Origin: Anadara kagoshimensis
Lineage: Eukaryota > Mollusca > Bivalvia > Arcoida > Arcidae
Direction: 5' to 3'
DNA length: 64,000 nt
NCBI GenBank assembly: GCA_021292105.1
Contig: CM037869.1
Location: 24,504,050 to 24,568,049, forward strand
Under the pieces are notes generated by a model, which was not told where the DNA came from, ran no database searches, and saw only the letters and a program-made list of their open reading frames with translations. Below are positions 1 to 64,000 of this stretch, one piece after another (position 1 is the first letter of the stretch; each line of letters opens with the position of its first letter). The position numbers and the translations under genes were made by a program.

Positions 1-815
1 TATAAACTACAGAACTCACCACTAACTATTATTATTGACGAATTTATATATGGATAGTTTACTCTTGGTTTTGATGTTTACCATAACATTATATGTTTAT
101 CATCTCATATTTTTCACTTTTCTTTTTCATTATTTTTTTCTCTTCTGTTTTGTTTTCATCAAAGTTTAAACATTTGATACATTATAGTTGGTCTAGCCTG
201 GTATGTTTGTTTTATTATTTAGATACTACTGTTTGCCTCCGAGTCTCTGCCGTTAACGTTTTCCATTATGTACAAGGTATAACATGATAGTGCTAATATG
301 ACTATCTCTGTAGAGTTATACAGAGCTCGGATTGGCATACATAATATGAGATCACTTCAAGTTAGATGTAATTTTGTCTTGCATCCAGTTATGTTGTTTC
401 TTTTGCAATTATTAAGATTGCTAATAGTCCTTCAAAACAAAACTTATAAAAACATTTTCTTTTTACAAATGTTTGATTTTTCCATAAATATAACATGTAA
501 GATATTTTTGTTATTGGTTGATGGTTTTAATTTTTTCATGTTTTGTTATTGGAACTTTTGTATTTTTATATTTCAAAGTACCTGGTGTATATATTACATA
601 TATCAAGAATTATTCTAATGTCATTATTTATGAATTTGTACATAGTGTTATCGAAATCTAATTATTTATGTTATATTTAGTTGCATTGTTAACATACTAT
701 ACATATCTGGAGACATTGAAAAAACCCTGGTCCACGTTCTGAATCAACATGTAAGTCACCAGACAGTACACTTTCTGATCCCTCTATAGAATTATTTTTG
801 GAAAATATTTCACTA
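1..815. other. AT-rich flank, no gene seen
   Basis: Open frames here are short, low-complexity and Phe/Ile-rich, as expected from AT-rich noncoding DNA. The last part may be the untranslated 5' edge of the LINE that follows: the frame reading into the endonuclease domain stays open for some codons upstream of 820. Confidence 0.5.
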
Positions 816-816
816 T

Positions 817-3800
817 TACTCACTTGAACGTTCAGAGTATCTTACCCAAACTTGATTTCATTCGAAGCGAACTTTGTTTTTACGACATACTCCTGTTTAG
901 TGAAAGTTGGTTAACCCCTGACATAGATGATTCGGATATTATGATTGATGGCTTTCATAAACCACTTCGGTTTGATCGTAGTAATAAAAAGGGAGGGGGT
1001 ATTATTGCATATATAAGTAACTCTGTATATTTTAAACTAGACCTGAATTTATTGTAAATGGACTTGAATGTATATGGTTTGAGACTTGCTTAAAAGGCAA
1101 ACGGTTACTAATAGGGACTTTCTACAGACCTCCCGATTCAGATTTATCTATATGGCAAAAATCGAACATTCTATAGATATTGCATTTAATTCAAAACCTG
1201 ACTACCTCATTATAACGGGTGATTTTAATGAAGATCAGCTCAATCCCAATAATAAGAAAATCTAAAGAATTTTAGAAAATTTTAACCTTTCACAACTTAT
1301 TGAAGATCCGACTCATTACTGGGATAACTCATTCTCGCTTTTAGATCTTTTATTATCAACAGTCAAGACATAGTAATCAGCAGTGGGGTGGGGGAAACAT
1401 TTTATGACGTTAACGTGAGATATCACTGTCCGATATTTTTAGCACTTCATATCGATAAACCTAAAAAATTATCTTTTAAACGAACTATATGGGAGTAAAA
1501 AATGGGAATTATGATTTATTTAGAGAAAAATGCAAATTACTAATTGGGCCCTTATAATGGACAATGATTTAGACACAATAGCACTTAAAATCACCGAAAC
1601 TATTAAATCTGCAGCATTAATTAGTATTCCTAGCAAAGAAGTAACAGTTCGCTCTCGTGACAAACCATGGATGCATAATAAATTAAGATCATTGATTCGT
1701 AAACGGAAAAGGTGTCACAAAAGAGCAAAGAAAAGTAACTCACCAATACATTGGGCTCAGTTTAGGAAATTACGAAATAAATGCAATAATTTAGTTAGAC
1801 AGGCCAGAGAAAATTACTTTAACAAACTCAAAGCACAATTAAATAGTGGTAGCATTGACGATAAGAATTGGTGGCAGGATCTAAGTCTTTTCTTTTTATG
1901 AACAAACCCCTAACCATACCCCCTTTACTTGTTAATGACTCTGTTATTACTGATGACCAAGCTAAAGCTGAAGTTTTTAATGATTATTTGTTAACCAAAC
2001 TTACTTGAATGATACTGATAAACGTCTTCCAACAATTAACGAATCTAATAATCTCATAGAAAATATTCACATTACACCTAAAGATATAGAAGATATTTTA
2101 TTATCCCTAAATACATCCAAAGCTTCAGGTCCAGATTACATACACCCTTTACTTCTCAAGAAATCAGCTGATATCCTATGTTATCCACTTTGTGATTATT
2201 TTAACCTATTGTTAGAAAAACTCTAAATTCCCATCTTAATGGAAACTTGCAAATGTAACTCCAGTACATAAAAAGACGATGCTAGTAACATCTGTAACTA
2301 TAGACCCATTTCCCTGTTAAGTATTTTAGGTAAAGTATTCGAAAGATGCGTTTACAAGTATCTGAACAACTATCTGATAGAAATAATTTGATAACAGACT
2401 TTCAATCTGGATTTAGACAAGGGGATTCTGCAGTCAACCAAACTGTTGCATATAAGTAACGACATTGGCAAAGCACTAGACCAAGGAAAAGAAATAAGGG
2501 CAGTTTTTTGTGACATAAGTAAAGCGTTTGACAGAGTTTGGCATCAAGGGTTACTGCATAAATTAAAGTCTATAGGTGTGGGGGGCAAGTTACTATTATG
2601 GTTTAAAAGTTATCTAGAAAATAGAACTCAAAAAGTTGTATTAAATAACGGTATTTCCCGTCAGTGAAAGAACTTAAAGCAGGTGTCCCACAAGGTTCTA
2701 TTTTAGGGCCTCTATTGTTCACAATATTTATTAATGACATTGTTTTTTCTATACAAAGCAATATTCGTTTGTTTGCTGATGACACGTCCTTATATATAAT
2801 AGTAGATAATCCAACTGATGCTTCTGACACAATCAACTCTGACTTACAGAAAATTGCTGAATGGGCTAACACGTGGCTAGTCTCCTTAATCCAAATAAAA
2901 CTGAATCCATGATCATATCAAGGAAAACTTCTATCCCATTCCACCCTATGCTTTACATGAACAACGTCCCGATAATTGAAGTCGACAATCACAAACATTT
3001 AGGTATTTATTTTTCATCTGATGGTTCTTGGAATTTTCATATAAACACTATTAAATCTAAAGCAATTTGTAGACTTAATTTACTTAGAAAATTAAAATTT
3101 CAGCTAGATCGTCGGTCTCTCGAAAAAATGTACTTTACTTTCATTCGCCCATTATTAGAATACGCTGACATTGTTTGGATAATATGACAGAAGACTTAAA
3201 AGATCAAATCGAAAATATTAATTTAGATGCTGCTAGAATAATTACAGGAGCTACCAAACTTTCTAGCAAAAATCTGCTTTATCGGGAAACTGGTTGGGAA
3301 ACTCTTGATAAACGTAGAAAACAACACAGACTAATCCAATTTTATAAAATGTATCACAGTTTAACTCCTGACTATCTTAAAGACTTAATTACTTTTAGAA
3401 AACGACGAATTACATTCATATTCTACCAGAAGTAGTCAAAATCTTAACACTGTTTTATGTAGGACAAATTTCTATTTTAAAAGCTTTTTACCACAAACTA
3501 TTAGAGACTGGAATGAATTACCTATTGAAATAAGGAATGCTTCTATTACTATTTTTCGTAAATTTATCAATAATTCTGTTAACATTCCTTGTTATTTTTT
3601 CTATGGTCAGAGGTTGAGCCAATCTATCATACAAGGTTGAGACTTAAATGCAGTTCGCTTAAACAAGACCTATACAATAAAAATTTAGTAACTGACCCAA
3701 AATGTTCATGGGAGACATAGAAACAACAAAACATTACTTATTAGAATGCAAAAATTATGATCACATTAGATCGATTACAATTTTTAAACTAAAGTTAAAC

Positions 3801-4240
3801 CGTATTATAGACAGTGAGCTTTTACTTCATGGAGATTCAAACCTACCGGATGCTTCAAACATTGAAATCTTTAAAACAGTTCAAAACTTATTAACCTATC
3901 TAAAACGATTCTCAAACTAGAACAATATTGTCAACTTACTATTTATTTGTATACTACTACCAGTGTGATATCTTACATGTAACTTCTCAATTGATTAAAT
4001 ATAAATATGTACTATTGCTTAATTTAACATTTTATATCTAACGATTGTACCTGGCTTTATCATAATATTTTCCTTTGTTTTGGCCATTCAGTTTTGAATT
4101 TTACAGTATCTAAGGAAACGGGTTAATATAAGCCATTCTGGCTTGTTCCTGAATCCTTTTCTATATTTCTATATGTTTGTATATTGAATTATATGTTGTA
4201 TATATTGTTTTTGGAGAATAAAATATTGTTTAAACTAAGT
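817..4240 (+). mobile_element. Decayed non-LTR retrotransposon (LINE) with endonuclease and reverse transcriptase
   Basis: The remnant reads in order through an AP-type endonuclease (LNVQSILPKLDF near 817-855, ESWLTPDIDDSD, then GTFYRPPDSD near 1115 and GDFNEDQ near 1220), a basic linker (1530-1900, KPWMHNKLRSLIRKRKR), a reverse transcriptase (SKASGPDYIHP near 2120, NYRPISLLSILGKVFE near 2295, DISKAFDRVWH near 2512, [12 protein letters not shown] near 2685, catalytic FADD at 2772-2783) and a C-terminal segment with a DIETTKHYLLEC signature near 3712. At least eight frameshifts or stops break the frame, so it is dead. After the last coding block (3920) comes a ~320-bp AT-rich tail with AATAAA-like sequence near 4220. 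The layout fits the Jockey/CR1-like group; the clade is not resolved. The 5' end looks truncated. Confidence 0.9.
2446..2912 (+). pseudogene. LINE reverse transcriptase core (broken)
   Basis: This is the best preserved part of the LINE: fingers and palm motifs DISKAFDRVW, then [19 protein letters not shown], then the catalytic [10 protein letters not shown]. The first and second blocks are in different frames around 2664, so the polymerase cannot be made from one reading frame. Confidence 0.85.
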
Positions 4241-4251
4241 CGTTAGCTCAG

Positions 4252-4405
4252 ATAGATTCTGGTTCCCAATATATCGACAGCTGTAATCTCTCTCCGGGAC
4301 CCTTTTCGACCAAAAGTTATCTATATCGCGGCCGCCCCTCGGCAGCCGTGTTTCGACTCCTTTTTGTTAGCTCAGTGTTAAACTTTCGACAGGCCTGTAC
4401 TGTAT
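4252..4405. repeat. Fragment of inverted-repeat element family C (ends CAGGCCTGTCGAAAG)
   Basis: It ends with AAACTTTCGACAGGCCTGTA, which recurs at the ends of similar pieces at 25368-25714, 29250-29652, 32450-32550 and 34970-35175. Only the right half is recognisable. Confidence 0.5.
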
Positions 4406-4505
4406 ATCACAGATAAATATAGACTATTGTGAAATATAATGTATACTATAAACTAATCAGGTTTTTGCCTTTTGGTACGTTACGTGGTCCCATGATTATG
4501 TATCC

Positions 4506-4835
4506 ACTGTGGTGGCTCAGTTAATAGAGTGCCCGCTCCGTAAGTGGGAGGTCATTGTTTCGAACCCCGACCGTGTCTAACCTAAAATTTAAAAGTGGGT
4601 AGCGACTTTCTTTTGCCAAGCGCTCGGCATTACGGAATGAAAACCACTGTTTTTTCGGGTGGGAACTTAAAATAACGAAATCCCGTGTCATGGTACGTGT
4701 GACACGATAAAGAATCATGCTGTACAATGTCATCAGTGCAACGCATAGGCAAAATTCCCACACCTTCGTCTAAAGCTGCCGACGTCACGATATAAGTGAA
4801 ATATTCATGACAGACAGTTAAGCACCATCACTCAA
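4506..4835 (+). mobile_element. tRNA-headed SINE, type 1
   Basis: The head has an A-box-like TGGCTCAGTTAATAGAG and a B-box-like TTTCGAACCCC. The body carries the family signatures AAAGTGGGTAG, GCCAAGCGCTCGGCATTACG, GACGTCACGATATAAGTGAA and a 3' end near AGTTAAGCACCATCACTCAA. The same parts recur in the same order at 5162, 39200 and, on the minus strand, 52640 and 58135. It resembles bivalve SINEs with a shared central domain; the exact family name is not assigned. Confidence 0.8.
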
Positions 4836-5161
4836 CTCAACTCTATGCGGGTGATCCTATTTGGAATATTTGCCAGAAAGGTGGATTTTTTACCGGCACT
4901 ATAAATTTCCCCACCAACTTAGAACTGATCGTTTCGATAAAGTTAGTTTTGTTCGGACTTAAAACATCATTACCCTATCCCATATCCATTTTACTCCAAA
5001 GTTCTCTACCAGTGGCGAAAGAGATCAAACGCTCTTCTCAAGAACGACATATAATCTCCTTATAGCCCTGTGAACCTTTTGATTTTTCTGAAGACTAGCT
5101 TGCAGTCAGTAATGTGAATCAAAATACTAGTAGAGTTATTTAGAATCTGTGTTCTCTATAT

Positions 5162-5495
5162 ACTAACCACTTCGGTAGCTCAGTGGTAGAGTGTCATCCG
5201 TAAGTAGAAGGTCGTGGGTTCGAATCCCGACCGGGTTTGACCCAAAACTTGAAAGTGGGTAGTGACTGTTCTTTCGCCAAGTACTCGGCATTACGAAATG
5301 AAAGTCACGGTTCTTTCGGTTAAACGAGGTCCCAAGTCATTGTAGGCTTGGCACGATAAAAGACCCTGTTGAAATTGTATGATGCCATCAGCGTAATGCA
5401 CAGACACAATTTTTGTACCTTCGCCTGTAGCTGGCGACGTCTTGAGTGAAATATTCTTGACTGGGACGTTAAACACCATTACTCAAATCAACTAT
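5162..5495 (+). mobile_element. tRNA-headed SINE, type 1
   Basis: The A-box region is GGTAGCTCAGTGGTAGAG and the B-box is GGGTTCGAATCCC, so this is the best preserved head of the family in the window. The body and the 3' end (TTGACTGGGACGTTAAACAC) match the copy at 4506. Confidence 0.85.
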
Positions 5496-5900
5496 CTCTA
5501 TAAAATTATAGTGCTATGAAACTTGTATTGCTATTTATTTTTCTTGGATTCTTATTAAATTATTCCACCTTCTTATTTAATTTTAATATTTTTAATTCGT
5601 TTTTATTTATTTATTTATTTATTTATTGAAAATAAATATTTTCTACATATATTGAGTGTTGTTTTCCTACATTCAAGTTAAGGTTATGTAATTTTATGTC
5701 CTTGAAGGTGTATGGATGTTGTATTTTTTGTACTGATACTGTATTGCTTGTTATGAATATTTACATTAAATATTGTACCAATAAGTTAATATAATATTAA
5801 CTTACGAAATGAAATGAATTGAATCAAAATTTCATCTTGTTATTCACTTTTCGGATCCGTAAAATATTCTGATATATATGGAGCAGATGTTCTACTGGTA
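5496..5900. other. AT-rich spacer with short (TTTA)n run
   Basis: A short tetranucleotide run lies near 5605-5630. Nothing else is recognised. Confidence 0.4.
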
Positions 5901-5902
5901 CA

Positions 5903-6133
5903 GGCCCCAGTTTCACAATCGTTCCTTAGCTAAGATTTTCCTTAACTAAAATCTGGCAAAATTTCAAATCTTTATCATTTTGTTAATTTTCAAAATATTC
6001 AGGATTTTAAGTTGTCATTTTAAGATAGATTTTAACATTTGCATTTAGTTTTGACAAAAATATTCATCAGTAGTTCCAAAAATAGATAACCAAAATTTGC
6101 TAAATTTAAATTAAGGAAAACCGGGACCAGTAC
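5903..6133. mobile_element. MITE-like element, family D (ends CCAGTTTCACAATCRTTCC)
   Basis: The left end CCAGTTTCACAATCGTTCC and the internal TTCATCAGTAGTTCCAAAA match the copy at 33064-33300, whose ends are inverted repeats. The right terminal repeat is partly lost here. Confidence 0.6.
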
Positions 6134-6311
6134 TACTTGTTATGAATGATTTAAAAGAGTTATTCGTTCTATAATCTATATGACTAATATTGTACCAATT
6201 AGTTATATTAACTTACGAAATGAAATTAATTGAATTGAGTGTATTTTTCATCATTGTGCCCATCGTTTAAGTTAATTTCTTTATATTGTTAAGTGAGTCA
6301 CGTTACTTAAC

Positions 6312-6650
6312 TTTGAAACCACTACGATAGCCCAATGTTCGCTTTATGTATGGGAGGCCGTGGGTTCAAACCCCAACCGGGGTCTGTTCAAGACTTGAAA
6401 AAAGGTAGTGACTGTTCTCTCGGTAAGCAGCCGGTAGTTAAAAATGAGAATCACGGGGTCTTTCCAGGAAGAGACATAAAAACTATTACCCATTTTACGG
6501 CAGACGTGGCACGTTAAAGAATCCTCCCCTGGACATTGTCGTGACCGCACTGAAAATGTCAAGTTTTATGCCTCTTCACCTAAAGATTATGACGTCTCGA
6601 TATAAGTCAAATATTCTTGATTAAACTCCATTCAATAAACCAGTTATTAC
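6312..6650 (+). mobile_element. tRNA-headed SINE, type 2
   Basis: A degenerate head (ACGATAGCCCAATG; B-box GGGTTCAAACCCC) is followed by the same AGTGACTGTTCTCTCGG signature as type 1. The middle then differs (GGGGTCTTTCCAGGAAGAGAC, CGGCAGACGTGGCACGTTAAAG) and matches the copy at 49308-49595. The 3' part returns to GACGTCTCGATATAAGTCAA. Confidence 0.75.
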
Positions 6651-6659
6651 TTTATCTGA

Positions 6660-7137
6660 TAGTGACCGACAAGATAATATCGTCCAAACACATATACAGT
6701 GATGTTTTATTATACTTTACATTTCTATTTAAAAGACAGCCAGTCTCCGACATATAGAGGAAACTGGAGTTCCCGGTTAAAAACCGCAATGGGAAGATCT
6801 GACAAAGCAGCTCAGAAAAAATGCATGATGTTAATAAAGGGAGGTTACTCTGACTATAACAAACTATATGCATGTATATATAGTTAGTTACAGTACAAGT
6901 TACCTCCCTTTATTTTTAAAAACTATTGCCCCAATGTTAAAAAAATATAATAAAAAAGGTTGCGTATGAATTTGAATTTAAATGCACGAGACTAACTTGG
7001 TTTCCAATAGCAACCCAAAGTTTTATCCATCTGAAATTAAATGCAAAGTTCTGACCGATGAAAATACTGTAAATCAAGGCAATTTAATTATTATGAAAAT
7101 GCATTGAAAGTTAAACAGAAAAAACTAGTTAAAATAG
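6660..7137. other. Spacer, no gene seen
   Basis: A short imperfect palindrome, AAAGGGAGGTTAC...GTTACCTCCCTTT, spans about 6837-6911. No protein-coding signal. Confidence 0.4.
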
Positions 7138-7243
7138 TGTTACATACCATTTTTAAAAATTTGATCATAAAATCCATTCAAAAATGGTATATTGTCATTT
7201 TTAAAATGTATTTTATGTTTAAAAAAAAAATGATATATGACAC
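7138..7243. repeat. Two overlapping copies of a ~60-nt hairpin element
   Basis: The left copy (7138-7197) reads ACATACCATTTTT to AAAAATGGTATAT. The right copy (7193-7243) starts TGTCATTTTTAAAATGTATT and ends ATGATATATGACA. They are degenerate relatives of the hairpins at 16980-17063 and 33935-33996. Confidence 0.6.
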
Positions 7244-7394
7244 AAGCATAAAGTTCCGAATTTTATCACTTATGATAATGTCAATTCTTTGTATTATCTT
7301 TATATTGTAAATCAAAAGGATATTCTCTAATACACAAGATAGAAATTATCGCTAACCAGCTGGTTGTATCAAACTCACAAATAGTAACATGTCT

Positions 7395-7640
7395 TGACCT
7401 TTCAAGGTCGTCAAAAAGTTTTATGGACCCAATTATTGAGATCTCTGTATCTAAAATTATCCTGGGTATAGTTTCATGTTCCTTTCATTCTAAGTTTTGA
7501 GTTCTCACTGGCTGGTGCAGCTAGCTAAATAGAAGGGGCTTACCGATCCGTTGCACCCGGCTTTATTTCCCTGGTGGAAATTTACGTGTTTTGCATTTAT
7601 TTATTTGCAAAGATTTTAGTTTGCATTTGCGATTGTGGAT
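7395..7640 (+). mobile_element. 3' end of MGTNCA-type retroelement
   Basis: The degenerate C-terminal codons and 3' UTR of the dispersed retroelement best seen at 48430-49010 are recognisable: TCAAAAAGTTTTATGG, then TAGTTTCATGTTCCTTTCA, GCAGCTAGCTAAATAGAAGG and TTCCCTGGTGGAAATTTACG. The 46-bp satellite starts where this element's 3' tail should be. Confidence 0.75.
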
Positions 7641-10600
7641 TGGAATGTACGGGTATGTTTGTGGATGAATTTTGTGATTGTGGAATGGGTATGGACAGAT
7701 ATGTTTCTGTTCGACTTTTGTTATTGTTGATTTTAAATGGGTCAGTATATTTGTGTTTGACTTTTGGGTTTGTGGTTTGGACATTAACCGGTATGTTTGA
7801 ATTGGATTTTTGTGATTTTTGATCGGACATGGACCGGTATGTTTCTGTTTGACTTTTGTGATTGTGAATTGGACACGGACCGGTGAGTTTGTGTTTTACG
7901 ATTGGACACGGACCGGTATGTTTGTGTTTGACTTTTGGAATTGTGGATTTGACATGGACCGTTTAGTTTGTGTTTGACTTTTGGAATTGAGAATTGGACA
8001 TGGACCGGTATGTTTGTGTTTGACTTTTGGAATTGTGAATTTGACATGGACCGATATGTTTGTGTTTTACGTTTGGAATTGTGAATTGGATACGGATCGG
8101 TGAGTTTGTGTTTAACGTTTGGAATTGTGAATATTGGACACGGACCGGTGAGTTCGTGTTTGACTTTTAGAATTGTGAATTGGGCATGGACCCGTTTGTT
8201 TGTGTTTGACTTTTGGACTTGTGAATCGGACATGGACCGGTATGTCCATGTTTGACTTTTGGAATTGTGGATTGGACATGGATAGGTATGTTTCTGTTTG
8301 ACTTTTGGAATTGTGAATTAGACATGGACCGGTATGTTTGTGTTTGACTTTTGGAATTGTGAATTAGACATGGACCAGTATGTTTGTGTTTGACTTTTGG
8401 ACTTGTGAATCGGACATGGACCGGTATGTCCATGTTTGACTTTTGGAATTGTGAATTGGACACGGACCGGTATGTCCATGTTTGACTTTTGTGATTGTGA
8501 TTTGGACATGGACCGGTATGTTTTTGTTTGACTTTTGGAATTGTGAATATTGGACACGGACCGGTGAGTTCGTGTTTGACTTTTGGAATTGTGAATTGGG
8601 CATGGACCCGTTTGTTTGTGTTTGACTTTTGGACTTGTGAATCGGACATGGACCGGTATGTCCATGTTTGACTTTTGGAATTGTGGATTGGACATGGATA
8701 GGTATGTTTGTGTTTGACTTTTGGAATTGTGAATTAGACATTGACCGGTATGTCCATGTTTGACTTTTGTGATTGTGATTTGGACATGGACCGGTATGTT
8801 TTTGTTTGACTTTTGGAATTGTGAATATTGGACACGGACCGGTGAGTTCGTGTTTGACTTTTGGAATTGTGAATTGGGCATGGACCCGTTTGTTTGTGTT
8901 TGACTTTTGGACTTGTGAATCGGACATGGACCGGTATGTCCATGTTTGACTTTTGGAATTGTGAATTGGACACGGACCGGTATGTCCATGTTTGACTTTT
9001 GTGATTGTGATTTGGACATGGACCGGTATGTTTTCGTTTGACTTTTGGAATTGTGATTTGGACACGGACCGGTATGTTTGTGTTTGACTTTTGGAATTGT
9101 GATTTGGACACGGACCGGTATGTTTGTGTTTGACTTTTGGAATTGTGATTTGGACACGGACCGGTATGTTTTTGTTTGACTTTTGGAATTGTGGATTTGA
9201 CATGGACCGGTATGTCCATGTTTGACTTTTGGAATTGTGATTTGGACATGGACCGGTATGTTTGTGTTTGACTTTTGGACTTGTGAATCGGACATGGACC
9301 GGTATGTCCATGTTTGACTTTTGGACTTGTGAATCGGACATGGACCGGTATGTCCATGTTTGACTTTTGGAATTGTGATTTGGACATGGACCGGTATGTT
9401 TGTGTTTGACTTTTGGACTTGTGAATCAGACATGGACCGGTATGTCCATGTTTGACTTTTGGAATTGTGAATTGGACACGGACCGGTATGTCCATGTTTG
9501 ACTTTTGGAATTGTGATTTGGACACGGACCGGTATGTTTGTGTTTGACTTTTGGAATTGTGATTTGGACACGGACCGGTATGTTTTTGTTTGACTTTTGG
9601 AATTGTGAATTGGACACGGACCGGTATGTCCATGTTTGACTTTTGGAATTGTGAATTGGACATGGACCGGTATGTTTGTGTTTGACTTTTGGACTTGTGA
9701 ATTGGACACGGACCGGTATGTCCATGTTTGACTTTTGGAATTGTGATTTGGACATGGACCGGTATGTTTGTGTTTGACTTTTGGACTTGTGAATTGGACA
9801 CGGACCGGTATGTCCATGTTTGACTTTTGGAATTGTGAATTGGACATGGACCGGTATGTCCATGTTTGACTTTTGGGATTGTAATTTGGACATGGACCGG
9901 TATGTTTTTGTTTGACTTTTGGACTTGTGAATCGGACATGGACCGGTATGTCCATGTTTGACTTTTGGAATTGTGAATTGGACACGGACCGATATGTCCA
10001 TGTTTGACTTTTGTGATTGTGATTTGGACATGGACCGGTATGTTTTTGTTTGACTTTTGGAATTGTGAATTGGACACGGACCGGTATGTCCATGTTTGAC
10101 TTTTGGAATTGTGAATTGGACATGGACCGGTATGTCCATGTTTGACTTTTGGACTTGTGAATCGGACACGGACCGGTATGTCCATGTTTGACTTTTGGAA
10201 TTGTAAATTGGACACGGACCGGTATGTCCATGTTTGACTTTTGGAATTGTGAATTGGACACGGACCGGTATGTCCATGTTTGACTTTTGGAATTGTGAAT
10301 TGGACATGGACCGGTATGTTTGTGTTTGACTTTTGGACTTGTGAATTGGACACGGACCGGTATGTCCATGTTTGACTTTTGGAATTGTGATTTGGACATG
10401 GACCGGTATGTTTGTGTTTGACTTTTGGACTTGTGAATTGGACACGGACCGGTATGTCCATGTTTGACTTTTGGAATTGTGAATTGGACATGGACCGGTA
10501 TGTCCATGTTTGATTTTTTGGATTGTAATTTGGACATGGACCGGTATGTTTTTGTTTGACTTTTGGACTTGTGAATCGGACATGGACCGGTATGTCCATG

Positions 10601-12815
10601 TTTGACTTTTGGAATTGTGAATTGGACACGGACCGGTATGTCCATGTTTGACTTTTGTGATTGTGATTTGGACATGGACCGGTATGTTTTTGTTTGACTT
10701 TTGGAATTGTGAATTTGACACGGACCGGTATGTCCATGTTTGACTTTTGGAATTGTGAATTGGACATGGACCGGTATGTCCATGTTTGACTTTTGGGATT
10801 GTAATTTGGACATGGACCGGTATGTTTTTGTTTGACTTTTGGAATTGTGAATTAGACATGGACCGGTATGTCCATGTTTGACTTTTGGAATTGTGAATTG
10901 GACATGGACCGGTATGTCCATGTTTGACTTTTGGAATTGTGATTTGGACGTGAACCGGTATGTTTGTGTTTTACGTTTGGAATTGTGAATTGGACATGGA
11001 CCGGTATGTCCATGTTTGACTTTTGGAATTGTGAATTGGACACGGACCGGTATGTCCATGTTTGACTTTTGTGATTGTGATTTGGACATGGACCGGTATG
11101 TTTTTGTTTGACTTTTGGACTTGTGAATCGGACATGGACCGGTATGTCCATGTTTGACTTTTGGAATTGTGAATTGGACACGGACCGGTATGTCCATGTT
11201 TGACTTTTGTGATTGTGATTTGGACATGGACCGGTATGTTTTTGTTTGACTTTTGGAATTGTGAATTAGACATTGACCGGTATGTCCATGTTTGACTTTT
11301 GGAATTGTGAATTTGACATGGACCGGTACGTCCGTGTTTGACTTTTGGAATTGTGAATTTGACATGGACCGGTATGTTTTTGTTTGACTTTTGGAATTGT
11401 GAATTTGACATGGACCGGTATGTCCATGTTTGACTTTTGGAATTGTGAATTTGACATGGACCGGTATGTCCATGTTTGACTTTTGGAATTGTGAATTTGA
11501 CATGGACCGGTATGTTTTTGTTTGACTTTTGGAATTGTGAATTTGACATGGACCGGTACGTCCGTGTTTGACTTTTGGAATTGTGAATTTGACATGGACC
11601 GGTATGTCCATGTTTGACTTTTGGAATTGTGAATTTGACATGGACCGGTATGTCCATGTTTGACTTTTGGAATTGTGAGTTGGACACGGACCGGTATGTC
11701 CGTGTTTGACTTTTTGAATTGTGAATTGGACACGGACCGGTATGTTTTTGTTTGACTTTTGGAATTGTGATTTGGACATGGACCGGTATGTTTGTGTTTT
11801 ACGTTTGGAATTGTGAGTTGGACACGGACTGGTATGTCCATGTTTGACTTTTGGAATTGTGAATTTGACATGGACCGGTATGTTTGTGTTTTACGTTTTG
11901 AATTGTGAGTTGGACACGGACTGGTATGTCCATGTTTGACTTTTGGAATTGTGAGTTGGACACGGACCGGTATGTCCATGTTTGACTTTTGTGATTGTGA
12001 TTTGGACATGGACCGGTATGTTTGTGTTTTACGTTTGGAATTGTGAGTTGGACACGGACTGGTATGTCCATGTTTGACTTTTGGAATTGTGAATTTGACA
12101 TGGACCGGTATGTTTGTGTTTTACGTTTGGAATTGTGAGTTGGACACGGACTGGTATGTCCATGTTTGACTTTTGGAATTGTGAATTTGACACGGACTGG
12201 AATGTCCGTGTTTTACTTGTGGGATTAGGGTTTGGACATGGACCGGTATGTTTCTGTTTGACTTTTGTGATTGTTAATAGGACATGGACCGGTATGTCCA
12301 TGTTTGACTTTTGGAATTGTGAATTGGACACGGACCGGTATGTTTTTGTTTGACTTTTGGAATTGTGAATTTGACATGGACCGGTATGTTTGTGTTTTAC
12401 GTTTGGAATTGTGAGTTGGACACGGACTGGTATGTCCATGTTTGACTTTTGGAATTGTGAATTTGACATGGACCGGTATGTTTGTGTTTTACGTTTGGAA
12501 TTGTGAGTTGGACACGGACTGGTATGTCCATGTTTGACTTTTGGAATTGTGAATTTGACATGGACCGGTATGTTTGTGTTTTACGTTTGGAATTGTGAGT
12601 TGGACACGGACTGGTATGTCCATGTTTGACTTTTGGAATTGTGAATTTGACACGGATCGGTATGTCCGTGTTTTACTTGTGGGATTATGGTTTGGACATC
12701 GACCGGTATGTTTCTGTTTGACTTTTGTGATTGTTAATAGGACATGGACCGGTATGTCCATGTTTGACTTTTGGAATTGTGAACTGGACATGGGCCGGTA
12801 TGTTTTTATTTGACT
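7640..12815 (+). repeat. Satellite array, 46-bp unit, about 112 copies
   Basis: The period is exactly 46 bp over long stretches (for example GGTATGTCCATG at 9301 and 9347). Units differ at a few recurrent sites: GTATGTTTGTG, GTATGTCCATG or GTATGTTTTTG; GAATTGGAC, GATTTGGAC or GAATCGGAC; CACGGACC or CATGGACC. A rarer 48-bp variant (GAATATTGGACACGG) recurs at about 8131, 8547 and 8823, showing multi-unit blocks were copied together. The minus strand of the usual unit has no stop triplet in any frame, so very long reading frames (up to 8318-11779) appear by chance. I see no start context, splice sites or domain supporting a gene. Confidence 0.95.
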
Positions 12816-12979
12816 ACATCGTCTTAAGCCATTGCTGAAATAGATACAACACGAATGGGTATACCAGCTAAAGTGTGGAGTGGAGAAATTGAGTTGAACT
12901 ATCCTGTCAAAATCCCCTCACTTATGGCAAAGCGGTCACTTCTGGCTTATGGATTGGTGTGGGTTATAACTATGTTTAA

Positions 12980-13235
12980 CTTCCCTGTTATTTCTACCGA
13001 GGCTGTAAAAGACTTGGATGGTGGAGTGGGGTATTGGTGTTTTAACATACGTCAAAATTATCCTACTAATTCGATGTGTTCTGGGAAGTTGGAAGAAACC
13101 AGAATGCCCATAGAAAGCCACCTACCTTCGAAATTACAAACTGTATAGGATTCGAGCCGAAGCCGCGGTGAGAGACACTTTGTTTTGTAAGCAGACTTTA
13201 GACTATTCGGCCACTAAGTTACCCACACCTACCAT
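12980..13235 (-). mobile_element. tRNA-Leu-like SINE, minus strand
   Basis: Read on the minus strand from about 13232, the head is TTAGTGGCCGAATAGTCTAAAG with a B-box GGCTCGAATCC. The body has GGCTTTCTATGGGCATTCTG and GTTTCTTCCAAC, as in the copies at 49060 and 41270. A 97-codon frame on the opposite strand is a by-product. Confidence 0.55.
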
Positions 13236-13905
13236 GATTTAGATAGCAAAGTATCCTAAATAAATAATTATAAGTAAAGATATTTACAGACGGGGTTATT
13301 TTTGACAATTTTCGAAAACAAAAATAAAAATATATTTAACAACAATATTCATCGTTCAAAATATGCTAAAATTGGAGAAAAATAACCCACATCTGTACGC
13401 GTATCAATATAATTATAACTGCACTGTACGTACTTAACACCGCTGTTAGACTTTGTTTCTATTTATGTTGTAACTCATTTATTTTCATATTTTTTCATTA
13501 TCCTGTCAGTGTGACATTTTAAATAAAAACTCTCTTCTTTATCATAACAAGTGTAAATCTACTTATATCTAATTGGTATACTCTTTCTAGATGATTTTGG
13601 GGACAATGACTTAGTGGTGTATAATTGTTATTATAATAAATCTGTGTGACAAATACTAATATATTTAACATTACTTAAGACTTCAAGTGAGTGACCCTGT
13701 AAGTATAAAAATAAAGTTAAGATACTATCTAATGGCCCTTAGGGACTACAATACTGGTGTTAGTACTGTATATGTATTGTAAAACACCCACAACTTACTA
13801 TTGTTCCTATATATAGATTTGTCACGGTGATAATAGTTGCATTCAGCTATAATTAAGATCATCCTTCTGAGCAAGGTCAATGGCATTGTACGAAAACAGT
13901 CCGTT
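13236..13905. other. Spacer, no gene seen
   Basis: AT-rich, without open frames of note or recognised repeats. Confidence 0.4.
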
Positions 13906-13906
13906 A

Positions 13907-14065
13907 CACAGAGAGAGAGAGAGGGAGAGAGAGAGACTTTTACAAAGAGAGTCTGTCACACACACATACAGAGAGAGAGAGAGAAGAGAGAGGAGAGAGA
14001 GAGAGAGAGAGAGTGTGTGTGTGTGTGTGTTCACATACATACACCAGCACAGAAACGGATCCGGA

Positions 14066-14098
<33 letters not shown>

Positions 14099-14129
14099 CC
14101 TCACGAAATCGTGTTAATTGATGTGTGAA

Positions 14130-14175
<46 letters not shown>
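13907..14175. repeat. Compound (GA)n, (GT)n and (CA)n microsatellites
   Basis: GA tracts lie at about 13911-14010 and 14070-14093, a short GT tract at 14013-14030, and a ~44-bp CA tract at 14131-14174. Arg-Glu-rich frames here are artefacts. Confidence 0.9.
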
Positions 14176-14176
<1 letters not shown>

Positions 14177-14539
14177 TTTAGCGACATGTCTTCAAGCATA
14201 GTAGTATTAATCTTAATATAGATTGTGACTGAAACCCTGAAACCGGCAAGACCTTTTTTGTATTTTACTTTGTCCCAATTTTCCCTGTAGACAACCCGGT
14301 CAAAAACTGTTACACATTTCATTTCATACCCGGATACAAACGTCATACCAGTCTAAAGTTTACACTGTCACCCGAAACCTGTACAGCATTTTATCATATT
14401 GTGATATACCCACTTTCTCGGAATTAGGGGGAAGGGACTACCCAAATTATTTGCAGTTCATATATACCGTCCAACTATTTTAGTACAACATAATCTATCA
14501 CTATAAAAAGTCGTTGTAAATAACAACTGTCAAAACTTT

Positions 14540-14887
14540 CTATATTAAAAACAAACATACCAATCAATATCCAAATCACTATCACAAAACAAACCGAAAC
14601 TGTTAAATCTGACAAATTCAGTGAACAACTTGAGCTATCATCATGGAAGTGAGACAGAATGCTCCGGAAGGGCAAATATTTAATATTTAGCTAGCTACAC
14701 CCACCACGTGTGAAATTAAAGTTAATAATAAAAGGAAAATGGAACAATGAGACGCCAACCATATCCGGGATAATTTTGGATACAGAGACCTCATACTTAT
14801 CAACAATATTGTGATGACGACCATAAAACGTTTTTAGGGCATCGACAAGCATAGGCTTACAATATCCCTGCATCAACATTTCATTTG

Positions 14888-14942
<55 letters not shown>

Positions 14943-15033
14943 TAAGCTTGCTTCGTTGTATAATATTCCCGTAGTGTAACAAGTTCTACCATAGCGTATT
15001 AGTTGTGAAACAAATACATCATAAGCAGGAGAA
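14540..15033 (-). mobile_element. 3' end of MGTNCA-type retroelement, with (AAAT)n expanded inside its coding part
   Basis: On the minus strand it reads SPAYDVFVSQLIRYGRT-like codons, then an (AAAT)n tract (about 14885-14942), then GYCKPMLVDALKTFYGRHHN, VDKYEVSVSKI, then the 3' UTR with AGCTAGCTAAAT and the tail ATTGGTATGTTTGTTTTTAA. In intact copies the coding sequence at the tract position is GCAAATAAATTG. Confidence 0.8.
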
Positions 15034-15054
15034 GCAGGAATACTGCTTACGCTC

Positions 15055-15113
15055 TGTCCTGTGCTGATTTTGAATTTTTATTAAAATAATGCATTCAAAA
15101 TCAGCACATGACA
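15055..15113. repeat. 59-nt hairpin element
   Basis: The arms TGTCCTGTGCTGATTTTGAA and TTCAAAATCAGCACATGACA pair almost perfectly around an AT-rich loop. It lies between the two tandem retroelement ends and is related to 18732-18853 and 16980-17063. Confidence 0.75.
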
Positions 15114-15272
15114 ACAGCAGGGCTTTTGAATTTTTATTACTAGTGTGGCGACACCTTTAGGGGTTTCGCGGGAAAGAATGGAACAATCTAGAGGATTTCT
15201 ATTAGTAGAGCTCATCCACAGAACTTGCCACTCAAAAGTTTAACACAGACCTAACGGATAAGTGCCAATCCG

Positions 15273-15420
15273 TGGAACAATGAGACGCCAACCATATCCG
15301 GGATAATTTTGGATACAGAGACCTCATACTTATCAACAATATTGTGATGACGACCATAAAACGTTTTTAGGGCATCGACAAGCATAGGCTTACAATATCC
15401 CTGCATCAACATTTCATTTG

Positions 15421-15471
<51 letters not shown>

Positions 15472-15562
15472 TAAGCTTGCTTCGTTGTATAATATTCCCG
15501 TAGTGTAACAAGTTCTACCATAGCGTATTAGTTGTGAAACAAATACATCATAAGCAGGAGAA
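15273..15562 (-). mobile_element. Second tandem copy of the retroelement 3' end
   Basis: It is almost identical to 14741-15033, including the (AAAT)n tract, at an offset of 533 bp (529 bp after the tract). This implies a recent duplication. Confidence 0.85.
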
Positions 15563-15951
15563 TTTCAAGATTCGCATAAACATCGGTTTTTCACTCCCGA
15601 GTGGAATACCACTCCGCAAGTCCAGATGTCGAGCACTCTATCGTCTATTAAACTTGTTTTTTAACAAGCTCTACCTTGAATAACTGTAACTTGACCATAA
15701 ATATGAATATGTAATTTTTTGTCATTGACTGAAATAAAATTTGTTTGAAATATTATCCAAGATTGATGACCTATTTTGTTTCTTTCAGGCATGACGTCAA
15801 ATGGACGGGGCTTAATGTTTCTGAATAGCTGTTCCATGTCTAGGTCACGTCCGCCGTTAAAAATTCTTTTTCGAAACATTGGAATTTATTTCATTCAACG
15901 GAATTTGCAATTTTGCACTTGTAAAGAAAGAATACATTGTAAATATAAGAC

Positions 15952-16097
15952 TTGACTGTCATTTTTCCTGGTTCATCAAGTAATGAACCAGATTTTAAAA
16001 CTAGCAAATCTAAAATGAACTGCTATGCAGTTCATCAAATTTGCAAGTTTTAAAATCTGGTTCATTACTTGATGAACCAGGAAAAAATGACAGTCAA
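15952..16097. repeat. 146-bp near-perfect palindrome
   Basis: The outer arm TTGACTGTCATTTTTCCTGG is matched by CCAGGAAAAAATGACAGTCAA. The centre is GAACTGC-TAT-GCAGTTC. A few mismatches and a one-base indel separate the ~70-nt arms. It is probably a short non-autonomous inverted-repeat element. Confidence 0.8.
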
Positions 16098-16104
16098 TTC
16101 TTAA

Positions 16105-16235
16105 ATGAGCTTTGACTTTCATTTCGTAATGCCGAGTGCTTAGCGAAAGAACAGTCACTACCCACTTTCAAGTCTTGGGTAACGACCTACGACCTCCCTC
16201 TTATGGAGTGAACACTTTACCAAATGGTTTCAAAG
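16105..16235 (-). mobile_element. Truncated type 1 SINE, minus strand
   Basis: Minus-strand AAAGTGGGTAGTGACTGTTC and GCACTCGGCATTACGAAATG are preserved. The head is degenerate and the 3' part is missing; it abuts the palindrome at 16097. Confidence 0.7.
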
Positions 16236-16239
16236 AAGA

Positions 16240-16979
16240 CAAAAGTGTGTTTGTGTGCTTCATGATTCTTGTCTGAACATTTCTGTTTTTACAGAATATA
16301 TAATCCATTGTGATTCCGATATATCTTGCTTTACTCAATCTGTTTCAATTGCTTTTTACAGTAGTTGATAAGCGTCCTCTGTAGCGCTCTAAAGTGGACT
16401 ACCCTTTTGAACTCTACAGAGGTGTCTTTAGCATGCACTGAGACACGGGACCTCGGTTTTGAGTCTCATCCGAAAGATTATTTTAGTATTGAGTTATTAT
16501 ATGGTAATTGAACGTAGATAATCTTAGTCCCATAAATGTTATCAAATCTTTGAAGTGTTTACAGTCTACTTGCATCTTTTGCCTGAAATATTACTCTTTA
16601 ATTGCATCAGAATCAAAATATTAAAATTTGTATTAAGATTTCTAAAGTTAACATTAGTGACAACCATATTGACTGTGATATTTCATAATATGTACATAAC
16701 GTTCGTTTTCTTACTCGATGAACCTCACACTCCGGATGACTAGTGTTTAAATTTGTTTTATCTTAAACACGGGTAGTCAAGTGAAACAAGTACTGTGTAT
16801 CGATAGAGTAACAAGAAAGTTCATATCGAGGTAAAATCCAGGAAGAGAAATACGCTAGGATTGGTACGTCATCCTTAGTATATTACATTAAGCTGTCGAG
16901 CTACCGAATGCCAGGTACACCGGGGTCGTGAGGGTAAAACAGGTAGGGGATATAAAATGTTAGTGGTTTATTGTTCTAT
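16240..16979. other. Spacer, no gene seen
   Basis: No repeat family or exon was recognised. Confidence 0.35.
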
Positions 16980-17063
16980 TGTCATATACCATTTTTTGAA
17001 TGTATTTTTTGAATGTATTTTTTTAATGTATTTTATGATTTAATTCAAAAATGGTATATGACA
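16980..17063. repeat. 84-nt hairpin element
   Basis: TGTCATATACCATTTTTTGA pairs with TTCAAAAATGGTATATGACA. The loop contains a short duplication (TTTTTTGAATGTA). Confidence 0.75.
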
Positions 17064-17189
17064 CTATTAAAACATCATTAATGCAATCGTTACCATTTGC
17101 AGAAAAATGTTAATTATAAAAATAACTTTCATTACAATCATTTGCAAAATCTAATTCTTTAAAATAATTGTAAAAATCAAAAACAGATA

Positions 17190-17374
17190 CATTACATTTC
17201 TATTACTTGTATGCAACGTTTATTCAAAATTTTCCATAATGACTTTGGATTCGAGTGGCGCATAACTTTCAATTTCTTTTGAAAATCAGACCTATAATTC
17301 TTTGTACATTTATTAAGTTCATGTTGATATTTCTTTTCAACAAAAAGCATTCCTGATAAATATTGTGGTACCAT
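17190..17374 (-). pseudogene. LINE fragment (linker before reverse transcriptase)
   Basis: The minus strand encodes KKYQHELNKCTKNYRSDF then MRHSNPKSLWKILNK, which is the spacing and wording of the region between endonuclease and reverse transcriptase in Jockey/CR1-like LINEs. No other domain is attached. Confidence 0.6.
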
Positions 17375-17394
17375 ATTTTTTGTACATTTTAAAT

Positions 17395-17480
17395 TATAAA
17401 AAACCTACTCTGTTTAAGGTATTAAGTATTAATGGATTGCGATTACCTCCCATTATTCCAATTATCATTTTGTTTAATGC

Positions 17481-17522
<42 letters not shown>

Positions 17523-17760
17523 CAGAGACATGATGCTTATGCCTACCCTTCCGGAGTATCCAGGCTCACTTCTCGGATGGAAATTCACGTGTTTAACCTG
17601 TCAGTTTCAGTGTTTTACATTGCCTCTAGCTCTGGATTATGATTCGGACATGGATCAGTATGTTTGTTCACTCTATTCACCAATTTTCAAAAGTTTTACT
17701 TTGCTTTGAGATTGTGTTTTGGACATGGATTGGTATGTTTGTTTTTAATCGAGTATCCAA
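17395..17760 (+). mobile_element. Retroelement 3' UTR and tail fragments, with (ATG)n
   Basis: CCTACCCTTCCGGAGTATCC and GATTCGGACATGGATCAGTA match the retroelement 3' UTR and 46-bp-like tail. A (GAT)n tract lies at about 17482-17522. Confidence 0.65.
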
Positions 17761-18054
17761 TTACCATTTTTTTTTAAAGAATGATGATGATGATGTTACG
17801 AAACAGCGATTTGTCGGATTTCGTAACATCGCAACTATTTGGACAGTCCAGGTCAAACCTCTCTCGTATTTAATTGTAAATCATCAGAAGCCAGTCGCGC
17901 ATTATACTAGGTTTATGACTTTCTTATTCCGTGCACATGCATTTCAGTTTTAAAGAAATTCGAATATACAGTTAATGGAAAACTCTACACAAGTCACACT
18001 ATTAATTATACATATACTTGAAGTGTTACACTTTATATAGCTATTTGCATCTTT

Positions 18055-18370
18055 TACCTGAAATAAATAACATACCAATCCATGTTCAAATCATAATCAA
18101 AGTTTTTTTTTAATGGCAAATTAGTAATTAGGTTAAACACACCAACTTTCACCAACCGACCAGGGAGGGGCGGTCGGGCACTCCGGAAGGACAAGCACCT
18201 CCTGTCTCGTCACGTGTATAATCAAAGAAACATGGAACCACGGTATATCAATGATGTAAGGAGCAATTTTGGATACAGAGACATCCTACTTATGCTTACC
18301 TTTCCGGAGCACCCGGCCTCATTTTTTTGGTGGAAGTGCGCGTATTTAACTTAATGTCATTTTCAAAGTT
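18055..18370. mobile_element. Two head-to-head retroelement 3' UTR fragments
   Basis: A minus-strand piece (tail ACATACCAATCCATGTTC, then CTCCGGAAGGACAAGCACC, then TTTTGGATACAGAGACATC) is followed at about 18290 by a plus-strand piece (TTACCTTTCCGGAGCACCCG). Confidence 0.6.
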
Positions 18371-18730
18371 TTAAAGTTTTAACTTTGCTTTGGAATTGTG
18401 TTGTTTGTTTTTGATCAAATATAAAATATTAAATTCTCTGGAACTGTAGGGCTTAGTTGAATCCTAAAAACGTGTTTAGTAGAATCAAGAATTATCAAAA
18501 TATCCATAAAAACTAATGAATTGTTGCCATAAATCTCCAGATACTATTTACTTATAGTGTTTTCGTCAAATATTTCCAAAAGGTGTTTGAAAACTAATTT
18601 GTAATTTTAAGTTTTAAGAAATAAGGTAATAACAGGCTTCCGGCCTTTTGTGCAATTTGAGGCAGTCCATTATACGTTGCAAGTTCACAAAGATTTTTGG
18701 AAAATTACCTTATTTCTTATTTTTACAATA
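18371..18730. other. Spacer, no gene seen
   Basis: A decayed continuation of the retroelement tail is possible up to about 18420. An inverted pair, AAGAAATAAGGTAAT (about 18617) and ATTACCTTATTTCTT (about 18705), bounds an element of about 105 bp. Confidence 0.35.
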
Positions 18731-18731
18731 T

Positions 18732-18853
18732 TGTCATGTGCTACTTTTGAATTTTTATGAAATAATACATTCAAAAGTAGCACATGACAATTAATTGTCA
18801 TGTGCTACTTTTGAATGTATTATTTCATAAAAATTCAAAAGTAGCACATGACA
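18732..18853. repeat. Pair of 58-nt hairpin elements in opposite orientation
   Basis: Copy 1 (18732-18789) and copy 2 (18796-18853) are exact reverse complements across their whole length, joined by ATTAAT. Each is itself a hairpin with arms TGTCATGTGCTACTTTTGAA and TTCAAAAGTAGCACATGACA, so the block is a palindrome made of two palindromes. Confidence 0.9.
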
Positions 18854-18859
18854 ATATTT

Positions 18860-19440
18860 ATAAAATAATTTTATTGCCGTCTCACATTTTCCATGTTAAT
18901 TTGAAAACAATTTTAAAATGCGCTGTTGATGCACTTTCTCATTAAAAAGGGTCGTCCCCTGTCAATCAACATCTGACGTCATCACGGCAGCACGTGAAGC
19001 AATGTCTCTATGAAGATGCGAAGTATAGTCGATGTCAAATACTTTATTGAAGCAAAAATATTGGAATTGTAAATAAATCGAAATAGCCAAACCTGCAGAC
19101 CTTGGATTTTTTAAGATATTTGTATAAGAAGATGGTAATTTAATATGTACAAGTTACATATAAAAACTCAATAAAACACGATATATCAAATGTTAAATTA
19201 TTAGTGGTACAGGTACCATAACGTTTTATATATGGTACACTGTAAACACTAAATGTGTATTAGAAAGTATACTTCCTGTAGAACCTGGTCGTATCCTAGC
19301 CACAATATTCCTAGGTCAGGAAGTAAACGAGAAACCGGAACAGGAAGTGAAAAGTATTAAACTGCAGATAGAATGAAAAGTGGCCAAGACGAAGTACTAA
19401 GATTTTTAAAAAAGTTTTTCTTCATATTGAGACTTATACA
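18860..19440. other. Spacer, no gene seen
   Basis: No open frame or recognised repeat. Confidence 0.35.
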
Positions 19441-19444
19441 TGTA

Positions 19445-19550
19445 CCTCAATTTGCAACAAATGTGCATCATTGCTTGCTCATTTGTTTCTTAATTCGTAT
19501 GAGGCAGAATTTATCCAGAACCTTGTTAATTCCGGGAAGATGAGAACATG
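19445..19550 (+). pseudogene. Fragment of MGTNCA-type reverse transcriptase
   Basis: AAATGTGCATCATTGCTTGC and TCGTATGAGGCAGAATTTAT match, with a frameshift, the retroelement coding block at 55920-56000 (TNCAPLLADLFL, then Tyr-Glu-Ala-Glu-Phe). Confidence 0.65.
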
Positions 19551-20042
19551 ATAGAGAATAGTGTGATTATTGCGTTTCAATTTTCAAGCAAGTAGGAAAA
19601 TAATCTACTTGTGATAGAGGTATATTGCAGATCAAAACAGAGGCAATGCCTCTGAACAAACAGAAAATTTGTGTTAGGATGATAATATATCGCCATCTAG
19701 GAATACAAATTCACCATTACAAAGATTTTAACGTGCAAATGAAAGTAAGTCTCGATATTATATTTTTTTTGCATATCAATACCAAAGAGTTGCATTAATT
19801 AATAAAGAGATGCAAATGTTCAAAACTCAACGTTACTATCAGAAGGCTCGATTTTTCTGTCATGAATTTACTATTCAGGCAATCATTTTCACAGGTGAAA
19901 CAAAACGTGCACATGAAACCGTCACACATATTTACCGTAGTAACGTGAATCGTCACGCGAGTATTTTAGAGTGTAAAATACAGATTTTGTGCAATTGGTA
20001 ATTATTACTGCAGAATCGGGGTATTCTTTTTATAGACTAGTT
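19551..20042. other. Spacer, no gene seen
   Basis: A 63-codon frame at 19810-20001 has no recognisable feature. Confidence 0.35.
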
Positions 20043-20181
20043 AATATGATTTATATGGCATTCAGGTTGATTTATTTACAATTTCATTGAAAATCGTGCG
20101 GTATCTGTTGACGCAACAGATACCGCACGATTTTCAATGAAATTGTAAATAAATCAACCTGAATGCCATATAAATCATATT
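20043..20181. repeat. 139-bp perfect palindrome
   Basis: The two 68-nt arms (20043-20110 and 20114-20181) are exact reverse complements around a 3-nt centre, ACG. The outer end is AATATGATTTATATGGCATT. Confidence 0.95.
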
Positions 20182-20377
20182 ATATAAAAAAATTTAATAA
20201 TTTTTTAAAATATATATAATCTTATTTTGAATAGTCAAAATATAAAAAAAAATATTTAAAAAAAATCAAAATCAAAAGTCCGTCAAATATATATAAATAT
20301 CTGCACCATAGATGACGTACCACAGATTACATACAAAAGATAAAGAAACAAATCAAAACACATGGTACATAACATTA

Positions 20378-20586
20378 GGAAACAACATTGACCTGTTCGT
20401 TTGACCTTTCATTAGGAATATTCATATAGGAGGACCCACTCATAGGCAGTGTTAGGATTCGGTGTTACTGTATATACACAACGCCCATGATTAGTGTTAA
20501 CATCATATAGACGAAATATATACGTGTGATCCCTATTTTTAAATTCACTCATCAAAGGTCAAGCGGACAGGTCAATGTTGTTTGCC
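20378..20586. mobile_element. MITE-like element, family B, copy 1
   Basis: The left end AACAACATTGACCTGTTCG and right end AGGTCAAGCGGACAGGTCAA are inverted repeats of about 30 nt. Copies lie at 21309-21528 and 31118-31339, and a worn one at 63738-63930. Confidence 0.8.
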
Positions 20587-21308
20587 TATATATATATGTA
20601 AATAGGTATTTATACTTATAAATAACACTCGGTCAGGTCAAGGTTTTGTACTACTTCTCGGAATGCTATACCAAAAAAACTTAAAACGCACGTAAATCAG
20701 TGCACCAAGATTTACAGGAAATCCCCGTAATATTCTTATTATTTTGTGCGAGTGTTAAGGTCACAATCAGCAGGTGCTTGTATTCAGGTAAGCGGGAAAT
20801 TATTGTTAATTGTAAAAATTTGTGTTGAAAATTCTATCTTTTAGACATTATTTGTACGATTCGATGCATGATATTATTTAGTTAAGGTTGACCGATTTAT
20901 ACGTATATTATGTACATGCATGTGTTAAATGCATTTAAACTTCTACTAAATTATTATTATTATTATAACTATTATTGTTATTGTAATAATACATTGTTAT
21001 TAAGTGGTGGTATCTATTTTTGTTATTGTTATCATTTCTACTTGCTGTCTGTCCGTATAAAGTATTAGTTGAAATCTCACTTTTGAAAAACAAAACTTTA
21101 AAAAAAAACTCAAAACTTTCTATGGCAATGCAAGTTTAAAACACAGTGACTCGGGAAAAGTTTGAATTGTCTAACAAAATAGATAAAGTGTTTTCTTTTT
21201 GTATAATAGATATAAAAGTTTATATTTAATTTGTGGTTTAAAAGTGTGTACCTGATATGATCATAATATGTATTCAGTATTATAGCCGTATGATATGCGA
21301 CTGATAAA
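20587..21308. other. Spacer upstream of TNF ligand 1; possible untranslated exon border
   Basis: A donor-like CAG/GTAAGCG occurs near 20788, and an acceptor-like TTTTCACAG/G near 21620. A 5' UTR intron for the TNF gene is possible but untested. Inside are short (ATT)n-like runs near 20950. Confidence 0.3.
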
Positions 21309-21528
21309 GGCAAACAACATTTACCTGTCCGCTTGACCTTGAATGTAAATATTTATTATTGACACGTGCATTCATGGAATGGTAACACAGGTGTGTACTT
21401 AGTCTGCATCACGTGGAACGTGCATTGTTTAAGTAATAACTGCGAGTCCGAACACTACCAATGATTTGGGTTGATCAGCGTAATTGAAGATTCCTACTTA
21501 AGGTCAAGCGGGCAGGTTAATGTTGTCA
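21309..21528. mobile_element. MITE-like element, family B, copy 2
   Basis: It begins GGCAAACAACATTTACCTGT and ends AAGGTCAAGCGGGCAGGTTA followed by ATGTTGT. It lies about 425 bp upstream of the first TNF ligand start codon. Confidence 0.8.
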
Positions 21529-21672
21529 TCAGATTTGAGGTCAGATTTTATCGCGTGTATCATGTACAGAGTTATTGTTCCTTGTAATTTGATGTTTATT
21601 GTATATTATATTTTCACAGGTATAGAAAACCCAAAACCGCAAAAGTGACTCATCTAGATCTCTGTCCTTTCT

Positions 21673-21703
21673 GGGGATCTCCTTAAGATTTTCTGTGACG
21701 TCA
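21673..21703 (+). promoter_or_regulatory. Candidate kappaB site and CRE upstream of TNF ligand 1
   Basis: GGGGATCTCC (21673-21682) fits the NF-kappaB consensus GGGRNNYYCC. The full palindromic CRE TGACGTCA follows at 21696-21703. Both lie 250-280 bp before the start codon. They may lie in the promoter or in a 5' UTR exon, because the transcription start is unknown. Confidence 0.4.
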
Positions 21704-21952
21704 TTGGAAATTCAACTGTATGGAACAATTCGCGGGATTTTTATAAGATTTAAACAAACCATTATATTGCTGGCTGAAGATTTTTAAAGACTTTTTAAGC
21801 TATTACAAATATACTGTTTGGAAAAGAAGCTTATTAAATGGTTGTATTAAACATACAAGGACATTTAATGAACTCTTTGAACTGTACAGTTTTTAACGAT
21901 ATGGTTAGAAAAATGGCAAAGAGGTAACATAATATAAGTTACTAATAATCAA

Positions 21953-22480
21953 ATGAAAAAAATGGAGCCCATCATGGAGACAGACAATATTGGCCCTAGA
22001 AAGGTCAGCCGTCCACGATTCAGTGTGTCCGAATCCGAGTCGTGTTTGAGCAATGAAACACAATATACATTTTTAGAGAATGGGAATGGACCAGTTCATT
22101 TTTCACCATCGGCCAGTTCTGGATTCTTTATTCAAAGAAGCTCGTCTTCCGCTTCCGGTGGTGAACATGCGCAGCATCTTCAACAATGTGAAAACGTTAT
22201 AAAAACCCATCACAAATTGAAGGTATATTTTACTGTATTGTTTGTGGTAAATGTTATTTTGATTATCATTGTTATAATACTGATAATGTTCTGTGTGTTT
22301 TTCCTGATGATGGCAAGAGACGCTGAAGGTAAATCCAAAACCGGAGGGGAGGTCGAAATGGCGGACTATGTTCGGAAAGACTGTCCGATAAAATGCAAAG
22401 AACTAAAAGAGCATGGATTTATCTTGGACAAAGAAAAAGAATGCTGTAGTTTTGATGATGTTGTTTCACAAATGAAAATG
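21953..22480 (+). CDS. TNF ligand 1, exon 1
   Basis: 176 codons ending in phase 0 before GTAAGAAT. It encodes the cytosolic tail, membrane segment and first stalk Cys residues. If intron 1 is retained, the frame continues to a stop at 22621 through sequence derived from a retroelement 3' end. Confidence 0.88.
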
Positions 22481-24080
22481 GTAAGAATTCATGAAATAAA
22501 TTACGGGGCCGTCATTACAGTATTGTTCTTTAGTTTGATGTCTCTGTGTCCAGGAGTGCCCTTGATTTATTTGACGTCCCATAGTTCCATGTTCCTTTCA
22601 CTCAATTTTGACTTAGTTTGATATCTCTGTGTCCAGGATTGCCTCGGATTTATTTGACGTCCCATAGTTCCATTTTCCTTTCACTAATGTTTTATAACGC
22701 GCGTGGCGGGTTGAGCTAGCTAAACAGGAGGTGTTTGCCCTTCCGGAGCACACAGTCTCACTAGTCTATGTGATTAATCTAATTTGCCAGCTTAAAAGTT
22801 TTTCCTTTGCTTCTGGATTGGCATTCGAACATGGATTAGTAGTTTTGTTTTTGATGATTACCAATCTAAGAATAATCTCTAAACATGGTACTAATTGACG
22901 GATCGGTGACCACGCCCACAATGTTCCGACAAAGACCTGGCATGCTTGAATGACACACAATAAGAATGAAAACTTGGCCTGAATTGTACCTTTTAATGAC
23001 GTCACTGACATTAGTACGTCACTAGTTGCCGTGACGCTGCTTTGGTACCGTGATGACGGCCTTTGTCGGAACATTGTGGGCGTGGCCGGCGATACGTCAA
23101 TTAGTAACGTACTGTGTATAATTGAATCCAGTTGTTCCAAGCTTAAATAGTTTAATCCATGCTTAAAAATGTTAAGAAGTCAATAAAAATGAAAATAACA
23201 TCATCAAATTGATAGTTTATAATCATATAGTTAAGTTAGGTGTAATTCTATTTACTTTCAACATTTACAACATTAATTTCAAAACAGAGCTGAAATTTTG
23301 ATTCATCAATTGATGGTCATTTCCAATGAAACCGTGTGATGGTTAGATATAAGATTTGTAAGTCTAAACAACAATTTCTTATGAACATCATATAAAAACT
23401 CAATTCTACGCTAATAGGTGACCGAATAGCTCAATTGTTAGAACGCTCAGCTAGTATTGGGAGGGTCCAAGTTTGGTGTTCGCTGCATTTTTCCTTTCAT
23501 GTTACATTTGGATGACCCGTCCGATATTGGGAATTGGTTGGTCCAAGGATGCGACTTGGTGTTTTTGATTTAAGTGAGTCGAAAAAATTAGGGAGGAATG
23601 TGGCGGGCCGGACTTGATATTTGACCGGGTAGCTCAATTGGTAGAGCTTGCCGCTAGAATTGAGAATGTCCCGTGTTTGAGTCCCAATTCGGCCGCTACA
23701 TTTGTCCCATTCTTGTTACAGCAACACTAGACGGTCGTTTCCGAATAATATTCCTCATCAGCATTTATTTATACCTCAGCCAAGTAAAGTTTTAATTATT
23801 ATTTGATGTCTATTCTGGCATTAAGTTGAACATGTACAACTTTATAAAGCGAACTATTTTTTCAATGATACGTGTGTACCTACTGCATGAAACTAACGGC
23901 AACTCTAAATCATTATTTTTTATTGAAGACGACAAAATTCAAATCTACATGTTCGGTCTAATTCGATTTATTGTCGCTACATTTTCAGTAGTATAAAGTT
24001 CTTATTTCCTGTATTTTTATATTTTGTAGTACACAGACCAAGGACTTCGACGGACTTTACCTGGTACGTTAACCCCCCCC

Positions 24081-24145
<65 letters not shown>

Positions 24146-24147
24146 TA

Positions 24148-24200
<53 letters not shown>

Positions 24201-26502
24201 GACTTAGGTATTGAGCACAAAAATACTGATGTCTCAAAAATATTAATATATCATTAAATATTAATGCTCACAATAGCAAGGAAATTTGTAACTGATAAAA
24301 ATGCACTTGGCAACCACGACGTCAGCAAAAGTATGCAACACAGATACTGAAACAGCCAAACCAAAAAAAAAACGCAACAAAGGATTGCATATATTTGAAC
24401 CATTGAGCATTAAAACCCCGTGGTTGAACGATCCAGAGTTAATGAAGAACTATTTTGATGTGGGAAGAACATCGAACATGTGGGTTTAAAATATCGTTTG
24501 ATCGGACATATATAAGATGTTTGTAAATGTTAAACGCAACTTTCACAAATTTTCAGCTATTTTCGTCAAGACACTTTTGATTTACCTTGACAAATTACGT
24601 GTTGTGCTAATGTTTATTAACTGTTTTTGTACTAGAACGCAATTGATGAACATTGCATACCTTAGTCCAGGGATAATTTTTTTTGAAGCTTGAATTTCCC
24701 ATAATTACAGCTCTGTTGAGAATTTAATGTTAAAATGTTGAAAGAAAATAGAATTACGTCTAGCTTAACACTATCAATTTTTTCAATGATATTTTGATTT
24801 TTTGTTTTTGTTTTATTTAATTTTTGTTTATGATGAATTAAACCAATAAAGGGTCGAACAGCGGGGTCCAGTTAAAACGGTAAAGCCCCACTTCATTCTT
24901 TTTGTGACCGACACAGGGTGAACTTACAGAACTAAACAACTTAGATAGAAATACTTTATCCGGGGTTTATCGGCAGACAGCATGCATATCTACCAGCTGT
25001 TATTTCTGGTATCACATGCACTCGTACATTAGGTATACACATGTAATGAAGAGGTGACCTATATCTACATTTTCAGAAAATCCATACCAGATTTGCCCCA
25101 TACCAAGAATCTTACCTATATGGCACACTTGATTTTTTAACTTCAAAATCATTTTATATGTAAATGTATAATTTACTTTCGCAATACACACTTGGCACAT
25201 ATCCAAGATAGTGTCGCATTCCCCGATTGTAATATATATGTGTATAGAGTTAAGATATAAGGTTTATCTTTTAGTATATTGCGCAGTTTGTTTTTAAATT
25301 AAAAATAAAACTTTTTAATTTAACAACATTTACTTCATTAAAAGACGATACACAGCAGTGTACTCATTACAGTTTGTCGAAAGTTTCACACCCATGTGCC
25401 GAATCGGCAGCTCATCCTAGCCCCTCGTTATCTATAACTCGATACCTTTAATAATTTTCGGCACCTGCTGTCAACTGCTCGACCACTCGGCTATTCGGCA
25501 CCTGCTGTCAACTGCTCGACCACTCGGCTATTCGGCACCTATTCGGTGACTCGATTCCTCCTTAGCTAGAAAACATCAGTTCAGTAAACATGCCTGCAAT
25601 CACACGTATATCGCCAAATTTTAGAGAGAAAATTACCATCTCGGCCCTTCGGCAGCCAATTCTCGGCTCCTTTTCTTTTGCTCCTTGTAAAACTTTCGAC
25701 AGGCCTGTGTTGTATATTTAGGTTATAGGAAAATAAGTGCTATGTAGCGTCTAGCTACTACCATTATACGCGGTACATTATGTTACTAGCATGTTATCAT
25801 CTGTTGCAGTAATCAATCTGACATAGGGTCGATTTAGCAAAAAGTTTCTGTTGTTTTATTACAAAAAACATTGGTTACCACAACTACTGTTGACTGAAAA
25901 TTTAGTTTCAGTCCTTAATCAGAGACAGACTTATTTGTAATTACTTGTAAAACATTTTAAAATGTATGAAAACAATATATCAGTATTTAAAACTTGGATG
26001 GAGGCAATATAATCTAGAGCCTACTTTGCAAGCAAACCTGGTTGTACTGTATATTTTTTTTTTATTAAATTTTTATTTAAATTCAACAGAATTATTTGTA
26101 ACTATATAACAAAAATAAACTTACCCGTCCATGTTCTTTAAATTACATTCGAAAAAAAACAAACAAACCAAGACACTTTATAAACTGACATATTTTGTTT
26201 AACACGCAAACTTCTACAAGGGATTTGAAGCCGGACCACGACAGTCACGTTGTTATATATTTTTTCTGATTGTTACTTTGTTTTTATAGGTCGTGGTCGC
26301 CCCAGAACCAGCGCTTTAACTGCAACATCCGGAAAGCCAGCTATACATTTAGTAGAAGGAAAACCAGCACCGGAATCAAGCAGAAATCGTAAGTATATTT
26401 TGTTATATATATTATAAACTTTTCTTTAAGTTTTGAAGTTTTAAACAATTGAACTCATCTAAAACTTCTCTTAATGGTACACCAAAATAAACAGGGAATA
26501 TC

Positions 26503-26549
<47 letters not shown>

Positions 26550-27366
26550 TTAGATTCTACACAAATGTCAGGCGCTCTACTACTAGTATTCCATTTATAT
26601 ATATTTTTTATTAAAAAAAATTATTTTGTAAGCCTAGGCTTATCAAGGCCCGCAAAACGTTTTATGGCCGTCATCACAATATTGTTGATAAGTTTGATGT
26701 CTCTGTGTCTAGGATTGCCCTGGATATATTTGACGTCCATAGTTTCATGTTCCTTTCACAATTTTGATTACACACATGGCGGGTGTAGCTAGCTAAACAG
26801 GAGGTGCTTACCCTTCCAGATCACCCGGTCTCACTTCCCTGTTGGAAGTTCACTTGTCAATGCTAAAGGTTTTACTTTTTTCAGGATTGTGATTCGGACA
26901 TGGATTAGTATGTTTGTTTTTGATTGTATCTAATTTTGTTTGTATTTTTTTTTTTGTAGCTCATTATATAGTTGGATGGATATCGTACATAAAGAATGTT
27001 TTCACATTTGACAAAAACCAGGCAAGAGACGTCATTACTGTTCCGGAAAAGGGTCTATATTTTACTTACAGTCGTATACACTTCACTGTTAAACAAAAGG
27101 GAGAAAATAAACGATCCGGGGTATACCAAATGCCGGTTACGCATGCGCTGTACAGGCGGACAACTGGAGGAAGGTTTGAGGTGATACAGGATTCGTCTTT
27201 AAAATGTTCAATGCAAAATGACACTTCGGTAGTACATAGCAGCTACTTAGAGGGTATTGCCTATTTTAAAAAGGGAGATGAGATTAAAATTGGACTTACT
27301 TACTCCGAAACATTGGAATATGACATTACAAACAAAGACAATTATTTCGGTATGTTCCAAGTGTGA
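21953..27366 (+). CDS. TNF superfamily ligand 1 (four exons, 355 aa)
   Basis: The spliced CDS is 21953-22480, 24030-24063, 26290-26388 and 26960-27366. All introns are GT-AG, with phases 0, 1, 1. The product is a predicted type II membrane protein. The cytosolic tail (about residues 1-90) holds RPRFSVSESESC. One membrane segment spans about 91-121. The stalk carries CPIKC and ECC (residues 144-165). The C-terminal TNF homology domain (about 222-355) has GLYFTYSRIHF, MPVTHALYRR, YLEGIAYFKKGDEIKIGL and the closing NYFGMFQV. TNF homology domains trimerise and bind TNF receptors at the cell surface or after shedding; that role here is inferred. The domain has one Cys (KCSM). Start: the ATG at 21953 is used, with in-frame alternatives at 21962 and 21974. 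The tandem paralogue is at 38483. Membership of the superfamily is firm; the vertebrate orthologue is not assigned. Confidence 0.9.
22500..22865 (+). mobile_element. Retroelement 3' end in TNF ligand 1 intron 1
   Basis: GTTTGATGTCTCTGTGTCCAG occurs twice in tandem (about 22535 and 22617, first 20 bases conserved), followed by GAGCTAGCTAAACAGGAGG, CCCTTCCGGAGCACAC and the tail TTCGAACATGGATTAGTA. It starts about 20 bp after the exon 1 donor. Confidence 0.75.
22888..23112. mobile_element. MITE-like element, family E, in TNF ligand 1 intron 1
   Basis: The ends are inverted repeats of about 45 nt, e.g. CCACGCCCACAATGTTCCGA (left) against TCGGAACATTGTGGGCGTGG (right). It carries a perfect CRE palindrome TGACGTCA at 22997-23004. 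Only this copy is seen in the window. Confidence 0.8.
23415..23720 (+). mobile_element. Two tRNA-like SINE heads about 205 bp apart
   Basis: The heads begin near 23423 (GACCGAATAGCTCAATTG, degenerate B-box) and 23625 (GACCGGGTAGCTCAATTGGT with B-box GTTTGAGTCCC). Both lead into CGCTGCATTT or CCGCTACATTT and a C-poor, T-rich body. The second head looks tRNA-like, but an intact acceptor stem cannot be drawn, so a functional tRNA is unlikely. Confidence 0.5.
24030..24063 (+). CDS. TNF ligand 1, exon 2 (34-nt microexon)
   Basis: Acceptor TTATATTTTGTAG at 24029; donor GTACGT at 24064. It enters in phase 0 and leaves in phase 1, encoding YTDQGLRRTLP plus the first base of a Gly codon. It is required to join exons 1 and 3 in frame, and its counterpart at 40511 also starts with Tyr. 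Confidence 0.75.
24072..24198. repeat. C8 and (CT)n(CA)n microsatellite 9 nt after the microexon donor
   Basis: A C run, CT repeats and interrupted CA repeats run to 24198. The tract begins 9 nt after the 5' splice site. Confidence 0.95.
24240..25367. other. TNF ligand 1 intron 2, no exon seen
   Basis: A 62-codon frame at 24301-24489 has no recognisable domain, and no splice pattern supports it. Confidence 0.4.
25368..25714. mobile_element. Inverted-repeat element family C, in TNF ligand 1 intron 2
   Basis: Ends: TACAGTTTGTCGAAAGTTT and AAACTTTCGACAGGCCTGTG. Inside, a 36-bp stretch (CTGCTGTCAACTGCTCGACC...) is tandemly duplicated near 25466-25540. Confidence 0.65.
26290..26388 (+). CDS. TNF ligand 1, exon 3 (linker)
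   Basis: 99 nt between TTTTTATAG and GTAAGTAT, phases 1/1. It encodes a basic, Pro/Ser/Thr-rich linker (RGRPRTSAL near its start) between stalk and TNF domain. Confidence 0.78.
26503..26546. repeat. (CA)n microsatellite in intron 3
   Basis: About 22 CA units, 115 bp after the exon 3 donor. Confidence 0.95.
26625..26935 (+). mobile_element. Retroelement 3' end immediately upstream of TNF ligand 1 exon 4
   Basis: It reads AAGCCTAGGCTTATCAAGGC, TTTTATGGCCGTCATCACA, GTAGCTAGCTAAACAGGAGG, and ends with the single-unit tail GATTCGGACATGGATTAGTA, 25 bp before the exon 4 acceptor tract. Confidence 0.85.
26960..27366 (+). CDS. TNF ligand 1, exon 4 (TNF homology domain)
   Basis: Acceptor TTTTTTTTGTAG; the stop TGA is at 27364-27366. 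The whole receptor-binding jelly-roll domain is in this exon, as is usual in the superfamily. Confidence 0.92.
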
Positions 27367-28074
27367 CACAGAGATTTGGAAGTTTCATTTAAGCTGCCAA
27401 ATGGATTCGGGCTTCCATTGCTGACTATCAAACACGACGAAATGTTGAGTTGATCAATGTATACAATGGGACATCCTACGTTCGTAACACAAGTTACACG
27501 TGACAGTGTATAACGTCGTGACGTCATCAGATTGGATAGGCCAGTAAATCAAACTCTAAGAGTGATTTAGACTTATCAGAGCGTTTGACTTCATTGCAAA
27601 TGTCCAGATCGTTTAATCATTTGTGCCAAAGTATTTTTTTAATGATCTCAGATAAATGTGTTCGCCTCAAGACAGGTTCTTCTATCGGCAGGACACAGAA
27701 TTGCAATGCTTAAAATACAAAAAGGACAGGATTTCCGGTGTTATTTCTCTATAATAGAACCATCACAAGTTAGAGAACGTGTATGTAATACACGTAACTC
27801 TTAATGAATGGGTTGTGTTTGTTCATGAACCTAAGACATCTACCGATGCTTGCAAGGATCACGGCTTCAAACAGACAAAACGGTCAGTAACTAAACCTTA
27901 TTAACAATAGGTACAACAAATGATGGCTTGCAATAATCTGTGTTTTAACATTTAGAATACAGAACATAGCTACATAATATAAACATTTTTTAAAGTTTTT
28001 AATGGATTAAGATTAATTTAAATTTTACTTATTGGATTATGACAAGTACCGTACCGTTCGTATTAAGTGTCTCC
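27367..28074. other. 3' flank of TNF ligand 1
   Basis: Probable 3' UTR start. No clear AATAAA occurs close by; the first good one seen is at 28956-28961, beyond the minisatellite. Nothing else is recognised. Confidence 0.4.
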
Positions 28075-28079
28075 GAGAC

Positions 28080-28695
28080 AATTTATGGATTGGTTTTAAT
28101 TATCCGAAATAATTTATAGAACGATTTCTCTGAGATAATTTATGGAACGTTTGTATTTGTCTCTGAGAAAATTTATAAAACGTTTGTATTTGTCTCCGAG
28201 AGAATTTATAGAACGTTTGTATTTGTCTCTGAGAAAATTTATAGAACGTTTGTATTTGTCTCCGAGAGAATTTATAGAACGTTTGTATTTGTTTCTGAGA
28301 AAATTTATAGAACGTTTGTGTTTGTTAACGAGAGAATTTATAGAACGTTTGTATTTGTCTCTGAGAGAATTTATAGAACGTTTGTGTTTGTCTCCGAGAG
28401 AATTTATAGAACGTTTGTATTTGTCTCTGAGAGAATTTAGAACGTTTGATTTTCTCTCTGAGAGAATTTATGGAACATTTGTTTTTTTTCTATGAGAGAA
28501 TTTATAGAACGTTTGTATTTGTATCTGAGAGAATTTAGAACGTTTGATTTTCTCTTTGAGAGAATTTAGAACGTTTGATTTTCTCTTTGAGAGAATTTAG
28601 AACGTTTTATTGTCTCTGAGAGAATTTATGGAACGTTTGATTTTCTCTCTGAGAGAGATTTATGGGACGTTTGTACATGTATTTTCTCCGAGAGA
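28080..28695 (+). repeat. 33-bp minisatellite, about 18 copies
   Basis: The unit starts GAACGTTTGTATTTGTCTCT and ends GAGAGAATTTATA. Because 33 is divisible by 3, part of the array is an open frame of 11-residue repeats (ERLYLSLREFI). Later units lose 2 bp (31 bp) and break the frame. A coding role is not supported. Confidence 0.9.
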
Positions 28696-28699
28696 GATT

Positions 28700-29249
28700 T
28701 AAGAGGTATAACGTTAATCATTATAAGCCATATTACATTAAATAATTATGTATTTAATACTATTTTGACAATACCATTGATATAATCTGTATTTGTGTTC
28801 CTTTTAAAAATATCCGGTATCAATTTTTATTCCGAACTTGAGTCTTCCAAGTACATTTCCTCTCAGGAATTGATTATAAATTAACAGAAAATTGTCCAGG
28901 GCATACCTATTGGATGATGGTTACGATGTACAATAGATGTTGAAATTTATGAAAAAATAAACCTATATTTTTACAATTAAAGCGAATATTATATTATGAT
29001 AAAATGCTATTTTTGCAGCTGCGTCATAACCGCTAATGGTTAATTATTTGCTCACGTGTAAATTCCAGGTTGTTTGGAATATAACTTTCTAGTCTTAACG
29101 GTTGATCTCAATTTACAAGTTCTCAAAGCTACTAAAATGTGACATATTAATTTCTCAATGTAATTATAATTATGTAATTAACACATATAATTGACTAATT
29201 AAACTAATTAATTAAACTGCCAAAGAGCCCATTTCTCTGTGATCTACAT
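28700..29249. other. Spacer, no gene seen
   Basis: AT-rich, with an AATAAA at 28956-28961 that could end a long TNF ligand 1 transcript. Confidence 0.35.
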
Positions 29250-29652
29250 GTACAAGCATGTCGAAAATTTAACACTTGGGAAACGAAAAAAGGGTCGAAG
29301 TTGTCTGCCGAGCGCCGAGATATGGTCAGATAGATAGAGTGAACGATATGCTACCGAGAGATATGTAGATGGCAGCTACATAAAAGCTGTCCAGATACAG
29401 TCAAACCTGTCTAAACAGGCCACCTAAGGGAACCAATAAAAGTGGCCTTTATATATGGGCAGGTGGCCCTTATATAGAGGTTCAAATAGCATTAATAAAG
29501 AGCAATTGGGATAAAATTTCACTGGCCTTCACAAGCTGATGGCCTTTATATAGAGGTAGCCTTTAAGATAGGTTCCACTGTATAAGTAACGAGATTCCGC
29601 TTTAAGTTGCTAATTCGGCACTTAGTGTTAAACTTTCGACAGGTCTGTACTG
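29250..29652. mobile_element. Family C inverted-repeat element interrupted by family A element
   Basis: The outer ends are ATGTCGAAAATTTAACACTT and AGTGTTAAACTTTCGACAGG. The family A element is inserted between them (see 29396-29582). Confidence 0.7.
29396..29582. mobile_element. Family A MITE-like element (ACAGTCAAACCTG ends)
   Basis: It starts ACAGTCAAACCTGTCTAAA and ends GATAGGTTCCACTGTA. Inside are repeated GTGGCCTTTATA and AGCAATTGGGATA motifs. Copies: 35748-35922, 47620-47805, 55555-55745 and the tandem block at 53426-54372. Confidence 0.8.
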
Positions 29653-29654
29653 CA

Positions 29655-30232
29655 CGTGTTATAAATATTCAGTATGTATACATGTATGCTATTAAATAAA
29701 TTGTGATTGTATTATTTTGTGATTATTAATTTTGCGTTTTAAAGATGTATTTAGCTTTGTGTCATATTTATGTATCAAGATTGTATATGTATATGTCCAG
29801 TTTTTAATGAATGCAATTTTCAAACACAGTCGTGAAATATACTTATGAAAATTGTCAGAAGACAGACATTTTTGTTTGGTGACAAGAAAAGATCAAATGG
29901 CAGTTCTGCTGTACTGAAGGGCTTAATTCACGTTTTTACAAAAAGTTCTTTAGTTTCGTTCTCTAGTTAAATTCAGAGTTTGATTAGTTTGTTTTCGTCG
30001 GTTGTAAGACAGACACCTGCAGTCAGGTTTCTTTGTACAATGTACATTGTAAATTATACTAAGTACTACTCGATCTCGAAACATTGCTCAATTTGTTTTA
30101 AACAGTGTTGTCGTGTTCTACTTTTGAAATATAAAGTGAAAATGGCAAATAGCATAAACATTCAAATATATCACACGCCATAACAATTAAAAACAATATG
30201 TCACATGGTTCTTGTCCATTTCGACTTCAAAT
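29655..30232. other. Spacer, no gene seen
   Basis: Short frames only; no domain. Confidence 0.35.
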
Positions 30233-30391
30233 TCGTTATTACTAAAACACCGTTTTTTAGAGATTGTAACCGCATTTTACAAAAATGTCACGAAAATACT
30301 GATTTTTTAAATTTTTTATTTTTTTTATTGTTTATTTTGTTTTGCAAAATGTGACTTCAATCTCTGAAAAACGTGGTTTTAGTAACAATGA
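30233..30391. mobile_element. MITE-like element, family F
   Basis: The inverted ends GTTATTACTAAAACACCG and CGTGGTTTTAGTAACAATG continue inward as AGAGATTGTAACCGCATTTT against AAAATGTGACTTCAATCTCT, flanking a T-rich core. Confidence 0.75.
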
Positions 30392-31117
30392 CTATGGTTT
30401 AAGCACGAAAACATGGTAAAAACTATTTGATCTAGAAGTTTAAAATTTGTCGTCATTGCTGTCTTGCGCACTTTCGCTAAAACATACTTTTCAGTCTGTT
30501 TATACAGTTATAATTATTCATGCTCATAATATGAGTTTATCATCTGTCTTGTTCGCCTGTTTATCATTCAGTTTCATGGTTTCTTGGTCCGTGTTGTGCT
30601 GGTTGTTGCTAAGTACATGTTGTTCATTTATGTTAGTCACAGTTATGTCTTCTATATTTTAAAACGAATCCAGGAAGGTCACATTATACGAAGTTTAAAT
30701 CGCAGTTACAATGCTCTACATGATTCTTAATGTTATCTTTCAGCAGGAAATTAATGAGGGCTATATGCATGTGTCTTGTATGAAACAAACAAACAAACAA
30801 ACAAAAAACAAGAGTTCAATATAACGACCTTGTTCTCGTTTTTACCTCATTATTATTTCTGTATTTTAACTTCTTTTTAATTTTTTGTGAATAAAGTATG
30901 AAAAGAAAAAGTAAAATCGATTGATGCAATATTGACTAACCTAACTCTACACAGCTTTTAAATATCAAAAACTAAAGGTTAATACATAATTTTAAATATT
31001 TGTACATGTTATTACATTTTACAAGAGTCAATAGCTAAAATTATCATCATATTATTTGACAAGATTTTTTATACTGACATGTATGTAATTAATTACACGA
31101 ATTATTACGTATCGCTA
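30392..31117. other. Spacer, no gene seen
   Basis: A 71-codon hydrophobic frame at 30447-30662 has no recognisable motif. Confidence 0.35.
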
Positions 31118-31339
31118 GGTAAACAATATTGACCTGTCCGCTTGACCTTTAATTTAAATATTTATTATGGAAGGGTTTATTTATGTATAAGAAATGCACG
31201 TGTTTATTACGAACTTTAAACACGAACACTGTTCATGTATGGACTGCGACTCCTACTACTACTACCCATGTATTGGGTGGATCCTTCTATATGAATGTTC
31301 CAAATGAAAGGTCAAGCGGACAGGTCAAAGTTGTTTGCC
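31118..31339. mobile_element. MITE-like element, family B, copy 3
   Basis: Left end GGTAAACAATATTGACCTGT; right end AGGTCAAGCGGACAGGTCAA followed by AGTTGTTTGCC. Confidence 0.8.
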
Positions 31340-31734
31340 AATATACATATACATAGTTTATTGATATATAAGAATTTGTTTTTGTTTCATGTAAATCATG
31401 TAAAGGTTGTTATGTAATACAGTTACTGAGTATGTTATCTGTTTAACATTAAAATTTAAAAATATTTTAAATGATGTTTTCTTAAAACGATAGATAGGAA
31501 CAATAAGTCAGGTGTTCAGTTACTTGGTCGTTGTGAGGTGTTTTCAGCTCCCGGAAATACAAATCATGCAAGCAAAACCACTATAAAAGGTGTTGAATGT
31601 ATCTCCGGGGGAGTTGTCAGAAAGCAAACCGAAAAGAGAATTAACCCCAGAAAAATATCGAAGGATCAAAACGATTACTTCAACTTTTTGACGTAATGTA
31701 ACGACGACGCATTGCAATCAAAGTTGTAATCAAA

Positions 31735-32065
31735 ATCAAACATATCTATCTATGCCAAAGTCACAATCCCAAAGCAAAGTACAAACTTTGAAGCTGGCAA
31801 ATTGGGCTAAACACGCGAATTTGTAGTAGGGAAGTGAGGCCAGGTGCTCCAGAAAGGTAAGCGCCGTCTGTTTAGCTATCAACGTCATTCACGTGTGAAA
31901 TCAAACTTGAGAATGAAAAGAAAAATGTAACTTTGGGATGTCAAATTTTTGGATACAGAGGCATCATACATAGGATGGACAGTTTTGGACATAATACTTT
32001 TTGAGGGCCCTGATAAACCTAAGCCAGCAATATCTTTGCTTCAACAATTTAATTGTTTCGATGGA
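31735..32065 (-). mobile_element. Retroelement 3' end, minus strand
   Basis: On the minus strand it reads AAGCAAAGATATTGCTGGCT, CTCTGTATCCAAAAATTTGA, then the UTR with CTGGAGCACCTGGCCTCACT and a single worn tail unit (ATTGTGACTTTGGCATAGAT). Confidence 0.65.
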
Positions 32066-32449
32066 TAAAGTTCCCATATTAGGACCAAGATTAAATCTAA
32101 ATACAACAAATCGTAAAGAGTATAAATGTTAAAAATGGCGGTTATTCGTAACCCCTCTAAAATAGGTCCTGTAATAAAAGTCTCGAATGTAAGTTTCGAT
32201 TAACACAAAACAGAAATCCCGCAAATTAATGTCAGAAAACAAACCTTGCCGATTATTACGTCAAAACGTCGATTTTTTTAAAACCGTTATTCAACGTTTT
32301 TCTATTCATGTGTAATGTTCCTTTACCTACCCGGAGATCGCTAATTCACGCCAGTCAGATGACAAATGGGGCAAATGATATTTAACGGTTGATTATGGAT
32401 TCCGGTTAACTTGATCGAGTGTTTTGTGTTCTATCGTTTTTCGTTACTT
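32066..32449. other. Spacer, no gene seen
   Basis: Nothing recognised. Confidence 0.3.
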
Positions 32450-32550
32450 GCCACTCCCTATACAATTTTCGGCCACTCGACAGTCGAGCTTTGACTCCTC
32501 TTCCATTACCCAGTCTTAAACTTTCGACTGGTCTGTAATGTACCATGGCT
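32450..32550. mobile_element. Family C right-end fragment
   Basis: Ends AAACTTTCGACTGGTCTGTA, preceded by TCGGCCACTCGACAGTCGAG. The left half is missing. Confidence 0.5.
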
Positions 32551-32837
32551 GATGGTTTGACAGACAGTGTAACCATGTCCACGTAGTTAGGACGCCAAAC
32601 ACCTGTAAAGAACAACTGGGATCCTAGTTCAAGAGTTTTATGATTTGAAAAAAAATCAGTAAATGGGCGATAGAAATCTACAATCTTGGGTAGGGTTTCA
32701 GAATGCAAACCGAAAACAGGATTAACCCCTGTTTTGTCGTGATTTGTTCGTTGCTGTTCTTTCGTGACTCTATAGTTTAAACAATATTTATTCATAGTTA
32801 AATACAAAAATACAACACAAGTCAATTTTAAACTGGC

Positions 32838-32948
32838 ACTCTATAGTGCCATCAGCACAACCCACAGGCAAAATGTCTGCACCTTCGCCTATAGCTGGCG
32901 ACGTCTCGATATAAGTGAAATATTAAAACACCATTACTCAATTCAGCT
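32838..32948 (+). mobile_element. 3' part of a type 1 SINE
   Basis: GCCATCAGCACAACCCACAG, ACCTTCGCCTATAGCTGGCG and GACGTCTCGATATAAGTGAA are present; the head is absent. Confidence 0.75.
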
Positions 32949-33063
32949 CATTCGTGACTGATGTATCAATGGTCATCATTTTATCACACAATTTTACTTT
33001 TGAGTGGTTTCTAAAGTATACAAATGCATTTCAGGCGACTCTTGATTATATATTGTCCACCAG

Positions 33064-33300
33064 GCCTCAGTTTCACAATCATTCCTTAGCTAAGATTTTC
33101 CTTAACCTAAATTTTTCCAATTTCAAATCTGTATAAGTTTGTTAATTTTCAAGATATTCAAGAATTTAAGGTATTATTTTTAATATCACTTCTAGATTAG
33201 AAACATTTGCATTTTGAAAAAAAAATCATCAGTAGTTCCAAAATTTCATAAATTTAAGTTTAGGACAATCTAAGCTAAAGAATGATTGTGAAACCGGGCA
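33064..33300. mobile_element. MITE-like element, family D
   Basis: The inverted ends CAGTTTCACAATCATTCCTT and AAGAATGATTGTGAAACCGG enclose an AT-rich core with CATCAGTAGTTCCAAAA. Confidence 0.75.
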
Positions 33301-33934
33301 AGAAAATATTCTTTCAGAGAAAAATTACATTTTGTACAAATGTTCAAAGTCACATCGCAAATACAATAAACCCTGGCATACTGCGTAAATGTGTTCAGGT
33401 CTATTTATATATCTGGTGCATTATTATACATACATACATATATATAGTGTTTACCGAGAACATGTAATAAAACAGCTACAAGTACTGACAAAACATTATT
33501 TCGGTTCTTATATCTACTCTATGTTGTGTATTTGCGGAATTCTGGCTTATAACCAGGTTAAATGTGAATTAACTCTGGCAAATATTTATTCAAGTTGTGT
33601 TTTCCCAAAATCTCGGGTCACGCGATTCAATGAAGTATTTCTATGAAAACCTTAAAGTGATTTTCAATATTCAAATTATTATGATTTAAAAGGTTCTTTA
33701 GTACAGTATTGCTACCGTAGTCTATCTCATGAACTTTATTAGCTGTCTAGTCATATATTACAAAGATAATGTTAACCTCTGTGCACTTCATAAAAAAACA
33801 ACACTAACATTGTACATCCCGGCTTCAGACAGGCAACAGACATGGTGACAAAATCAAATCTACTAAAAAAGAAAGTTTTATATGTGGTCCCTATTAAACG
33901 ACCACTTCACTGTTGGAGAAACAATACTCCCACC
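33301..33934. other. Spacer, no gene seen
   Basis: Short frames without motifs. Confidence 0.35.
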
Positions 33935-33996
33935 TGTCATATACCATTTTTTAAATGTATTTTATGATTAAATTTAAAAAAAAATGGTATATGACA
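33935..33996. repeat. 62-nt hairpin element
   Basis: TGTCATATACCATTTTTTAA pairs with TTAAAAAAAAATGGTATATGACA (last 13 nt exact). The loop ATGTATTTTATGATTAA is shared with 16980-17063. Confidence 0.8.
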
Positions 33997-33999
33997 CTC

Positions 34000-34969
34000 T
34001 CAATATGAGGTAACTGAGAGATAAGTATCATTCCGTGATCATCTAAAACTGCTATAGCTTAAATTCGGTTCGTTCTGTTGATTTGCACAAATGAAAACAT
34101 ATTAGAAAATACAGGCTGACCAATCAAATTTATTTATTTGTCCAGATCAGTATATTTTTAGTGCGCAGGGTTGTCATTTAGGTACTATCCTTGTTTGATT
34201 TTGGTAAAATTTCCATACAATAAGTCCGAATTTTCAGTACTTTTAACTTAAAAAAGCCGTCAAAATGGGAAAAATCCGTCTATTTTGACCTTTTTATTTT
34301 TCCGTCATAAAAGCCATTTGTTTTTATGGTACAAATCCGTCAAAAACGGATAAATCCGTCGACTTGGTCAGTCTGAAAATAGACCCAAAATTCAAAATAG
34401 TTTTGTACTTTTTCAGTTTTCAAGTGTTTGACACAGAAATTGAAGTAGCCAATGACAATTGTTTCGGAAGTCGATTATAAGTAAAATTGTTTTTAAAAAT
34501 CTTGTGATCCATTGGAAGTTTATTAACCTCAGTTAAGTACTGCTACAAGTACCAATCGGGATACTTATTATCCTAAAAAATTAAAATTGACAAATCTGTA
34601 CATTAAACATTTTTAGAAAACTTAAAAGTCACTTACTATTTTATATGACTCATGCAGTATATTATGGTATATTATTTAATAAAAAAAGTGACAGAAAAAA
34701 ACCACCAGTGTGACACCTGAATGGTGGTTTTATATATTATTTACAAACGTCTCTATTGAAGAATAAGAAGACGTCCTTAAATAAATCATATGATCATGTT
34801 AGTTCTGTTAATATAAAATTTAGGGGGAATACCCTTTATAATTTGACACTGGTTGTTATTATTATAGTTTTATTTAGGTAAAGAATTATCTATTATTATT
34901 TATTTTACAAGTCACAATTTTAATAAATCCCTATAAAACGTCTCTATTTAGATGAAATAAATTATACAT
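34000..34969. other. AT-rich spacer, no gene seen
   Basis: A small stem-loop with ACCACC and GGTGGT arms lies at about 34701-34728. Two short copies of AAAACGTCTCTATT-like sequence are near 34746 and 34935. Confidence 0.3.
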
Positions 34970-35175
34970 ATACAGTACAGACCTGTCGAAAGTTTAACAC
35001 TAAGATAACGAAAAGAAGTCGAAATTCGACTGTCGAGAAGTCGATATGGATAACCAGTGACCGAAAACCTGCCGAGAGATAGATAGTTTCTAAAAAGCTA
35101 CCGACGTATACCGATGGTCCGATTTGTCGATTTGGCACCAAAACACTAAATTTTCGACAGGACTCACGGTACTGT
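34970..35175. mobile_element. Family C element, complete copy
   Basis: It starts TACAGTACAGACCTGTCGAA followed by AGTTTAACACTAAG, and ends AACACTAAATTTTCGACAGG followed by ACTCACGGTACTGTA. The terminal inverted repeats are ~30 nt and the element about 205 bp. Confidence 0.8.
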
Positions 35176-35192
35176 AGATAGATACTCTGCGT

Positions 35193-35325
35193 TTCATTCA
35201 TTCATTCATTCATTCATTCATTCATTCATTCATTCGTTCATTCATTCATTCATTCATTCATTCATTCATTCATTCATTCATTCATTCATTCATTCATTCA
35301 TCCATTCATTCATTCATTTTTCTTT
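35193..35325. repeat. (ATTC)n microsatellite
   Basis: About 30 tetranucleotide units with single-base interruptions. Confidence 0.97.
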
Positions 35326-35747
35326 ATTCTTTTCTTTTTTATTTTCCATTCCATGGAGTTCATCGTTATACCAGGTGATCAATACCCCTTAACGTTTTTG
35401 AGGGACGTTAACGCCGCGGATTCCAGGATAACGTCTTTTTTACGGGAAAATTTGAACTGGTATGATTCAATATCCAATGGAAATAATTGTTCCGCATAAA
35501 CTTTAGGGACATCACAAAGTACACCTGCGAACCCCATTCTTTTCATCATCCGTGTATTAATCTACATGTAATCGTCGTGTACTGGTATCAATGGATTTCT
35601 AGGCTACTTGTATGCCAGCAGTCAATAACACAGAATCTAACAAAACTTCCGTGTAATTTATTGGTTGACAGGGATCTGTATTGGACAGGTGATCATAATG
35701 TTATTTGCTTATTTCTACTTTCACATTTGTGGATAATTACAGTCAAC
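35326..35747. other. Spacer, no gene seen
   Basis: A 115-codon frame (35487-35834) runs on into the family A element and shows no domain. Confidence 0.4.
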
Positions 35748-35922
35748 CCCGTCTATAAAGGCCGTCCAAGGGAACCAGTAAAAGTGGCCTTTATGGGCAG
35801 GTATGGCCAATATAGAGAGGTCCAAATAATATGAATAAAGAACAATTGGGATACAATTCTACTGGCCTTTATAAGCAGGTGACCTTTATATAGAGGTGGC
35901 CTTTAAGGCAGGTTGGAATGTA
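35748..35922. mobile_element. Family A MITE-like element
   Basis: TACAGTCAACCCCGTCTATA at the left, GGCAGGTTGGAATGTA at the right, with the family's GTGGCCTTTAT motifs inside. Confidence 0.75.
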
Positions 35923-35941
35923 CATGTAGACCATACAACTA

Positions 35942-36452
35942 CTGTATTTCCACGAATTCAGTGCACATGGAAAATGCAAGAATACTCGTATTTTCCAACA
36001 AACTCACAAAAAATTGTCAAAACTAAATACAAAATATACTGACCTAATAGGAAAAAATATTTTTCATTCATAAAAAAGTGAACTTAAATATGTACATAGA
36101 GCATTTTTTTTAACTTTTTATCAAAACAACAAATATGACTATGTCAAAATTATCACTTCTGGAACAACTATAAACATTATGTCATAAGTGGAATATTCAT
36201 TATGATCACATCTGCTGAAAAAAATCCGAACAACAATTACATACTTGACCCTAAATGCAATGTGGTGTATAAACTTGATCAAATTTCCAAAATTTTCGCA
36301 AAATTTCTCTATGTACAGAAGAACTGAACAATAATATTTTTAATTAAAAATATAATTTGGTTAGGTCAGTGCATTTTAATTGCATTTTATTGATAGTTTA
36401 ATGGAAATATTTTCAATTAAAAAAATGAATAATAAAAACCACGTGCACTTAC
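35942..36452. mobile_element. MITE-like element, family G, right end worn
   Basis: It is co-linear with 61219-61781. Left end CTGTATTTCCACGAATTCAG; internal blocks CAAAACAACAAATATGACTA and AAATTTCTCTATGTACAGAA are almost unchanged; near the right end is ACCACGTGCACTTACTG. Confidence 0.8.
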
Positions 36453-36454
36453 TG

Positions 36455-36957
36455 TGACATGTATATTTCCCTAACAAAGTTACAACTCAATTGTCCTTTA
36501 TGCAGAGGTATAAATATTGTGATATATTTCAGATTCGGGATTTTTTATTTTGTATCAGGCTTGAACAATGTGGGCGTAAATGCCAATAAATATTATTATT
36601 TATAGAAGTGTTGCTGGAATATCAAAATATGAAAAAGTCAGAAAAACTCAATTCGTGTCGTGAGAACACAATTCACAAAATTAAATGTCACATTTCCCAG
36701 CTAGTCACATACCAGACATTTTGGTTTGGCATTTCAACATTCCCTTCCGGTCCGTGTTAACGGTTTTTAATTATGTAACCTAATTGTACATAGCATATTT
36801 ATTATGTATTATTAATTACAGATTTTGTGTCGCTGTTGACACGTTTTAATGAATGTTTAGTGATGACAGGCAAGCTTCGATATTTCACATATGAGACATT
36901 GAGTCGTGTTTAATCAAAGTTTCGAATGTCCCACAGAAAGTTATAACTATATATTCT

Positions 36958-37003
<46 letters not shown>

Positions 37004-37515
37004 AACCAAAGTTACCTTTGTCCTAGTAATAAAGTAATTATTTCTGTCCGACAGAAAGTTACAATTAGTCTTTACTTTAATTTGTCTTTCCCTCTCTTTA
37101 TTTTTTTCTCATATATTTTTTTTATCAAATTCAGAGTTTCTTTGGAATGTTTTTATTATTTATCACACTTATTATTAATATTATTATTATTATTATTATT
37201 AAAACTGGGTTAAAACAGAGACAGATAACATATTATCATACATTATCTCATTGATAAAGACCAGAATGCTGATGGTGGAAGTCAAGTGGTATTAAAATTC
37301 AGATGTTACGTGATTAAACGTGATAAGATAACTATAATTATGTCAGAATTTTTAAAAAGCAAACCACTGCACGAATTTGAAATTGGAAATTCTTACAAAA
37401 ACCACCAACACTCATTCTTTGGCCGCGAGTATGACGTAATCACACTCAGAATATTATCTTCCTGTTCTATACATGAAGTAAAATAATGAAAATCCCAAAT
37501 CGAAAATAGAATTCT

Positions 37516-37572
<57 letters not shown>

Positions 37573-37651
37573 TTTAGTTTGTATTAACCTAGATAACAGA
37601 TATATTTGAATATTTACATTTTTATTTACTTATTAGTTATTAAGTCCAGGT

Positions 37652-37699
<48 letters not shown>

Positions 37700-38340
37700 G
37701 TTAATTTAATTTGTATTAGCCTAGTTAGCAGACATTACAAAAATTGACTACATGCATTTATATATCTACAATTTATTTGTTTATCAGATATAGTGTCGAT
37801 ATTTAAATTAAACTAATCTACATTACATGTGTAAAATTTTATAATAAAAAAACTAGTTTAAAAACGGAAATTCCGTAAAGTCGGGTATAACTTTTAAATA
37901 TAAAAAGAAGCTATGCGCTAGATCTATGACCCAGTAAAGTGGGTATATTGAGTATTGAGTGGCTGTATGTCACTTTAGTATTGTTTTTGGATATTATGGG
38001 AAGTATGACGCATAGTTAAAGTATATATTATCCCATACTTAGCGAGTATCCGGAACATTTAAACTGTGGTAACGGTGTTGATTGGACTGGCTAGGATTTA
38101 ATGAAAAAGTTTCCAATTTTGAAGTTAAAAATCCCAAAGAAGTGAAAAATTCAAAGTGGAAGTGTGGAAAATGTGCTTATCTAATGAACAGCATGATTGG
38201 ATGCTGATTGTGTGATTTTAATACTAAATATTTAATTGAGGAATATTTCATTTTTTTTTAAAATTCATTATAGTGTATAAGTTATTTTTAAAATTCTGAC
38301 TGTTCTTTCAGATTACAATCCTGTCTCAATTTAGATTTTT
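36455..38340. other. Spacer with (CT)n, (GA)n and a local duplication
   Basis: (CT)n lies at about 36963-36999, (ATT)n near 37183, and (GA)n at 37519-37570 and 37658-37697. The stretches after the two GA tracts (TTTGTATTAACCTAGATAAC and TTTGTATTAGCCTAGTTAGC) are diverged copies of one ~145-bp unit. No gene. Confidence 0.6.
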
Positions 38341-38368
38341 TGCTCATAAATAGATAGATACAATTATA

Positions 38369-38376
38369 TATATAAA
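38369..38376 (+). promoter_or_regulatory. Candidate TATA box for TNF ligand 2
   Basis: TATATAAA lies 107 bp before the start codon, in AT-rich DNA, so chance is possible. Spacing would give a 5' UTR of about 75 nt if the first exon is the coding one. Confidence 0.35.
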
Positions 38377-38482
38377 GAAACTGTTTCAAATGAATACTTT
38401 TTTTTAGAAAAAAGAGTTTTGAATAATTTTTTTTTTCAATTTGTTAAACTTGTGACAAATTGATAGATAAAAAAGGGACAAC

Positions 38483-39160
38483 ATGGGATCAACTCGTCCT
38501 CATTTTACAATCAGTGAATCTGAGTCTTGCGCGAGTATGAATTCGGAGTCAACCAACTGCAGCAGCGCTAACTTGATACGGCATGTAGCAAGCGATTTGA
38601 CGCAGACGTCATTTCAAAATGGAAGAAAATTTTCCCTGGATAGTGGTCGACTGAATCAAAGATATTACGGAAGAAACTTTTCAGTGATTGAGGAATCCTG
38701 TCAGCGATGTAGTGAAAATGATTTATCAATAACAAACGGTGGCTGCAACCATGAGTGCGGGAACGGAAGTGACGTTTTCTGTCAGTGTCAGCGTTTTGGC
38801 GGGAGAAAATCATGTAACCCTGTAGTAAAACCTTACTGTTCAGAACAGTGTCAAAAAGTTTTCATATCTTATCAAAAAGTTAAAAAGTACATGATTATTT
38901 TATCAATATTGAATGTATTTTTACTGTTTACCGTTGCTGGGTTGATATCGGGAGGACTATTTTTCTTATTAAAACCAGAAAATCCAGATATTTCTGTAAC
39001 AACAACAGAAACTCCTGTCAAATCAAAACAGACAGACGTGGAAGAACAATGTGAGATTAAATGCAGAGATTTGGTATATAGACTGAACTTAATAGAAGAA
39101 ATTAATTCTGTACAAAAAGAATGTTGTACGTTACAAGACGCTGTCAAATATTTTGTAAAA
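38483..39160 (+). CDS. TNF ligand 2, exon 1
   Basis: 226 codons, phase 0 at the donor GTAAGTGA. The ATG context ACAACATGG is good. It encodes the tail, Cys-rich segment, membrane helix and stalk. Confidence 0.9.
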
Positions 39161-40109
39161 GTAAGTGACTAACTTATAAACTTTGGCCTTGCCAATATTT
39201 TGTATCCCATTTGGTAGAGTACTAGCGCTCGCTCCGTTAGGGGGGTTGTGGGTTCGAACCCCGGCCGGTGACTGTTCTTTTGCCAAGCACTTGGCATTAT
39301 GAAATGAAAGTCACTGTTCTTTCGGATGGGAACTGAAAATTAACGAGGTCCCGAGGTACGATAAAGAACCATGCTGTATAACGCACAATGCACAGGCAAA
39401 ATTCTGTACCTTCGCGTATAGCTGACGACGTCTCAATATAAGTGAAATATTCTTGACTGGGACGTTTAACACCATTATGATTACTCAAATCTCAACCCAA
39501 CTCCAATATTTTTTCTTTTATTTATTTACGTATTTATTGTAAAATATCCTTTATATCGCCAACTTCAATTCATAAAAAGACATGTTACAACGCACAGGCA
39601 AAATTCTGTACCTTCGCCTATAGCTGACGACGTCTCAATATAAGTGAAATATTCTTGACTGGGACGTTTAACACCATTATGATTACTCAAATCTCAACCC
39701 AACTCCAATATTTTTTCTTTTATTTATTTACGTATTTATTGTAAAATATCCTTTATATCGCCAACTTCAATTCATAAAAAGACATGTTACAACGCACAGG
39801 CAAAATTCTGTACCTTCGCCTATAGCTGACGACGTCTCAATATAAGTGAAATATTCTTGACTGGGACGTTTAACACCATTATGATTACTCAAATCTCAAC
39901 CCAACTCCAATATTTTTTCTTTTATTTATTTACGTATTTATTGAAAAATATCCTTTATATCGCCAACTTCAATTCATAAGAAGACACGCTACATGCAATG
40001 CACAAGTCAATAAATTATTTGAGGATATTTGAAAATTGTCACAACTTTTAGGATTTTACTCTCTTACCTTGAAATTTATTATAACAACTGTAAATTATAT
40101 GAATTCATA

Positions 40110-40204
<95 letters not shown>

Positions 40205-40550
40205 GTTTTCTCCATTTTTCTACGAAAACTTTTTCAGTTTTTAAACCCCATTAAAATGTTAATTTTCAATGAAAAGTTCTTTTAATATCATAATTAAGGA
40301 ATCGTGCCATTTTGGACATTTCTATAAACACTCATTTTTCAACCATGTTACATAAGTTGGGGTACAAAAATAATTTCTTCATTTTTCTTTTCAGTATATT
40401 CGATATTCATCACGAATTAACTTAAAACTGTAGATATTTCATTCAATATTTATCTTTGATAAATATTGCGATTTGAGAATTAATCAAGTATATATTTTTG
40501 TTTATTTTAGTACATAAACAGAAATCAAAGAACAAACTCAAGTAAGTCCA

Positions 40551-40590
<40 letters not shown>

Positions 40591-40613
40591 AATAAACGGA
40601 CAAGCAAGTTCTA

Positions 40614-40646
<33 letters not shown>

Positions 40647-40668
40647 AATAAACGGACAAGCAAGTTCT

Positions 40669-40726
<58 letters not shown>

Positions 40727-40766
40727 TGCATTAACAAATAAACGGGCAAGTAAGTTCAGAACTTTC

Positions 40767-40811
<45 letters not shown>

Positions 40812-43327
40812 ATATGTGCGTTTTTTCCATTTTGATATCTTATGACGTAAAGTAAGAAACGGAAGTCATGATAAGTTCAGTAGGTTTATTGTGGTTTTTG
40901 CGGTTTTAAACACTTGTCTGTTACCTGTATATAATATCACACTTATCTGGTAATCATTTACCTGTATACATGTATATGATTTTAACATTTTATTGTTTGT
41001 AAACTGACTGAAGTTTTTGTACTTTACTGGGATTTATTTTGTGGTTTTGTCGCTTCATAAAGTTCAATGTTATTGTAAAATGATATCTAAGTATGAGTAA
41101 TAGAGCCAATATATATAATGGTAAACATTGTAAACGTGATTAGGTTAAGGTTTTCTCTTTTAATTTTAAGATTTAAATTCACACTTAAAAATTTTGGTTG
41201 AAAATATTGACACTTCGATAGTTTAAAATCAATGTTTTTTCCATTGGAAATGGGGCAGAATTTCGGCCCTAAATAGCCCCTTGATCAATCCCTGCAAGGC
41301 AATCAGGTTTAAGATGGTGGAGGAAACTGGAGTACCCAGAGAAAACCACTGACCTTCTATTTCTGCATCCCTATATATCCCCAATTAACGTCTCTAATTT
41401 ACATACAAAATACGTGTGTTATTATAACAAACCGGGTTTTATTAGTACCGAATCCAATTCCTATTCTTGGCCAAGGATGTCTTAAACAGTATTGTAATGA
41501 TTTTTGATTTTGACATACATTTATACTAATATGTTATTCTCCATACTGAAATATGAAATGCGAAAATTTCATAAAAATCTATACCGAAACAAGATAGAAA
41601 TCGACAAATTTCAAATACACCTCCCGTTAATCCAAATCGAATAGGTCGGTTTTTTTTTTTTTTTTTTTTTTTTGGGGGGGGGGGGGGGGAGGAGGGGTGT
41701 GCCGTGACGTCACTTAAGTAACAAGCCCAAACAGAATACTATTTACCTATATAATGGACTAGCTAAAATGTTTTGTAATATTTCACGGTAAATTCATTTG
41801 ATGAAGTAGAATTTACATCCGAATCACACCTACCAAGGCGTATGTCCTGCAATATCGATGTAATATCTATGCATCATTTCGTCATGACTGGGGGACAGCT
41901 TGTTTCCGTGGATCCTAGTGGGTCATTTTTTCATTTTTTAGTAGAAAACCGCACAGAGTGAGCCTCTTGAAATGAATGCTAATCAGTTCAATCGCCAATG
42001 TTGAGCATAAAAACGGACAGCCATTGCTTCACTGATACTATCCAGTACTTTTATATTTTATATTTACTGATGTTACAATTTGTTAATGTTTTTGTCCTTT
42101 TATTATAGGTGGCATCAGGCCGGCATTACAGCTAAAAGGAGGGCAGCCAGCAAATCTATCCAGAAACCCTGGTAAGTTTGTAATAACAAGTTTGTATAGT
42201 ATGTTCTCTTGTATTTCATTCAGCTTTCAATACGTTGACTTGCGTGAAATTCTATCATCAACACCATTCACGGTCGTTTGTCCAGTTTATTTTGGATTCA
42301 TTGTATACTTTTTAATAAACTGAATCATCCAAAATCACAATAAACCGGTCCCTGTCCAAATCACAATTCCAAAAGTCGAACACAACCATACCGGTCTTTG
42401 TCCAAATCCAAATCCCAAAAGTCAATCACAAAGTCCAAATCCCAATTCCCGGAAAAGCCAAACATAAACATACAGGTCCACGTCCAAATCACAATCTCAA
42501 AAGTCAAAAACAAACATACCGGTTCATATCTAAATCACAATCCCCAAAAATAAAACACAATTATACCGTTCCCTGTTCCAATCACAAGTTCTATGTCCAA
42601 ATCACAATCCAAAAAGTCAAATAAAACTATACCTATCCCTGTCCAAATCACAATTCCAAAAGTCATACACAACCATACCAGCCCATGTCAAGATCAAAAT
42701 TCCAATAGCCTAACATTAACATACTGGTCCATGTCCAAATACCAATTCAAAAAGTCAAGGACATTCATACTTTCAAAATCCCAAAAATCAAACACAAACA
42801 TACTGGTTCTTTTCAAAACCACAGTCCCAAAAGCAAATTAATTTTTTGAAATAAAAATGGCAAATTATTTACACGTAAGGTTCCTGATTAACCAAGTGAT
42901 CTCTATCCGATACATATGTTTTGTTTCAGCTAACTATATACAGAACTGGAAATGGGATGATAAGATGAGAGTTAAACAAGATGTCAGCTACCGTGACGAC
43001 ACAATTACCATACTAGTGAGCGGCCATTATTATATATACAGTAGAATTCATTTCAGTGCCAAAATTAAAGATGGTGGAACTGTATCTTCCGGTCAAATGC
43101 CGGTTACTCACGCGCTGTTTCGCAGACAAGTTGGTGGTATATTCAAATCCCTGCAGTCGTCCACAATTAAATGTTCGATACACCAAAATACTACAATTCA
43201 CAGCAGCTTTTTGGAAGGCATGGCGTATTTACGAGTCGGAGAAGAACTCAAAATTGGACTAAACCATGGTGAACATTTAGAATTTATCAGCAAAAATGAT
43301 AATTATTTCGGTTTATTTAAGTTGTAA
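38483..43327 (+). CDS. TNF superfamily ligand 2 (four exons, 389 aa)
   Basis: The spliced CDS is 38483-39160, 40511-40541, 42109-42171 and 42930-43327, GT-AG throughout, with the same phases (0, 1, 1) as ligand 1. The predicted type II protein has RPHFTISESESC near the N-terminus. A Cys-rich cytosolic stretch (residues 73-123: CQRC, CNHEC, CQC, CSEQC) is absent from ligand 1. The membrane segment is about 136-163 and the stalk has CEIKC and ECC (190-214). The TNF homology domain spans about 258-389, with HYYIYSRIHF, MPVTHALFRR, FLEGMAYLRVGEELKIGL and NYFGLFKL. RNQR, a minimal furin-type site, is encoded by the microexon, so shedding is possible (inference). It is a clear tandem paralogue of ligand 1; conservation is highest in the last exon. 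Confidence 0.92.
39200..39490 (+). mobile_element. Type 1 SINE in TNF ligand 2 intron 1
   Basis: B-box GGGTTCGAACCCC, then GACTGTTCTTTTGCCAAGCA, GCATTATGAAATGAAAGTCA and the 3' end GACTGGGACGTTTAACACCA. The stretch between head and body is shortened. Confidence 0.8.
39395..40000. repeat. 202-bp tandem triplication of a SINE 3' end plus flank
   Basis: GGCAAAATTCTGTACCTTCG begins at 39395, 39597 and 39799, giving a period of exactly 202 bp. The copies are nearly identical, so the event is recent. Confidence 0.92.
40110..40201. repeat. (TG)n(AG)n microsatellite
   Basis: TG units to about 40153 are followed directly by AG units to 40200. The (GA)n part on the same strand recurs near both exon 2 flanks. 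Confidence 0.95.
40511..40541 (+). CDS. TNF ligand 2, exon 2 (31-nt microexon)
   Basis: Acceptor TTTATTTTAG; donor GTAAGT. It encodes YINRNQRTNS and one base of the next Ser codon, phases 0 to 1, exactly as in ligand 1. Contains RNQR. Confidence 0.78.
40548..40810. repeat. (CA)n(GA)n microsatellite block 6 nt after the microexon donor
   Basis: CA then GA tracts occur twice (from 40548 and from 40614) separated by the duplicated AAATAAACGGACAAGCAAGT. Then comes a ~50-bp CA tract to 40723, a third AATAAACGGGCAAGTAAGTTC copy (first 20 nt recognisable), and a GA tract to 40810. Confidence 0.92.
40811..41269. other. TNF ligand 2 intron 2, no exon seen
   Basis: Nothing recognised. Confidence 0.35.
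41270..41425 (-). mobile_element. Fragment of the tRNA-Leu-like SINE body
   Basis: The minus strand reads GGTCAGTGGTTTTCTCTGGG then TACTCCAGTTTCCTCCACC, the body signature seen after the tRNA-like heads at 13232 (minus) and 49060. Confidence 0.5.
41650..41692. repeat. T-run followed by G-run
   Basis: About 24 T are followed by about 17-18 G and GAGGAGGGG. Such G-runs can form quadruplex structure and are error-prone in assembly. Confidence 0.9.
42109..42171 (+). CDS. TNF ligand 2, exon 3 (linker)
   Basis: 63 nt between TTATTATAG and GTAAGTTT, phases 1/1. It encodes GIRPALQLKGGQPANLSRNP. Confidence 0.8.
42320..42845 (-). repeat. About 11 diverged units of the 46-bp tail repeat
   Basis: The motif CATACCGGTCCATGTCCAAATC and variants (first 20 nt typical) recur about every 46 bp. 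This is the minus-strand form of the satellite at 7640-12815. Units are more diverged, so this array is older. It ends about 85 bp before exon 4. Confidence 0.85.
42930..43327 (+). CDS. TNF ligand 2, exon 4 (TNF homology domain)
   Basis: Acceptor TTTTGTTTCAG; the stop TAA is at 43325-43327. The single domain Cys (KCSI) matches that of ligand 1. Confidence 0.93.
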
Positions 43328-43769
43328 TATTGCGTCATGTACCTCGATTGTTAGCTACATATATGTGTGTTTGCTTTCATTTATTTTTCAATGTATGTAT
43401 GTGTATGTATGTTTGTACGTATGTTAGAAATCGAATTATATATTATATTATTGGACAGCGATAATGTTTGCTTTACTTTCTTAAAATAATATTTTAAAAA
43501 TATTAAATGAAAATTTGTAATGTATTGAAGTCTTTTAATACAAAATGCGTCATGACGCTCGCTGTAAGTGCACGTTTTTGTATACATGGCGATGTGCAAT
43601 TACGTGAGATGTGTGGTAGTGATAATGGTTGTTGAACTTAATTGTTGTATTGCATTGCTGTATGCCATAATGGAATTATGGAAATGGATATCTTAATATA
43701 CGATCTCTTGTTAATGTTAAAATTTATTTACATTCAATATATCAAATATAAAATTGATTTTTACATTTC

Positions 43770-43775
43770 AATAAA
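43770..43775 (+). terminator. Candidate polyadenylation signal of TNF ligand 2
   Basis: AATAAA lies 443 bp after the stop codon and just before the 54-bp minisatellite. Confidence 0.5.
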
Positions 43776-43889
43776 ATAGAATTACCAATCAATGATCATC
43801 TGCGTTAGTGTATTTGAAATAGAGGAAATGTATGTGACTAAAACATGTGTTTGGCAACAGCTTGTGCAATAAAACATAACACGATAACA

Positions 43890-45725
43890 AATAAAACGTG
43901 AACATGTAGTTGATAACAGCTAACACGTAACACAATATACGCCACAAAAACGTGTACATGTAGTTGATAACAGCTAACACGTAACCCAATACACGACACA
44001 AAAACGTGTACATGTAGTTGATAACAGCTAACACGTAACCCAATACACGACACAAAAACGTGTACATGTAGTTGATAACAACTAACACGTAACCCAATAC
44101 ACGACACAAAATTGTGTACATGTAGTTGATAACAGCTAACACGTAACCCAATACACGACACAAAAACGTGTACATGTAGTTGATAACAGCTAACACGTAA
44201 CCCAATACACGACACAAAAACGTGAACATGTAGTTGATAACAGCTAACACGTAATCAAATACACGACACAAAAACGTGTACATGTAGTTGATAACAGCTA
44301 ACACGTAACCAAATACGCGACACAAAAACGTGTACATGTAGTTGATAACGGCTAACACGTAACCCAATACACGACACAATAAAACGTGTACATGTAGTTG
44401 ATAACAGCTAACACGTAACCAAATACACGACACAAAAACAACTAAACATGACACAATAAAATGTGTACATGTGGTTGATAACAGCTAACAAGTAACCAAA
44501 TACACGACACAAAAACGTGTACATGTAGTTGATAACAGCTAACACGTAACCAAATACACGACACAAAAACGTGTACATGTTGTTGATAACAGCTAACACG
44601 ATACCCAATACACGACACAAAAACGTGTACATGTAGTTGATAACAGCTAACACGTAACCCAATACACGACACAAAAACGTGTACATGTAGTTGATAACAG
44701 CTAACACGTAACCCAATACACGACACAAAAACGTGTACATGTAGTTGATAACAGCTAACACGTAACCCAATACACGACACAAAAACGTGAACATGTAGTT
44801 GATAACAGCTAACACGTAATCAAATACACGACACAAAAACGTGTACATGTAGTTGATAACAGCTAACACGTAACCAAATACGCGACACAAAAACGTGTAC
44901 ATGTAGTTGATAACGGCTAACACGTAGCCCAATACACGACACAATAAAACGTGTACATGTAGTTGATAACAGCTAACACGTAACCCAATACACGACACAA
45001 AAACAACTAAACATGACACAATAAAACGTGTACATGTGGTTGATAACAGCTAACACGTAACCAAATACACGACACAAAAACGTGTACATGTAGTTGATAA
45101 CAGCTAACACGTAACCAAATACACGACACAAAAACGTGTACATGTAGTTGATAACAGCTAACACGTAACCCAATACACGACACAAAAAACGTGTACATGT
45201 AGTTGATACTAGCTAACACGTAACCCAATACACGACACAATAAAACGTGTACATGTAGTTGATAACAGCTAACACGTAACCAAATACACAACACAAAAAC
45301 AACTAAACACGACACAATAAAACGTGTACATGTGGTTGATAACAGCTAACACGTAACCAAATACACGACACAAAAACGTGTACTTACCGAAAATATCTAT
45401 ACACGACACAATAAAACGCACATTTGATAACAGCCAACGCAGCCAAAAAACAAAACACCAGCTAACACGTAACCTAATACACGACACAATAAAACGTGTA
45501 CATGTAGTTGATAACAGCTAACACGTAACCAAATACACAACACAAAAACAACTAAACACGACACAATAAAACGTGTACATGTGGTTGATAACAGCTAACA
45601 CGTAACCAAATACACGACACAAAAACGTGTACTTACCGAAAATATCTATACACGACACAATAAAATGCACATTTGATAACAGCCAACGCAGCCAAAAAAC
45701 AAAACACAATAACATGTTTTTGCAA
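43890..45725 (-). repeat. 54-bp minisatellite, about 30 units
   Basis: The unit is built from CACGTAACCCAATACACGAC, ACAAAAACGTGTACATGTAG and TTGATAACAGCTAA. As 54 is a multiple of 3, the minus strand gives frames of 18-residue repeats (LCRVLGYVLAVINYMYTF). Larger blocks repeat too: the GTAATCAAAT variant at 44251 and 44816 (565 bp), and a ~235-bp block with CTTACCGAAAATATCTATAC near 45384 and 45625. Confidence 0.95.
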
Positions 45726-45729
45726 CCAA

Positions 45730-46485
45730 AACGTCGACGCAAAATAACGTACTTGTAAATGCAAAAACATGCATTTAATTTTTCCTCGTATCTAATTCAT
45801 TGAAAATGCGATCTAGAATATTTCTTTCAAATTGCGTTAAAACGAAAGAGAAAGCCCAGGATTGTAGAATTCCGTCATCAGTTGTATTGAGTAGTAAGTA
45901 CAAGCTCTACAATAACTGTGAAACAAATTCACCATAAGCAAGATGGTCACATATTTTGTTACATAGAAAAGGAAACAATAAAAAAACCTGATTCTGTACT
46001 AAAAAGTCATAAATTCATTTGTTACAAATTGTGCCATTTTCTTCAATCAAATCAAAATGGATCAAAGTAATGTTTTCAAACGATTAAAAAATCCCAGAGC
46101 TTTTTTAAATGTTTCAGCGTAATTAGTCATTAGGGCAAGCACTGTGTGAAAGGATGCATGAAAATCACTATGACACCATCCAGCGTCGTAACTTTAGCTA
46201 AGCTTTCGTTGGGTAATGGCCTTAAACAATTTCTTCTTTTTTCAGTGTACTGCTTTGTTACAGGTAAATGATAAATAGATAAATACCGATTGCAGTAGTC
46301 ACTGTTGTTCAGTGAATTACTTTATTGACCTTATGATAGAATGGGACAGATATTTGCAGAATTTCCGTAAACAGGAAACGTAACCATTTTCGGACTCGTC
46401 TTTTACTCTCGGTATTAATCACAGATTATCATTTTTTTGTATTTCACGAGTTACGTAACGCACCAAATTGATACTTAAAAGTTTA
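45730..46485. other. Spacer, no gene seen
   Basis: A short retroelement scrap (minus strand; ACTGTGAAACAAATTCACCA) lies near 45900-45945. Confidence 0.4.
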
Positions 46486-46489
46486 ACTG

Positions 46490-46830
46490 AACCAATCAAA
46501 AACATACTAATTCATATCCAAAGCAAACCCCTAATGAAATAAAAACCTGAACTGACTTCAGGGAAAACATACCAATCCATGTCCAAACCACAATCCTAAA
46601 AAATAAACACCTGAACTGTCACCAGAGAAAAAACATACCAATCCATGTCCAAACCACAATCCTAAAGAAATAAAAACCTGAACTGTCACCAGAGAAAAAA
46701 CATACCAATCCATGTCCAAACCACAATCCTAAAGAAATAAACACATGAACTGTCACCAGAGAAAAACATACCAATCAATGTCCAAATCACAAGAAATAAA
46801 CACCTGAACTGTCACCAGGGAAGTAGGTCG
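46490..46830 (-). repeat. 67-bp tandem array derived from the retroelement tail
   Basis: About five units contain ACATACCAATCCATGTCCAA and GAACTGTCACCAGAGAAAAA. The first motif is the same tail repeat as in the 46-bp arrays and the second is the adjoining 3' UTR, so a longer segment was amplified here. Confidence 0.8.
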
Positions 46831-47400
46831 GAGTTCTCCGATCCAGAGAACATGTGATGACTGTCTGTCACTGACATGAAATAAAAAGACGTTATTCGTA
46901 ACAACATGTAAATGTTTTCATTATTTTTGTTTTTCTAAAAGATAACGAAACACTACTGCATTTTAATTACCTAATTAATATATTTCGCTGGGGGCAAGAA
47001 TAAACTGATTAAAAAACATACTTTAAGCTTCATTTGTATTATTTTGTGCTATTGATGTATATGCATCAAAGTATTTCTTAAATCGTGAAAATACTGGAAA
47101 CTGAACCATACAAATGGTATATACTAGTATATGATTCTATGTCAAATCTGATATTTTTTATCACCTGTAATGATATTCCTTTATCTTTTACCTGTAACTA
47201 TTTTTGTTGCTGAGTGATAGATGATATTTTGACGTCATAGGAAATTCCAATCCGTCATTGTTAATATAACCTTTGACCTATGTCATATTAGATATGATAG
47301 GTATAGTCAATTATCTCTTGTACACGTTTGTACTATGCAGGTCATTGTAACGTGTCCTAATTCTTTATCAGCCGACCTCTTTATAACTTAAAATCAGATA
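46831..47400. other. Spacer, no gene seen
   Basis: Nothing recognised. Confidence 0.3.
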
Positions 47401-47403
47401 TGC

Positions 47404-47405
47404 CT

Positions 47406-47460
<55 letters not shown>

Positions 47461-47461
47461 C
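47404..47461. repeat. (TTTA)n microsatellite
   Basis: About 14 units, abutting a family A element. Confidence 0.95.
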
Positions 47462-47579
47462 AGTCAAACCTGTGTTTGAAGGCAACCCAAGAAAACTAAT
47501 AAAAGTGGCCTATTTACCAGTTGACCCTTGTATACAGGTTCACAAAATATAAACAAAGAGCAATTGGATATTATTATTA

Positions 47580-47610
<31 letters not shown>

Positions 47611-47805
47611 CATTTTATTTACAGTCAAACCTATCTTTGAAGGCAACCCAAGGGACTAATAAAAGTGACCTTTAAAGGCAGGTGAGGTGACCTTATAGAT
47701 ACAGGTTCACAAATATGAATAAAGGGCCACTTGGATAAAATTTTACTGGCCATTATAAGCAGGCACATCTTTATATTAGGTGACTTTTAACACAGGTTTG
47801 ACGGT
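47461..47805. mobile_element. Two family A MITE-like elements, the first truncated
   Basis: ACAGTCAAACCTGTGTTTGA (47461) and ACAGTCAAACCTATCTTTGA (about 47621) start the copies. The second ends CACAGGTTTGACGGTTTTAT. A (TTA)n tract separates them. Confidence 0.75.
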
Positions 47806-48189
47806 TTTATATTAATCATTTATTGGTTGTTTAGTTTGTTTGTATATTTCAAGGAAATTTACTCTGGAATATATGCAATATTCGTAATTAAAATTCAACA
47901 AAAAATCAATTTAGTTTCTATTGAAAAGCGAAATAACTCTTGTCAATGTGTCAACCCTTTGCCTTAAGATTGAGGACACGTACACCGGAAATGAGTGATG
48001 GGCATACTTTTCTCTTTTGAAGCATTCATCTTTGTTAATACTAAGTTAGTCGCGCAACAAATAACTTTAATGCCTATAATATTTAACTTTCAAAAACATT
48101 ATTTATTCTTTTTTAATCCAAAGAATCTAATTAGGTAGACCCTTGTCGATGAGTTTGCCAACGGTCGGCGGCGTTTTAAGGTACTCAAG

Positions 48190-48275
48190 TTTCCACGCCA
48201 TCCTTGAACCGACCGCCTAGATATAAATGAAATATTCTTGATTTGGGTGTAAAACACCATTCTTAAGACATTCAC
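48190..48275 (+). mobile_element. SINE 3' end fragment
   Basis: CGCCTAGATATAAATGAAAT and TGTAAAACACCATTCTTAA match the type 1 SINE end. A similar scrap lies near 48375-48415. Confidence 0.5.
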
Positions 48276-48429
48276 AATCTCTAATTCTCTGTTCTTTTAA
48301 ATATACATTTTTTGACAAATTATTGAATACAATGACGATTTATTTCTCACATAGGGCTCTCAGTGGTAAAACAATCTTGACTTGGGTGTTTAATACCATT
48401 TTCAAAACATTCACAAACTCATATTCAGA

Positions 48430-49010
48430 ATAACTATGTTCTGCTTCATATTTAGACTTATACCTGAATTATGACGCACAGGAAAGGCTACATTTGAAAC
48501 TTTATGACAAACGTGATGACTTCAATTTTTCTATTGTCAACTTTCCTTTTTTATGCAGCAATATACCTGCTTCTCCTGCTTATGGTGTATTTGTTTCCCA
48601 ATTAACACGCTATGGTAGAGCTTGTTCCCACTACGGGGACTTTGTACAACGAAGTAGGCTGCTTGCAAATAAATTGTTGACTCAGGGATATTGCAAGCCT
48701 AGGCTTATCAAGGCCCTCAAAAAGTTTTATGGCCGTCATCACAGTATTGTTGATAAGTTTGATGTCTCTGTGTCCAGAATTGCCTTGGATATATTTGACG
48801 TCTCATAGTTTCATGTTCCTTTCACAGAATTTTGATTACACACGTGGCGGGTGTAGCTAGCTAAACAGGAGGTGCTTACCCTTCCGGAGCACCCGCCCTC
48901 ACTTCCCTGGTGGAAGTTCACGTGTCTAACCTAACTTGTCAGTTCCAAAGTTTTTACTTTGCTTCTGGATTGTGATTCGGAAATGGATTAGTATGTTTGT
49001 TTTTGATTCT
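48430..49010 (+). mobile_element. MGTNCA-type retroelement, best preserved 3' end
   Basis: The C-terminal 100 residues of the polyprotein are open (48494-48808): LYDKRDDFNFSIVNFPFL, NIPASPAYGVFVSQLTRYGR, LLANKLLTQGYCKPRLIKAL and KKFYGRHHSIVDKFDVSVSR. Then comes a ~200-bp 3' UTR (TAGCTAGCTAAACAGGAGG, CTTCCGGAGCACCCGCCCTC, TTCCCTGGTGGAAGTTCACG) and one tail unit (GGATTGTGATTCGGAAATGG). The upstream reverse transcriptase is represented elsewhere (55900). The lineage is unresolved. Confidence 0.85.
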
Positions 49011-49059
49011 TTCAAATTAACTATTGAGTTGACAAATGATAAGGTAGATATATTTTTCA

Positions 49060-49215
49060 CGTTGGGGATCTCGGTGGCCCAGTGGTCTAAAGATCGCAAC
49101 GCCTCACCGCCTCGGTTCGAATTCTATTCCAGACAGATGCTCGTGAAAGAAAGCTTGTCAGTTTGCTTGCCAAGGATCGGTGTTTTTTCCGGGCACTTCC
49201 TCTGTCCTAATTAAA
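49060..49215 (+). mobile_element. tRNA-Leu-like SINE
   Basis: Head TCTCGGTGGCCCAGTGGTCT then AAAGATCG, B-box GGTTCGAATTC, body TCGGTGTTTTTTCCGGGCAC. Confidence 0.65.
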
Positions 49216-49307
49216 CAGACCACCTCAATAGAAATGAAAGAATATTGAAAGAAAGCCCAATTACTTCACTCTTTTTCATCATTGGTTCTCTCATGTTTAC
49301 GATACTA

Positions 49308-49595
49308 ATACGGTAGCTCAGTTGGTAGAGTGATCGCTTCGTATGAAGTAAGCTCGAGCCCCAGTCGGGTCTGACCAATACTTGAAAATAAGTAGTGACT
49401 GTTCTTTCGCCAAGCACTCGGCAATAAAAAGCTACGGGGTCTTTTAGAAGAGACATTAAAACCGATGTCTCGTGTCGCAGCAGACATGGCACATCAGAAA
49501 AGCCTCCCTACATGTTGCCCTTAGAGCACTGCAAAGGTCAAATCTACTGCATTTTTTCCTATAGTTTATGACGTCTCGATACAAAAAGAATAAAT
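49308..49595 (+). mobile_element. Type 2 SINE
   Basis: Head CGGTAGCTCAGTTGGTAGAG, B-box region CTCGAGCCCCAGTC, GACTGTTCTTTCGCCAAGCA, CGGGGTCTTTTAGAAGAGAC, and 3' GACGTCTCGATACAAAAAG. Confidence 0.8.
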
Positions 49596-49599
49596 CAAT

Positions 49600-50265
49600 C
49601 AATCTCATGTCATCAGGAATTATCAAAGAGGCATAACTCTTACGGTATTACGTTGTTGTAAAATATATTTATTGAAACATAAACATAAGATAGAGGTAAA
49701 ATCAGAACCTGCAAATATATAAAAAAAAAAATGTAAGTAACAGAAAATGCAACAATACAAGTAATCATAATGGTAAAACATAATGGGCTTCACAAATGTA
49801 CCGCGGTATAAATACGAAGCTATCATGCCCATATGGCATGGAACGGCATAATTTTACGTTTTTAATACAAAAAAAACCGTTATTCCAAGAAAGTTCTGTT
49901 TTTCAGTTTTCAATGGCTAGTAAATTACATTGATTTCAGTTGGTGTGTGAAGGAAAAATCGATCGAACGTTTCAAATTTACGATCTGAAATCTGAGGAAA
50001 TATTATTGGTAAAAATATCTAAATAATATATTGTGCAAGTCATGAAATAATAGTACTTCAGCCCGTGTATTAATGGACGATAACACACAGGTAAATTATT
50101 ATGACGTCATAAATAAACATTGAAACGAGATGAGTCAGACGTTAATTAACCAAGAATATATAAAAAAAAAACAAAATTTAATTTGAACACGAAACCCCAT
50201 CCAGACTACAAAAGAAAGGAAGCTTTAGTACGTATACTCGTGAGAAGAAGCTTTTATACAGGTAC
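49600..50265. other. Spacer, no gene seen
   Basis: Nothing recognised apart from short A-runs. Confidence 0.35.
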
Positions 50266-50267
50266 GG

Positions 50268-50890
50268 GACTTTAGAAACTTTGGAACGGGCATCCATCTT
50301 TGGAACAGGTAACCGTTCTAAGAAGCTTTGGAACAGGTACCCGTCTTAAGAAGCTAGCTTTGGAACAGGTAACCGTCCTAAAGGCTTTGGAACAGGTGCC
50401 CGTCCTAAGAAGCATTGGAACTGGTGCCAGTCCTTAGAAGCTTTGGAACGGGTGTCCGTCCTTGGAAGTTTTGGAACACGTGCCCGTCCTTGGAAGCTTT
50501 GGAACATGTGCCCGTCCTTGGAAGCATTGAAACAGGTGTCCGTCCTTGGAAACTTTGGAACAGGTGTCCGTCCTTGGAAGCTTTGGAACATGTGCCCGTC
50601 CTTGGAAGCATTGGAACGGGTGTCCGTCCTTGGAAGCTTTGGAACAGGTGTCCGTCCTTGGAAGCTTTGGAACAGATTCAGATTCTTAGCAGCTTTGAAA
50701 AAGTTACAGATTATTAGAAGCTTTGGGGAAAAATAATGTTTAGAAGATTATGAACAGGTACCCCACTTTTAAAAATTAAAACATGTACCCCTCTTTAGAA
50801 GCTTTGGAACAGGCACCCTTACTGAAAAGCTTTGGAATAGGTAGGCGTCCTAAAAGGCTTTAAAACAGGTAACATAAGAAGCTTCGAAGC
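50268..50890. repeat. 28-bp minisatellite, about 20 copies
   Basis: The core unit is CTTTGGAACAGGTGTCCGTC plus CTTGGAAG. Both strands are free of stops for 200-300 bp, giving overlapping frames on both strands. Outer units are diverged. Confidence 0.9.
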
Positions 50891-50947
50891 AGGTTTTGAC
50901 ATCCTATACTTTGTTAATTAGGCCTGTTCTTTACACAACACTTATTC

Positions 50948-51185
50948 AAATTAAGAGGCCGTGGTGACCTAATGGATAATAAATCAGTCTACATATCCAG
51001 GGTCTCTCACCGCTGTGATTTCGAGAACACATGTGGGAAAGCAAATTTTCCTTGCCGTTCACCTGATATCAGTATAATGTGACTGGAGAAGTGGTACGCT
51101 TGTCTGCAGCGTATTGACTCGGTGAGCTAGCACCTTAAAGTCGCTCTGAGTTGTGCGCTACTACAAGACAGACTATAAAAAATTG
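50948..51185 (+). mobile_element. tRNA-like SINE
   Basis: Head GGCCGTGGTGACCTAATGGA and GTCTCTCACCGCTGTGATTT then CGAGAACACATGTGGGAAAG. A body of about 150 bp ends AAGACAGACTATAAAAAATTG (first 20 nt quoted region of the tail). Confidence 0.5.
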
Positions 51186-51384
51186 TCGCACTTCACATGT
51201 TCATAAATTAATCCATAGGTTGATTAACTATTAGAAATAGTTTTCGTAGAGAATAGGTGAAAATTGCTGATGCAGCGTTCAGCAACATTCAACCAACCTT
51301 ATTCGAATTAGTATAGGAGGGGTTCGTGTAGGGGTGTGATGGTTTTTTTTAACTATTATCAAGTACAAACCGTATAAAGGCTTA

Positions 51385-51513
51385 TCAATGGTGGAAGCCG
51401 TATATTGGTACACTAGCGCACGCCGTCGTGATTTCACTGGTCATATGATCTATGTGATGATGTCCCATTTCATGTACAGCCGTGGCAGATGCAAGCGCCT
51501 GTTTCATTTTAGC
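51385..51513 (-). CDS. BRICHOS protein 1, exon 4
   Basis: Acceptor TTTTTCAACAG, stop TGA (51385-51387). It encodes AKMKQALASATAVHEMGHHH and on to SVPIYGFHH. Confidence 0.85.
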   Translation of the reverse strand, partial: AKMKQALASATAVHEMGHHHIDHMTSEITTACASVPIYGFHH

Positions 51514-52081
51514 CTGTTGAAAAAGTAACATAAAATTGATTATTTTACACATTATAAAAGTACTGAAAACGTTTTTTTTATTTTCGCAGTGTGCTAATTT
51601 TCGCTTATTTTGCGGTCATCTGTTTTGCGGGAAAATTGATACCAAGCAAAATTTATATTATGCTTATTGTGTTATATTGCACATTTCAAAAACGCAAAAA
51701 TTTAACTACACGTAAATGTCTAAAATTCCTATATCGCGAAAATAGATACACGCGAAATTAAATACGTTTACAGTATATAAATTTTGGTTCCGAATAAGGG
51801 TGTGTGTGTGTGGGGGGGGGGGAGTGGGCGGTGGTGGTCGCTTTATCCTTTCTGCTATTTTGAAACTGAAAGAATTTTACTTCAATCCATGTGTGTCAGA
51901 TCGTCTTTCCTGAACAGGACTGCTGGCTAAATGGTCCAAGTCGAAGCCAGTCGAGTCTTTGATTATTTTGTTAACTAGACTATTCAGAAACACCAATCTC
52001 ATATAAAACAGTGTATGATTATTTTTCTCACTGAAACTTTGATTAAATAAAATACCAGAACGTGGCTTGAAAACACACACA

Positions 52082-52125
<44 letters not shown>

Positions 52126-52406
52126 CTGTTTAATACCTCTAATAAAGGACGTGAATTGGTATCTTGAGCCATTTGCAGATCCTGGTGGTTCAAGTGATAT
52201 TCATAACAACCATCACTTCGTACAAGAATGGCAGCGTGCTGAAAAAAATAAGAGCAAAATATAGTTATTAGTAGTATACACTCAAGTTATTATTGAATGA
52301 TATTCAGTGGTTTTGAAGTGGCATGGATTTGACAGAATGGTATCCAAACACCAAACGATTTAAAGCGAAAACTCGAAATTTTGCAATAGGTGGATATTTG
52401 ATAATA

Positions 52407-52471
<65 letters not shown>

Positions 52472-54861
52472 AATCTTTATTTACTGTCGAGTTTTAAAAA
52501 CATAAACATTAGTTCTAGAGAGCTTTTGATCGTCTTCTGACTATCGATTTATTTGATTATCTTAACTCTCTCAACATACGCGACCTAGAGTTCTCGCGAA
52601 ATTACGCTGTGATAAATCTCTCGCGGTGAAAATTAATCTTCGTAAATTGAGTTGAGAGTTGAGTTGAAATATGGTGTTTAACATCCCAGTCAAGAATATT
52701 TCACTTATATCGAGATGTCGGCAGCTATAGGCGAAGGTGCAAAAATCGTGCCAAGCCCACCATGACACGGGACCTTGTTTATTTTAAGCTCTCACCCGAA
52801 AGAATCGTGACTTTAATTTCGTAATGCCGATTGCTTGGCGAAAGAACAGACACTACCCACTTTCAAGTCTTGGGTCAGACCATGTCGGGGTTCGAACCCA
52901 GGATGTTCCACTTAGGGGGTAAGTGTTTTCTGTAGCTGCCTTACCGGTACCACACTTTATATTGTACGTTTATTTTGGGATGAAAACTTACATGTTTCAG
53001 GTCGTACAAGATCTTGGTAACAGCTGGGGCTGCTGTTGTTGCTGCTGGCGCCATGGTTGTGGCTGCTGGAGCGTCTGTTGTTGCTGGTGCCATAGTTGAT
53101 GCAGCAGGATCGGCTGTTGATGCCATCATGGTTGTGGCTGCGTCAGTTGGTCCCATTGTTGAGGCGGAATACGCCTACAAAACAATATTATAATTAAGTA
53201 CTACTATATTGTAAGCAAATATAGACTTACATTGTTGACTTGTAGCTTGTTGGAAAAAACATTATGTTTTTGATAATTCTGGCATATTAAAAAAGATAAA
53301 AATGGTGACTGCATTAAAATATATTTCCTGATACACAAGACAAAAATTACCCAATTAGGGGTGTCTGAATATGTGTATCACGTATCATGGGGAATATGAT
53401 TTGTTGAATTAAACCAAAGTAGATATAGTCTAACCTGTCTTTAAGGCTACCTCTGTATAAGGGTCACCTGCTTATAACTGTTTATCAGTAGAATGGTATC
53501 CCAATCTGTCTTTATTCTTATTATTTGACCCCGTATATAAAGGTCATCTGTCCATAAAGTCCACTTTTACTGGTTCTCTTGAGTGTCTCTTTATAGACAG
53601 GTTGGACTGTACCACCATCCTTGTACTCTGCTGCATACAGTTGGGAGAGGTGTATAAAATTCATACCCTGAACATAAGGGTCGCCTACCCTTATATTAAA
53701 GGCCACTTTTACTTGTTCCCTTAGGTGGCCTTTATAGACAGGCTTGATTGTACCACCTGCCCATAAAGGTCACTATTACTGGTTCTCTTGAGTGGCCTTT
53801 ATAGACAGGTTGGACTGTACCACCTGCCCATAAAGGTCACTATTACTGGTTCTCTTGAGTGGCCTTTATAGACAGGTTGGACTGTACCACCTGCCTTGTA
53901 CTCTGATGCATACAGTTGGGAGAGGTGTATAAAATTCATACCCTGAACATAAGGGTCGCCTACCCTTATATTAAAGGCCACTTTTACTTGTTCCCTTAGG
54001 TGGCCTTTATAGACAGGCTTGATTGTACCACCTGCCCATAAAGGTCACTATTACTGGTTCTCTTGAGTGGCCTTTATAGACAGGTTGGACTGTACCACCT
54101 GCCCATAAAGGTCACTATTACTGGTTCTCTTGAGTGGCCTTTATAGACAGGTTGGACTGTACCACCTGCCTTGTACTCTGATGCATACAGTTGGGAGAGG
54201 TGTATAAAATTCATACCCTGAACATAAGGGTTGCCTACCCTTATATTAAAGGCCACTTTTACTTGTTCCCTTAGGTGGCCTTTATAGACAGGCTTAATTG
54301 TACCATCTGCCCATAAAGTCCACTTTTACTGGTTCTCTTGAGTGGCCTTTATAGACAGGTTTGACTGTATATGCTTAGGTATGTATCCTCCTACATACCC
54401 CTCGGAGATAATTTGATAAATAAACAACTTAATATTATTAAAACACGTTGTTACTTTTAACCTCGCCCAATGTTATAAATGTTATACATTTTATGTAACA
54501 AAACATCATTTAATATAACGGGGTGTGCAAAAAGTTTCTTCATCTTTGATGACCATTTATCATGAAAATCAAAATTTCAAAAATATTTTTTGAAATGAGG
54601 TTTCCTAAAAAAACTACACATTGTTTGACATGCAAGATCGGATGCAAATATTTATTCTGCAGATTGAATTGTATTTTTTTATTCAGTGAAGAAATTACAG
54701 ACAAACTTAGAAGGGAGCTCAAAATAAAACCGTGACGATGTCGCCTCGCTACGCAATACATTATATTTGGCTATTACCAGCTGTAAAACTCCATATTTAA
54801 ACAAATCTGCCATCCTTATTAATGAAGAAATCCCAAGTATAAAGATTGTACAAGACAAAAC

Positions 54862-54892
<31 letters not shown>

Positions 54893-55178
54893 AAATAAAT
54901 AAATAAATAAATAAATAAATGTAATTTCTCTGGAAATAGTGCAAAGCTCCGACATATCCTTTTCTAATTTGTGAACAAAATCAATCAGACAAAATGGTTT
55001 AAGTAAAGGTAAACAGATTTAAAAAATCAATCAAAAATAAATAAATCAATAAATCAATCAATCAATAACTAAATACATCTTTTAGGCTTCCTAACAGTTT
55101 ATACATGACCCTTAATTTCAAAATGACGTTATTATACTGTTTTAATAATAATAATAATAAAAATAATAAAAATAAATC

Positions 55179-55225
<47 letters not shown>

Positions 55226-55278
55226 ATATTGATTAATCTTACCACAGAAACCATACAAGCAAAAACTAATGCGATCAT
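51385..55278 (-). CDS. Secreted BRICHOS-domain protein 1 (four exons, 149 aa)
   Basis: The spliced minus-strand CDS is 55243-55278, 52992-53174, 52137-52238 and 51385-51513, all phase 0, GT-AG. Exon 1 encodes the signal peptide core (MIALVFACMVSV). Exon 2 encodes an Ala/Thr/Met/Pro-rich, probably O-glycosylated linker and the first BRICHOS strand (KILYDLKH). Exons 3-4 give the rest: SDGCYEYHLNH, then VHEMGHHHIDHMTSEI and CASVPIYGF at the end. The conserved BRICHOS Asp (YDLK) and two Cys (14 residues later, then 54 between them) are in place, as is the usual C-x-x-P-x-Y ending. BRICHOS domains act as intramolecular chaperones in the secretory pathway; the client here is unknown, and no peptide follows the domain. 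A TATA box lies upstream. Its paralogue is at 61831. Confidence 0.85.
52074..52122. repeat. (CA)n microsatellite 14 nt after the BRICHOS 1 exon 3 donor
   Basis: On the gene's strand it reads (TG)n, starting 14 nt inside intron 3. Confidence 0.95.
52137..52238 (-). CDS. BRICHOS protein 1, exon 3
   Basis: 102 nt, phase 0/0, acceptor TTATTTTTTTCAG, donor GTATTA. It contains the first BRICHOS Cys (SDGCYEYHLNH). The paralogue's exon (62710-62811) has the same length. Confidence 0.85.
52408..52471. repeat. (AAT)n/(ATT)n inverted microsatellite
   Basis: AAT units switch at about 52440 to ATT units, forming a palindrome of about 60 bp. Confidence 0.9.
52640..52960 (-). mobile_element. Type 1 SINE in BRICHOS 1 intron 2
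   Basis: Minus strand: B-box GGGTTCGAACCCC, TTGAAAGTGGGTAGTGTCTG, GGCATTACGAAATTAAAGTC, and 3' end TTGACTGGGATGTTAAACAC. The head is partly decayed. Confidence 0.85.
52992..53174 (-). CDS. BRICHOS protein 1, exon 2
   Basis: 183 nt, phase 0/0, acceptor ATTGTTTTGTAG, donor GTAAGTTTT. 61 codons: AYSASTMGPTDAATTMM start, TTMAPAATTAAPA-type repeats, then KILYDLKH, which supplies the conserved BRICHOS Asp. Confidence 0.85.
53426..54372. repeat. 275-bp tandem array made of family A elements, in BRICHOS 1 intron 1
   Basis: The block containing GGGAGAGGTGTATAAAATTC recurs at intervals of exactly 275 bp (three copies). Each contains GTGGCCTTTATAGACAGG units of the family A element. Outer pieces at both ends are single family A ends. 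Confidence 0.9.
54380..54860. other. Intron 1 of BRICHOS 1, no exon seen
   Basis: Nothing recognised. Confidence 0.35.
54861..55228. repeat. (AAAT)n clusters
   Basis: Tetranucleotide tracts lie at about 54861-54920, 55025-55070 (degenerate) and 55170-55228. The last stops 14 bp before the exon 1 donor. Confidence 0.9.
55243..55278 (-). CDS. BRICHOS protein 1, exon 1
   Basis: 12 codons from ATG (context ACAAAATGA) to the donor GTAAGATT; it encodes only the hydrophobic core of the signal peptide. Confidence 0.75.
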
Positions 55279-55341
55279 TTTGTCAGGTTAGATCTCGGTA
55301 AGATTTCAAATTAAAGCCCGACTTTGACCTGTTGTTGATTG

Positions 55342-55349
55342 TTTATATA
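55342..55349 (-). promoter_or_regulatory. TATA box of BRICHOS 1
   Basis: TATATAAA on the minus strand (GGTATATAAACAATC), 64 bp before the start codon, which predicts a 5' UTR of about 30-35 nt. Confidence 0.6.
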
Positions 55350-55554
55350 CCAAGTCATATTATTCTTATCTAATTGTATTTTGACTTCTAGGCCAAGTTC
55401 ACGCATGTCATGCCAATTCTGGACTCGATACTAGAGATGGTCTTACGAAAACCGAGTGAATGGCCTATACCTCTTTACATAATAAACTAAACTGCAAACA
55501 TAACTAAATGTGAATTCCTGTTGAATAACACCCTCCTCTTTACCCCGGCCGGCA

Positions 55555-55745
55555 AGTGTATACAGTCCAACCTGCCTTTAAGGCCACATCTGTATGAGTA
55601 AAACCAGCTAATAAAGGCCAGTAGAATTGTATCCCGATTGTTCTTTATTTATATTATTTGAAGCTGTCTATAAAGACCACCTGCCCACAAATACCACTTT
55701 TACTGGATTCCTTGGGTGGCCTTTATAGACAGGTTTTGACTATTA
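55555..55745. mobile_element. Family A MITE-like element
   Basis: Left end ATACAGTCCAACCTGCCTTT; right end TATAGACAGGTTTTGACTAT; inside GTAGAATTGTATCCCGATTG. Confidence 0.8.
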
Positions 55746-55869
55746 AATACCACAAATAGAGTATAATATCGGTTTTGGAATAGCCTGCGACTTGGGTAAA
55801 ATGCAACTGCTTATGTTACAAAACACAATGTCCATGATGTTAGTTTTTCTAATTATTGACCATTCCTGT

Positions 55870-56490
55870 AGAAACCTCTCAAATAACACCGAGGGCATTG
55901 ATGTTATAAATATTTCTAGTATACCAATGGGTACAAACTGTGCACCATTGCTTGCTGATTTGTTTCTTATGAAGCAGAATTTCTGCACAACCTTGTTAAA
56001 TCATTCAACTCGACATACAGATCTATAGATGGCGTTCAGTCTCCTCACAATCCTAAATTTGGAGACTATGTGAATGTCATCTATCCTAGTGAGTTTGAAA
56101 TAAAAGACACGACTGATTCCTAAAGTTCTGCTTCATATTTAGACTTATACCTCAATTATGACGCTCACGAAAGGCTACATTTGAAACTTCATTACAAACG
56201 TGTTGACTTCAATTTTTCTAGTGTCATTTTCCTTTTCTATGCAACAATATACCTGCTTCTCCTTGTTATGATGTATTTGTTTCCCAATTAATACGCTATA
56301 GAAGAGCTTGTTCCCACTACGGGGACTTGGTGCAACGAAGCAGGCTGCTTGCAAATAAATTGTTGACTCAGTGATATTGCAAGCCTAGGCCTATCAGACC
56401 CTAAAAAGTTTTATGGCCGTCATCACAGTATTGTTGATAAGTTTGATGTCTCTGTGTCCAGGATTGCCAACTGTTTAGATTTCCAACAAC
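55870..56490 (+). mobile_element. MGTNCA-type retroelement fragment with reverse transcriptase motif
   Basis: ISSIPMGTNCAPLLADLFL (55910-55965) is the reverse transcriptase core block. It is followed, across frameshifts, by YPSEFEIKDTT, SASYLDLYLNYDAHERLHLK, VDFNF and the C-terminal codons up to VDKFDVSVSR. Several frame breaks make it inactive. The expected YxDD-like block after it is not intact (codons read YRSIDG). Confidence 0.8.
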
Positions 56491-56799
56491 ATAATTCTTG
56501 TTCTTTTTTAAAAAAAATCCCCAGAACACTAAGGTTTACTCCCTTTATGCAAAATATTTTAAAAGGGTTAGTTAAATATATTTTGGTTCTTTGTGTATGA
56601 AATAAAATATGGTTTCAGAATTCTGACCCTAACACTACTGATGAGGAGGAGTTGTATTCCAAAACGGCAGTGTAGTACTGTAAAATTTTAGCACTATTAT
56701 AAAATGTAAATGTAAGAGACTCTACCTTGAATGTTTGGTTGTTTAAAGGAAACCCCTATATATATTAGAATCAAAAATTAAAACAAAAATCTTCCTAAT

Positions 56800-57350
56800 C
56801 ATACGGACGTTCTGTGTCAATATTAAAGAGGAAGAACTTGACCTTTCTTGTATTGGATTCCTAAACTTCACAAAAATCCATACAACGAAAGCTATTTTAT
56901 TCTTATAAAAGGTTGTCAAAGATTGTTTTCAGTCTATATCAGATAAAGTCTATTTTACATCTAGTATCATTTACATGTGAATTCTAAAACACTCTAAAAA
57001 TCGCTTGAATATCTCGCTTCTAATACTTTTTCTTCCATCTCTAAATATGAAAGATTGAAGTACCCAGTGTAGGAAAGCCATGTGGAATATCTCTGCCTTT
57101 CGCGTCTGTCATCACGTGATTTTCAAGCCTCGTCTCTGACTGAAATATACAACCCCTCAGGTGAGATTTCCCTATCCTACATGGATACTCATAATGGATT
57201 ATATTAATCCTCAAGTTCCGCTTCATTTTTAGAATAATACCCCGATCATGACTCCAGCAAAAGGATACATTTAAAGCTGTATGACAAACGTAATGACTTC
57301 AATATTTTTGTTGACTTTCTTTTTCTATAAAGTAATATATAAAGCAATAT
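56800..57350 (+). pseudogene. Further MGTNCA-type retroelement debris
   Basis: Codons near 56840-56895 read DLTFLVLDS-like then TSQKSIQRKLF, resembling the N-terminal reverse-transcriptase segment. Near 57205-57345, SSASF and DHDSSKRIHLKLYDKRNDFN resemble the block before the C-terminus. Order and frame are broken. Confidence 0.5.
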
Positions 57351-57386
57351 ACCCGTTTTTACAGCTTAAGTATGTTTACTTTATAA

Positions 57387-57617
57387 TTAATGCGCTATGA
57401 TAGAAAAATCAAAGGTTGTTATACTTTTTAAACGAGATAAAGTTATAGAAGCAAAATGTTCAAATGATTCTTTAAATTTGTTTAAATTCCACATTGGTTG
57501 ATGCCAGATGCACACTTCATCTGAATAACACTGAAGACCATTTTTGACGACTGACAAAATTTGTGTTAAAACGACTGCTAATGATTTTTTCGAAAAAAAA
57601 TCACAATTTTTATCCAA
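57387..57617 (-). pseudogene. MGTNCA-type reverse transcriptase fragment, minus strand
   Basis: Codons read TQILSVVKNGLQCYSDEVC then QPMWNLNKFKESFEHF, fitting the fingers segment of the same element in the opposite orientation. Confidence 0.55.
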
Positions 57618-57999
57618 GCACTACTAATGCTGACATGTATTCTGAAATTGCCGTCGAGTGCTGAAAAACTGGTATAATATGTAATTTAAACCACTAAGCC
57701 GGTATCTCTGCTGGTGGATGTTTCCCCCAGGATATCACAAACTCGGTAGGCAATAATTTCGTATTGTCAGAAGTACAATATTGTCTACAGTTGCTGCTAG
57801 TAAAAATTTGAAATTGTTAAAAAATTAAGGTATACTCCCTCATACAAAATATTTTCAAGTTAAATTTGGTAAATATACATTGGTCTTTTGGATTAGGTCC
57901 AAGCACTACTGAGGAGGACTTGCATTCTGAAACAGCCGTATAGTGCTGTAAAATTGAAACCGATATAATATGTGATAATATATCTATCCTTGTATGTTA

Positions 58000-58550
58000 G
58001 ACACAGACCTTTTGACTGTCGCAACACAGTATTTTATCCAACATTACTCCTATACAGTTTGTCGGCGGTATTTAACACTAAATGAAAGGTAAGATGTCTT
58101 TGTTTATTGTTCTTTTTTCGTATTGTCTATTTAATTTGGCACACCGTGGCATAGGACCTCGTTAAATATAGGTTCCCATTTGAAAGAACAGTGACTTTAA
58201 TTTCGTAATGCCTAGTGCTTGGCGAAAGAACAGTCACTACTCACTTTCAAGTCTTGGGTCAGACTCAGTTGGGGTTCGAACCCACGACGTCCCACTTACA
58301 GAGCGAGCACTCTACCAACTGAGCTATCTTTGTGGTACAGTAGTATATTTAGAGGAACCTGCTATATATCTGCTCTTGTATGTTAGACACGGACGTTGTG
58401 ACTGACACAGACATTATTTCATTCGATCATAACTCCTATGCTGTTTGTCATGGTATTTAACACAGACTGAAAAGTAAGATGTGTTTGTATATATTTCCTT
58501 TTTAGTATTGTCTCGTATTGTCCCGCCTGTATAATTTGGAAAGAGAAACT
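58000..58550. repeat. Duplicated flank interrupted by a minus-strand type 1 SINE
   Basis: TGTATGTTAGACAC starts both flanks (about 57994 and 58379), each running through ATTACTCCTATAC- or ATAACTCCTATGC-like sequence. The SINE occupies 58135-58345 (minus-strand A-box GATAGCTCAGTTGGTAGAGT and B-box GGGTTCGAACCCC). Confidence 0.7.
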
Positions 58551-58689
58551 ACAACAATATTGTTTTGTTTTATTTTTTAATTTCCATCTTAAGCAGCAAA
58601 CATTACATCTATATAAAATAATCTTTAGTAAATAAAAGATGTATAAACTGTTGAGTCAGGATCTGTAAGTAGACAAAAACATGATATAA

Positions 58690-58932
58690 ACTAGAAAAAC
58701 TGTGAGCCACTAGCTCACAAAAAATACCCCCGCTCCCAAAAATCCATCGGATCAAATTTTTAAATAGGAGGTGCACATTTACATTATATCACAAAGATTG
58801 TGAGAAAGTTTCATGAAAATCCATTGAAGGGTTTAGGAGGAGTTGCGGATAAGAGATAGGTTCCCTAAAGTGTAACGGAAGGACGGACGGACACACGGAC
58901 GGACACCCCTTTTTAAGCGGGGGTATAAAAAC
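58690..58932. mobile_element. MITE-like element, family H
   Basis: It starts TGAGCCACTAGCTCACAAAA with AATACCCCCGCTC, and ends CTTTTTAAGCGGGGGTATAA. Inside: CATGAAAATCCATTGAAGGG and GACGGACACACGGACGGACA. Its twin is at 62894-63152. Confidence 0.8.
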
Positions 58933-58934
58933 AA

Positions 58935-59345
58935 TTCATACACAAACATACCGGTACATGTCAATATTATAATCCTAACAGCAAAGTAAAAACATCAAAC
59001 GCAAATATACCGGTCCGTGTCAAAATAACAATCCCAAAAATGAATTGCAAGCATACTGGTCCATGTTCAAATCACAATCCCAAAAATTAAACACAAGCAT
59101 ACCGGCCTATGTCCAAACCACAATCACAAATGCCAAACGAAAAATAATACCGTTCCATGTACGAATTACAACCACAATCCCAAAGGCAACGTAAGACTTT
59201 GAAAAAAACCAATGAAGTTAAACAAGAAAATTTCACCAGGGGGATGAGCCCGGGTGCCCTGGAAGTGTATGCTTCCCCTGTTAGGCTGATTTCACCCGCC
59301 ATGTGTGAACTGATAGCAGGATTTAATTGTAAGAGAAAATAACCA
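58935..59345 (-). mobile_element. Retroelement 3' UTR with about five tail units, minus strand
   Basis: Units of ACATACCGGTACATGTCAAT type repeat from 58945 to about 59180. They are followed by the UTR (GATGAGCCCGGGTGCCCTGG, CACCCGCCATGTGTGAACTG on the plus strand). Confidence 0.8.
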
Positions 59346-59349
59346 AGAA

Positions 59350-59780
59350 AGCACGACATTAAAAAACATATACACATATATATTTTTTAGTTGGGCATGT
59401 CCATAGTTTTAAGTCAATCCCTTAAAATTTTATTATAAGTTACATAATCCTATGACATAGTTTTATTATTAAAATTGGAATAACTCGGACAAAATGTAAA
59501 ATCCCGAAATGTAAACACACACGGAAATCTATACACTCTCACAAGCAAGTCCACATCAATGATGCCTTCAAAGGCCTAAGAAAAGAAGCGGAAAAAAGCT
59601 GTATTATCTCATGGAGTAGATGTAGTTTCACAGTGAAATAACTCAAAGAAATATATATTTAGCAATTGAAATAACACATACATATCTACCTCTCCAACAA
59701 AAATGACCACATGGTTTTTGAAAATCAAATTCTTCAATAACTATGGAAACGTAGGGGATGCAATGATATAGTTCGGACGG
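59350..59780. other. Spacer, no gene seen
   Basis: Nothing recognised. Confidence 0.3.
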
Positions 59781-59799
59781 ATGAACGGACACCACCAAT

Positions 59800-61200
59800 T
59801 CTACCTACCATTATCCTGTGTAAAACATTCACAATAAATAATTTGGGAAGAATCCTCTTTCCTCTTATACGCGTAAATGTAGAGCATAGAACGTATATAT
59901 ATTAAACATAAATTTAAAAAAAACATTAAAAGAGCCCACAAGTTTGTGAGAGGAATCCCCTTCCACTCGTTTATAGGAAGAGGAACTTCAAAATATTGAA
60001 AGACTAGCACATGATTCCTTTATTTACTTTATACTCGTAAATGTAGGACATAGGACCTTAGTAAACAACAACAATAACTAAAACTACAAATTTGTGAGAA
60101 GAATCCCCTTCCACTGGAACTTCAAAATATTGAAAGACTAGCACTTGCTGTCATCATTTACTTTATACTCGTAAATGTAGGACATGGGACCTTAGTAAAC
60201 AACAACAATAACTAAAATACAAATTTGTGAGAAGGATCCCCTTCCACACGTAAATAGGTTTTTTTTTAAGACTAGCACTTGATGTCTTAATTTACTTTTA
60301 CTCGTAAATGTAGAGCATGGGACCTTAGTAAAGAAAAACATTTACAGATTTGTAAGAAGAATCCCCTTCCACACGTTAATAGGAAGAGGAACTTCAAAAT
60401 ATTGAAAGACTAGCACATGCTGTCTTCATTTACTTTATACTCGTAAATGTAGGACATGGGGCCTTAGTAAATAACAACAACAACAAAAATACAAATTTGT
60501 GAGAAGGATCCCCTTTTACACGTAAATAGTTTTTTTTAAGACTAGCACTTGATGTCTTAATTTACTTTATACTCGTAAATGTAGAGCATGGGACCTTAGT
60601 TAAGAAAAACATTTACAGATTTGTAAGAAGAATCCCCTTCCACACGTTAATAGGAAGAGGAACTTCAAAATATTGAAAGACTAGCACATGCTGTCTTCAT
60701 TTACTTTATACTCGTAAATGTAGGACATAGGACCTTAGTAAATAACAACAAGAGCAACAAAAATACAAATTTGTGATAAGAATCCTCTTCCACACGTTAA
60801 TAAACAGAGGTGTTTTTTGGAAAACTAACACTTGATGTCTTGATTTACTTTTACTCGTAAATGTAGAGCATGAGACCTTAGTAAACAAAAACATTTACAA
60901 ATTTGTGAGAAGAATCCCCTTCCATTCGTTACTAGGACTTTTTTGAAAGACTAGCACATGCTATGTTGATTTACTTTACACCCGTAATTGTAGGACATTG
61001 GGCCAACAAAGACACCAAAACAAATTTGTGAGAAGAATACCCTTCCACTGCTGGTTAATAGAAACAGGAACCTCAAAATATTGGAAGACAAACACATGCT
61101 GTCTTGATTTACTTCATTCTCGTAAATGTAGGACATGAGACCTTATTAAACAAGAAACCAAAGAAATACTTTCCACTTGTTATAGGCAGAGAAACTTTAT
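59800..61200. repeat. Diverged tandem repeat, ~130-bp unit, about ten copies
   Basis: ACTCGTAAATGTAGGACATG recurs near 60041, 60170, 60441, 60707, 61120 and in variants between. Each is followed by GGACCTTAGTAAACAACAAC and GAGAAGAATCCCCTTCCAC. Unit length drifts between about 125 and 175 bp. Confidence 0.9.
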
Positions 61201-61218
61201 TGGAATATTGGAAGATTA

Positions 61219-61781
61219 CTGTATTTCCACAAATTCAGTGCACATGGAAAATGCAAGAGTAAAGTCGTATTTTCAAACAAACTCACAAAAATTTTGTCAA
61301 AACGTAATACAAAATATTGTGACCTAATAGGAAAAATAGTTTTCATTCATGAAAAAGTAAACTTTTTTCTGTACATAGAGCAATTTTTGAACTTTTTAAC
61401 AAAACAACAAATATGACTATGTCAAAATTATCCCTTCTGTACCTTCTTACTTGGAACAACCATAAACATTATGTCATAATTGGAATATTCATGATGATCA
61501 CACCTGGAAAAACCCCAAGCAATAATGACCTACCTGACCCTAAATGCCCTAATTTAAATTTGAATGAGGCCCAATTGGAGTATAAACTTTATCAAATTTC
61601 CAAAATATTCGCAAAATTTCTCTATGTACAGAAGAACTGAACAATAATGTTTTAAATTAAAAATATAATTTGGTTAGGTCAGTGCATTTTAAATGCATTT
61701 TATTGATAGCTTAATTGAAACATTTTCAATTAAAAGAAATTAATAATAAAAACCATGTGCACTCAATTTATGAAAATACAG
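61219..61781. mobile_element. MITE-like element, family G, complete
   Basis: Left end CTGTATTTCCACAAATTCAG then TGCACATGG; right end CCATGTGCACTCAATTTATG then AAAATACAG: terminal inverted repeats of 29 nt. About 560 bp, no open frame. Confidence 0.85.
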
Positions 61782-61830
61782 CTTGCTTTAAAAATTATCC
61801 GGTATATACATGCACTTATAATAACAAACC

Positions 61831-61965
61831 TTATTGAGCGTGACTTTCAAAAGAAAAAACTGGTATACTAGCACACGTTGTCTTTATTTCAGAAGTCATA
61901 TGGTCTATATGGTGATGTCCCATTTCATGGACAGTAGCAGTGGACAACTTTTGAACCATCGTAGC
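61831..61965 (-). CDS. BRICHOS protein 2, last exon
   Basis: Acceptor TTCTATTATGTAG. The run of 15 residues VHEMGHHHIDHMTSEI minus its first is identical to protein 1 despite synonymous changes. Confidence 0.8.
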   Translation of the reverse strand, partial: ATMVQKLSTATVHEMGHHHIDHMTSEIKTTCASIPVFSFESHAQ

Positions 61966-62811
61966 CTACATAATAGAAATATAAAATGGGTTGCTTTAAT
62001 TTTGAGAGCCTTGATAAGCATGGACTTGCAATACTAATATGAACAATGAACTTTTAAGCAATTTGTATCAGTGTTCTAAAACCTTTAAAGTATGGGAATA
62101 CAAGAAAAAATCGGGTTTTATGCCTAACAATTGTTTCTTCTTTTAATATCAATAACTAACATGCTGAACCATATCCAAATCACAATTCCAGAGCAAGTTT
62201 AAAAAACAGAAAAACTTAGTGAACTTCCACCCGGGAAGTAAGACCAACCAGGTGCTTCAGTAGGATATTAGCTAGCTACACCCACAAAGTGTGTAATCAA
62301 TTAAAAACAAACATACTTATCCCTGCCCAAATCACTATTCCAGAGCAACCGAAAACGTTGAAACTGACAAACTTAATGAACTTCCGCCAGGGAAGTCTGA
62401 TCAGGTGCTTCAGAGGGATATTAGCTAGCTACATCCGCCACGTGTGTAATCAAACTTTAGAATGAAAGGGACAATTTTGAATTCAGAGACATCATACTTA
62501 TCAATAATATTGTGATGACGCCCCTAAAACTATTTGAGGGTCTTGAAAAGCCTAGTCTTCCTGCGATATCACTGCGTCAATAATTTATTTATAAGCAACT
62601 TGTTTCGTTTTATAAAGTTCCCGTAGTTAGAACAAACTCTACCATAAAAATTAGAGGGATGTATATCGCTACTAGAAACAGAAAGTTGACAATAGAAAAT
62701 TGACACTACCTCTAAGAGTGGTTTGGTAGTGGCATCCTGAGCATCGAGAACCTCCTGATGGTTCATGTGATATTCAAAGCACCCATCACTTCTTACAATA
62801 ATGGCTTTGTG
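61831..62811 (-). CDS. BRICHOS-domain protein 2, last two exons (5' part missing)
   Basis: Minus-strand exons 62710-62811 (102 nt) and 61831-61965 (135 nt with stop TAA), phase 0, GT-AG. They encode HKAIIVRSDGCFEYHMNHQE..., then VHEMGHHHIDHMTSEIKTTC and ASIPVFSFESHAQ. The first of these exons is identical to its partner in protein 1 at 22 of 34 residues. Both BRICHOS Cys are kept. The exons for signal peptide, linker and the conserved Asp were not found up to 64000; they may lie beyond the window, or the copy may be incomplete. The C-terminus is 3 residues longer after the last Cys than in protein 1. Confidence 0.8.
62160..62665 (-). mobile_element. Retroelement 3' end with duplicated UTR, in BRICHOS 2 intron
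   Basis: On the minus strand: coding remnant RNKLLINKLLTQ, then the UTR twice (GCTAGCTACATCCGCCACGT near 62421; AGCTAGCTACACCCACAAAG near 62270), each followed by a tail unit. Confidence 0.75.
62710..62811 (-). CDS. BRICHOS protein 2, penultimate exon
   Basis: Acceptor CTTGTTACTTTCAG, donor GTAGTG. 34 codons, the same as in protein 1. Confidence 0.82.
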
Positions 62812-62893
62812 CTGAAAGTAACAAGTAACAAAAAAATTAAAATCAGCATGGATGCATATAAATGTACATATTTTGTATGAATGTAGTAATAAC

Positions 62894-63152
62894 TAGAAAA
62901 ACTGTGAGCCACAAGCTCACAAAAAATACCCCAAGCTCCCAAAAATCCATCGGATCAAATGTTTAAATAAAAGGTGCACATCTACATTATATTTCAAAGA
63001 TTGTGTGAAAGTTTCATGAAAATCCATTGAAGGGTTTAGGAGAAGTTGCGGATGAGAGATAGGTACCCTAAGGTGTAACGGAAAGACGGACACACGGACG
63101 GACACCCCTATCACTATATACCCCCCCCCCACTTTTTAAGCGGGGGATATAA
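62894..63152. mobile_element. MITE-like element, family H, second copy
   Basis: Near-identical to 58690-58932, apart from a C-run before CACTTTTTAAGCGGGGGATA. Confidence 0.8.
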
Positions 63153-63737
63153 TGATGAATGATGTCATGTACCACATATACGTTTTGCTAGATACAGATA
63201 CATACAGAGTGTGCGTTTGACAAGGTTACACAACCGTATTTTATGTATGGAAAAATGGAAGTTGTATATTTTTAACTACCGCAGATAGTTGGCAATCGCC
63301 ACACTTTAGAATTCTAATTAAATTCTGTCAAGCAGTATAAAATACTTTGTATGAAAAATAAAATGGTAAGAACTGCCTAGACCTATTGGCCTTTTGCAAT
63401 ATATATGTTTGCCAGTTGACGAAGGTGGGTAGTTTTTTGGCATTTTTAAGTTTCCATACTATATAATCCAGCACTGTGTAAAACACCATAACCGTATATT
63501 AAAGATTCTTCTTGATTGAATCGTTCTTAAACTATAGTCTTAATATTCCAATGACGAAAAACGTCAAATTTAGTCGTACGCATGTGCAATCATTTCCACT
63601 AATAGACTTCTTCTACCATAAAAGTTTAAGTTGAATAAACTAAGAATTATTGGCCAATAAAGTATTCAAATGCTTGTAAGTATAATGCTTATTTGTATTG
63701 TTGGTTTCCTGCGCAGTATAGTGCGTCAAATTATAAC
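63153..63737. other. Spacer, no exon seen
   Basis: It was searched on the minus strand for the missing BRICHOS 2 exons (a signal-peptide exon or an Ala/Thr-rich exon); none was found. Confidence 0.4.
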
Positions 63738-63930
63738 TGACCTTTAATTTAAACATTAATTTGGCTAATAGTCAGTGTGATTTAATGAAAACAGCATGTT
63801 TCATTACCTTAAATAGCTGATACCTGGTACCCAGTATTACGATTATCTATCCTTATATGCAACTTACTATAACCTGTAAATTACACAATGGATGTTCAAA
63901 TTAAAGGTCCGACGGCCAGGTCAAACTTGA
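63738..63930. mobile_element. Worn family B MITE-like element
   Basis: TGACCTTTAATTTAAACATT at the left; AAAGGTCCGACGGCCAGGTC at the right. Confidence 0.5.
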
Positions 63931-64000
63931 CGTACTATATATTACACGCCAAAAGATACCCTATATAATGTGACCTCCTATACATCATTATTGGGTATAT

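Follow-up and report, generated by a model that had tools for sequence, protein, structure and literature searches.

The 5-kb block of 46-base repeats found within the 64,000-nucleotide stretch of DNA analysed here (the window) is supported as a multiplied form of the final 46 bases of a very common Penelope-type element. In the account favoured here, to which we assign a probability of roughly two in three as a whole, the satellite arose by amplification of the 3' tail of a Penelope-like element (PLE) with a GIY-YIG nuclease encoded upstream of the reverse transcriptase, and would have passed from tail to seed array to local growth. Satellites derived from transposons have been described before; the novelty lies in the connection with the Penelope 'tail'.

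The array occupies positions 7619-12815 of the forward strand and comprises about 113 units, confirming the satellite of some 5 kb proposed in the initial annotation. TRF separates a main stretch at 7901-12803 (period 46, 106.5 copies, 87% matches) from 46-bp repeats of greater divergence at 7619-7896, wrap-around alignment over 7619-12815 yields 114 segments including partial ones, and extension from the end of the adjoining element gives 112.98 units. That element, copy A (7388-7624, +), is a 5'-truncated 3' region, or body, recognised at E 5.4e-47 by an nhmmer profile built from dispersed copies and bearing an 87% paralog at C13:25704445. The array had been described as beginning where the tail of copy A should lie, and indeed the body at 7388-7624 is followed in register by the array, the final unit of which ends at the element 3' terminus, near 12815. 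The first units are diverged and the interior units lie in duplicated blocks. Sequence comparison shows homology between the 46-bp unit and the 3' tail of the element, as had been claimed from the outset.

Copies of the element occur in the window at a density of about one per 4 kb, and the dispersed copies with one ~46-bp tail described earlier were recovered. Copy B (26624-26934, +), which is 5'-truncated, ends at ~26935 as claimed, and copy C (48688-49008, +) is composed of body and a single tail ending at 49008 with ...GTTTGTTTTTGATT. Used as a 331-bp query, copy C returned 40 matches of nearly full length (97-100%), of which 33 stop at query positions 320-326. Profile matching with tail extension, which located the single tail of copy B, also revealed single tails in copies D (22495-22845, +; with an internal 83-bp body duplication), E (31727-32033, -) and J (14546-14865, -), and a further copy (56125-56507, +) bears reverse-transcriptase remnants and body without the 3' end and tail. 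All 20 young copies inspected (L010-L029, at least 97% identity) possess one tail that ends at or near ...GTTTGTTTTTGATT, with a terminus of ...TTTTTGATT or within a few bases of it. The 5' ends of 29 young copies are scattered over reference positions 159-1577, indicating truncation (a 30th ran off its locus). Target-site duplications are weak, with a mean longest match of 5.03 versus 4.51 (sd 0.17).

On its predicted coding content, the parent is a PLE encoding a reverse transcriptase (RT) with a GIY-YIG nuclease upstream. The RT is represented by a 534-aa ORF in L026 (RVT_1, E 3.9e-6; 27.1 bits, just missing the Pfam cut-off of 29.6), and the C-terminal 112 codons of this ORF, in the same reading as its end in L026, are retained in copy C at 48470-48805 (+) ahead of a stop codon at 48806-48808. 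The nuclease is recognised at one locus, L104, in a 357-aa frame (E 4.2e-4; 21.0 bits, again just below the cut-off of 22.6), where it lies 5' of the RT; this order is read as it stands from the broken frames of the one locus covering the 5' part. The RT frame ends ~100 residues past its core, and no Pfam domain follows. By domain order, the element thus has a GIY-YIG upstream of the RT and none after it, as in PLEs with an N-terminal nuclease, an arrangement we take to be that of the 'Naiad' type. A phmmer search of PDB chains with the element RT found nothing at E 1; the RT motifs presumably resemble those of telomerase-related RTs. Head-to-tail tandem copies are found in a C10 pair, 3265 bp apart, and in L104, where the tail of copy 1 directly abuts the 5' part of copy 2. 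At this single locus, a search for pseudo-LTRs, as described for the canonical PLE clade (PMC11167929; PMC3846280), in which the 3' 554 bp of copy 1 were compared with the 1488 bp of copy 2 that follow, gave nothing better than E 0.35. The hammerhead ribozyme motif had no Rfam match at gathering in the window, L013, L026 or L031, and none up to E 5 in L104, L026 or L028.

The junctions between adjacent tails bear directly on how the tail was multiplied. Tail duplications of 46, 49, 52, 59, 67, ~75 and ~150 bp were observed, differing in their left ends and having the element 3' end in common, with right breakpoints, judged by eye, 0-8 nt from it. The 46-bp type accounts for 617 adjacent-tail pairs with a spacer of 14, and the others comprise 49 bp in C9 and L033, 52 bp in L011, 59 bp in copy H (58933-59312, -; body and 5-6 tail units, the last with its own left boundary), 67 bp in copy I (46490-46840, -; 4.5 units by TRF that include CTGGTGACAGTTCAGGTGTTTA of the body, and a weak body match of 18.4 bits), ~75 bp in copy K (17539-17746, +; two tails, a separate duplication in common with its paralog L090) and ~150 bp in copy F (62180-62561, -; a single tail and then, in head-to-tail order, another truncated body with its tail). 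The 49-, 67- and ~75-bp units include element body sequence. On visual inspection, odd spacers within 46-bp arrays (16-21, 34, 40-42, 47-62, 65, 102-104 and 144) were attributed to units that had diverged or been partly deleted and were left out, as were those of L038 (109) and C9 (117), which were taken for body-level repeats or nested copies. The tail arrays near 58935, 42320 and 46490, the second being array G (42332-42850, -; ~11 diverged 46-bp units by TRF, with a 38-bp body remnant in a body search), are real, but the proposal that they represent intermediate stages did not hold: several left boundaries exist among the duplications, and therefore no single growth series. The 67-bp array, with a left boundary of its own, reads as an independent tail duplication and thus a separate birth. 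The combination of differing left ends with a common 3' end suggests that reverse transcription restarts at its start site.

Duplication could instead have occurred entirely at the DNA level after insertion, with slippage or unequal exchange at short T-rich homologies producing the first dimer and then enlarging it with no role for reverse transcription. Extra tails (at least 1.5 units) are confined to copies of less than 90% identity to the young body, in 8 of 44 (5 of 41, P 0.015, once two borderline rows and one member of the A/L031 pair are removed) versus none of 51 at or above this value; these counts cover body matches starting no later than profile position 215 and ending no earlier than 262, exclude loci fetched with the satellite query, and enter copy K as single though its junctions show two tails. 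The proposed restart is thus seen in no young copy, and tail duplication may be post-insertion, or confined to some lineages. The TTTTT/TTTG microhomology at tail junctions, the foreign DNA inside two unusual ones (L014 and L099), as DNA-level duplication would give, and the block duplication active in arrays all agree with a DNA-level origin. However, such an origin does not predict right breakpoints so close to the element 3' end for duplications of 46-150 bp. Arrays at different sites also have one unit consensus in common, exactly identical in 5 of 21 arrays, which implies that at least the 46-bp form spread with the element. On balance, we regard duplication at the DNA level alone as unlikely, if the best placed of the alternatives.

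Growth of the arrays once established is local, with duplicated multi-unit blocks and their periods apparent in most arrays. Linkage of variants was tested without edge units in 20 arrays of 8 units or more: 14 of them lie far above per-site shuffles (z > 6), and the remaining six have little or none (z 3.4 or less; C2, L093, L096, L099, L101 and G). In view of the linkage seen in most arrays, the birth of long arrays in one step from a single template was dropped as a sole account. A segmental duplication at 6711-18559 (+), which contains copy A, its array and copy K, has its paralog 1.2 Mb away at C13:25702945-25711700 (L031 and L090), with flanks at 84-90% in two compared stretches. The first 229 bp of the copy A array match the first units of the paralogous array at 85.7% and 260 bits, compared to at most 210 bits in other arrays examined and 179 in the rest of the copy A array itself, and the dominant unit of the paralogous array differs. 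The two arrays thus have their first units in common, after which the paralog was filled by a different variant.

In the favoured account of an amplified retroelement tail, the structure of the copies shows that they insert truncated to varying extents at the 5' end but with a constant 3' end, where the ~46-nt tail forms the final portion of the element. As the junctions suggest, reverse transcription would sometimes begin again from this 3' start site, probably through slippage between the TTTTT/TTTG runs flanking the tail, to give a new insertion with at least two tails, variable left ends and a right end at the element terminus. One such birth, of the 46-bp type, is now found on many chromosomes. 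Some arrays then enlarged locally after insertion, as their duplicated blocks attest, by unequal exchange or a similar process, and came to be dominated by site-specific variants; no host function need be invoked. The RT of Penelope is a relative of telomerase (PMC3846280), and a more specific proposal, which we consider still less likely than duplication at the DNA level, is that it adds tail repeats in a telomerase-like manner, with a ~46-nt RNA stretch recopied from an internal start before the body and satellites seeded genome-wide. Realignment of the terminal GTTTTTGATT would take place on the region lying 46-52 nt upstream (AAGTTTTTACTTTGC).

Across the genome, arrays of the 46-bp unit were found at no fewer than 26 sites on 13 contigs among the matches listed. 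With long head-to-tail arrays at several sites and a mean unit distance of 0.106 within arrays and 0.153 between them, indicative of local homogenisation, the unit constitutes a satellite. Array length reaches 5.2 kb in the window and 6.1 kb on C12, where it was read through, and apparently ~11 kb on C1 and C8, as judged from matches over that span. A scan for the unit gave no matches in viral contigs and 9 single 18-mers, all bacterial and taken as chance, in a collection of genome contigs. Array sequence was available at 22 sites, 15 of them with a readable 5' edge: the body lies on the expected side and in the right orientation at 11 (short and weak at L096 and I), only a remnant is present at two (L092 and window array G), and no body is seen at two (L091 and L099). 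Matches that stopped short of profile position 230 were excluded from the tail-extension analysis; array C9 was one of these, and its body was seen in separate searches. The contrary pattern envisaged in the initial annotation, of a satellite mostly apart from the body and with an unrelated consensus, is therefore not what was found at the part of the sites that was checked.

These edges also weigh against a satellite older than and independent of the element, from which one or a few units were captured as a tail and then spread. The length that arrays can attain and the two edges without any body would suit such a history, but the orientation and register of the body at 11 of the 15 edges, the units that incorporate body sequence, not expected of an independent satellite, and the point at which the body-less arrays start, within a unit, as expected of a 5'-truncated tail-array RNA, make it very improbable. 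A Helitron- or Helentron-like carrier with an internal tandem core, for which there is precedent in the satellite-like arrays borne by Helentrons of an oyster (PMC7492417), is already refuted by the RT and GIY-YIG coding content, and neither the variable 5' ends nor an array at the very 3' end of the element fits it.

Further observations concern the relationships among arrays. In L093, L096 and C9, younger copies are located within the array or at its end; self-targeting, whereby new copies land in old tails and lengthen them, was dropped as, by a rough estimate, about as many would be expected by chance at one copy per ~4 kb. A common unit order, as whole-array retrotransposition would leave, stood out in 1 of 190 pairs. 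In a control, the duplicated C12 pair was detected (0 of 100 shuffles reach its score); the older duplicated pair A/L031 was missed (100 of 100), and the comparison therefore finds recent kinship only. Of the 188 other pairs, two did better than 6 shuffles, with a trivial score in each case. A tree of bodies has little resolution and does not clearly cluster the arrays (5 changes for 6 rows, a count matched or undercut in 72 of 500 shuffles), such that single and multiple origins of the 46-bp arrays are not readable from it. For a candidate RNA hairpin in the tail, the last 69 nt of copy C fold at z -2.27, but values for 149 nt (z -0.56) and a satellite dimer (z -0.69) are unremarkable; over 71 distinct tails, 80% of cells pair versus 38-62% when slid, mostly as G-U and with one pair mainly C/U.

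For this satellite, both the parent and the point of birth are now known and a sister copy is available for comparison, so that the order of tail, seed array and satellite is readable in one genome. The odd PLE 'tail', placed by biochemistry between two reverse-transcription start sites, is tied to the birth of a satellite, and whether a telomerase-related RT can lay down tandem repeats becomes testable.

Naiad-type PLEs, which are abundant in an invertebrate genome, share with the present element the order of nuclease then RT, a likeness of domain order. Satellites related to Penelope elements have been noted (PMC12692304; Harttia HviSat02-2707, PMC11955569) and likewise have such an element as the source of the tandem repeat, but the unit in Harttia is 2707 bp long and the relevant passages of these reports give neither a tail origin nor a seeding mechanism. 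The 3'UTR tandem repeats of Lathyrus Ogre LTR retrotransposons occasionally expand into satellite arrays (PMC7004042), and in both systems short 3' tandem arrays inside retrotransposon copies seed satellites; the Ogre elements are, however, plant LTR elements, the repeats of which are ascribed to illegitimate recombination or strand transfer in particles and not to a Penelope tail. PLEs in general have an optional 'tail' of 30-40 bp at the 3' end, exemplified by the Anolis element PAc, in which a short 3' tail lies between two reverse-transcription start sites (PMC11167929; PMC3846280). The element described here resembles them in its RT and GIY-YIG domains, 5'-truncated copies, head-to-tail tandems and short 3' tail (PMC11167929; PMC3846280). 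It differs in the position of the nuclease upstream of the RT, in having no pseudo-LTR or hammerhead motif in the loci tested, and in a tail of ~46 bp that is present in nearly all copies seen and has been multiplied into satellites.

The 46-bp satellite array of the window begins directly behind an element body: positions 7388-7624 match a profile built from dispersed element copies, and 46-bp repeats adjoin this body without a gap and reach 12815, comprising about 113 units, the most diverged of which lie at the edge. The commonest unit, GGGATTGTGATTTGGACATGGACCGGTATGTTTGTGTTTGACTTTT, is homologous to the terminal 46 bp of copies that have one tail, for example copy C of the window (TTCTGGATTGTGATTCGGAAATGGATTAGTATGTTTGTTTTTGATT), and the final array unit shares one stop point with the element. 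With a unit homologous to the tail and a body directly before the array, the claim of the initial annotation that the satellite originates from a retroelement tail is borne out.

The profile has 17 matches in the 64-kb window, about 1 per 4 kb, so the family is common there. Within the 1.115-Gb assembly (36 contigs), the 331-bp copy C query returned 41 matches from the best 40 of 3426 candidates scored; 40 matches cover almost the whole query with 97-100% identity, and 33 of these 40 stop at query position 320-326. A long open reverse transcriptase (RT) frame is kept in two young copies (L026, 534 aa; L013, 480 aa) and broken in other copies; the frame matches RVT_1 (E = 3.9e-6), with a score just under the curated Pfam cut-off. 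A tandem pair on contig C10 (L104) presents, in order, the RT frame, the 3' region, one tail and, immediately behind it, the 5' portion of a second copy, in which a GIY-YIG domain is detected (E = 4.2e-4), again just under the curated cut-off. Together, these scores and their order make the carrier a Penelope-like element with its nuclease upstream of the RT, the arrangement to which the name Naiad is given. Neither a pseudo-LTR nor a hammerhead was found in the loci tested. The 5' ends of 29 young copies are scattered over reference positions 159-1577, and target-site duplications are weak. In the window, part of an element body is also taken into a local duplication (14740-15033 and 15273-15562, 98.6%), both halves of which are matched by the paralog L090.

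The window holds further repeats, namely a second minisatellite (43893-45717) with a 54-bp unit and higher-order periods of 108, 162 and 403 bp, and tandem arrays with units of 275 bp (53548-54369), 134 bp (59996-60998), 33 bp (28127-28675) and 28 bp (50298-50726). Two plus-strand TNF-family stretches (26953-27363, Pfam TNF 1e-15; 42842-43324, 4.7e-17) may represent a mollusc-like TNF expansion.

A 224-bp array query, with the best 40 of 1010 candidates scored, gave 269 matches, and among those listed the satellite occupies at least 26 sites on 13 contigs, with match spans of 8-11 kb at C17 13.97-13.98 Mb, C1 13.89-13.90 Mb and C8 41.09-41.10 Mb. The 5' edge was reached in 15 of 22 array sites examined, four in the window and the others picked by similarity to a query, and thus not random samples. 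Eleven of these 15 have the body where it is expected (window A, H and I; L031, C2, C9, L093, L094, L096, L100 and L101), although in L096 and I the body match is short or weak. By eye, the L092 edge carries two small element pieces; that of window array G has a 38-bp piece, and the L091 and L099 arrays begin within a unit.

Window 6711-18559 has a paralog 1.2 Mb distant (C13:25702945-25711700), with flanks 84-90% identical in the two stretches compared (L031 and L090, on either side of 25706250-25707699) and the same truncated element copy at 87% identity. The first 229 bp of the window array align to the initial units of the paralog at 85.7% identity and 260 bits, the two differing by the gain or loss of one whole unit, compared with at most 210 bits against other arrays examined and 179 bits against the rest of its own array. 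Past these first units the paralog consists of a different unit, GTTTGAGTTTTTGGTTTTTTTTATATATGGACCGG, and L031 and L090 bound the length of its array at 1.6-3.0 kb, compared with 5.2 kb for the window array. A multi-unit array therefore predates the segmental duplication, after which each site grew or turned over independently. A common 3' flank and unit order mark C12:15.54 and C12:14.80 as a second duplicated array. Separately, L037 (C9:71.61 Mb, minus) and L038 (C9:66.25 Mb, plus) share one insertion and an upstream flank at 97.6%, another duplicated stretch carrying an element copy.

In 14 of 20 arrays, variant linkage far exceeds that of per-site shuffles (z > 6), the value for C9 depending on two linked pairs, and unit strings recur as blocks in C2 and C1; C2 has two variants only and no linkage, yet a block period of 10 units. 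The common unit occurs in exact form in 5 of 21 arrays. Unit order common to different arrays was not visible (1 of 190 pairs stood out), and against shuffles it appeared in 2 of 188 pairs with trivial scores, in a test whose control indicates that it detects only recent kinship.

Adjacent tails, taken as any two tail cores less than 160 bp apart, are predominantly of the 46-bp form (617 pairs, spacer 14). Other forms measure 49 bp (L033, and six units of young type that close the C9 array), 52 bp (L011), 59 bp (end of window array H), 67 bp (window array I), ~75 bp (two-tailed window copy K, also the L090 paralog of this copy) and ~150 bp (window copy F). By eye, the right end of each is the element 3' terminus, within 0-8 nt; left ends differ, and most breaks carry TTTTT or TTTG. 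What the initial annotation called intermediate stages more plausibly represents several tail duplications that differ at their left ends, a single one of them having spread and expanded. Two adjacent-tail pairs (L014, L099) contain foreign DNA. Reverse transcription restarting at its start site would yield tails with a fixed right and a variable left end, and the junctions are compatible with this.

We place a probability of about two in three on tail duplication by such a restart, followed by local array growth. Outside satellite-selected loci, none of the 51 copies with at least 90% identity to the young body has 1.5 tail units or more, compared with 8 of 44 below 90% (5 of 41 in the cleaned set, P = 0.015), and the absence of extra tails from the 51 counts against restart at insertion. 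Low identity may reflect age or another lineage: the C2 units are just 2.5% apart despite a short body with only 77.5% identity to the young one, which implies either fairly recent activity of the 46-bp lineage or late homogenisation of this array. A DNA-level origin, the tail multiplying after insertion and reverse transcription having no role, is improbable but deserves serious weight, slightly more so because the shared-order test is insensitive. Telomerase-like addition of ~46-nt tail repeats by the Penelope RT is unlikely, and like restart it loses a little weight for that same reason.

Satellites derived from parts of transposons are well known. Published cases include satellites that arose from tandem repeats at the 3' end of Ogre elements (PMC7004042), and Penelope elements have been named as a source in a general way (PMC12692304, PMC11955569); none derived from a Penelope tail was found in the titles, abstract openings and selected passages of the literature searched. 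The closest known behaviour to the proposed restart is that of a Penelope element of Anolis, in which an optional tail is located between two internal start sites (PMC11167929).
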